A stretch of DNA of 39,920 bases from Candidatus Methylomirabilota bacterium (GTDB lineage: Bacteria; Methylomirabilota; Methylomirabilia; Rokubacteriales; CSP1-6): positions 1-39,920 of the forward strand of contig DASTFB010000127.1 in the NCBI GenBank assembly GCA_035709005.1, written 5' to 3'. Below, piece after piece: positions 1-39,920 of the stretch (positions are counted from its first letter, which is position 1; every line of letters starts with the position of its first letter). A program made the translations under genes and the position numbers. Below the pieces are notes generated by a model, which worked only from the letters and a program-made list of their open reading frames with translations, did not search any database and was not told the origin of the DNA.

Positions 1-1
1 G

Positions 2-886
2 GCCCTGCTGGCCGCCTCGGCGGCCAGCGCCGCCACCGGTCGGGCGGACGGTCAGTCAGCCCTCGCGCTCATCGCGCGCCCGATTCCTTCGACGGGGGAG
101 ACGATTCCCGCGGTCGGCCTGGGAACGTGGCGCACCTTCGATGTGGCGCGATCGCCGTCCGAGCGTGAGCCGCTCCGCGAGGTGTTACGCCGGTTCGTCA
201 CGCTGGGCGGTCGCGTCGTCGACTCGTCTCCCATGTACGGGACCGCGGAGGAGGTGGTGGGAGACCTGGCCGCGGCGCTGGGGGTGCGGGACTCGCTGTT
301 CCTCGCGACCAAGGTGTGGACGGCCGGCCGCGAGGCCGGCGTCGCCGAGATGGAGCGGTCGCTGCGCCGCCTGCGCGCGGCGCGCCTGGACCTGCTCCAA
401 ATCCACAATCTGGTCGATTGGCCGACGCACCTCAGAACCCTGCGCGCGTGGAAGGAGGCAGGGCGCATCCGCTATCTCGGCGTCACCCACTACGTGGCCA
501 GCGCCCACGACGAGCTGGAGCGCATCATGCGGGCCGAGCCCCTCGATTTCGTCCAGGTCAACTACTCGCTGGGCGAGCCTGAGGCCGAGCGCCGGCTCCT
601 GCCGCTCGCGCGCGAGCGCGGGGTCGCCGTGCTCGTCAACCGGCCCTTCGTCGAAGGCCAGCTGTTCCGGCGCGTGCGCGGGCGGAGCCTGCCGTCCTGG
701 GCCGCGGAGTTCGACTGTGCGAGCTGGGGCCAGTTCTTCCTCAAGTGGATCCTGGCCCACCCGGCCGTCACCTGCGTGATCCCGGCCACGGCAAAGCCAA
801 CGCACCTCGCCGACAACATGCGCGCTGGGACCGGCGCCCTGCCCGACGCCGCCACGCGGGCGCGGATGGCCGCCTATCTAGGATGA
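2..886 (+). CDS. aldo/keto reductase, exported, 5' end outside window
   Basis: The frame is open from the window edge, so the start is missing. The first visible residues are Ala-rich, like the end of a Tat or Sec signal peptide, and are followed by the aldo/keto reductase motif IPAVGLGTW. The catalytic tetrad of the family is visible: Asp and Tyr in VDSSPMYG, Lys in ATKVW and His in LQIHN. The later GVTHY and NRPF stretches fit the barrel. The enzyme should reduce carbonyls with NADPH; its substrate cannot be told. An internal ATG at 143 would remove the first strand of the barrel and is unlikely to be the true start. The gene ends 58 bases from the convergent UspA-like gene and no strong terminator is visible between them. 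Confidence 0.85.
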   Translation, partial: ALLAASAASAATGRADGQSALALIARPIPSTGETIPAVGLGTWRTFDVARSPSEREPLREVLRRFVTLGGRVVDSSPMYGTAEEVVGDLAAALGVRDSLFLATKVWTAGREAGVAEMERSLRRLRAARLDLLQIHNLVDWPTHLRTLRAWKEAGRIRYLGVTHYVASAHDELERIMRAEPLDFVQVNYSLGEPEAERRLLPLARERGVAVLVNRPFVEGQLFRRVRGRSLPSWAAEFDCASWGQFFLKWILAHPAVTCVIPATAKPTHLADNMRAGTGALPDAATRARMAAYLG

Positions 887-944
887 CCGGCGGGACGCGA
901 AGGCGCGGAACCCTGAGGGGTGCCGCGGACACGAGCCGGGCCGA

Positions 945-1376
945 TCAGGTGCGAAGTACCAGCGTCGGCGTGGTCGCCCGCCAGCTGACCTGTTCGGCCA
1001 CGCCGGGCGCGATCGCGCTGGCGAGCCGACCCCGGCTCGAGGCCGACAGCGCGATCAAGTCGGCCGACCACTCCTCGGCCTCGTGGACGATCTCCTGGGC
1101 CGGGTCCCCGAAGCGGATGGCGTGTTCCACCGTGACACCGTCCAGCCGGAAGTCGGCCGCCTGTAACTGGTCGAGCCCTTCGCCGTTGAGGCGAGCCATC
1201 TCCTGATCCACGTAGGCCAGCACCCGGCCGCTCGGCCCCACGATCATCTCGGGAATGGAGTACACCCGTAGCAGGCGCACGGTGGCGCCGAACTCCCGCG
1301 CCAGCGCGGCGACCAACGGCAGAACCATCTCGTCACGCTCACGCTCGCCCAGCGGTACCAGAACTCGCTTGGTCAT
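945..1376 (-). CDS. universal stress protein, UspA family
   Basis: A single-domain UspA-like protein of 143 residues, the usual size for the family. It begins MTKRVLVPLG and ends with the typical last strand TPTLVLRT. A strong GGGAGGGG ribosome site lies just before the ATG. The ATP-binding motif of the family (G-x2-G-x9-G-S/T) is degenerate: the corresponding stretch reads SSRGRLASAIAPGVAEQV, with Ser and Pro where glycines are expected. It may therefore belong to the class that does not bind ATP. It is divergent from sufB with about 160 bases between the two starts. Family confident; role in stress is inferred from the family only. Confidence 0.85.
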   Translation of the reverse strand: MTKRVLVPLGERERDEMVLPLVAALAREFGATVRLLRVYSIPEMIVGPSGRVLAYVDQEMARLNGEGLDQLQAADFRLDGVTVEHAIRFGDPAQEIVHEAEEWSADLIALSASSRGRLASAIAPGVAEQVSWRATTPTLVLRT

Positions 1377-1452
1377 CTGCCCCTCCCCCCTTGGGACGCG
1401 GGCCGGGAAGAAAAAGATTCATCGGAGGCTATAACCCAACATCCAGATTTAG

Positions 1453-1462
1453 TTGATATAAT
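1453..1462 (+). promoter_or_regulatory. extended -10 promoter of the suf operon
   Basis: TTGATATAAT contains a perfect extended -10 element (TG, one base, TATAAT at 1457-1462). No good -35 lies 17 bases upstream, as is usual for extended -10 promoters. Transcription would start near 1469, leaving a leader of about 70 bases before sufB. Assignment is by consensus only. Confidence 0.6.
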
Positions 1463-1479
1463 CCGTCTAGACAGTAATC

Positions 1480-1494
1480 CGACCGTTTCGGTCG
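1480..1494 (+). promoter_or_regulatory. short inverted repeat in the sufB leader
   Basis: CGACCGTTTCGGTCG is a 6-base stem with a 3-base loop between the predicted transcription start and sufB. It could be a small RNA hairpin or half of an operator. No T tract follows, so it is not a normal terminator. Confidence 0.35.
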
Positions 1495-1507
1495 CCAATA
1501 GGCTGAA

Positions 1508-1521
1508 AAGGGTATACCCTT
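1508..1521 (+). promoter_or_regulatory. 14-base perfect palindrome before sufB, possible operator
   Basis: AAGGGTATACCCTT is a perfect palindrome that ends 9 bases before the GAGGAGG ribosome site (1530-1536). It could be an operator for an Fe-S or metal-responsive repressor, or an RNA hairpin that affects translation. No regulator gene such as sufR or an Rrf2 family member is found next to the operon. Confidence 0.4.
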
Positions 1522-1540
1522 GCCTCTCTGAGGAGGCTGC

Positions 1541-2995
<1,455 letters not shown>

Positions 2996-2998
2996 GCG

Positions 2999-3756
<758 letters not shown>

Positions 3757-3760
<4 letters not shown>

Positions 3761-5076
3761 AGGAACGTCTGCTCGCGGCCGTGGCCCGCCTGGAGCGTGA
3801 CACCGCCGGCGCCCCGGCCTGGCTCGTCGACGGCCGCCGTCGGGCCCGCGACCGTTTCGCCGAGGCCGGGCTCCCCACCACGCGGGATGAGGAGTGGAAG
3901 TACACGAGCCTCGCCCCGCTGCTGGCGACCGACCTGGATCCGGCCGCCGAGGTGGAGATCGACGGCGTCTCCGAGGAGGCGATCGCCCCGTTCCTGATGG
4001 GCGATCCCTCGTGGCGGCGGCTCGTGTTCGTGAACGGCCGCTACTCGCCCAAGCTGTCGTCCGTAGCCTTCCTGCCGGGTGGCGTGCGGATCGGCAGCCT
4101 CGCCGAGGCCGTCCTCACCGACGCCGGGGCGCTCCGGGAGCACGTCGCGGGCGATGGTGACGGGGACGGCTTCACGGCGCTGAACGCCGCCTTGTGGCGG
4201 GACGGCGCCTTCGTCCTGGTGCCCGCCGGGGCAGTCGTCCCCGCCCCGCTTCACCTCGTCTTCGTGGCTACCGCTCCGGCGGCGCCGACCGTCGGGCATC
4301 CGAAGAACCTGATCGTGCTCGGGGAAGGAAGCGAGCTGACGGTCGTGGAGAGCTACGTGGCCGTCGGCGACGACCGCTACCTCACGAACGCGGTCACCGA
4401 CATCGTGGCCGGGGCAGGGGCCCGGGTCGACCACTACCGGCTGCAGCACGAGAGCTCCCGGGCTTTCCACGTGGGCCGAACGCGGATCGCCCAGCAGCGT
4501 GACAGCGCCGTGACGTCGTGCGCGATCACCTTCGGCGGGCGCCTGGCGCGCCACGACGTCCACGTGGTGCTGGGTGGCGAGGGCGCCGAGTGCGCGTTGA
4601 ACGGCCTGTTCGTGATCGGCGGCGCCCAGCACAGCGACATCCACACCGTCGTCGACCATGTGGTGCCGCGCGGGACCAGCCGCCAGCTCTACAAGGGCGT
4701 GCTCGACGGGCGCGCCCGGGGCGTCTTCAACGGCCGCATCGTGGTGCGGCCCGGCGCCCAGAAGACGGACGCCCATCAGACGAACAAGAACCTGTTGCTG
4801 GCCGACGGGGTGGAGATGGACAGCAAGCCCCAGCTGGAGATCTTCGCCGATGACGTCAAGTGCAGCCACGGCGCGGCCGACGGGCAACTCGCCGGGGACG
4901 CGCTCTTCTATCTCGAGAGCCGAGGGTTCGGGGAGGCCGCGGCCCGGGCCCTGCTCACCTACGGGTTCGCCAGCGAAGTGCTGGGCAGGATCCAGGAGCC
5001 GACGGTCCGGGCTCGCCTCGAAGCCGCGCTGACAGCGCGCCTGCGTGACGGCCGGGTCAACGAGGAGATGGCATGA
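3757..5076 (+). CDS. sufD: Fe-S cluster assembly protein SufD
   Basis: SufD pairs with SufB in the SufBC2D scaffold and helps iron delivery. The protein has 439 residues. It begins [15 protein letters not shown] and contains the family motif [10 protein letters not shown] in the N-terminal helical part. The C-terminal beta-helix part has the conserved DDVKCSHGA; His371 there matches the functional SufD histidine of E. coli (His360). The start is set by the ATGA overlap with sufC, and the stop overlaps sufS in the same way. The open frame extends further upstream but that part is a shadow of sufC. Confidence 0.97.
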
Positions 5077-6293
5077 GCTGGGACGTGGAGCGGGTGCGCA
5101 AGGATTTCCCGATCCTGCAGCAGGAAGTGCACGGCAAGCCGCTGGTCTACCTCGACAGCGCAGCCACCAGCCAGAAGCCCCAGGTGGTCCTCGACGCCCT
5201 GACCAGCTACTACGTGACGGTGAACGCGAACGTGCACCGGGGGGTGCACCTGCTCAGCGAGAAGGCCACCGCCGACTACGAAGCCGCCCGGGTCCGCGTG
5301 CAACGCTTCCTGGGGGCGGCGCGCCCGGAAGAGATCGTCTTCGTGCGGGGGACGACCGAGGGGATCAACCTGGTGGCCCAGAGCTACGGCCGCCGGGCCG
5401 TGGGCCCCGGCGACGAGGTCGTGATCACGGCCCTCGAGCACCACTCGAACATCGTGCCCTGGCAGATGCTCTGCCAGGAGCGCGGCGCCGTCCTGCGCGT
5501 CGTGCCCATCGACGACGACGGCCAGGTCGAGCTCGAGGCCTACGAGCAGGTGCTCGGCGAGCGGACCCGGCTGGTCGCCGTCGCCCACGTCTCCAACGCC
5601 CTCGGGACGATCCTGCCCGTGAAGCGCATGATCGAGATGGCGCATCGCCGGGACGTGCCGGTGCTGGTGGACGGCGCCCAGGCCGTGCCCCACCTGCGCG
5701 TGGACGTGCGCGATCTGGACTGCGACTTCTACGTGTTCTCCGGCCACAAAGTGTTCGGTCCGACCGGGATCGGCGCGCTCTACGGCAAGAGCGCGCACCT
5801 GGAGGACATGAGCCCCTGGCAGGGCGGCGGCGACATGATCAAGGTCGTCACCTTCGAGCAGACGCTCTACAACGACCCGCCCTACAAGTTCGAGGCGGGG
5901 ACGCCGGACATCGCCGGCGCCATCGGCCTGGGCGCGGCCCTCGACTACCTGAGCGGCCTGGGGCTCAGCGAGGTCGCGGCCTACGAGCACGAGCTGCTGG
6001 AATACGGGACCCGGGCGCTGGCGGCCGTGCCGGGACTGCGCCTGATCGGGACGGCCCGGGACAAGGCCAGCGTGCTGTCGTTCGTCCTGGAGGGGGTTCA
6101 CGCTCACGACGTGGGCACCATCCTGGACCGCGAGGGCATCGCCGTGCGCACGGGGCATCACTGCGCCATGCCGGTGATGCAGCGGTTCGGCGTGCCCGCC
6201 ACCACGCGGGCCTCGCTCGCGCTCTACAACACCCGGGCCGAGCTCGACGCCCTGGCCCGGGCCCTGAGGCGGGTGCACGAGATCTTCGGCTGA
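5073..6293 (+). CDS. sufS: SufS cysteine desulfurase (group II)
   Basis: A PLP enzyme that removes sulfur from cysteine and passes it to the assembly complex. The 406-residue length matches SufS. The PLP lysine is Lys226 in FSGHKVFGPTG, and the catalytic cysteine is Cys364 in RTGHHCAMP, the RxGHHCA context of group II enzymes. Its sulfur acceptor is probably SufU, encoded next door with a one-base TGATG overlap; no sufE is present in the window. The 4-base overlap with sufD shows tight translational coupling. Confidence 0.97.
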   Translation: MSWDVERVRKDFPILQQEVHGKPLVYLDSAATSQKPQVVLDALTSYYVTVNANVHRGVHLLSEKATADYEAARVRVQRFLGAARPEEIVFVRGTTEGINLVAQSYGRRAVGPGDEVVITALEHHSNIVPWQMLCQERGAVLRVVPIDDDGQVELEAYEQVLGERTRLVAVAHVSNALGTILPVKRMIEMAHRRDVPVLVDGAQAVPHLRVDVRDLDCDFYVFSGHKVFGPTGIGALYGKSAHLEDMSPWQGGGDMIKVVTFEQTLYNDPPYKFEAGTPDIAGAIGLGAALDYLSGLGLSEVAAYEHELLEYGTRALAAVPGLRLIGTARDKASVLSFVLEGVHAHDVGTILDREGIAVRTGHHCAMPVMQRFGVPATTRASLALYNTRAELDALARALRRVHEIFG

Positions 6294-6736
6294 TGTCCGA
6301 GCTGCGGGAGCTCTACCAGCAGGTGATCCTCGACCACAACCGCAAGCCGCGGAACTTCCGGCGGCTCCCCCAGCCCGCCCGGCGCGCCGAGGGCCACAAC
6401 CCCCTCTGCGGGGATCACGTGAGCGTCGAGGTGAAGGTCGAGGCCGGCACCATCCGCGACATCGCCTTTCAGGGGTCGGGCTGCGCCATCTCCAGAGCCT
6501 CGGCCTCGATGATGACGGACAGCCTGCAGGGCAAGACCACGGCCGAGGCCGAGGCGCTGTTCCAGCGGTTCCATCGGATGGTGACCGAGGACGCTGGCGA
6601 CGCCGGGGCGCTGGGCAAGCTGGCGGTCTTCGCCGGCGTGCGGGAGTTCCCCAGCCGGATCAAGTGCGCGACACTGCCCTGGCATACGGCGCACGCGGCG
6701 CTCGTCGGCCAGGCCGAGCCCGTGACAACGGAATGA
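6293..6736 (+). CDS. sufU: SufU zinc-dependent sulfur transfer protein
   Basis: The product is 147 residues of the IscU/SufU family. It has three conserved cysteines, Cys39 in NPLCGDH, Cys64 in GSGCAIS and Cys125 in IKCATLPWH, plus Asp41. The insertion between the second and third cysteine is characteristic of SufU rather than IscU. In Gram-positive bacteria SufU binds zinc and accepts persulfide sulfur from SufS; the same role is likely here because sufS lies directly upstream. The start overlaps the sufS stop by one base. Confidence 0.95.
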   Translation: MSELRELYQQVILDHNRKPRNFRRLPQPARRAEGHNPLCGDHVSVEVKVEAGTIRDIAFQGSGCAISRASASMMTDSLQGKTTAEAEALFQRFHRMVTEDAGDAGALGKLAVFAGVREFPSRIKCATLPWHTAHAALVGQAEPVTTE

Positions 6737-6779
6737 GCGCCGGCGGACCGCCGACGGACGCGCCGCCCGGGGAGGGACG

Positions 6780-7094
6780 ATGGTCGATCAGGCAGCGATC
6801 GAGAAGCTCGCGATAGAGGCCCTGCAGACGGTCTACGACCCCGAGATCCCGGTGAACATCTACGAGCTGGGGCTGATCTACGGCGTCACCGTCGACCCGG
6901 CGGGCGCAGTCGCGGTGAAGATGACGCTGACCGCAGCCGGCTGTCCGGCGGCCCAGTCGCTGCCGGCCGAGGTCGAGGAGCGGATCCGCAGCATCGCGGG
7001 GGTCACCGGCGTGAACGTCGAGGTGGTGTTCGACCCTCCGTGGTGCCCGGATCGCATGTCCGAGGCGGCCAAGCTGCAGCTGGGCATGCTGTGA
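6780..7094 (+). CDS. sufT: SufT/MIP18-family (DUF59) Fe-S maturation protein
   Basis: A 104-residue single-domain MIP18 (DUF59) protein. Family marks are the N-terminal DPEIPVNIYELGLIY, the TAAGCP motif with its conserved Cys, and the C-terminal WCPDRMSEAA. Members of this family help mature or deliver Fe-S clusters (SufT in SUF operons, PaaD in phenylacetate operons). The SUF context supports SufT. A GGGGAGGGA ribosome site precedes the ATG, and 43 bases separate it from sufU. Its stop overlaps the next start as GTGA. Confidence 0.93.
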   Translation: MVDQAAIEKLAIEALQTVYDPEIPVNIYELGLIYGVTVDPAGAVAVKMTLTAAGCPAAQSLPAEVEERIRSIAGVTGVNVEVVFDPPWCPDRMSEAAKLQLGML

Positions 7095-8233
7095 CGACGC
7101 CGATCTACCTCGACTACAACGCCACGACCCCGCTCGATCCCGAAGTCATCGGCGCCATGCAGCCGTTCTTGACCGAGCACTTCGGCAACCCGTCGAGCGC
7201 CCACGCCTACGGCCGGAGGGCCCGCGCGGCGGTGGAGCACGCCAGATCCCAGGTGGCCGCGCTGCTGGGCGCGGAGCCGGCCGAGATCGTCTTCACCGGG
7301 GGCGGCAGCGAAGCCAGCAACCTCGCGATCAAAGGCGTCTGCTTCAAGGCGCTCGAAAAGTCGCTGGCCGACGAGCTGCACGTCGTCACCAGCGCGGTCG
7401 AGCACCCCGCCACGCTGGAGCCCTGCGCATTCCTGGAACGGCTGGGCGTCCGCGTCACGCGGCTGCCGGTCGACCGCCACGGCATGGTCGATCTCGACAC
7501 GCTGCGGGCAGCGCTGCAGCGACCGACGCTGCTCGTCAGCATCCTGCATGCGCAGAACGAGGTGGGAACGCTGGAGCCCATCCGCGAGATCGCGGCCCTG
7601 GCCCGCGCGCAGGGCGCGCTGGTCCACACGGACGCCGCGCAGTCCGTCGGCAAGCTGCCCGTCGACGTCCACGAGCTCGGCGTGGACCTGCTCACGGTGG
7701 CCGGGCACAAGCTCTACGCGCCGAAGGGCGTGGGGGCGCTCTACGTGCGGGAGGGTCTTGCCGTGGAGCCGCTGGTCCACGGCGCCGGCCACGAGCGCGG
7801 ACGACGCGCCGGGACGGAGAATGTCCCGTACGTGGTCGCACTCGGAGCGGCCTGCGACGTCGCTCGCCGCGCGCTTCCGGCAGCCACCGCGACGCTCGGC
7901 CGGATTCGCGACCGGCTGTGGGAGCATCTGCGCGCGAAGCTGGGGGATCGCGTCGTCGTCAACGGCCATCCCGAGCGTCGGCTCCCCAACACCCTCAACG
8001 TCAGCTTTCTGGGCCATGTCGGCGGCGAGCTCCTGGCCGCCTCGCCCGAGATCGCCGCGTCCACTGGATCGGCCTGCCACGAGGGGGATGTGCAGCTGTC
8101 TCCGGTGCTGACCGCTATGAACCTGCCCGTCGAGACAGCGCGGGGCAGCGTCCGACTCAGCCTGGGCCGGTTCACCACCGAGGCCGAAGTGGATTGCGCT
8201 GCCGAGGCCCTGGTGCGTCGCGCCGCCCGGTGA
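7091..8233 (+). CDS. second cysteine desulfurase, NifS/IscS-like (group I)
   Basis: A 380-residue aminotransferase class V enzyme that begins TTPIYLDYNATTPLDP, the hallmark of NifS/IscS. Lys207 in VAGHKLYAPKG should bind PLP. The active-site loop holds Cys329 in STGSACHEGD, where IscS and NifS usually have CSSG. It is thus a group I-like desulfurase in the same operon as the group II SufS. It may serve a different acceptor, such as tRNA thiolation or selenium handling; this is not proven. The GTG at 7091 overlapping the sufT stop is preferred to an upstream start at 7040 because homology begins at TTPIYLDY. Its last 62 bases overlap the convergent membrane-protein gene. Confidence 0.9.
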   Translation: MTTPIYLDYNATTPLDPEVIGAMQPFLTEHFGNPSSAHAYGRRARAAVEHARSQVAALLGAEPAEIVFTGGGSEASNLAIKGVCFKALEKSLADELHVVTSAVEHPATLEPCAFLERLGVRVTRLPVDRHGMVDLDTLRAALQRPTLLVSILHAQNEVGTLEPIREIAALARAQGALVHTDAAQSVGKLPVDVHELGVDLLTVAGHKLYAPKGVGALYVREGLAVEPLVHGAGHERGRRAGTENVPYVVALGAACDVARRALPAATATLGRIRDRLWEHLRAKLGDRVVVNGHPERRLPNTLNVSFLGHVGGELLAASPEIAASTGSACHEGDVQLSPVLTAMNLPVETARGSVRLSLGRFTTEAEVDCAAEALVRRAAR

Positions 8234-8873
8234 GCCAGCTCAAGTAGACGACCCCCAGCGCCATCGCGGCCGGCAGGCCGACCGCCATCACGCTGGAGAG
8301 CGTCGACAACAGCGCGAGCGTCGCGCTCGACAGCCCGACGAAGGCGAGCCCGACGACGGGCAGCACCGGCGCCCCACATCCCATCACGCTGCAGGGGCCG
8401 GTGGAGAGTCCCACCATCCCGATCAGCGCGCCGAGCGGGCCGCTCTGTCTGCCGACCCACGCACCGCCGTCCGGCGCCCCGGGGCCGACACGCCAGAGGG
8501 CGACGTAGAAACCGAACAGCAGCGAGGTGAGCGCGATCCGGGCGAGATCGCCGACGTCCACGGCGAAACCCCATTCGGTGCCGCCCATGGGGCTGTCCGA
8601 AGAGAACCAGAAGAGGCTCAGGCCCCAGAGCTTCTCCAGCTTGACGCCGAGGCCCACGTCGGGATCAGCCATGTACTCCGGCAGGCGTCCGAGCCATGGG
8701 TTGAAGGTGAAGTAGTCGACCGGCTTGCGGAAGAGCGACAGGACGAGCGGCGGGAGGAGGATACTGAGCGCGAAGAGCGCGGCGGCGCCGCCGAGGAGCG
8801 TCCCGGGCCGCGTCCACAGGGCGGCGGCCGCCCCCCGCCCGGTCTCGGTCGCCACGCGCGCCAGGGTGCCCAT
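8172..8873 (-). CDS. uncharacterised membrane protein with a GPCSVMGCGAP motif
   Basis: A 233-residue polytopic membrane protein of no family I recognise. Hydrophobic segments lie at about residues 26-48, 110-128, 146-160 and 168-214. The striking feature is GPCSVMGCGAP with Cys161 and Cys166 at the edge of a membrane span. The segment between about 50 and 105 is polar and aromatic-rich and may lie outside the membrane. It converges on the second cysteine desulfurase and overlaps its 3' end by 62 bases. The cysteine pair and the neighbour suggest a role with sulfur, selenium or metal, which is speculation. The chosen ATG (8871-8873) directly precedes a basic N-terminus and the first span. Confidence 0.65.
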   Translation of the reverse strand: MGTLARVATETGRGAAAALWTRPGTLLGGAAALFALSILLPPLVLSLFRKPVDYFTFNPWLGRLPEYMADPDVGLGVKLEKLWGLSLFWFSSDSPMGGTEWGFAVDVGDLARIALTSLLFGFYVALWRVGPGAPDGGAWVGRQSGPLGALIGMVGLSTGPCSVMGCGAPVLPVVGLAFVGLSSATLALLSTLSSVMAVGLPAAMALGVVYLSWLTGRRDAPGPRQRNPLRPRW

Positions 8874-8935
8874 ACCTCGCTGTCCGACTTGACGATGATG
8901 GCATGACCGGGCCGGGAGCAAAAGGGGTGCGCGGC

Positions 8936-8964
8936 TTGACTTTTCCGCCCCTGCGCGGTATGAG
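8936..8964 (+). promoter_or_regulatory. sigma-70-like promoter of the LIV-type ABC locus
   Basis: TTGACT (8936-8941) and TATGAG (8959-8964) are separated by exactly 17 bases. Transcription would start near 8971, about 60 bases before the binding-protein gene. It is one of the best promoter matches in the window. Confidence 0.65.
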
Positions 8965-9029
8965 GGGCGCACATTCCTCAAGCTCTTCCCGCCCGCAACG
9001 GGAGGACCACTCGCGTGAAGGGGGCACAC

Positions 9030-10394
9030 ATGGCGGAGGAAGTCAGTCGTCGAGGTTTCATCAACCGCCTCGGGGTCACCCTCGGGGCTGCCGGCGCCAC
9101 CGTGGGGTCGCTGGCGAGTCCGCCAATGGCCTTCGCCCAGGACAAGCCCAAGGGCAACATCCCGAGCACGCCCTACCGGATCGGCCACATGACCTTCTTC
9201 ACGGGGCCGGCGGCGGTGCTGGGCGAGCCGATGTTCAAGGGGCAGCAGCTGGCCGCCGAGGAGATCAACGCCGCCGGCGGGCTGCTGGGCAAGCGGAAGA
9301 TCGAGCTCCTCAAGGCGGACGAGGCCGCCGGCACCGACGCCAACGTCAAGGAGCTCCGTCGGCTCAAGCTGTCGGAGAAGATCGACTTCTTCTGCGGCAT
9401 CACCTCCAGCGGCAACACGCCGGCCCTCGGCCCGGTCGCCGAGGAGCTCAAGGTGCTGACCATCTTCGTCGACGGCTGCACGGACTTCCTGTGGGACAAG
9501 GCCGTGCTGAATCCGCACTACACCTTCCGCATCACCAACATGCAATCGGCGGACGGCGTCACCGCCGCGGTAGCCGCCGCGATGACGTGGCCGAAGACCA
9601 AGCGCATCGCCCACATCCACCCCGATTACTCGTACGGGCGCAACGCCTTCGACCACTTCACCATCGTCATGAAGAAGATGCTCCCCAACGCCGAGAACGT
9701 CTCCGAGGGTTGGCCCAAGCTCGGTACCACCGACTTCAGCTCGCACATCACCAAGGCCATCGCCTCCAAACCCGACGTGCTGGCGACCTCAGTGTGGGGC
9801 GGCGACTACGTGGCGTTCTACAAGCAGGCGCTGCGCTACGGGATGTTCGACAAGATGAAGGTGGCCAGCATGATCGCCTTCGGCGTGGCGCCCCACGCCA
9901 TCGGCAAAGACCATCCCGAGGGCATCATCGCCGGCGTCCACTCGAACTACCACTTCACGTATCCGGCCGGCGATCGCTGGCCCTACAACAAGACCTTCGT
10001 CGAGAAGTACCACAAGCGGTTCAACGAGTATCCGAACTTCCAGGCCGAAGGCGGCTACGTGGCCACCTACATGCTGAAGACCGCCATCGAGAAGGCCAAC
10101 AAGCTCGTGGGCGGCTGGCCCGATGACGACGCCCTCATCACGATGCTCGAGGGCATGATGATGGCCGGCCCGGCCGGCTACGTGTACATCCGTCCCGACA
10201 ACCATCAGGGCTACAAGGATGCGGTGACCGGGTTCAGCAAGAACGTCCCGGAATACCCCTTCCCGATCCTCGACCCCGCCCGCATCATCACCATCCCGAT
10301 CCGTAACATCACGGCGCCTCCCGGCTGGCCCAAGGGGGACCCGACCTCCACCTACACCTGGATCGACAAGACCTGGCCTCGGGTCAAGGCGTAG
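9030..10394 (+). CDS. branched-chain-type ABC transporter substrate-binding protein
   Basis: A 454-residue periplasmic binding protein of the LivK/Peripla_BP_6 type. The N-terminus has a twin-arginine signal (SRRGF) followed by an Ala/Gly-rich stretch ending MAFAQD, so it should be exported folded. The mature part begins YRIGHMTFFTGPAAVLG, typical for the family. It captures an amino acid or a small organic acid for the permease encoded downstream; the ligand cannot be read from the sequence. The ATG at 9030 has a GGGGG site just upstream; a GTG at 9015 in the same frame is possible. It has its own promoter and is followed by a strong hairpin. Confidence 0.92.
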   Translation: MAEEVSRRGFINRLGVTLGAAGATVGSLASPPMAFAQDKPKGNIPSTPYRIGHMTFFTGPAAVLGEPMFKGQQLAAEEINAAGGLLGKRKIELLKADEAAGTDANVKELRRLKLSEKIDFFCGITSSGNTPALGPVAEELKVLTIFVDGCTDFLWDKAVLNPHYTFRITNMQSADGVTAAVAAAMTWPKTKRIAHIHPDYSYGRNAFDHFTIVMKKMLPNAENVSEGWPKLGTTDFSSHITKAIASKPDVLATSVWGGDYVAFYKQALRYGMFDKMKVASMIAFGVAPHAIGKDHPEGIIAGVHSNYHFTYPAGDRWPYNKTFVEKYHKRFNEYPNFQAEGGYVATYMLKTAIEKANKLVGGWPDDDALITMLEGMMMAGPAGYVYIRPDNHQGYKDAVTGFSKNVPEYPFPILDPARIITIPIRNITAPPGWPKGDPTSTYTWIDKTWPRVKA

Positions 10395-10406
10395 AACTCC
10401 GGCCCG

Positions 10407-10444
10407 GCGGGTGCAGCCGCGTCGGCCGACGCGGCTCCACCCGC
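10407..10444 (+). terminator. long GC hairpin between binding-protein gene and downstream operon
   Basis: The two arms (10407-10425 and 10426-10444) pair over 19 positions with a single C:C mismatch, and the centre is the palindrome GCCGCGTCGGCCGACGCGGC (10416-10435). No T tract follows. It could partly stop transcription or protect the 3' end of the binding-protein mRNA, giving more binding protein than permease as in other ABC operons. Confidence 0.6.
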
Positions 10445-10459
10445 GGTGGCTGACCTGCC

Positions 10460-12736
10460 GTGAGCTGGCCCCGCCTCGCCGCCCTCGCGTTCGCCGTCCT
10501 GGTTTCCGCGTCGCACCAGGGCGAGGCCGGGCACGAGGTGCCCTACTATCCGTCGTTCTATCCCCAAGAGATCAAGATCGACGCCCTGTCGCCGGCGGCG
10601 GCCGCCACGCTCTTGCAGAAAAAGTCGCTCCATGCGTACGTCGGCGGCGATCCTTTCGCCGGGGCGGCGCCGCCGCCCCACGTGACGTACGCCCAGTCGC
10701 TCAAGTCCTACGTCGTCCTCACGCTCGGACGGCCGGCGGCGCTGGGGAATGCCCAGACGCGCTGCGCGTCGGCGGCCAGGGCCCTCAAGAGGCTGGCTAG
10801 CGCTCCGGGGCCCTACACGTTCCATCCCCATCCCGTCACCCCGCTGCACGACGACTATCTCTGGCACTTCGATCGGGTGGAAGCCGAGCGGAAACATCTG
10901 GCGGCTGCTGCGGTCGCGCCTGGTCGCGCGCTGCGGATTCAGGCCCGGGGACAGCTCGCCCAAGCTCTGCTGGCCGCCTCCGGGGGCGCCACGGAGAACG
11001 AGGCCGACGCGACGCTCGAGGAGATCGACGTGGGCGAGCTCCTGGCTGACCGGGAGACCCGGCTGAACGGCTGGCTCGGGCCGCCGTGGCTCAAGCGCGG
11101 CTGGTATCAGGCCTATCTTCTTCAGGCCGGCACGCTGACCGACGAGGCAGCCCGGCGCACCGTGGAGGACATGTTCGCCCGTCGCGTGCTGGATCCGCCG
11201 GATGCGGCCGCGCGGGCCAATCTGGAGCGGAACCTCGTGGCCGCGCTCGGGCGGGGATGCGAGCGCGTCGTGGTCGGCTACACCCTGCGCCGGGAGCCCC
11301 TGAACGTCGAGTATTCCGACGGTGTGGAAAACCTCGCCTACGATGCCCAGACCGGGCTCGGCTCGGCGATCTTCCTGCGCGACGTGAAGCTGAAGGACTT
11401 TCCGTGGAACGGCTGGCTCCGCCTGGGCAGCGCGGCACGGCCGGTGAGCGCCTGGAATCCCATCGCCGGCTTCGGTGACGCCACCGGACGGCTGATCTGG
11501 CTCGCCGTCGGCGATCCGGCGTTCTTCCCGGCACCCAGTCACGGAGGCTGGGTGCCGAACCGCGTGCGGGTCGCGTCGACATCGCCGGGTCCGGTGGCGA
11601 TTCCGGCGGACGCGCTCGTCCCCGATGCGGCGACCGGCCTGCTCCGACCCGTCGGGCCGGGGACGACGGCCGCCGCGGTCGTGAGCTACCAGGTGCTGGC
11701 CTCGGCGTTCCACCACGGCACCAGGATGTCGTCCGCCGACCTCGTGTATCCGTTCGCCTTCGCCGCCCGGTGGGGCGCGGGCCCGGGGCCGCGCGGGCGG
11801 CGATCCGACCCCGTCGTCGCCCGTGCCACGGCCGTCTTGCGCGAGCGGCTGGCCGGCGTGAGGGTCGTGAGCGTCGACTCGCAGATCAAGGATTACGGCG
11901 ATCTCCAGGTCGTCAACGACGTCCACCGTATCGACGTCTACCTGAAGCACCGCGGCGACGTCGCCGAGCTGCCGGTGATCGCGCCCCCGTGGAGCGCGAT
12001 CCCGTGGGAGCTCACGGTCCTCATGGAAGAGGCCGTGACGCGGCGGCTGACCGCGTTCTCGGAGGCCGAGGCCCGGCGCCAGGGCGTGCCGTGGCTCGAT
12101 CTGGTCCGGAACGCCAGGCTGACGGCGGCGCTGGCGGCGCTGGCCGAGACCTTCGAGCGGCAGGCCTACGTCCCGGAGACCCTGCGCGGGCTGGTCACGG
12201 TCCCCGAGGCCCGGCAGCGCTGGGCGGCCCTGCGGCGCTTCCATCGCAAGCAGGGCCACTGGCTGGTCACGAACGGCCCCTATCGGCTGCAACAATGGTC
12301 GGCCGACGGCGTCGTCCTCGCGGTGTTCCGCGATCTGAGCTATCCGCTCGTCGTCGGGGCCTACGATGTCTACGCCCTGCCCGTCCGGGCCTTCGCGACG
12401 GCCGTGGACCGGCGAGGGGAACGGCTGGAGATCCGGGCCGACGTCGAAACGGTCGTGAAGTTCGAGCGATCGTATAGGATCGAGCGGGCGCCGTTCCGGC
12501 CGCCCCCGGCCGGCGAGCGCACACGGGATACCCTGGCGGCCCACTACGTCATCGTGAACGCGAAAGATCAGGCGGTGAGCGTGGGGCGGTCCACGGCCCG
12601 GGAAGGGGATCGGCTGGTGGTCGATCTGCCGAAGGCGCTGCCGGCCGGTGCCTATCGGGTCCTGCTGGCCCTCGCGCTCCACGACAACCTGGTGCACCCC
12701 GAGGTGACGGTGGTGCCCTACCGGGTGGGCGACTGA
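10460..12736 (+). CDS. large exported protein with family-5 solute-binding-like segment
   Basis: A 758-residue protein with a signal peptide (first 23 residues, ending in SASHQGEAG). I do not recognise the whole. The segment around residues 595-625 (GHWLVTNGPYRLQQW and a following VFRDLSYP) resembles the late part of OppA/DppA-type family-5 solute-binding proteins. The mature N-terminus has YYPSFYPQEI. It lies between the LIV binding protein and livH, and its stop overlaps the livH start as TGATG, so it is surely part of the transport operon. It may be a second binding protein or a periplasmic accessory subunit. The GTG start is supported by the signal peptide that follows it. Confidence 0.7.
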   Translation: MSWPRLAALAFAVLVSASHQGEAGHEVPYYPSFYPQEIKIDALSPAAAATLLQKKSLHAYVGGDPFAGAAPPPHVTYAQSLKSYVVLTLGRPAALGNAQTRCASAARALKRLASAPGPYTFHPHPVTPLHDDYLWHFDRVEAERKHLAAAAVAPGRALRIQARGQLAQALLAASGGATENEADATLEEIDVGELLADRETRLNGWLGPPWLKRGWYQAYLLQAGTLTDEAARRTVEDMFARRVLDPPDAAARANLERNLVAALGRGCERVVVGYTLRREPLNVEYSDGVENLAYDAQTGLGSAIFLRDVKLKDFPWNGWLRLGSAARPVSAWNPIAGFGDATGRLIWLAVGDPAFFPAPSHGGWVPNRVRVASTSPGPVAIPADALVPDAATGLLRPVGPGTTAAAVVSYQVLASAFHHGTRMSSADLVYPFAFAARWGAGPGPRGRRSDPVVARATAVLRERLAGVRVVSVDSQIKDYGDLQVVNDVHRIDVYLKHRGDVAELPVIAPPWSAIPWELTVLMEEAVTRRLTAFSEAEARRQGVPWLDLVRNARLTAALAALAETFERQAYVPETLRGLVTVPEARQRWAALRRFHRKQGHWLVTNGPYRLQQWSADGVVLAVFRDLSYPLVVGAYDVYALPVRAFATAVDRRGERLEIRADVETVVKFERSYRIERAPFRPPPAGERTRDTLAAHYVIVNAKDQAVSVGRSTAREGDRLVVDLPKALPAGAYRVLLALALHDNLVHPEVTVVPYRVGD

Positions 12737-13617
12737 TGGATTTCTTCTTCATCCACCTCCTCAATGCCCTCCTGTCGGCGGCCACGCTGTTCCTCATCGC
12801 CGGGGGCCTGAGCCTGATCTACGGCGTGATGCGGATCATCAACCTGGCTCACGGCAACCTCTACGCCTTCGGCGCCTACGTCACGGCGTGGACGCTCGGC
12901 AAGCTGCTGGTCGGCGCGCCGACGCCTATCCTCTACCTGGTCCTGCCGGTGGGCGCGGTGGGGGCGGCGCTGCTGGGGGCGCTGCTGGAACCCACCCTGC
13001 TCCGCCCGTTCTACCGGCGCGCCGAGGAGTACCAGCTGCTGGTGACCTTCGGCCTGCTCATGATCCTGGGCGATACGATGCACTTCCTGTGGGGGCCGTA
13101 TCCGCTGTCGGCCAGCGCCCTCTGGGAAAACTCGGGCAGCCTCATGATTGCCGGGAATCCGTATCCGTACTACAACCTGGTCGTCATCGGCATCGGCGGC
13201 CTCGCCGCCGCCTTTCTGTGGGCGTTCGTCTACAAGACGCGCTTCGGCGTGGTCCTCCGCGCCACCTCGCAGAACATGCGTATGGCCTCCGCCCTCGGCG
13301 TGAACGTGAATCGGATCTACGTGCTGGCCTTCACGCTCGGGTGCTTCATGGCCGGCCTGGGCGGCGCCATCATCGCGCCCAGCCAATCGGCGGTGCTGGA
13401 CATGGGGGTCGACGCGCTGGTGCTCTCCTTCATCGTGGTGGTCATCGGCGGGCTGGGCAGCCTGGAGGGCGCGCTGGTGGGGGCGCTGATCGTGGGCATC
13501 GTGCGCGAAGCGGGCATCACGTGGTTCCCCGAGATCGAGCTCGCCGTCCTCTATCTGATGGCGGCCATCGTCCTGCTGGCGCGGCCGGCCGGCCTGTTCG
13601 GGCGCGCCACCACGTGA
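12736..13617 (+). CDS. livH: branched-chain-type ABC transporter permease LivH
   Basis: A 293-residue inner-membrane permease of the LivH type. It has the family's N-terminal GGLSLIYGVMRIINLAHG and the conserved loop VVIGGLGSLEGALVGA near residue 237, which contacts the ATPase. Most of the protein is hydrophobic, with about eight spans. It forms a heterodimer with LivM. It overlaps the upstream gene by one base and LivM by four (GTGA). The exact substrate cannot be told; LIV-family systems carry branched-chain amino acids, amides, urea or aromatic acids. Confidence 0.95.
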   Translation: MDFFFIHLLNALLSAATLFLIAGGLSLIYGVMRIINLAHGNLYAFGAYVTAWTLGKLLVGAPTPILYLVLPVGAVGAALLGALLEPTLLRPFYRRAEEYQLLVTFGLLMILGDTMHFLWGPYPLSASALWENSGSLMIAGNPYPYYNLVVIGIGGLAAAFLWAFVYKTRFGVVLRATSQNMRMASALGVNVNRIYVLAFTLGCFMAGLGGAIIAPSQSAVLDMGVDALVLSFIVVVIGGLGSLEGALVGALIVGIVREAGITWFPEIELAVLYLMAAIVLLARPAGLFGRATT

Positions 13618-14612
13618 ACACCGTCGCCGTCGCCCTGCCCACCCGCTCGCCCGTGAAGCTGCTCGCCGGGCTGGCTCCGATCGTCGTCCTGCTCTTGGCC
13701 TACCCGTGGATCGCCAGCCAGTACCAGGCCATGCTCCTGGGCTACGGCCTGGTCATGGCGATCGCCGCCCTGGGATTCAACCTGTTGTTGGGCTACACGG
13801 GCTTGCTCTCGTTCGGCCACTCGGCGTTCTTCGGGGTGGGCGCCTATGCGGTGGCCATGACGGTCAAGTATCTGGGGGTCAGCTCGATGGAGCTGTTCCT
13901 CCTCAGCGCCATCGTCAGCTCGATCCTCATCGCGGCGCTGTTCGGCGTGGTCTGCGTGCGTTACACTCGTATCTTCTTCGGCATCCTGACCCTGGCCCTG
14001 TCCCAGGTGCTGTGGAGCCTGGCCTTCAAGTTCTTTTGGGTCACGGGCGGAACGGACGGGCTGCGGGTGCCGACGCCGACGCTGCTGGGCGTGGTGACCG
14101 GCACGGGCGACAAGATCGACTTCATCGCCCACTATTACTACTACTACATCCTGGCGACCTTCTTCGCGTGCGTGGCGCTGATGTGGGTCATCGTGAACTC
14201 GCCCTTCGGCAAAGCGCTGCAGTCGATCCGGGACAACGAGACGCGCGCGGAATTCGTGGGCGTGCAGGTCCGGCGCCACCGCTGGGTCGCCTTCCTGGTC
14301 TCCGGCCTCTTCACGGGCCTGGCCGGCGCCCTGTGGGTGCCCCTCAATGGCCTGGTCACCCCCGAGAGCCTGCACTGGACGTTCTCCGGCAAGATCGTGT
14401 TCATGGCCGTGCTGGGGGGGTTCCGGGCGTTCGCCGGCCCCATCGTGGGGGCCGTGCTCTACACGTACCTGGAGGCCTACGCCGTCGGCAACACGGTGTA
14501 CTGGCAGTTCGTGCTCGGCACGGTGCTGGTCGTCCTCGTGCTGTCCCTGCCGACCGGGGTCATGGGCACGGCGGCGCGGCTCCTGGAGCGCTGGCGGGGG
14601 AGGGCGGCCTGA
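13614..14612 (+). CDS. livM: branched-chain-type ABC transporter permease LivM
   Basis: The second permease subunit, 332 residues. It contains the LivM motifs LLGYTGLLSFGHSAFFG and SIRDNETRAEFVGV, the latter in the cytoplasmic loop that meets LivG/LivF. The protein has a run of five tyrosines (HYYYYYIL) at the start of a membrane span, which is uncommon. The GTG start overlaps the livH stop, and the true N-terminus is VNTVAVALPTRSPVK rather than the longer open frame, which is a livH shadow. livG starts two bases after its stop. Confidence 0.95.
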   Translation: MNTVAVALPTRSPVKLLAGLAPIVVLLLAYPWIASQYQAMLLGYGLVMAIAALGFNLLLGYTGLLSFGHSAFFGVGAYAVAMTVKYLGVSSMELFLLSAIVSSILIAALFGVVCVRYTRIFFGILTLALSQVLWSLAFKFFWVTGGTDGLRVPTPTLLGVVTGTGDKIDFIAHYYYYYILATFFACVALMWVIVNSPFGKALQSIRDNETRAEFVGVQVRRHRWVAFLVSGLFTGLAGALWVPLNGLVTPESLHWTFSGKIVFMAVLGGFRAFAGPIVGAVLYTYLEAYAVGNTVYWQFVLGTVLVVLVLSLPTGVMGTAARLLERWRGRAA

Positions 14613-14613
14613 A

Positions 14614-15369
14614 GTGGGCCTCCTGGCGACCACGAACCTGGTCAAGCACTTCGGCCAGACCCGTGCCGTCGACCACGTGGATTTCACCGTGCGGGAGCGC
14701 GAGATGCTGGGCCTCATCGGCTCCAACGGCGCCGGCAAGACGACGCTGGTGAACCTGATCAGCGGGCTCATCCGGCCCGACGGCGGGCGCATCCTCTTCG
14801 CCGGCCAGGACGTCACCCATCAGAGCATCAACGAGCGCATCCGCGCCGGCATCGCCCGCAGCTTTCAGCTCGTGAACCTCTTCGACCACCTCACCGCCTT
14901 CGAGAACATCGCGCTGACGATCTTCTCGCGGCAAGGCAAGACCCGGTCCATGCTGACCCTGGCCGATCGGGATGGTCCGGTCGCCGACGAAGCCCACGAG
15001 GTGCTCCGGCAGTTCGGGCTGGCGAACAAGGCGCTCATGCTCGCCGGCGGCCTGTCCCAAGGAGAGCGCAAACTCCTGGACGTGGCCGTGGCCTACGCGC
15101 TGCGGCCCAAGCTGCTCTTCCTCGACGAGCCCACCAGCGGTGTGAGCACGCGGGAGAAGGCGCCCATCATGGAGGTGATCAGCGCGATCGTCCGCTCGGG
15201 CGATATCGCCGCGGTAGTGATCGAACACGACATGGACGTCGTCTTCACCTACTCCGACCGCATCGTGGCCATGCACGAGGGTAAGATCCTCGCCGAAGGC
15301 ACGCCCGCCGAAATCCGGGCCAACGCCACGGTGACGACCACCCTGATCGGCAGCGGCGGCGCTCTATGA
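14614..15369 (+). CDS. livG: LivG-type ABC ATPase
   Basis: One of the two ATPases of the transporter, 251 residues. It has Walker A GSNGAGKTT, the LivG-type stretch RSFQLVNLFDHLTAFEN, Walker B LLFLDEP, and the H-loop VIEHDMDVVF. The signature motif reads LSQGERK instead of the more common LSYGEQR; the functional Ser-x-Gly core is kept. The GTG start lies two bases after the livM stop and the stop overlaps livF as ATGA. It energises import together with LivF. Confidence 0.95.
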   Translation: MGLLATTNLVKHFGQTRAVDHVDFTVREREMLGLIGSNGAGKTTLVNLISGLIRPDGGRILFAGQDVTHQSINERIRAGIARSFQLVNLFDHLTAFENIALTIFSRQGKTRSMLTLADRDGPVADEAHEVLRQFGLANKALMLAGGLSQGERKLLDVAVAYALRPKLLFLDEPTSGVSTREKAPIMEVISAIVRSGDIAAVVIEHDMDVVFTYSDRIVAMHEGKILAEGTPAEIRANATVTTTLIGSGGAL

Positions 15370-16067
15370 CGACGGAGCTGCTCGCTCTGGACGGGATTCA
15401 CACCTACCGCGGGGCCGCCCATGTGCTGCGGGCGCTGTCGCTGCGGGTGGGCGAGGGGGAGACGGTGTGTCTGGTCGGCCGCAACGGGGCCGGCAAGACG
15501 ACGACGCTGGAGAGCGCGATGGGCCTGCTGCCGATGCGCGCGGGGGCCGTGCGCTTCCGGAGCCGCGACATCACCCGGTTGCCGCCCCACCAGCGCGCCA
15601 CACTGGGGATCGGCTACGCGCCGGAGGACTGCGGCATCTTTCCCGACCTCACCGTGGCCGAGAACCTCCAGATCGGACGTTGGATGGCCGTGGGCAAGGG
15701 GAGGGGGGACTCGAGCCCGGCGGTCTTCCCCGAGATCGAGCAGCTCGGTGACCGCCGGGGTCTCAACCTGTCCGGTGGCCAGAAGAAGATGCTGGCCATC
15801 AGCCGGGCCATGGCGCTGGCCCCGTCGGTGCTGTTGCTCGACGAGCCCTTCGAAGGCCTGGCCCCGGTGGTGGTCACCCGCTTCATCGAAGCGGCCCGCC
15901 GAATCAAGGCCATGGGCGTCTCGCTGCTCATCGCCGAATCGAACGTCACCAACGCCGCGCGTGTGGCCGACCGTCTGTACGCCATCGATCGGGGCGAGAT
16001 CCTGTTCGAAGGGGCCCCTCGAGCCGTGCTGGACAACGCCGAGGTCATGCGGGTCTTGCGCGGCTAG
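15366..16067 (+). CDS. livF: LivF-type ABC ATPase
   Basis: The second ATPase, 233 residues. Motifs are Walker A GRNGAGKTT, the LivF-specific YAPEDCGIFPDLTVAENL, signature LSGGQKK and Walker B VLLLDEPFEGLAP. Family members commonly have EQN near the H-loop; here it reads AESNVT. It ends the transport genes proper; no clear terminator follows, and the next gene starts 29 bases later, so read-through is possible. Confidence 0.95.
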   Translation: MTTELLALDGIHTYRGAAHVLRALSLRVGEGETVCLVGRNGAGKTTTLESAMGLLPMRAGAVRFRSRDITRLPPHQRATLGIGYAPEDCGIFPDLTVAENLQIGRWMAVGKGRGDSSPAVFPEIEQLGDRRGLNLSGGQKKMLAISRAMALAPSVLLLDEPFEGLAPVVVTRFIEAARRIKAMGVSLLIAESNVTNAARVADRLYAIDRGEILFEGAPRAVLDNAEVMRVLRG

Positions 16068-16096
16068 CCGAGGACGGGCGCCGAGCCGAGGATCAC

Positions 16097-17887
16097 GTGG
16101 AGGCGGCGGCGACCATCGCGGTGTTGCCATTCGACAACCCCTCGGGCGACCCCGAGCAAGCGTACTTCGCGCGGGGATTCGTCGAGGACGTGGTCACCGA
16201 GCTGTCCCGGTTTCCAACCCTGGAGGTCATCCATCCGCAAACGTCCTTCAACCTGACCGCCGATCGCCCCACCGAGCACCTGCCCGAGGGCCTGCCAGTC
16301 GGTTACTTCCTGCGGGGCAGCGTTCGACGGCTGGGAGAGACGGTGCGGGTGGCCGCGCAACTCGTGGAGGCGTCGGCCGGGCGCCAGATCTGGGCGGACC
16401 GCTTCGACGCGCCGGCCGAGCGCCTGCTCGCCGTCCAGGACGAGATCGTGACGCGGGTGGTGAGTGCCCTGGCCGTCGAGATCGACACCGCGCGTCTGTT
16501 CCAGGCCAGGCGGAAGCCCATCACGAGCCTCGAGGTCTACGACTGCTGGCTCCGGGGCCTCGACTGCCTCCGCCGGGGGACCGCGGAGGACGACGCGCGC
16601 GCCCGGGCGTTCTTCGAACGGGCGCTGACCCTCGATCCCCACTGGGCGCGGGCCCATGCCGGGCTCTCCCTCTCCCACTTCAATGAGTGGAGCTGCCAGG
16701 CCTGGGAGCTCTGGGACGAAAAAGAGCGCCTGGCCTTCGAGCACGCCCGTCGCGCGGCCGCCCTGGACGACCGGGATGCCCTCGTCCAGCTCGTGCTGGG
16801 GCGCGTCCTGCTCTACCGGCGCCGGTTCGACGAGGCGGCGGGGCACGTGGATCGAGCGATCGCGCTCAACCCGAACGACGCCGACGTGCTCGCCCACGCG
16901 GCTCTCTGCCAGGCCTATCTCGGTCAGCCCGAGGCCGGCGCCACCCTGGCCGCCAAGGCAGCGCGGCTGAACCCTCGCCACCCGGACTGGTACCTGGCCT
17001 GCGCCGCCGTCCCGCTGTTTCTCCTGGGCCGGTATGCGGACGTCGCGGCGCTGGTGGCCGGGGCCCCCCGGGGCACGGTCGATCTCCCCGCCTACCTGGC
17101 GGCCAGCTACGCGCTGGTCGGTGACGCGGCGCGCGCCACGCCAGCCCTGGAGATGTTCCTGTCGGACTTCGTGGAGAAGATCACGTTCGGGCGCCCGCCC
17201 GAGCCGGGCGAGCCCCTGCGCTGGCTCCATCACGTCAACCCATTCCGCCGCCCCGAGGACGCCCAGCACGTCGCGCGTGGGCTGCGGCTTGCCGGGCTGG
17301 CGCCCGATCCCGACGAGCGGCCGGCCCGCGCCATCGCGCCGCCGACGAGGGACGGCCCGGCTCGCGCCGCGTTCCGGCGGGAGGGTGAGGTCTGGACGCT
17401 GGAGTTCGACGGCCTGGCCGTCCAGTTGACCGAGGCCAAGGGGTTCCACGATCTGGGGGAGCTTCTCGCCAAGCCGGAGGCGCCCATCCACTGCCTCGAG
17501 CTGGCCGGGCGTGCGGCGGAGCCCCGCGGCGACGACCCGGTGCTCGACGACCGCGCCCGCCGGGAGCTGGCCTCGCGGGCTCGCGAGCTGCAGGAGCAGA
17601 TCGACGACGCCGAGGCGCGCCACGACCCGGCCCGTGCCGAGCGCGCGCGGGAAGAGCTGGATCGGATCGTCGCCGCGCTCTCCGGCGCTCTCGGTCTCGG
17701 TGGTCGGGCCCGCCGCCTCGGCAGCGCGGCCGAGCGTGCCCGCACCGCGGTAACCTGGCGGATTCGTAACGCCATCCGAAAGATCGCGACGGCCCACCCC
17801 GCCCTCGGGCGGCATCTGGACAACGCCGTGCGGACCGGCACGTACTGCTCCTATACGCCGGACCGACCGATCGACTGGGTGCTGTAG
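16097..17887 (+). CDS. TolB-like/TPR regulatory protein with conserved C-terminal domain
   Basis: A 596-residue soluble protein. Residues 1-125 match the TolB N-terminal-like domain found in many CadC-like and cyclase-linked regulators: IAVLPFDNPSGDPEQAYFARG, then FLRGSVRRLGETVRVAAQLVEA. Residues about 150-350 form TPR repeats. Residues about 425-475 hold the conserved FRREGEVWTLEFDG segment, and the last 50 residues hold WRIRNAIRKIATAHPALG and RTGTYCSYTP. I have seen that tail in large signalling proteins but cannot name its function. No DNA-binding or cyclase domain is visible. The GTG start has a GAGGA site four bases upstream. Its position right after livF suggests a regulatory link to the transporter. 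Confidence 0.75.
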   Translation: MEAAATIAVLPFDNPSGDPEQAYFARGFVEDVVTELSRFPTLEVIHPQTSFNLTADRPTEHLPEGLPVGYFLRGSVRRLGETVRVAAQLVEASAGRQIWADRFDAPAERLLAVQDEIVTRVVSALAVEIDTARLFQARRKPITSLEVYDCWLRGLDCLRRGTAEDDARARAFFERALTLDPHWARAHAGLSLSHFNEWSCQAWELWDEKERLAFEHARRAAALDDRDALVQLVLGRVLLYRRRFDEAAGHVDRAIALNPNDADVLAHAALCQAYLGQPEAGATLAAKAARLNPRHPDWYLACAAVPLFLLGRYADVAALVAGAPRGTVDLPAYLAASYALVGDAARATPALEMFLSDFVEKITFGRPPEPGEPLRWLHHVNPFRRPEDAQHVARGLRLAGLAPDPDERPARAIAPPTRDGPARAAFRREGEVWTLEFDGLAVQLTEAKGFHDLGELLAKPEAPIHCLELAGRAAEPRGDDPVLDDRARRELASRARELQEQIDDAEARHDPARAERAREELDRIVAALSGALGLGGRARRLGSAAERARTAVTWRIRNAIRKIATAHPALGRHLDNAVRTGTYCSYTPDRPIDWVL

Positions 17888-17894
17888 CGCCCCC

Positions 17895-17911
17895 GCCTCA
17901 CGCTGTGAGGC
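17895..17911 (+). terminator. hairpin after the TolB/TPR gene
   Basis: GCCTCAC and GTGAGGC form a perfect 7-base stem with a 3-base loop, 8 bases after the stop codon. There is no T tract, so it may be a weak terminator or mRNA 3' end. Confidence 0.4.
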
Positions 17912-17926
17912 TCGGCCTCACGCCTG

Positions 17927-17942
17927 ATGGGTAAAGACCCAT
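17927..17942 (+). promoter_or_regulatory. hairpin just upstream of the TTC38-like gene's ribosome site
   Basis: ATGGGT and ACCCAT form a 6-base stem with an AAAG loop, followed by TT and, two bases later, by the GGAGG ribosome site at 17945-17949. It could influence translation or end the upstream transcript. Confidence 0.35.
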
Positions 17943-17955
17943 TTGGAGGTCAGCG

Positions 17956-19371
17956 ATGGCGTGTGGCAGCGTGGTTCTCGGTGATCGATGGCCCTTCCCG
18001 GCGAGGGCGAGAGCGAGCGTGCCGGATGCCCGGGGTGTGCCCGTTTCGTGCGGTGACCGGTCGGCCCGGGAGCTTTACGAACGGGCCCTCGTCCAGTACC
18101 ACAGCTTCGTCGGAGATCCGATCGCCACGATCGAGGAAGCCCTCGGACACGCGCCGGACTTCGTGTTGGGGCACGTGTTCCGGGCGACGGTGTTGATGAC
18201 GTTCATGGAGCGGCGCTTCGCCGAGCAGGCCCGGATCAGCGTCGCCTCGGCCGAGGCCCTCCTGCCGCGCGCCAATGCGCGCGAGCAAGCCCTGGTGGGG
18301 GCGGCCCGCCGGCTGGTGGACGGCGACTGGGACGGGGCCTGCGCGGCTCTGGATCGCGTCCTGGTGGATCATCCGCGGGACGCGTTCGCCATCCAGTCCG
18401 CCCACTTGCTGGATTTCTACCGCGGGGATGCCCTGAACCTGCGCAACCGTATCTCGCGTGTCATGCCGTCCTGGAGCCCGAGCGTGCCGGGCTATTCGTA
18501 CATCCTGGGCATGCATGCGTTCGGGCTCGAGGAGTGCAATCAGTATCCGGAGGCGGAGGAGGTTGGCCGCCGGGCCCTGGATCGGGAGCCCAAGGACGGC
18601 TGGGCCGTGCATGCCGTCACGCACGTGATGGAGATGCAGGGCCGGATCGACGAGGGCATCGCCTGGCTCGAGTCCCGGGAGCCGGACTGGGCGCCCGACA
18701 ACGGGTTCGCCTTCCACAACTACTGGCACCTGGCGCTCTACTACCTCGACCATCACCGGTATTCCGACGTGCTGGCCCTCTACGACACGCGGGTGCATCC
18801 CGAGCCACCGGACTTCGCCCTGCAGCTGCTGGACGCGACGGCCCTGCTGTGGCGGCTGTTCCTGGAAGGCGTGGCCCCCGGTCGGCGGGCCGAAGTCCTG
18901 GCCGAGAACTGGGCCGGCCGGCTCGAGACCGAGCGCGGCTTTTACGCGTTCAACGACATGCACGCCATGATGGCCTTCACGCTGGCGGGGCGCGAGGCCG
19001 AGGCGGCGCGGCTCATCGCCGATCTGCAGTGGGCGGTGCAGCACGCCCCCGGGATCAATCGGATGATGGCGCGGGAGGTCGGCTTGCCGGTCTGCCTGGC
19101 CATCCGGGCCTTCGGCCAGGCCCGCTATCCGGAAGCGATCCGTCACCTGGAGCCGGTGCGGGACACCGCCTGGCGGTTCGGCGGCAGCCACGCCCAGCGG
19201 GATGTGTTGACGCTCACCCTCGTCGAGGCGGCCAGCCGGAGCGGCGACGCCGCGCTGGCGCGGCACTACATCGCCGAGCGCACGGTCCACCGGCCGGGCA
19301 GCGCCTGGGGCTGGCGCCTGCTCGCCCGGACCCCACGAATGACCGAAAGGCCGCGAGCGGCTCGCTCGTGA
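17956..19371 (+). CDS. TTC38-like tetratricopeptide protein
   Basis: A 471-residue protein of alpha-helical repeats. The stretch GWAVHAVTHVMEMQGRIDEG is typical of the TTC38 family, found in bacteria and eukaryotes with unknown biochemical role. Further family-like parts are NYWHLALYYLDH and the HAMMAFTLAGRE repeat. No signal peptide is visible. A GGAGG site lies six bases before the ATG. In bacteria such genes often sit near amino-acid or xenobiotic catabolism genes, and here it lies between a LIV transporter and an acyl-CoA synthetase. Confidence 0.8.
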   Translation: MACGSVVLGDRWPFPARARASVPDARGVPVSCGDRSARELYERALVQYHSFVGDPIATIEEALGHAPDFVLGHVFRATVLMTFMERRFAEQARISVASAEALLPRANAREQALVGAARRLVDGDWDGACAALDRVLVDHPRDAFAIQSAHLLDFYRGDALNLRNRISRVMPSWSPSVPGYSYILGMHAFGLEECNQYPEAEEVGRRALDREPKDGWAVHAVTHVMEMQGRIDEGIAWLESREPDWAPDNGFAFHNYWHLALYYLDHHRYSDVLALYDTRVHPEPPDFALQLLDATALLWRLFLEGVAPGRRAEVLAENWAGRLETERGFYAFNDMHAMMAFTLAGREAEAARLIADLQWAVQHAPGINRMMAREVGLPVCLAIRAFGQARYPEAIRHLEPVRDTAWRFGGSHAQRDVLTLTLVEAASRSGDAALARHYIAERTVHRPGSAWGWRLLARTPRMTERPRAARS

Positions 19372-19517
19372 CGGCGAGCCGGTGGAGATCTATGACTTCC
19401 TCAAGCTGCTGAAGGAGCGGGTGACGTACACTTCTGCGGTTCTTGAACGAGAAGGCCGTCACGGCGGATCATTGTCAGTACTTTTGACGGCAGGGGCCTC
19501 TCCCCCGAGGTGACACG

Positions 19518-21464
19518 ATGACGGTGGACCGGACCGACATCATCTGGCAACCCCGTCCCGAGGTCGTGGAGCGTGCACGAATCGGGCGGTTCATGCGGGC
19601 GCACCGCATCCAGTCACTGGCCGAGCTACAGCGGCGCTCGATCGAGGACATGTCGTGGTACTGGCCGGCCGTCGTGCAGGATCTGGGGCTTCGCTGGCTC
19701 CGTCCCTGGGATCGCGTCCTCGACGACTCCCGGGGACCCGCCTGGCCGGCGTGGTTTCCCGGCGGGCGCCTCAACCTGGCCGACAACTGCCTGGACCTGC
19801 ACATCGACGCCGACCGCGGCGTGCAGCCCGCCCTGGTCTGGGAGTCCGACGACGGGCAGACCCGTACGCTCACATACCTGGAATTGGCGCGTGAGGTGAA
19901 TCGGCTGGCCAACGCGCTGCGACGCCTGGGCGTCGTCGCCGGTGACCGGGTCGGCGTCTTCCTCCCCATGTCGCCGGAGGCGGCCATCGCGACCCTGGCC
20001 GTCGTCCGCATCGGTGCGATCTACACGCCGTGCTTCTCCGGGTTCGGCGCCCCGGCGGTGGCCTCCCGGCTCCAGGATTGCGAAGCGAGGGTCCTCATCA
20101 CCGCGGACGGGTTCCAGCGCCGCGGCCAGGTGGTGCGGATGAAGGAGACGGCCGACGACGCGGTCGCGGCCAGCCCCAGCGTCGCCCACGTGCTGGTGTA
20201 CCGGCGCCTCGGGCGTGAGGTGCCGTGGCACCGCTCCCGGGACCGCTGGTGGCACGACGCCGTCGCGCCCGAGTCCGACGCCTGCCCGGTGATGGCCGTC
20301 GAGGCCGATCACCCTTGCCTCATCATCTACACCTCGGGCACGACGGGCCGGCCCAAAGGCGCCGTGCTGACCCACGGCGGGTTCCTCCTCAAGACGGCCC
20401 ACGACTTCGCCTACTGCCACGATGTGGGGCAGGGCGACCGGCTCTTCTGGCTCACCGACCTGGGGTGGCTCATGGGCCCGATGCTCATCACGGCCGCGCT
20501 CGTCCACGGCGCCACCGGAGTGCTCTTCGAGGGCGTGCCCGACTACCCCAGGCCCGACCGGCTGTGGGGACTGGTCGAGCGCCACCGGATCAGCGTCATG
20601 GGCATCTCGCCCACCGCCATCCGCGCCCTCATGCCGCACGGCCCCCAGCATCCCGCGGCCCACGACCTCACGTCGCTACGGATCCTCGCCGGCACCGGCG
20701 AGCCGTGGAACCCCGAGCCCTACCGCTGGCTCTTCGAGCGGGTGGGGGGTGGGCGCTTGCCCATCATCAATTACACCGGCGGCACCGAGATCTCGGGCGG
20801 CATCCTGGGATGCTTCCCCGTGGCGCCGCTCAAGCCTTGCTCGTTCACCGGGCCCATCCCGGGCATGGCGGCCGACGTGTTCGACGAGAACGGACGCCCC
20901 GTGCGGGGTGAAGTCGGCGAGCTCGTCGTGACCAGGCCCTGGCCGGGAATGACCGCAGGCTTCTGGCGTGATCCCCAGCGCTATGAGGAAACGTACTGGT
21001 CGCGCTGGCCCGGAGTGTGGGTACACGGCGATTGGGCCGTGATCGACGAGGACGGCTTCTGGTTCTTGCAGGGCCGGTCGGACGACACGCTGAAGATCGC
21101 CGGCAAGCGTCTGGGGCCCGCCGAGGTGGAGTCGGTTCTGGTCGGCCATGACTCGGTGGCCGAGGCCGGCGTGATCGGCGTGCCTCACGACGTCAAGGGC
21201 GAAGCGGTCGTGTGTTTCGTCGTGCTGAAGCAGGGACAGGCGTCCTCGGAGGCGCTCCGGGCCGAGCTGGGTGACCGGGTGGCCCAGCACATGGGCAAGG
21301 CGCTCAAGCCCGAGCGGATCCTGTTCGTGCGCGATCTTCCCAAGACGCGCTCGGCCAAGATCATGCGCCGGGTGATCCGCGCCACGTATCTCGGTCGTGA
21401 GCCCGGTGACCTTTCGTCCCTGGAGAACCCCGACGCGGTCAGCGCGGTCGCCGAGGCGAAGTAG
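19518..21464 (+). CDS. AMP-forming acyl-CoA synthetase (acetyl-CoA synthetase-like)
   Basis: A 648-residue adenylate-forming enzyme that activates a carboxylic acid to its CoA ester through an acyl-AMP. The P-loop-like motif YTSGTTGRPKGAVLTHGG lies near residues 271-288. The TGGTEISGG motif and the hinge GRSDDTLKIAGKRLGP follow. The catalytic C-terminal lysine is Lys614 in TRSAKIMRR, equivalent to Lys609 of Salmonella Acs. Length and ACS-like N-terminal helical part fit the acetyl/propionyl/acetoacetyl-CoA synthetase group; the exact acid is unknown. A GAGGTG site precedes the ATG. The upstream ABC locus could import the substrate. Confidence 0.9.
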   Translation: MTVDRTDIIWQPRPEVVERARIGRFMRAHRIQSLAELQRRSIEDMSWYWPAVVQDLGLRWLRPWDRVLDDSRGPAWPAWFPGGRLNLADNCLDLHIDADRGVQPALVWESDDGQTRTLTYLELAREVNRLANALRRLGVVAGDRVGVFLPMSPEAAIATLAVVRIGAIYTPCFSGFGAPAVASRLQDCEARVLITADGFQRRGQVVRMKETADDAVAASPSVAHVLVYRRLGREVPWHRSRDRWWHDAVAPESDACPVMAVEADHPCLIIYTSGTTGRPKGAVLTHGGFLLKTAHDFAYCHDVGQGDRLFWLTDLGWLMGPMLITAALVHGATGVLFEGVPDYPRPDRLWGLVERHRISVMGISPTAIRALMPHGPQHPAAHDLTSLRILAGTGEPWNPEPYRWLFERVGGGRLPIINYTGGTEISGGILGCFPVAPLKPCSFTGPIPGMAADVFDENGRPVRGEVGELVVTRPWPGMTAGFWRDPQRYEETYWSRWPGVWVHGDWAVIDEDGFWFLQGRSDDTLKIAGKRLGPAEVESVLVGHDSVAEAGVIGVPHDVKGEAVVCFVVLKQGQASSEALRAELGDRVAQHMGKALKPERILFVRDLPKTRSAKIMRRVIRATYLGREPGDLSSLENPDAVSAVAEAK

Positions 21465-21558
21465 ACCGCCCCGCCCGCGTCCCGATTAGGGCAAACACAC
21501 TAGTTCGTCCGTCGACGCCGGAAAATCCGCTCGGGAATCCTGCCCGTCCGCCATTGGA

Positions 21559-21567
21559 TGCTATGCT
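21559..21567 (+). promoter_or_regulatory. extended -10 promoter of the cyclase gene
   Basis: TGCTATGCT matches an extended -10 element (TG, one base, TATGCT). The usual distance puts the RNA start at about 21574-21577, on or next to the GTG start codon. No ribosome site is visible, so the mRNA may be leaderless. Confidence 0.45.
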
Positions 21568-21576
21568 GATTTTCTC

Positions 21577-23967
21577 GTGAGTCCTTCCGCGTTCGCCGAA
21601 GAAGGCAAGGGAGCCCGCGGCTCCCGGCCTCCCACCGACGTCGCGCTACCGCTGGGGGCGACCGTGACGATCGTCTTCAGTGATATCCGGGGCTTCACCG
21701 AGTACACCGACCAGTACGGAGACGAGGCGGCGTACCGACTGCTGCAACAGCACAACGGCGCGGTGCGCAATCAGGTCGATCTCTTCGGCGGTTACGTGGT
21801 GAAGACTCAGGGCGACAGCTTCATGGTGGCCTTCCCCACCGCCCGTTCGGCCATCCAGTGCGCGGTGTCCGTCCAGCGGGTGCTGGCCTCGGCCCAGACG
21901 GGAGCCGGTACGCGGATCGCGCTCGGCATCGGCATCAACACCGGCGAGCCCATCCAGGAGGGCGGCGACTTCTTCGGGAGCCCGGTGAACCTGGCCGCCC
22001 GCATCTGCGCCGCCGCCGGACCCGGTCAGATCTTCGTCTCGGAGACGACCCGGTACGTGACCGGCCGCATCGAGGCCGTCGAGTTCGTGGACCGCGGCTT
22101 GCACGACCTCAAGGGCTTTCAGGAGCCGCAGCGCCTGTACGAGGTGCGCTCGGTGGACGAGGCTCGCGGCGCCCACGGTGCCGGCCAGGATCTGAGCGCC
22201 GAGATCGCCGCGCTGGCCGAACGGTGCCGTAGCCTGGGCGCCGAGCTCGTGGAGGCGAGTCAGGCCCTGCAGGGCACCGGCGAGCTTCCCGCGGCCGCGC
22301 TGGGACGCCAGCTCGGGGCCCTGCGGGTCGCCTTCGGCGGGCTGTGCAGCCGGGTGTTCCAGCGAGCCGCTCAGGCAGGAGTCAACATCACCCAGTCGGC
22401 CGACCGCATCGCCTCCCTGGCGGAGCTCGAGCCGCTGCTGGAAGCGATCAACCAGGCCGAAGCTGGGCGAGTCGCGGCCCGCGAACGCGCCGCTGGCGAG
22501 GACGACGCCTCCCGGCAGGCCGCTCTGGAGGCGGCCGTCCAGCGCGCGATGGGCGTGCTGAACCGCGTCCTCGCCATCAGCCACCCCGAAGACCCGGCCT
22601 TCCAGGCTCTCCTCGAGTGCCAGGCCAAGGCCAGCGAGCTGCGCCTCAAGCTCTCGCGTGTCGCGTCGACAAACCGCGATTACTCCGCGCACCGCGTCGA
22701 CGAGGCGACGAAGCCATTCGCCGATCTGCTGGCCCTCGTGGACGGCCAGGACGATGTGGACGATGAGCGCTGGATGGCGCTCGAGGAAAGCGTGGGACGC
22801 GTGTTCGGACGCCAACTGCTCATCGCGGCGAGCCGCGGCCGGCTCGTGGTGGCAGGAGGGGCCCGACGGGCCCGTGCGCAGGTCCCCGCTCCTGCCGCCC
22901 CGCCACGGGTCGAGCCCCGCGAGGCGCCGACACCGAGCCCGACCTACCAGCCGGCTCCCCCCCCGCCCGCCGCCGTGGAGGTTCCGCGAGCCGAGCCAGT
23001 CCCGGTCGAGACCCACCGAGCGGAGCCGGTGCGGGAGACACGCCCGGAGCCTCCCGCCGAGCAGCCGACCGAATCGTTGCTGCCCACGCTCGATCCGCGA
23101 GCGGCCGGGGTCACGTGGTGGAGCGCCGCCCACAGGGAATGGACCGCCTGGAAGTCCTCGGGGATGGCCACGGCGCACGCGCTGCGAGCGGCGATTGCCA
23201 AGCACCCCTACCTGCTCAGTGTCCCGATCACCCAGAGCGCCGGGTACGATGAAGGGCGCCTCGCCGGAGCCTATTTCGTGCTGCTCAACCACGTGGAGAA
23301 CGTCTCGCCGTCGTTCCTCCGCCATGCGGTGGAGGAGGCCCTGCAGCAGGCCGGCCCGGGCGCCGACCCGGCCGCTCTGGGGCCCGCGCTGTACGAGCTG
23401 CTGGTTAGCAAAGGAAGGCTGCGCCAGACCTATGCCGACTTCGTCCGTGACGGCATGGTCGCCGCCATTCCCATTCCCGGCGTGTGGGCGGACGCCATCG
23501 TCACCGAGCACGAGGACTCGACAGTGATCACGACCCGGCCCAGCCGCGAGATCGGGGACGCGGCGGAGCAGAGCCGGGAACTGACGGACGTCACCGAGCG
23601 GCTGAGCGAGCATCGCATCGCGCTGACGCTGCCGGCCCTGACGGCGCGGTTCGTCTGCATCAGGCGGGGCGAGCTTCGCGAGGCCCGCGACATCGTGATC
23701 AAGCTGACCGAGGGCGGCGAGCCGTCGACGGCGGCCTGGGCGCTGAGCCTGCGTAGCGATCAGCTCATGGCGGCACCGCCCAAGCGATGCGGCGCCGAGG
23801 GTCTCTCGGTCGAGGGATTCGGCAAGAACTACCGCGCGTTGTGGCTCACCGTGTTCAACAGCGACCCCGCGCTGGACAAGACCTACGAGCTCACCGCGTC
23901 CCTCTGCCCGCAGGGCGTGCCGTCGAGCACGCCCCGTCGGTCGGTCTTCACGGGACGCTCCCGGTGA
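21577..23967 (+). CDS. class III nucleotide cyclase with novel C-terminal domain
   Basis: A 796-residue protein. Residues 28-190 form a class III adenylate/guanylate cyclase domain with both metal aspartates (Asp36 in FSDIRGFT, Asp80 in TQGDSF), Lys76 in the purine-binding position and the transition-state pair Asn138/Arg142 in VNLAARI, so it should be active; ATP is the likelier substrate. Residues about 200-310 are helical and resemble the N-terminus of the next gene's product. A Pro/Glu-rich linker (about 440-505) follows. Residues about 510-796 form a domain beginning WWSAAHREW and containing HPYLLSVPI and LWLTVFNSDP, which is paralogous to the C-terminus of the next protein. No membrane span is visible. 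The GTG start follows an extended -10 with almost no leader. The stop overlaps the next start as GTGA. Confidence 0.85.
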   Translation: MSPSAFAEEGKGARGSRPPTDVALPLGATVTIVFSDIRGFTEYTDQYGDEAAYRLLQQHNGAVRNQVDLFGGYVVKTQGDSFMVAFPTARSAIQCAVSVQRVLASAQTGAGTRIALGIGINTGEPIQEGGDFFGSPVNLAARICAAAGPGQIFVSETTRYVTGRIEAVEFVDRGLHDLKGFQEPQRLYEVRSVDEARGAHGAGQDLSAEIAALAERCRSLGAELVEASQALQGTGELPAAALGRQLGALRVAFGGLCSRVFQRAAQAGVNITQSADRIASLAELEPLLEAINQAEAGRVAARERAAGEDDASRQAALEAAVQRAMGVLNRVLAISHPEDPAFQALLECQAKASELRLKLSRVASTNRDYSAHRVDEATKPFADLLALVDGQDDVDDERWMALEESVGRVFGRQLLIAASRGRLVVAGGARRARAQVPAPAAPPRVEPREAPTPSPTYQPAPPPPAAVEVPRAEPVPVETHRAEPVRETRPEPPAEQPTESLLPTLDPRAAGVTWWSAAHREWTAWKSSGMATAHALRAAIAKHPYLLSVPITQSAGYDEGRLAGAYFVLLNHVENVSPSFLRHAVEEALQQAGPGADPAALGPALYELLVSKGRLRQTYADFVRDGMVAAIPIPGVWADAIVTEHEDSTVITTRPSREIGDAAEQSRELTDVTERLSEHRIALTLPALTARFVCIRRGELREARDIVIKLTEGGEPSTAAWALSLRSDQLMAAPPKRCGAEGLSVEGFGKNYRALWLTVFNSDPALDKTYELTASLCPQGVPSSTPRRSVFTGRSR

Positions 23968-25928
23968 AAGCGGCCAGCGACGAGCACACCGAGCTGGCCC
24001 AGCGGCTCACGACGCTCACGGAGCGCGTGACCCGGATCAGCGCCACGCTGACCGAGGCGGGGCGCGACCTGATGGAGCGGCGGGCCCTGCCCCCGGACAA
24101 CCTCGTGGACGAGATGGCAGCCGTCCATTCGGCGTTCGCGGAGCTCCGAGACCGGGTGCTGGCCGCGGCGGCCACCCTGGCCGCCGGACCTCCGCCACCC
24201 ATCACGACGGTTCGTGAGCTCGAAGTCCTGGTGAAGGTGCTGGTCGACGAGAATGCCCGTCGCGCCCGCCGCCACGCCGCGGAGCAGGCCGCTTCGGTCG
24301 TGGACGCCGGCCGCAAGACAGAGCCTCCCGCCCAGTCGCGAGGAGCGGACGAGGCGCGGCGGCGCGCCCAGGACGAGGCGCGTCGAAGAGCGGCCGAGGC
24401 CGAAGAAGCCTGGCGTCGGGCCGAGGCGCAAGCCAAGCGCCGGGCGGAAGAGGAGGCGCACCGCCGAACGGCCGAGGAAGCCCGGCGCAAGGCCGAGGAT
24501 GAGGCGCGCCGGAAGGCGGCCGAGGAGGACCAGGCCCGGCGCAAGGCCGAAGACGAGGGGCGGCGGCAGGCGCTGGCGGCGGCGGAAGATCGGCGGAAAG
24601 CGGTGGAGGCCGAGACCCGGCGCAAGGCCGAGGAGGAGGCGCGCCGCAAGGCGGCGGAGGCCGAGGAGCAGCGGCGAAAAGCGGCCGCGGAAGCCGAGGC
24701 CCGGCGCAAGGCCGAGGAGGAGGCGCGTCGCAAAACGGCGGAGGGCGAAGAGCAGCGCCGGAAGGCCGCGGGGGCGGAGGCCAAGCGCAAGGCCGAGGAT
24801 GAGGCGCGCCGCAAGACGGCGGAAGCCGAGCAACAGCGCCGCAAGACGGCGGCGGAAGCCGAGGTCAGGCGGAAGGCGGAGCAGCAGGCGCGACGGACGA
24901 CGGTCGACACGGACGAGACCCGCCGGAAGGCGGCGGACATCGAGGCGGAACGCAAGGCCGACCATGAGTCGCAACTGGAGGCCCAGCGGCAGGCCGAAGA
25001 AGAGGCGCGGCGCAGGGCAGAGCGAGAGCCCGCCGCCACCGTGGACGGCGGCCAGGACTCCCCGGAGCCCATGGCCGGGACGGAGGACGACACGGCCGAC
25101 GCCGGATTGGAGACCGCTCAGTGGTGGATCTCCGCCAGCGCCAGCTGGGCGTCGATGCGTTCGAAGAAGATCAGCTTCGCCGCCGCCGTGAGCGATGTGC
25201 TGACCAAGTATCCCTACTTCCTCAGCGTGCCGATCCAGACCAGCGCCGATTTCGAGGACGGGATGGTGGCCTACGGCTACGGCATCCTGCTCGAGCACAT
25301 CGAGCAGCGCGTTCCAAACTTCGTCTCCGACGCGTTCACTCGGCTTGTCGCCCGGCAAGGCGCGTCCCTGGGACAGCGGCTCTACGAGTATCTGGCCCAG
25401 GCGCTCGGAACCAGTTACGGTGACTTCATCAAGGCCGTCATGCTGGGCGCCATACCGAAGACCCCGCCGTGGCCGACAGGCGGTATCGAGGACGGCGATA
25501 CGACCACCACGGTGTTCGTCCGCCCCACCGCTCGCATCGGCGATATCCAGCAGAAGGTCGAACGGTTCACGCAGCCCTACCAGCGTTTCGGCGAGCACCA
25601 CTTCACCGCGGCCGTGGCTCCGCTCACCACCCGCTTCTTCCGGGTCGACGCTCTGGATGTCAAGGAGGCTCGGCACCTGGGCCTCCGCATCACCGACAAG
25701 GGTGTGCCCTCGGATCAAGCCTGGGTCATCTCCATCCCCACCCGGGGTGGCGCATCCCAGATCAAGCGCCACGTCGCCCAGGGCACGGTCATCAACGGCA
25801 TGGGCCGGGAAAACGCGTCCGTGTGGGTGGCTGTCTTCAATGCGGACGCCGAGAACGAGAAGCGGTACGACGTGGCGATCGAGGTCACCCGGCGGCAGCC
25901 GGGGACGGCGAGCTTCAGAAAGCGCTAG
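23964..25928 (+). CDS. long coiled-coil protein sharing the cyclase's C-terminal domain
   Basis: A 654-residue protein starting at the GTG that overlaps the cyclase stop. Residues 1-100 are helical and line up with residues about 200-310 of the cyclase (shared ELE pattern and spacing). Residues about 118-365 are almost entirely Ala, Glu, Arg, Lys and Gln in repeats such as RRKAEEEARRKAAEAEEQ, which predict a long single helix or coiled coil. Residues 385-654 match the cyclase's C-terminal domain: WWISASASW, YPYFLSVPI, RPTARIGD, EHHFTAAVAPLTTRFF and VWVAVFNADAENEK all have counterparts. The pair looks like a signalling module in which this protein is a scaffold or partner. Function unknown; the upstream-extended frame is a cyclase shadow. 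Confidence 0.8.
   Translation: MKAASDEHTELAQRLTTLTERVTRISATLTEAGRDLMERRALPPDNLVDEMAAVHSAFAELRDRVLAAAATLAAGPPPPITTVRELEVLVKVLVDENARRARRHAAEQAASVVDAGRKTEPPAQSRGADEARRRAQDEARRRAAEAEEAWRRAEAQAKRRAEEEAHRRTAEEARRKAEDEARRKAAEEDQARRKAEDEGRRQALAAAEDRRKAVEAETRRKAEEEARRKAAEAEEQRRKAAAEAEARRKAEEEARRKTAEGEEQRRKAAGAEAKRKAEDEARRKTAEAEQQRRKTAAEAEVRRKAEQQARRTTVDTDETRRKAADIEAERKADHESQLEAQRQAEEEARRRAEREPAATVDGGQDSPEPMAGTEDDTADAGLETAQWWISASASWASMRSKKISFAAAVSDVLTKYPYFLSVPIQTSADFEDGMVAYGYGILLEHIEQRVPNFVSDAFTRLVARQGASLGQRLYEYLAQALGTSYGDFIKAVMLGAIPKTPPWPTGGIEDGDTTTTVFVRPTARIGDIQQKVERFTQPYQRFGEHHFTAAVAPLTTRFFRVDALDVKEARHLGLRITDKGVPSDQAWVISIPTRGGASQIKRHVAQGTVINGMGRENASVWVAVFNADAENEKRYDVAIEVTRRQPGTASFRKR
24618..24866 (+). 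repeat. three tandem ~84-base coding repeats
   Basis: Units at 24618-24701, 24702-24782 and 24783-24866 each encode about 28 residues of the RRKAEEEARRK...EEQRRKAA type; a fourth, partial unit follows. They are part of the coiled-coil region. Length variation by unit loss or gain would be expected. Confidence 0.65.
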
Positions 25929-26308
25929 CCGGGCTTGGGCGTCGGCGCCCCCGGCGGTGCGGCGGGAGCGGGCGCCTTGGGATCGCGCTCGAACGGACTA
26001 CGACGGACCCCGAGCTTCTGAGCGATCTGGCTGATCGGCTGAACGGAATCCATGAGCCGGTTCAGCACCACGGCGATCTCGTCCCGGTCCGTGCGCAGGC
26101 GCTCGTGCTCCTTACGCAGCTCCTCCAGCTCTCGGCGGAGATCAGCCACCTCTTTGCGTAGCTTTTCGGATTCTCGCTCGAGCTCTACCACGCGGGCGGC
26201 CGCCGTGTCGCCGTGCAGGAGCGGAGGCAGGTGCGGAAGCAGGCGAAGCCCGTCCTGCACCCAGTGCGCCACCTTTTCGCGCGTCTCGGCGGCCGGAATC
26301 CCGTCCAT
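25925..26308 (-). CDS. small coiled-coil protein, convergent with the cyclase cassette
   Basis: A 127-residue protein, taken from the ATG at 26306-26308 because a GGGAGGAG site precedes it; a longer frame to 26356 lacks such support. It begins MDGIPAAETREKVAHWVQDG and has a heptad-rich middle (ELERESEKLRKEVADLRREL and onward), followed by NRLMDSVQPISQIAQKLG and a Pro/Ala-rich tail. The order, a short helical head then a coiled coil, resembles the C-terminal half of the protein at 34446-35249. Its stop codon (CTA on the plus strand) shares the bases CTAG at 25925-25928 with the stop of the upstream plus-strand gene. Function unknown. Confidence 0.7.
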   Translation of the reverse strand: MDGIPAAETREKVAHWVQDGLRLLPHLPPLLHGDTAAARVVELERESEKLRKEVADLRRELEELRKEHERLRTDRDEIAVVLNRLMDSVQPISQIAQKLGVRRSPFERDPKAPAPAAPPGAPTPKPG

Positions 26309-26444
26309 CTCGGTGCTCCTCCCGCATGGGCCCTGCCGCATGCACACGAAGCCCACAAATGCTGACTTTTTAGCAGGCTAGCACGCGGCCCCGGACGCCA
26401 CGGCGCAAAATCGTCTCGGGCATCCGGTTGTCGGCGGGCCGGCC

Positions 26445-27176
26445 TCAGGGAGCGCCCAGGCGGCCCCAGCCAGGCAGCTTCAGCGCCGGCTCCTTTACGT
26501 CGAGCCCGAAGGTCAATCCGAGCAGATTGACCTCCAGACCCTCCTCCCAGCCGGCCAGGACGCCGGCCACACCCAGGACGGACAGTTGCACGCCGCGGCC
26601 GCTGGGGGTGACGGCCATCAGCCATCCATCGGGGAGGAAGTCCTTGCCAATCGCGGTGGGGGGTAGCTCGAGGCGAAGCTCGGGCACGGCCCGACCGATG
26701 TAAGCGACGAAGGTGTTGCTGTTGGGGCCGGGCCAGGTCCGGTAGCTGCGGGGATAGGGATAGCTCGCAATGGCAGCCTCGATCTTCGTGATGAGCGCAT
26801 CCACACCGTCGCCACGCCGGTCGACGAGCAGGAGAGGGCGGCTTCCGAACCAGTAGTTGTCCGGACCCGTGCGATTGATCCGGATGGCGGGCAGTCCCCG
26901 GTCGACGCCCCAGCCGATCACCTCGTACCGGGTATAGGCCGACGCCTCCCGAGGCTTCAGGACGATCCAGCTGTGAACGGCGAGGGCGGCGCGCCAGCCG
27001 ACCGTCCGCGCCACGTACACCTGCACGACGGGCTCGGGGGTGCTCGCCGGTGAGGGCGCCAGCCCGCTGGCATCGCGTCGCGCCTGCCGCCAGTCTCCGC
27101 GCTCGAGGACGGCGCAGCCGGCCAGGCAGGCGAGCGCCAGCAGCGCCGACCACGTGGCCCTCGAAGTGCGTCGCAT
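26445..27176 (-). CDS. DUF3750-like lipoprotein
   Basis: A 243-residue protein with a lipoprotein signal: MRRTSRATWSALLALACLAGC, with the acylated cysteine at position 21. The mature part has the DUF3750 signs: AALAVHSWIVLKP, YEVIGWG, SYPYPRSYRTWPGPNSNTF and LPPTAIGKDFL. DUF3750 proteins have no established function. The reading frame continues upstream to 27398, but the lipoprotein signal fixes the start at 27176. It should sit on a membrane facing the periplasm. It is divergent from the AlkZ-related gene. Confidence 0.82.
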   Translation of the reverse strand: MRRTSRATWSALLALACLAGCAVLERGDWRQARRDASGLAPSPASTPEPVVQVYVARTVGWRAALAVHSWIVLKPREASAYTRYEVIGWGVDRGLPAIRINRTGPDNYWFGSRPLLLVDRRGDGVDALITKIEAAIASYPYPRSYRTWPGPNSNTFVAYIGRAVPELRLELPPTAIGKDFLPDGWLMAVTPSGRGVQLSVLGVAGVLAGWEEGLEVNLLGLTFGLDVKEPALKLPGWGRLGAP

Positions 27177-27267
27177 CGCGCGATACGATACAGCACTTGT
27201 CTCAGACGCGCCCGGCGAACCACCAACCGGCTCGCGACGCCGGAGGCGAAGGAGGTCGTCCCGCGAG

Positions 27268-28131
27268 GTGACGACCGCGCTCGACGCCGCCGTGCTGACC
27301 GGGCTGCGCGCGCAGCGCTTCCGGCACCGGCCGCCCCTGCGCGTGCGCGGTCTGCAGAGCGCGCTGGGCTTCATTACCGATGTGGGTTTCTGCTCCACCT
27401 TCTATCGCTTTCCCGAGGGGGTGGCGTGCCTCTGGGAGGCCGTGGTGGGCCGCCCGCGGCCGCGTTGGCCTCGCCACTCCCATCACGACCCCGGTGTCGG
27501 CCTGACCTGGGACCTGAAGGATCGCTTGCCGGCGGCCCGGCACGTCTACTACGGCAAGGCCATCAGAGCTCGCCCCGTGCTCATCGCCCTCGACCTGCTG
27601 CCCGCCTTCTACGCGCTGGTGCGAGGCCGCCAGCGGGCCCGCCACTATCGCGCGGAGTACGCGGCAGGTCATCTGAGCCTGACGGCGCGCCGGTTGATGG
27701 ACGTGCTCATCGCGGAGCATCCGCAGTACACGCGGGACCTGCGCGCCCACGCCTTCATGCTGGAGCCGGCCAAGACCCGCGAGTTCGAGCGAGCCATGGG
27801 CGAGCTGCAACAGGGGTTCTGGGTGGTCAAGACGGAGGAACGTTACGAGCCGACGTTTTCCTATCGCTGGGACCTGCTGGAGTCCTGGCTGCCGGACGCG
27901 GTCGCCGAGGGACGACGACTGGGTCGTGAGGCGGCCCTGGACCGCCTGCTCGAGCGGTACCTGCGCGGAGCGGTCTTCAGCTGCCGGCGTGACCTCGCCC
28001 GACTCTTCGGCCTGCCCACCGAGGAGGTGACGGCGGCGATCGGTCGGCTGGCGCGGGCAGGCGCGGTGCTGGGCGACAGCCGGGTCGACCCCTGGCCCGG
28101 CCGCTGGGTGGTCCACCGTGCTTGGGTATGA
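27268..28131 (+). CDS. AlkZ-related winged-helix protein
   Basis: The product, about 287 residues from the GTG at 27268, resembles the AlkZ/YcaQ-related group: a central HVYYGKAIRARPVLIALDLLPAFYAL block, then a helical region with LTARRLMDVLIAEHPQYTRDLRA that looks like a winged helix, and a C-terminal winged-helix-like part (CRRDLARLFGLPTEEV). AlkZ proteins are DNA glycosylases that act on cross-links; the catalytic Gln-rich motif of AlkZ is not obvious here, so activity is uncertain. The frame extends up to 27040, but that part overlaps the divergent lipoprotein and is low-complexity Arg/Ser, so a late start is preferred. Its stop overlaps a possible ATG of the next gene. Confidence 0.55.
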   Translation: MTTALDAAVLTGLRAQRFRHRPPLRVRGLQSALGFITDVGFCSTFYRFPEGVACLWEAVVGRPRPRWPRHSHHDPGVGLTWDLKDRLPAARHVYYGKAIRARPVLIALDLLPAFYALVRGRQRARHYRAEYAAGHLSLTARRLMDVLIAEHPQYTRDLRAHAFMLEPAKTREFERAMGELQQGFWVVKTEERYEPTFSYRWDLLESWLPDAVAEGRRLGREAALDRLLERYLRGAVFSCRRDLARLFGLPTEEVTAAIGRLARAGAVLGDSRVDPWPGRWVVHRAWV

Positions 28132-28181
28132 ACATCAGGTCATACAGGCCGCTGGCACGGAATCCGCATCCCGGACGAGGC

Positions 28182-28943
28182 ATGACAACGGTGGTCGGTG
28201 TGTTCAGGGACAGCGAAGCGGCGAAACGGGCTGCGGATGGTCTGGCGGCGCTCGGTCTGCGGCGGGACAGGATCACGGTGTTGTTCCCCGGGGAGCACGA
28301 GCGACTCCACAGCGAGGTTCCCACGACGGCGGGCGAGCCGCCAGGGGTCGGTACGGCCCTGGGCGGCGTCGTGGGTGGCGCGACCGGAGCCTCAGCCGGG
28401 GTGCAGGCGGGTGCCCTCATCGGCGTCTTCGTCCCGGGGATCGGGCCGGTGTTCGCCCTTGGAGCGCTGGGCGCCCTCCTCCTGGGGGCAGCGGGAGCCG
28501 CGGTGGGCAAGGCCTTCGACAACGCCCCCGAGGGCGTGCCGATGGACGAGCTCTTCGTCTATGAAGAGCTGCTCGGGCAGGGGCAGGCGCTGGTGATCGC
28601 CCTGCCCGAGGACGAGACGCAGGCCGAGCTGATCCGGCAGCGCCTCGCCCAGGCCGGCGCCGAGGCTCTCGATAACGCTCGGCATCGCTGGTGGCTGGGC
28701 CTGCGTGAGACCGAAGCGCATTCCTACACGGCCGAGGGCGGTGATTTCACGCGCGACGAGGCCGACTATCGTCTGGGCTTCGAGGCCGCGCTCGGAATCG
28801 GGCGTGGAGCGGCCTACGGTGACGTCATCGATGAGCTCCGGAGTCGCTATCCCGAAGCCTATAGCCGCCCGGCCTTTCAGCGCGGGTACGAGCGGGGGCT
28901 GCGCCACGCCGCCGCCCGACGGCAGACGCGTCGGGTCGCCTGA
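28182..28943 (+). CDS. YflT-like stress protein with hydrophobic glycine-rich core
   Basis: A 253-residue protein. The first 45 residues (TTVVGVFRDSEAAKRAADGL) form the ferredoxin-like fold of general stress protein 17M/YflT. Residues about 55-130 are very Gly/Ala-rich and hydrophobic (ALGGVVGGATGASAG and GPVFALGALGALLLGAAG), typical of glycine-zipper membrane segments. The next part, ALVIALPEDETQAELI, looks like a second half of the fold. The tail after residue 190 has DYRLGFEAALG and FQRGYERGLRHA. The ATG at 28182 is chosen because homology begins there; an ATG at 28128 overlapping the upstream stop is an alternative. Confidence 0.72.
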   Translation: MTTVVGVFRDSEAAKRAADGLAALGLRRDRITVLFPGEHERLHSEVPTTAGEPPGVGTALGGVVGGATGASAGVQAGALIGVFVPGIGPVFALGALGALLLGAAGAAVGKAFDNAPEGVPMDELFVYEELLGQGQALVIALPEDETQAELIRQRLAQAGAEALDNARHRWWLGLRETEAHSYTAEGGDFTRDEADYRLGFEAALGIGRGAAYGDVIDELRSRYPEAYSRPAFQRGYERGLRHAAARRQTRRVA

Positions 28944-28960
28944 AACCGTCAGGAGGACAC

Positions 28961-29266
28961 ATGACATCGTGGGTCCGGGAAGTCGTCGACACACTGCCCT
29001 TCGAGCGCCGACGCAACGTCTCGACGATGCCGTACGGCGCCGGGGGCCTCGTGATGCTGGCCCTGGCCGTGGGAGCGGGGCTCATGTACCTGTTCGACCC
29101 CGAGCTCGGCGCCCGCCGCCGATCCCGGCTGCTCACGCTCCTCGATGATCTCGGACGCCGCTCCAGCGGGTTGCTGGGAGGCGCCTCCCGCGACGTTCTC
29201 GGTGGGGGCGCCCGCCGGCTGGGGGTGGTCCGCCGGGCTAGCCGCCCGGAAGCTCAATCACCCTGA
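28961..29266 (+). CDS. small single-span membrane protein
   Basis: A 101-residue protein with one membrane span (about residues 27-45, GLVMLALAVGAGLMYLF) followed by FDPELGARRRSRLL. The span followed by FDP and a basic stretch recurs in small membrane proteins of many GC-rich bacteria, function unknown. A perfect AGGAGG site lies five bases before the ATG, and the gene follows the YflT-like gene by 17 bases, so the two are probably co-transcribed and may act together at the membrane in stress. Its end overlaps the convergent metallophosphoesterase by 29 bases. Confidence 0.7.
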   Translation: MTSWVREVVDTLPFERRRNVSTMPYGAGGLVMLALAVGAGLMYLFDPELGARRRSRLLTLLDDLGRRSSGLLGGASRDVLGGGARRLGVVRRASRPEAQSP

Positions 29267-29960
29267 AAGGCGGGCGCTCCGGAAACACCCGCTGGAGCAC
29301 GGGCACGGCGACGTTGTACACGGGAATGTCGCCCCGGGTGCGTCCGTCGGGGCTGCCCTGATGCGCGTGTCCGTGCATCACCGCGGTGACCGAATACCGG
29401 GTGAGAGGTTCCTCCAGGCGGCTCGAGCCGAGAAACGGCAGGAGCTCGGGCGCCTCCCCCTTCGTCGTCGCCTCGATCGGTGAGTAGTGGAGGAGCGCGA
29501 CCTTCTGCTCGCCGGTGAGCTTGGCCAACGCCGACTCCAGCTTCAGGGCCTCGTCGACGGCCTCGCGCACGAAGGCCTTGATGGCCGCTTCGCCCCATGG
29601 CTGCAGCGCGCGGGCGCCGAAGCCGCCCGCAAAGCCCTTCACGCCGGCGAAGCCCACGCCACGCACCTCGACGGATTCACCGTCCAGCACTCGCACGCCG
29701 GCGTCGGCCAGGATCGCCTTCACCGCTTCCGGTCGCCCGGCATCGTAATCGTGATTGCCGAGCACGGCCAGGATGGGGATCTTCACCGCGGCCGTAAGGG
29801 CGCGGGCCAACGCCCGCGCCTCCTCTTCGAGGCCACGATCGGTCAAGTCGCCGCACAGGACCAGCACCTCGGCGGCATCGGCCACCGGCTCCAGGAACCG
29901 GCTGAGCATCTCCGGAGGGTTGCGCGGGCAGTGCAGGTCAGCGACGGCGGCCAGCCGCAT
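29238..29960 (-). CDS. calcineurin-like metallophosphoesterase
   Basis: A 240-residue class III metallophosphoesterase with the complete metal site: DxH (Asp8, His10), GD (Asp38 in CGDLTD), GNHD (Asn69, His70), His158 in LLHYSP and GHxH (His196, His198, His200 in MHGHAHQG). No signal peptide, so it is cytoplasmic. It hydrolyses a phosphomono- or diester; cyclic nucleotides or nucleic acid are possible. Its start lies 23 bases inside the end of the nucleotidyltransferase gene upstream, so the two are translated from one message. It converges on the small membrane-protein gene with a 29-base overlap. Confidence 0.88.
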   Translation of the reverse strand: MRLAAVADLHCPRNPPEMLSRFLEPVADAAEVLVLCGDLTDRGLEEEARALARALTAAVKIPILAVLGNHDYDAGRPEAVKAILADAGVRVLDGESVEVRGVGFAGVKGFAGGFGARALQPWGEAAIKAFVREAVDEALKLESALAKLTGEQKVALLHYSPIEATTKGEAPELLPFLGSSRLEEPLTRYSVTAVMHGHAHQGSPDGRTRGDIPVYNVAVPVLQRVFPERPPFRVIELPGG

Positions 29961-30783
29961 CGCCGTTCTCGCTCGGATCCTGGATGGTCGGCGTCGGAGC
30001 TTCGATCGCCGCCGTCCACTCCGCGACGTCGTTCGCGGTCATCGTGCCACCGGGCAGCAGACGCGCGTCCCGATAGCCCAAGCTCTCCACGTCGACCAGG
30101 TACTGGGCCCGGGACAGCAGGGTGCCGCAACAGATCCGGTCGGCGGGGCCGGCCGTGCACCATTCTTCCGTCAACCGGCCCATCAGATAGGCCATGGTCC
30201 AGGCGGGGATGCGCCCGCGCTCGGAGGGATAGACGAACCCGAAGAGCACGAGGTGGCTCAGCAGCACGCGCCAGTGGCTATCGAACCGCTGCACCAGGCG
30301 CTGCCAATCCAGAGACTCGGCCTGGGCCTGCAACAGGTGTGCGATGTCGGCACCGTCGTACCGTTCGCGCTCCATGATGAAGGCCTTCGACCAGAGCATT
30401 TCTTCCGGCGGGCACAGGCGAGCGGGTACGCCGAGCACGCTGTCGTCGACCGCGTAGTCGAACCACCCGTCGTCCACCTGGACGAAGCCGTTGCCCGAGC
30501 TGAAGATGATATCGATGGTGTGGTCGCCGGCGAAGCCTTTGCCCAACCAGTGCGGGAACGTCAGCTCGGTGCGGTAACCGGCCGCGGCCAGGGAGTCCAG
30601 CGCCGCCTTCGCATGCCGGGGCCGCACGAAGACGTCCAGGTCTTTCGTGTCACGGAAGATTCCCGTATAGCGCGACAGGGCGTAGGCGCCACCCACCACG
30701 AAGGGCACGCCGGCCGTTTGCAGGGCCCGCAAGGCGGCGACGTAGAAGGCGGTGGGATCCGCCGCGAGGCCGGACGCACTCAT
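29938..30783 (-). CDS. nucleotidyltransferase (AbiEii/MNT-like fold)
   Basis: A 281-residue protein with the polymerase-beta-type nucleotidyltransferase core: VVGGAYALSRYTGIFRDTKDLDVFV, where the helix-capping GG (Gly31-Gly32) is followed by the metal-binding Asp48 and Asp50. A third acidic position probably lies in HTIDIIF. The C-terminal half is helical and has CPPEEMLWSKAFIMERERYDGADI, a stretch frequent in nucleotidyltransferases of this kind. It could modify RNA, protein or a small molecule. It overlaps the metallophosphoesterase gene by 23 bases, suggesting that one enzyme adds and the other removes a nucleotide group; that is inference. Confidence 0.82.
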   Translation of the reverse strand: MSASGLAADPTAFYVAALRALQTAGVPFVVGGAYALSRYTGIFRDTKDLDVFVRPRHAKAALDSLAAAGYRTELTFPHWLGKGFAGDHTIDIIFSSGNGFVQVDDGWFDYAVDDSVLGVPARLCPPEEMLWSKAFIMERERYDGADIAHLLQAQAESLDWQRLVQRFDSHWRVLLSHLVLFGFVYPSERGRIPAWTMAYLMGRLTEEWCTAGPADRICCGTLLSRAQYLVDVESLGYRDARLLPGGTMTANDVAEWTAAIEAPTPTIQDPSENGDAAGRRR

Positions 30784-30822
30784 GAGGACGGAGGGAGTGC
30801 AGGTTCTGTGCCGCCGAGCCGC

Positions 30823-30966
30823 TTACGGATCGCTACAGTCGCGCAGGCTCCCGCACCTCGGGCACAGGATCTTGCATTTCTGCTCTTCCATGCGCTCGCC
30901 GCAGCGCTCGCAGAAGTGCAGCCACTCGATCCGCCCCCCGCCGTGGTCGATGGCCCGGTCGTCCAC
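30823..30966 (-). CDS. 47-residue six-cysteine zinc-ribbon protein
   Basis: A very small protein from a GTG at 30966. Six cysteines (19, 22, 31, 35, 38, 44) lie in FCERCGERMEEQKCKILCPRCGSLRDCSDP, arranged CxxC-x8-CxxxCxxC-x5-C. This compact pattern is known to me from small conserved proteins of several bacterial phyla, role unknown. Zinc binding is likely; an Fe-S cluster is possible. A GAGG element lies seven bases before the GTG. The longer open frame upstream is antisense to the next gene and is not real. The gene sits 39 bases before the nucleotidyltransferase start and could be co-transcribed with it. Confidence 0.65.
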   Translation of the reverse strand: MDDRAIDHGGGRIEWLHFCERCGERMEEQKCKILCPRCGSLRDCSDP

Positions 30967-31032
30967 GGTGGCAGCCTCGCACCGTCCCCCGTCGGAAGTC
31001 AACGACGCCGAGAATGCCGTACACTGAGGCCG

Positions 31033-31530
31033 ATGGCAGAGGCCTGGGACGACCCCGAGTGGCTTCGTCACGTCTTCGAGGAGACTCGGGTGGTGCGGCG
31101 TCCGCTCGCGGGCATCATCGCCGGCTACCACACGCTGCCCTACATCCTGGTCGGGGCGGAGCGGGAGCAGCCCGGGCGCTCCGTGGAGGTCCGGGGCCGG
31201 ATCCGGGTCTCCCCCCGGATGGTGATCACCCCGGGCCGTGATGGCCCCACGTACGGGGAGCTCTTCGGCGAACGCGAGCTGATGCACCACACGCTGCTGG
31301 CGCGCGTCTTCACCTTTCGCTACGCCCCCCGGCTCATGCTGGAGAGCGAAGATCTCCAGATCCGGCGGCAAAGCCGGGGCCCCGAAGACCATCTGCAGCG
31401 GGTGCTCGAGGAATTGGCCCAGCGGGAGATCATCAACACCGGCGTGATCATCACCCCCGACGCCCACTTCTACCCCGTCTCGATCGACCGCTTCATTCGC
31501 GAGATCCTCGATCAGGAGTTCAAGGACTGA
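31033..31530 (+). CDS. conserved hypothetical protein
   Basis: A 165-residue soluble protein that I cannot assign to a named family. It begins MAEAWDDPEWLRHVFEETRV and has the segments PLAGIIAGYHTLPYILVG, RGRIRVSPRMVITP and VIITPDAHFYPVSIDRFI. No signal, membrane span or metal motif is visible. The longer frame upstream is antisense to the nucleotidyltransferase and is rejected. A TACACT -10-like element at 31020-31025 ends seven bases before the ATG, so the mRNA could be almost leaderless. It is ten bases upstream of the glycosyltransferase gene, so co-transcription is likely. Confidence 0.7.
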   Translation: MAEAWDDPEWLRHVFEETRVVRRPLAGIIAGYHTLPYILVGAEREQPGRSVEVRGRIRVSPRMVITPGRDGPTYGELFGERELMHHTLLARVFTFRYAPRLMLESEDLQIRRQSRGPEDHLQRVLEELAQREIINTGVIITPDAHFYPVSIDRFIREILDQEFKD

Positions 31531-31540
31531 CGACGCGCCG

Positions 31541-33034
31541 GTGACGTCCACAGCCGGGCAGGCGTCGTTCGCCGCTGCCTGGGCGCTGCTGGGCGGGCTC
31601 GCGACGCTGGTCGCCTGGCTGGGCTGGCATTCCCGCGGTTGGCCGCTCATCCACGACGCGCCGATCATGCATTACATCGCCTGGCGGATCGGACAGGGCG
31701 ACGCGCCATACCGCGATTTGCTGGACATGAACTTTCCCGGGGTCTACCTGCTCCACGGGGCGCTGCTCTGGCTGGCCGGCGCCGGGGACGTCGCCTGGCG
31801 GCTGTTCGATCTGGCCTTCCTCGCCGCCGGGTGCCTGGCGGTGGCCGTTTTTGCCGCCCCCTGGGGGTGGGTCGCTGCGGTGGGCGGTGGGCTCTTCTTC
31901 GCTCTTTACCACCTGGCCGCGGGTCCCTGGCAGGCTGGTCAACGCGACTTCCTGCTCTGCCCTTTCGTGATCGCGGGTGCGCTCGGCGTCGCGCGCTGGA
32001 TGGAGCGCCGGGCCTCGGCGGCTCCTCTGCTCTGGGGGGGGCTCGCCCTTGGCGCGGGCCTCACCATCAAGCCGCACGCCGCGGTGCTCGGCGTGGCCTT
32101 CAGCATGCTCGTGGCGCGGGCGGCGTGGCGGGCAGGGGGCGGCCTCGCAGACATCCAGGCGCTCGCGATCTACGTTCTGGGCGTGGTGGCGCCCGTGATA
32201 ATCACGGTGTCCTGGGTGGCTGGCCTCGGCGCGCTGCCTGCATGGCGAGCCCTCCTGGCGGACTACCTGCTGCCGCTCTATTCACGTCTGCATCAAGCCG
32301 ATGCGGGGCTGGACCGCTGGTACGCCTGGCTTCCTGTCGGCGCGGGCATCGGCCTCAGCGTGGCCACGGCCCTCGGGACCCGACGGTTCGGCATCCGCCA
32401 TCGCATAGCGCTCCTCGGCCTGGCTTCCGGCCTCATCCATTTCTTCGTCCAGGGTAAGGGCTGGGAGTACCACCTGTATCCGGCGGCAGCCTTCGCCGCC
32501 GTGCTGCTGTTTTCGGAGCTCGAGCCGCTGGTGCGAGCCCGGGCATGGCCGGCCGTGCCGTTGGCGGCGAGCCTGATCCTGGCCGTTGCGCTGCTCGGCA
32601 GCAAAGGCGCCGGCAGCGCGGCTGCGGCGGAAGGTGGCTGGGTGAGCGCCAAGGCCCGGCGCGTGAGCGCCGTCGTCGAGGCGTTGAAGCGCTACCTGGA
32701 GCCCGGCGATCGCGTCCAGGTTCTGGACACCACCGACGGCGGCATCCACGCCTTGCTACGGCTGGGGATCGCTCAGCCGACCCGTTTCCTCTACGACTTC
32801 CACTTCTTCCACGATACCGGGACGCCGGTGGTACGCGCGCTCCGCCGTGAACTGGTGCGCGGCCTCGAGCGCCGGCCGCCCCGGTGCGTGGTCTTCTTCG
32901 CGGGCGGCTGGCCGGCCGGGGGCTGGGAACGGCTCAGCTCGTTCCCGGAGCTGGAGCGGCTGCTCGCCGCGCGGTACCGGGAAGCCGTGCGCGGCGATGG
33001 CTTCATCGTCTATGCGAAGCGAGACGGTACGTAG
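31541..33034 (+). CDS. GT-C-type membrane glycosyltransferase
   Basis: A 497-residue polytopic membrane protein resembling the GT-C/ArnT-PMT group. The first extracytoplasmic loop has HDAPIMHYIAWRIGQGDAPY followed by RDLLDMNFPGVYLLHG, where the acidic residues fit the metal/catalytic loop of this fold. About ten hydrophobic segments follow (for example FFALYHLAAGPWQAGQ and GLALGAGLTIKPHAA). The C-terminal 130 residues are soluble. It should transfer a sugar from a polyprenyl-phosphate donor to a lipid or protein; acceptor unknown. The GTG start is ten bases after the preceding gene. Its last 23 bases overlap the methyltransferase gene. Confidence 0.8.
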   Translation: MTSTAGQASFAAAWALLGGLATLVAWLGWHSRGWPLIHDAPIMHYIAWRIGQGDAPYRDLLDMNFPGVYLLHGALLWLAGAGDVAWRLFDLAFLAAGCLAVAVFAAPWGWVAAVGGGLFFALYHLAAGPWQAGQRDFLLCPFVIAGALGVARWMERRASAAPLLWGGLALGAGLTIKPHAAVLGVAFSMLVARAAWRAGGGLADIQALAIYVLGVVAPVIITVSWVAGLGALPAWRALLADYLLPLYSRLHQADAGLDRWYAWLPVGAGIGLSVATALGTRRFGIRHRIALLGLASGLIHFFVQGKGWEYHLYPAAAFAAVLLFSELEPLVRARAWPAVPLAASLILAVALLGSKGAGSAAAAEGGWVSAKARRVSAVVEALKRYLEPGDRVQVLDTTDGGIHALLRLGIAQPTRFLYDFHFFHDTGTPVVRALRRELVRGLERRPPRCVVFFAGGWPAGGWERLSSFPELERLLAARYREAVRGDGFIVYAKRDGT

Positions 33035-33659
33035 GATCATCCGCGCGTACGACGATCCCGTCGTACGCGCCTACTGTTGGGCCCGATTCGGGATCCTGCG
33101 CCAGCGGTTCCTGGACGAGATCGGCCAGTACCTGCCCGAGGCCGGCCCGGTGCTCGACATCGGCTGCGGATTCGGGCTCTTCTCCCTCTACTACGCCGCG
33201 ACCGGACCGCGGCGTCTTCTTCGCGGCGTGGATGTCGACGGCCGGCGCATCGCGCTGGCTCGCCGCGCGGCCCGTCGCCTGGGGCTCGACAACGTGAGCT
33301 ACGAAGAGGGCGACGCCCGAGATTTCAAGGGCGACGGCGAGATGCAGGCCGCCTACATGCTGGATATCGTCCACCACATCCCGCCTGCCCGCGTGCCGCC
33401 CCTGCTGGCCCAGCTGCGCCGGGCCCTGCCCTCCGGTGGCCGGCTGCTCGTCAAGGACGTGGATACGCAGCCGGCGCCCAAGCGCTGGTTCACGTGGGCG
33501 CTCGACAAGGCCATGGCTCCCCGGGCGGCAGTCCGCTACTGGAGCGCCGAGGAGCTGACAGCGGTCCTCGAAGCGAGCGGGTTTCGCGTCTGGCGCCACC
33601 TGCTCGTCGATCTGCTGCCCTATCCGCACATCCTCTACATCTGCGAGGCGCGCCCGTGA
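33012..33659 (+). CDS. class I SAM-dependent methyltransferase
   Basis: A 215-residue methyltransferase of the Methyltransf_25/31 type. The SAM-binding motif I is PVLDIGCGFGLFSLYYA; GVDVDGRRIALARR is motif II with the acidic residue for the ribose; EEGDARDFKG is the next loop; YMLDIVHHIPP is the motif IV region. The C-terminal part (YWSAEELTAVLEASGF) is typical of small-molecule or lipid methyltransferases. The ATG lies within the end of the glycosyltransferase gene (23-base overlap), so it probably acts in the same envelope-glycolipid pathway. Substrate unknown. Confidence 0.85.
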   Translation: MRSETVRRIIRAYDDPVVRAYCWARFGILRQRFLDEIGQYLPEAGPVLDIGCGFGLFSLYYAATGPRRLLRGVDVDGRRIALARRAARRLGLDNVSYEEGDARDFKGDGEMQAAYMLDIVHHIPPARVPPLLAQLRRALPSGGRLLVKDVDTQPAPKRWFTWALDKAMAPRAAVRYWSAEELTAVLEASGFRVWRHLLVDLLPYPHILYICEARP

Positions 33660-33806
33660 TCGCTGCGGGCCGGCGCCGTACGTGCCTTGTCAACGCTGCA
33701 CCCGCACGCGTGCCAGATCGGCGGCCGATTCCGGAGAACCGAAGAATTCTCGGTCTCTTACGGCGCGGCACCCTCCTTGCTCGAAGGCCGAGCGCGGAGG
33801 TGGCGT

Positions 33807-34400
33807 ATGCAGCGGGTGATGACGTTCGTAGCGCTGTTCCTGCTCGCCTACCCTGCCGTCGTGCACGGGCAGGCCCAGAACAGAGCCCCCGGACCGCCGG
33901 CCCGGGCCGAGCGGCCGGCGGATAGCAGGCCCGGATTCATGGCCAGCGCCGGCCGCGCCATCGTCGATGTGTGGATAACGTCCAAGGCCAAAGCCAAACT
34001 CATCGCCGACAGGCGCATCACCCGAGCCGTCAACGTCGAGACCCACGCCGGGGTTGTCACCCTCCGCGGCAAGGTGGCGAGTCGCGAAGAGAAGCGGCTC
34101 GCCGAGCAGGTGGTCCACGGCACCAGCGGCGTCAGGGCGGTGCGCAGCTCGCTCCAGATCGTGCCCGACTCCCGGCGCAAGAGCGTCGACGCCCGGGACA
34201 AGGACATCACGAAGGATCTCGAAGCCCGGATCGAGCAGGACGCGATGCTCAAGGACGCCGACATCGACGTGCGCTCGGACAATGGCATGGTCACGCTGAC
34301 CGGCTCGGTGTCCAGCGCCCGGGCCAGTGCCCGGGCGCGGGCGCTGGCGCGGGCCACGAGCGGGGTGCAGGGGGTGCGGAACGAGTTGAGGTCGCGGTAG
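33807..34400 (+). CDS. periplasmic protein with two BON domains
   Basis: A 197-residue exported protein. The signal peptide is MQRVMTFVALFLLAYPAVVHG followed by QAQ. Two BON domains follow, roughly residues 45-115 (NVETHAGVVTLRGKVASREE) and 128-197 (IDVRSDNGMVTLTGSVSSA), each with the hallmark VTLxG turn. BON proteins such as OsmY bind membrane phospholipids and protect against osmotic stress. The ATG at 33807 is chosen over the frame start at 33687 because a GGAGG site lies six bases upstream and the signal peptide begins there. It stands alone between the methyltransferase and a convergent gene. Confidence 0.85.
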   Translation: MQRVMTFVALFLLAYPAVVHGQAQNRAPGPPARAERPADSRPGFMASAGRAIVDVWITSKAKAKLIADRRITRAVNVETHAGVVTLRGKVASREEKRLAEQVVHGTSGVRAVRSSLQIVPDSRRKSVDARDKDITKDLEARIEQDAMLKDADIDVRSDNGMVTLTGSVSSARASARARALARATSGVQGVRNELRSR

Positions 34401-34445
34401 CCCGAGCCGCGCGCTAGCTCGGCAGGGACCGGGCGGGCCCGCCGC

Positions 34446-35249
34446 TCACCGCTCCTTGAGCGCCGTCAGCACCTCACCGGCGACACGGGCGATCTCGCCG
34501 ATTCCGCGCTCGGCGATCCCGGTCACGACCGCCCGCTCGTCGGTGAGGCGACCCACCTCGCTGCCCAGCCTGACGATCTCGCTCTGCAGGCTCTCGACCT
34601 CGCGTTTGAGACGGGTCACTTCGCCCGCGGCTTCGTCGGCCCGCTTGCGCAGCTCGTCGCACTCCTGGATCAGCGACGGGATGATATGGTTCACCATGTT
34701 CTTGCTGTCGCGGACCCAGGTCTCGATCTCCTGCCAGGCCTGGGCCACGCTCTCCGTGCTCTCCATGGTCGTCACCTCGGGCATCCGCGCGAAGGCGGCG
34801 CTGGGCTGCGGGGCCGGGACCGACGGCCGGCTCTCCTTCGCCTTCCAGGTCGGCACGATCACGACGGGATGGCGGCGGATGTCTTCCCAGTAATCGAGAG
34901 GCCGTCGGCGGTCCTGGCTCCTCCGCTCGGGGCGATGCGGCTCGGTGATGCGACGCCGCTCGCCCCGGCGGCGGTCCATGAGCACCTGGACTCGGGGATC
35001 ATCGAGAAACTGGTCGCTGACGCGGGCGAAGAGATCGACGGCGTGGCGCGCCACGACGATGAGAAAGCGTACCTGCCTGTCCCGGGCCGGAGCGTCCCGA
35101 TCCGTCACGCTCGTGCGCGTCCGCTGCAGCGTCTCCAGCTTGTGCATCCAGCACACGCCGGAGGTCTCGCGCGGATCGTCGAGCGGGGGCCGGTCCCCGA
35201 TCAGCCCCTCCCGCCCTTCGGAACGGCACCAGGCGCAGACGACTTTCAC
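34446..35249 (-). CDS. modular Cys-motif and coiled-coil protein
   Basis: A 267-residue protein of no named family. The N-terminus, MKVVCAWCRSEGREGLIG with a later GVCWMHK, looks like a small metal-binding knuckle (CxxC...CxxH). The middle is very rich in Arg with DRRRGERRR and ERRSQDRRR, then LDYWEDIRRHPVVIVP. The last 105 residues begin MESTESVAQAWQEIETWVRDS and continue as a coiled coil (EVTRLKREVESLQSEIVRLGSEVG), resembling the small coiled-coil protein at 25925-26308. An internal ATG before MESTES could give a short product. The Cys motif suggests nucleic acid binding or redox sensing, unproven. Confidence 0.7.
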   Translation of the reverse strand: MKVVCAWCRSEGREGLIGDRPPLDDPRETSGVCWMHKLETLQRTRTSVTDRDAPARDRQVRFLIVVARHAVDLFARVSDQFLDDPRVQVLMDRRRGERRRITEPHRPERRSQDRRRPLDYWEDIRRHPVVIVPTWKAKESRPSVPAPQPSAAFARMPEVTTMESTESVAQAWQEIETWVRDSKNMVNHIIPSLIQECDELRKRADEAAGEVTRLKREVESLQSEIVRLGSEVGRLTDERAVVTGIAERGIGEIARVAGEVLTALKER

Positions 35250-35329
35250 GCCAATCCTCCTGATCCACGCGGCGATGAGAACGGAAGAATAGGATCAGTC
35301 GCGAGGAAGGTCAAGCCGGTGAGACGGCA

Positions 35330-35360
35330 ACGGGGCTACGGCAGTGCGCCGTAGCCCCGT
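35330..35360 (-). terminator. terminator hairpin of tRNA-Ala
   Basis: Two 13-base arms (35330-35342 and 35348-35360) pair perfectly around a 5-base loop. Read on the minus strand it lies 10 bases after the tRNA-Ala 3' end. The following bases (TGCCGTCTC) are only mildly T-rich, so termination may be partly factor-dependent. Confidence 0.7.
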
Positions 35361-35369
35361 CGTGAACGC

Positions 35370-35446
<77 letters not shown>

Positions 35447-35458
35447 ACGCGTCGGGTC

Positions 35459-35488
35459 ACGTTACAGGCGCCTCCGAGGCATTGTCAA
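35459..35488 (-). promoter_or_regulatory. promoter of tRNA-Ala
   Basis: On the minus strand a perfect -35 TTGACA (35488-35483) is followed after 18 bases by TAACGT (35464-35459). The predicted RNA start lies about six bases before the tRNA 5' end. Confidence 0.6.
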
Positions 35489-35556
35489 GCCGCGCACGGG
35501 CGTGGTGCGCACGGGCGTGGAGTTGTTGGACCCTGGCGTGCTGTACACAGGGCACC

Positions 35557-35991
35557 ATGACACGGCGCTGCTTCCTGGCGTGCCTCCTCGCGGCCGGATG
35601 TCACCCAGCCCGCCGAGCCGTCCTCGTCGACCCCGCGTCCTACGCCCCGGCGGCAAGCCTGGAGGCGCGAGCCCGCCTGAACGAGGAGGGGCGGCTCGAC
35701 GGGTACGGCGCCTGTCTTCAGTGCGGCGACCGCTGGAACTGGAAGCCCGCTCACACGATCGCGTACGGAGCCGGACAGGGCATGTTCCCGCTGTGCGAGT
35801 ACGACTACTGGCGCCTTCCCGTGGAGCGCGTCGAGGACCACATCCGGAGGCTCGTCCGCGAGTGGAAGGCGCTGACGCCGGACGAGGCCGAGCGCCTGGA
35901 GGAGGACGCGCGGCTGGCGATCGCGGCCATGCGCGCCGAGCGCGGCGCTGCGCAGGGGCGTCGGGGAGCAACCGGGGCGGTTCCGCGCTGA
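35557..35991 (+). CDS. small lipoprotein with incomplete zinc knuckle
   Basis: A 144-residue protein between two tRNA genes. The N-terminus MTRRCFLACLLAAGC has a lipobox (LAAGC, Cys15). The mature part has CLQCGDRWNWKPAHTIAY and then MFPLCEYDYW. This resembles a CxxC...WN...H...FPLCxxCW zinc knuckle found in phage and bacterial proteins, but the fourth cysteine is missing here (Cys80 is followed by Glu-Tyr-Asp). The helical tail has VEDHIRRLVREWKALTPDEAE. Function unknown. If the signal is functional, the protein is anchored on the outside, which is unusual for that knuckle; a cytoplasmic start is not available in frame. Confidence 0.6.
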   Translation: MTRRCFLACLLAAGCHPARRAVLVDPASYAPAASLEARARLNEEGRLDGYGACLQCGDRWNWKPAHTIAYGAGQGMFPLCEYDYWRLPVERVEDHIRRLVREWKALTPDEAERLEEDARLAIAAMRAERGAAQGRRGATGAVPR

Positions 35992-36009
35992 GGCCTTGGC
36001 CGGTGCGCC

Positions 36010-36096
<87 letters not shown>

Positions 36097-36221
36097 GCCT
36101 CGGGCCCGGGCCGCTTTCCAGCATAGCCGATCGCCCGCCCGGGGCGCCCCCCGCGGGCCGCCGTTCTGTGACAGAATGAGCGACGCGGCCCCCCGCGGGT
36201 CGCTCCGCCACGAGGTGCCCG

Positions 36222-38366
36222 ATGGGTGAGCGGTCGTTCACAGAGGACGTCAAGCAGCTCGGCTACGGAGAGGGACAGATCCTCCGTGGCGAGGGCATTC
36301 TCGCCATCACCAAGGCCCTGCTGCAGTCGGGGGTGTCGTACGTCGGCGGCTACCCGGGGTCGCCGATCTCGCACCTGCTGGACGTCATGGCCGACGCCAA
36401 CGAGTCGCTCCTCGCGCCGATGGGCATCTACTTCGAGCTCTCGGGGAGCGAGGCGGCGGCGGCCGCCCTCCTCGGCGCCTCCATCAACTACCCCGTCCGG
36501 GGTGCCGCCACCTGGAAATCGGTCGTGGGCACGAACGTCGCGTCCGATGCCCTGTCCCACGTGGCATCCGCGGGCGTGCTCGGCGGCGCCCTCGTCGTGA
36601 TCGGCGAGGACTACGGGGAGGGGGCCTCCATCCTGCAGGAGCGGACGCACTCCGCGGCCCTGAAGTCGTCGCTCCCGCTCCTGGATCCTCGCAACAGCCT
36701 GTCGTCGTTCGCTCGCTTCGTGGAAGAGGGGTTCGGCCTGTCCGAGGCGTGCAACGAGCCGGTGCTCTTCTCGATCCGGATCCGCGCCTGCCACATGCGC
36801 GGCACCCTGCGCTGCAAGGACAACGTCGCCCCGGCCATCAGCATGCGCGCGCGGCTGGCGACCCCGTCGTTCAGCCTCGAGCGGATCAATCTGCCGCCCT
36901 TCACCTACGCCATGGAGGCCAAGAAGTTCACGGAGCGGCTGCCCGCCGCGCGCCGGTACGTCGTCGAGCACGGGCTCAACGAGCACATCCCGGGCGCGGA
37001 GTCGCACCTGGGGCTCGTCCTGCAGGGCGGTCTCTGGAACACGACCGTTCGCGCCCTGCACCTGCTGGGGCTGGCCGACCTGCACGGGCGCACGCCGGTG
37101 CCCCTCATGGTCCTCAACGTCCTCCATCCCCTGGTGCCCGAGGAGCTGCTCGCCTTCCTCCGGGTCAAGAAGCGCGTCCTCGTGGTGGAGGAGGGAATGC
37201 CCAATCACCTCGATCGCGAGCTGAAGGCGCTCGCGCACGAGGCGAGGCTCGACGTCGAGATCCAGGGCAAGGAGGTCTTCTCGGCGCACGGGGAGTACGT
37301 GCCGGCCCTCGTCCTCAGGGGGCTGCGGACATTCCTCACCTCCGCCGCTCCCACCGCGCAGAGCGTGACCGCCATCGAGGGCCGCTACGCGGCGCTGGTT
37401 GCGCACCAGGACGCGGTGCGGAGCCTCCTGCCGCAGCCGATCACCAAGCGGCCCCCGTCGTTCTGCACGGGGTGTCCGGAGCGGCCCGTCTTCAGCGCGC
37501 TCAAGATCCTCCGCGCGAAGACACCCGAGATCGGCGACACCCACGTGGCCGCAGACATCGGCTGTCACACCTTCTCGACGCAGGCGCCGTTCAACGTGGG
37601 CAACTCGGTCCTCGGCTACGGCATGGGGCTGGCCTCCGCGAGCGCGGTGGCGCCGCTGTTCGGCAAGCGGGTCGTCTCGGTCATGGGGGACGGCGGCTTC
37701 TGGCACAACGGGCTCACCAACGGCGTCGCCAATGCCGTGTGCAACCAGCAGGACTCCGTGCTGGTGATCCTCGACAACTTCTACACGTCGGCGACCGGAC
37801 AGCATCACAACCCGTCGACCGGCCGGAACGCCCGCAACGAGCCGACGGGCATGACCATGCCGCAGGCGCTGCGGGGCGTGGGCGTGCGGTGGATCCGGAC
37901 GGTGCCCTCCTACGACATCCCGGCGATGCTGCGCACGCTGCGGGAGGCCCTCACCACGCGCGCGCGGGGGCTGAAGGTGGTCATCGCCCGGGGCGAGTGC
38001 ATGCTCGAGCGCCAGCGGCGCGAGCGTCCGCTGAACCGCCGGCGCGCCGCGGCCGGGGAGACGGTGAGGCAGCCGCGGTTCGGCGTGGACCCCGACGTCT
38101 GCACCGGCGACCACTCGTGCATGCGGCTCAACGGCTGCCCCTCGCTCACGCTGCGCGACAGTCCCGACCCGCTGCGCGAGGACCCGATCGCCCACGTCGA
38201 CGACACCTGTGTCGGCTGCGGCGTGTGCGGCGAGGTGGCGCACGCCGCGGTACTGTGCCCGTCGTTCTACGAGGTCCAGGTGGTGACGAACCCGGGCCGG
38301 TGGACCCGGCTGCTGGCCCGGCTCCGCATGGCGGTCATCCGGCGTCTCGCGTCCGCCCCGGCGTGA
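36222..38366 (+). CDS. iorA: indolepyruvate:ferredoxin oxidoreductase alpha-like subunit (IorA)
   Basis: A 714-residue thiamine-pyrophosphate enzyme subunit. The N-terminus begins QILRGEGILAITKALLQSGV and has the pyrimidine-binding GYPGSPISHLLDVM. The TPP motif runs from Gly489-Asp490-Gly491 (GDGGFWHNG) to VLVILDN. The C-terminal ferredoxin domain has seven cysteines: 627, 633, 639 in CTGDHSCMRLNGCP, and 663, 666, 669, 679 in CVGCGVCGEVAHAAVLCP. The enzyme oxidatively decarboxylates aryl pyruvates to aryl-CoA and reduces ferredoxin or another carrier. A GAGG element lies before the ATG. The next gene, the beta-like subunit, starts inside its stop (GTGA). Confidence 0.9.
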   Translation: MGERSFTEDVKQLGYGEGQILRGEGILAITKALLQSGVSYVGGYPGSPISHLLDVMADANESLLAPMGIYFELSGSEAAAAALLGASINYPVRGAATWKSVVGTNVASDALSHVASAGVLGGALVVIGEDYGEGASILQERTHSAALKSSLPLLDPRNSLSSFARFVEEGFGLSEACNEPVLFSIRIRACHMRGTLRCKDNVAPAISMRARLATPSFSLERINLPPFTYAMEAKKFTERLPAARRYVVEHGLNEHIPGAESHLGLVLQGGLWNTTVRALHLLGLADLHGRTPVPLMVLNVLHPLVPEELLAFLRVKKRVLVVEEGMPNHLDRELKALAHEARLDVEIQGKEVFSAHGEYVPALVLRGLRTFLTSAAPTAQSVTAIEGRYAALVAHQDAVRSLLPQPITKRPPSFCTGCPERPVFSALKILRAKTPEIGDTHVAADIGCHTFSTQAPFNVGNSVLGYGMGLASASAVAPLFGKRVVSVMGDGGFWHNGLTNGVANAVCNQQDSVLVILDNFYTSATGQHHNPSTGRNARNEPTGMTMPQALRGVGVRWIRTVPSYDIPAMLRTLREALTTRARGLKVVIARGECMLERQRRERPLNRRRAAAGETVRQPRFGVDPDVCTGDHSCMRLNGCPSLTLRDSPDPLREDPIAHVDDTCVGCGVCGEVAHAAVLCPSFYEVQVVTNPGRWTRLLARLRMAVIRRLASAPA

Positions 38367-39920
38367 CCGCGCGCGGGATCCTCAGTGTGCTCGTCCCCGC
38401 TGTTGGCGGGCAGGGGGGCGGGGTCCTGTCGGAGTGGCTGGTGGAGGCGGCCCTGCTGGACGGCCATGCCGTGCACGGCACGTCGATCCCCGGGGTGGCG
38501 CAGCGCACCGGGTCGACCACGTACTACGTCGAGATCGCGATCGGTCCCGCCGACGACGGTCTGGAGCCCGCCTTCTCGCTGTATCCGGTCCCCGGCGCGC
38601 TGGACGTGCTGCTGGCTCCCGAGTTCCTCGAGGTCGGTCGCATGATCGAGCAGGGGTTCGTCTCGCCGAACCGCACCACCGTGGTCTGTAGCACGCACCG
38701 GCTCTACTCGATTCACGAGAAGATCGCCACCGGACGCGCCATCTATCCTCGCGAGGCGCTGGAGCGGGCGGCGCGCGCCGCCTCGCGCACGCTGGTCGCC
38801 TTCGACGCGCTGGCGCTGGCGCGCACCCACGGGACGGAAGTCAACGCGGTGCTGCTCGGGGCGCTGGCCGGCGTCGGTGCGCTCCCGCTCGCGACGGACG
38901 CGTATCGCAAGGCCATCGAGCGCAAGGGCGTCGGCGTGAAGGCGAACCTGGCCGGGTTCGAGCTCGGCCTCGCCGTGGCCGGGGACCCCGCGGCGGGGGG
39001 GAGGGCGCCGGCCGCCGCCGCCCGCGAGCCCACTCCCCACCCCGCCTTCACCGGCCAGATCGCGACGCTGCCCGAGACGATCCGCCCGATCGTGGCGCTC
39101 GCCGTCGCCCGGCTCGTCGACTACCAGGACGCCGGCTACGCGCGGCGGTACCTCGATCGCCTGCGGCCCTTCGTGCCGGGGCCCGGCGCGCCGCCGGCCG
39201 CCGTCGACCTCGCCCGGATCGTGGCTCGGCACCTCGCCACGTGGATGTCCTACGAGGACGCGGTGCGGGTGGCCCAGCTCAAGACCCGGGCGACACGCTT
39301 CGACCGGATCCGGGCCGAGAGCCGCGCCGGCACCGGCGAGATCGTGGTGACCGACTACCTCAAGCCCGATCTCGACGAGATCCTCGGCGTCCTGCCGCAC
39401 CGGCTCGTGGCGCCGGTCGCCCGCTGGGCCGCGCGGCGGTGGCCCCACGGCCGGCCGACGCTCGGCCAGCACGTGCGGACCACGACCATCACGGGCTTCC
39501 TGCGCGTCTGGCTCCTCACGCGCCTGCGCCCGCTTCGCCCGTTCTCCCACCGGGCTCACGAGGAGCACGCGCGCATGGAGCGCTGGCTCGCGAGCGTGCG
39601 GCGGTGCGCCGGGCGCGACCTCGCCCTGGCCGGCGAGGTGGCGCGCGCGGCCCAGCTCGTGAAGGGTTATGGCGACGTGAGGCGTCGGATGGCGCTGCTG
39701 TTCGAGGACCTCCTCGCCCGCGTCGAGCGGGTGGCCGACCTCGAGGCGGAGCGCGGCCACGGGTACGCCGTGGCGCATGGGCTGGCCGCGCGCTACCGGG
39801 CGCTCGTCCTCGAGGGTCCCGACGGCGAGGCGCAAGCGCAGGCGCTCGCGGCGGACGTCGAGAGGCGCCTGGCGACGGCCGACGCGGCCGAGGCGCTCGC
39901 GATCATCGGGGGGGGGGGGG
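38363..39920 (+). CDS. iorB: indolepyruvate oxidoreductase beta-like subunit (IorB), cut by window end
   Basis: The frame from the GTG at 38363 stays open to the window end (519 codons). It starts with LVPAVGGQGGGVLSEWLVEA, the gamma-type POR fold, and continues with GVAQRTGSTTYYVEIA and a DUF6537-like helical extension marked by VDYQDAGYARRYLDRLRP. Such long IorB proteins occur in aerobic proteobacteria and related groups. The GTGA overlap with iorA indicates translation coupling and a 1:1 complex. The gene is truncated: the last 13 bases are all G and may be artefact, so the final few residues should not be trusted. Confidence 0.85.
   Translation, partial: MTARGILSVLVPAVGGQGGGVLSEWLVEAALLDGHAVHGTSIPGVAQRTGSTTYYVEIAIGPADDGLEPAFSLYPVPGALDVLLAPEFLEVGRMIEQGFVSPNRTTVVCSTHRLYSIHEKIATGRAIYPREALERAARAASRTLVAFDALALARTHGTEVNAVLLGALAGVGALPLATDAYRKAIERKGVGVKANLAGFELGLAVAGDPAAGGRAPAAAAREPTPHPAFTGQIATLPETIRPIVALAVARLVDYQDAGYARRYLDRLRPFVPGPGAPPAAVDLARIVARHLATWMSYEDAVRVAQLKTRATRFDRIRAESRAGTGEIVVTDYLKPDLDEILGVLPHRLVAPVARWAARRWPHGRPTLGQHVRTTTITGFLRVWLLTRLRPLRPFSHRAHEEHARMERWLASVRRCAGRDLALAGEVARAAQLVKGYGDVRRRMALLFEDLLARVERVADLEAERGHGYAVAHGLAARYRALVLEGPDGEAQAQALAADVERRLATADAAEALAIIGGGG

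Follow-up and report, generated by a model that had tools for sequence, protein, structure and literature searches.

Two overlapping genes in a 39,920-nucleotide stretch of DNA (hereafter the window) from an uncultured Candidatus Methylomirabilota bacterium of soil/groundwater encode proteins that, as judged by tree and profile comparison, come from two anciently diverged paralogue branches within a single bacterial family, and that are homologous far beyond chance in both their C-termini and their N-regions. Defining this unannotated family also gives an unknown domain an origin: the shared C-terminal domain (CTD) is best read as the half of a gluzincin metallopeptidase that follows the active-site HExxH helix, combined with a jelly roll and with its zinc site lost. 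The family, named here N1/N2-CTD after its helical N-regions and this domain, is undescribed and, as far as searched, limited to one uncultured bacterial family and one Chloroflexota protease; the open-access literature holds nothing on it or on a cyclase bearing such a module. The branch fused to a nucleotide cyclase always has acyl-CoA ligase genes as neighbours, so that a part in organic-acid (benzoate-type) breakdown can be put to the test.

Architecture, homology and distribution of the gene pair

Gene A (21577..23967, + strand, GTG start) encodes 796 residues arranged as cyclase, N1, N2, proline linker, CTD and SVF tail, and gene B (23964..25928, + strand, GTG start) encodes 654 residues arranged as N1, single-alpha-helix rod and CTD. 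The four-base overlap noted in an earlier sequence-only reading can be read directly as GTGA. In A, the class III nucleotide cyclase domain (PF00211; residues 29-188; 21661..22140, +) precedes two helical segments recognised by HMM match, N1 (residues ~204-302; 22186..22482, +; ELE at residue 283) and N2 (residues ~310-430; 22504..22866, +), followed by a linker with 29% Pro (22867..23103, +), the CTD with its half-gluzincin helical part and beta-sandwich (23104..23900, +; WW at 23116) and a C-terminal tail, SVFTGRSR (23941..23964, +), that shows the S[PVL]F motif of the cyclase branch. B comprises N1 (residues 5-110; 23976..24293, +; likewise an HMM match, with ELE at residue 85), an E/R/K/A rod (residues 124-356; 24333..25031, +), the helical part of the CTD (25110..25451, +) and a beta-sandwich that resembles PPC/GOLD/CUB-like jelly rolls by fold search (25479..25892, +).

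BLASTP aligns 259 residues of the isolated C-termini of A and B at 32% identity (150 bits; E=8e-49); full-length BLASTP missed the homology, probably through composition adjustment with the rod. An alignment of 44 family sequences contains all the landmarks by which the two C-termini had originally been matched, in unchanged order. An independent N-region HMM, trained on 22 relatives that included neither the window proteins nor their nearest genus, matches A at residues 204-451 (E=2.5e-59; N1 and N2) and B at residues 5-110 (E=1e-23; N1 only), and places both ELE motifs at the identical model position. The proposed sharing of helical N-regions with the same ELE spacing thus stands for N1, whereas N2 and the proline-rich linker are found in A and not in B, N2 being retained in the cyclase orthologues.

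The long Ala/Glu/Arg stretch of B had been taken for a coiled coil, an assignment that its composition and charge spacing contradict. Only 7 of the 233 residues between 124 and 356 are large hydrophobics (3%), opposite charges are paired at i+3/i+4 149 times against 75 +/- 7 in shuffled sequences, that is, twice as often, and the stretch lacks classical heptads with hydrophobic a/d positions. The scarcity of hydrophobics and the doubled charge pairs point away from a classical coiled coil and towards a single-alpha-helix (ER/K-type) rod, about 35 nm long if fully helical; its coding DNA is repetitive, with 81/165-base periods.

The recognition of an apparently active class III cyclase in A is borne out by the Pfam match to PF00211 (E=1.3e-18; 67.7 bits against a cut-off of 21.9) and by the six catalytic residues (Asp, Asp, Lys, Asp, Asn, Arg), which comprise two metal-binding Asp, the adenine-specifying Lys/Asp pair and the transition-state Asn and Arg. 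These are intact in 21/21 fused cyclases, namely A and 20 orthologues, and A is very probably active as an adenylate cyclase. The same genome encodes 16 other class III cyclases, so that A's would be one input of many, together with 11 cNMP-binding domains that could read cAMP. The fused cyclases are far closer to one another than to the other cyclases of A's genome, which points to a single fusion lineage.

The CTD was found in 32 of the 95 phylum genomes searched, all belonging to one bacterial family (Rokubacteriaceae-type). A pattern scan of 84,980 species genomes, which detects close relatives only, returned 47 loci, 46 of them in Rokubacteria/Methylomirabilota and one (L103) in Chloroflexota; the CTD profile retrieved only the L103 genome from 300 Chloroflexota genomes, and a plasmid search gave no match. 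The layout of most of the proteins is N1-N2-proline linker-CTD, that of the cyclase branch is cyclase-N2-linker-CTD, and the A protein of the window carries both N-segments (cyclase-N1-N2-linker-CTD). In the CTD tree, the cyclase branch (18 rows, including A) stands apart from the rest with 100/100 support, and B groups, likewise at 100/100, with the corresponding proteins of one other genus. Duplication and fusion, as previously suggested, agree with these two well-separated branches, only one of which carries a cyclase. The idea of a two-component cassette is only partly right, and weak as a rule for the family, given that adjacency is restricted to two genera: outside the window's genome the pair stands side by side, in unchanged order, only in the genomes G086 and G087 of a single other genus, whereas 17 further genomes carry both types on separate contigs or at separate loci. 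In G086 and G087 the A-type protein is without a cyclase and no close cyclase was found elsewhere in either genome, a combination that points to cyclase loss. One non-cyclase paralogue (L075:1587-3244, genome G043) is split into two reading frames by a frameshift or an assembly error.

Origin of the C-terminal domain

The sequence-only reading had not recognised the C-terminal domain, and this holds for direct searches: neither the CTD nor the N-region matches Pfam or NCBIfam, and PDB sequence searches with the CTD, the HExxH profile and L103 returned nothing. At greater distance, however, the domain corresponds to the second half of an HExxH metallopeptidase. An AlphaFold2 model computed on the 44-sequence alignment (pLDDT 92.5, pTM 0.90) predicts seven helices (4-114) followed by a beta-sandwich (124-261), for which Foldseek returns PliG, p24 GOLD, CUB, PPC-type (the Tk-SP jelly roll), collagenase CBD and CPE C-terminal jelly rolls; a fold search against viral structures gave generic sandwiches only.

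The link to metallopeptidases comes from L103, which matches the CTD family at E=2e-85 and has the sequence HEMFHAVQ just upstream of a full CTD, where the WW..A...W landmark reads WWYEATAEWA. Ten further Chloroflexota proteins show HExxH and then WWxE[AVT]xA, and 2/10 match DUF6055, which has been equated with MEROPS M106 in a degradome paper (PMC11241649); no match is obtained between the CTD and the DUF6055 HMM. The L103 segment was modelled as well (pTM 0.78), with the predicted order helix-strand-strand-HExxH helix-Glu helix. The third-ligand Glu of the WWxExxA helix is present in 11/11 HExxH relatives and is replaced by S/A/G/T/R in 31 aligned Rokubacterial CTDs, and none of the 44 family proteins checked has an HExxH ahead of WW. 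The first helix of the CTD is therefore best read as the former third-zinc-ligand helix, and the absence of HExxH together with the replaced ligand Glu suggests that the domain serves as a binding module and not as an enzyme; lacking the defining catalytic features, it is not classed as a peptidase. An HExxH seen in the long L054/L055 frames was rejected as out-of-gene read-through, since it lies ahead of the called gene, whose start is at the cyclase. Credible HExxH-type relatives were not found within the window's own phylum. L103 itself (L103:21-4712, 1563 aa) carries carboxypeptidase-regulatory, two LamG, cohesin and weak dockerin/EF-hand regions ahead of HExxH...WWxE and the CTD; it has no Pfam peptidase match and is probably an unannotated secreted metallopeptidase.

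Chance resemblance, or a chimeric L103 made of a peptidase half and an unrelated CTD, would explain why PDB fold searches of the CTD and L103 models, dominated by the beta-sandwich, retrieved no gluzincin, and why the full-length profile comparison without L103 is not significant (E=0.11). Such an origin is nevertheless very improbable. The WWxEATA(D/E) helix lies inside the CTD and is common to 11 independent HExxH proteins, and the match between L103 and L130 (E=3.8e-8) covers both HExxH and the WW helix. In a trimmed hhalign comparison of the CTD helical part with the ten HExxH proteins, from which L103 was excluded, the score was 37.4 (E=9e-6), against 18.4 for the best of 200 column shuffles, 13.6 for the reversed profile and 14.5 for the unrelated N-region, and the score after removal of the WW block (23.5) is still above these controls.

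Genomic context and the SPF motif

The gene that immediately precedes A in the same orientation encodes an acetate/acetoacetate-type CoA ligase of the ANL family (19518..21464, +). A same-strand acyl-CoA ligase adjoins the cyclase paralogue in 19/19 assessable loci, and boxB/boxC are present in 14 of them, where the order is regulator, boxC, boxB, RidA, benzoate-CoA ligase, PaaK-like ligase and cyclase. In these relatives an apparently intact adenylate cyclase is thus placed inside aerobic benzoyl-CoA operons; no published link of a cyclase or cAMP to box genes was found in the open-access literature. The box-linked cyclases form one clade (99/97 in the CTD tree) that may go back to one relocation, so the 19 loci do not count as 19 independent events and perhaps represent two associations, the second being with the acetate/acetoacetate-type ligase found in the window, L054/L055 and L041. 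A's gene lies outside the box operon of its genome, while the cyclases of 14 relatives lie inside the cluster: the complete operon of the same genome is on another contig (L176; contig C74 of G000), with the cyclase slot empty and a gap of ~0.8 kb.

The remaining surroundings in the window include a SUF-type Fe-S cluster operon (SufB, ABC ATPase, SufD and class V aminotransferase) and, behind it, another class V aminotransferase (1541-8233), Liv/urea-type ABC transporter genes for a substrate-binding protein, permeases and two ATPases (9015-16067), amid which a 758-aa protein (10460-12736) has no Pfam or NCBIfam match, and, separating the transporter genes from that of the ligase, two TPR-containing proteins (16097-19371).

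On the other side of the pair, the non-cyclase paralogue is followed immediately by a coiled-coil gene of 107-152 aa in 28 loci, including the window, where this small partner (25925..26308, -) is convergent with B, is not co-transcribed with it and is unnamed in Pfam. The partner is mostly convergent, with a single same-strand case (L042), and is retained across many genera while other neighbours vary; one subclade (L043, L045, L057, L059 and L074) lacks it. All 20 partners inspected contain an SPF motif of the form [RT][RK]SPF[EA]R or close to it (for example KASPFAH), which in the window reads RRSPFER (25985-26005). A strict S[PVL]F plus basic C-terminal ending occurs in 18/29 family proteins without a partner and in 1/27 with one, and SPF falls within the last 25 residues of 14/45 family members against 0/509 neighbouring (background) proteins. 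The occurrence of SPF either in the partner or in the protein's own tail suggests a single docking motif that can be provided in cis or in trans; it may be the ligand or target of the CTD and offers a concrete lead to a binding partner. Two partnerships thus appear to have been retained, that of the non-cyclase paralogue with the small partner and that of the cyclase with acyl-CoA ligase genes. A gene for a DUF3750 protein (PF12570; 26448-27176, -) adjoins the partner gene, and its cluster also occurs near the pair in G086/G087.

Proposed working and relation to known systems

Taken as a whole, the sequence evidence favours, tentatively and somewhat short of an even chance, a model in which A is a cyclase docked by its CTD and tail on an acyl-CoA-ligase assembly, with B as a rod scaffold, so that cAMP would be coupled to catabolism. 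A and B would be cytosolic members of one lineage-specific family built from N1 (with or without N2), a flexible or rod-like linker and the CTD, with one branch fused to a class III adenylate cyclase. A would dimerise through its cyclase domains and produce cAMP, while the CTD and the SPF-type tail would hold it on a protein assembly connected with acyl-CoA ligases, namely benzoyl-CoA/box enzymes in most relatives and the acetate/acetoacetate-type enzyme in the window, such that cAMP output might follow organic-acid activation. B would be the non-enzymatic sister, whose long alpha-helical rod could space or scaffold the same assembly and whose SPF motif could come in trans from the adjoining small partner. 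As A and B are usually unlinked, any contact between them is guesswork. A more specific version, in which SPF-type motifs, from the cyclase tail in cis and from the partner in trans, bind in the CTD groove left open by the missing HExxH half, and in which cyclase, 35-nm rod and acyl-CoA ligases form one cAMP-producing catabolic assembly, appears quite improbable.

Regulated class III cyclases usually consist of one cyclase and one C-terminal module on a helical connector, a layout that A shares, and this, together with the position of the cyclase beside acyl-CoA ligase and box genes, lends some weight to the CTD being a small-molecule sensor. The sandwich or the cleft between the two parts would bind an organic acid or acyl-CoA and switch the cyclase through N2, with B as a decoy or modulator. 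Such a sensor is a serious competitor, yet on the unlikely side: the N2-CTD linker is long and proline-rich and would be a poor conformational transmitter, the non-cyclase paralogues carry the same CTD and no output domain, and profile searches matched the CTD to no ligand-binding family. It is also rather unlikely that the context is uninformative, with old neighbours merely kept by slow rearrangement and the proteins having a general role that has nothing to do with acyl-CoA metabolism, for example as a cell-envelope or polar scaffold. The box placement being a single clade would fit that explanation, as would the transporters and beta-oxidation genes likewise kept near within genera and the varied surroundings of the non-cyclase copies; against it, the cyclases outside that clade (those of the window, L054/L055 and L041) adjoin a CoA ligase of another kind and have other surroundings.

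Several known systems provide points of comparison. The cyclase of most relatives sits at the end of the boxC-boxB-RidA-benzoate CoA ligase-PaaK cluster and so shares its setting with the box operon regulators BoxR/BzdR, but it would act as a second-messenger enzyme and not as a DNA-binding benzoyl-CoA sensor. The second half of the CTD has the fold of PPC/GOLD/CUB-type beta-sandwiches in Foldseek, without sequence similarity and with weak TM-scores (~0.5-0.6 of target). With the DUF6055/MEROPS M106-like gluzincins (L103, L130-L134 and L140-L148), the CTD shares the WWxxAxxxW helix and the following helical subdomain, which are profile-homologous; it differs in the loss of the HExxH half, which L103 keeps together with a CTD, and of the zinc-ligand Glu, and the CTD proteins are predicted to be cytosolic and joined to a cyclase or a helical rod, in contrast to secreted proteases. 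Finally, A and all its orthologues resemble class III adenylate cyclases (PF00211) in the catalytic domain and six canonical residues, whereas in A the cyclase is N-terminal and is followed by an undescribed N1/N2-linker-CTD module, without a known sensory domain, and its overlapping gene encodes a sister protein that has no cyclase.
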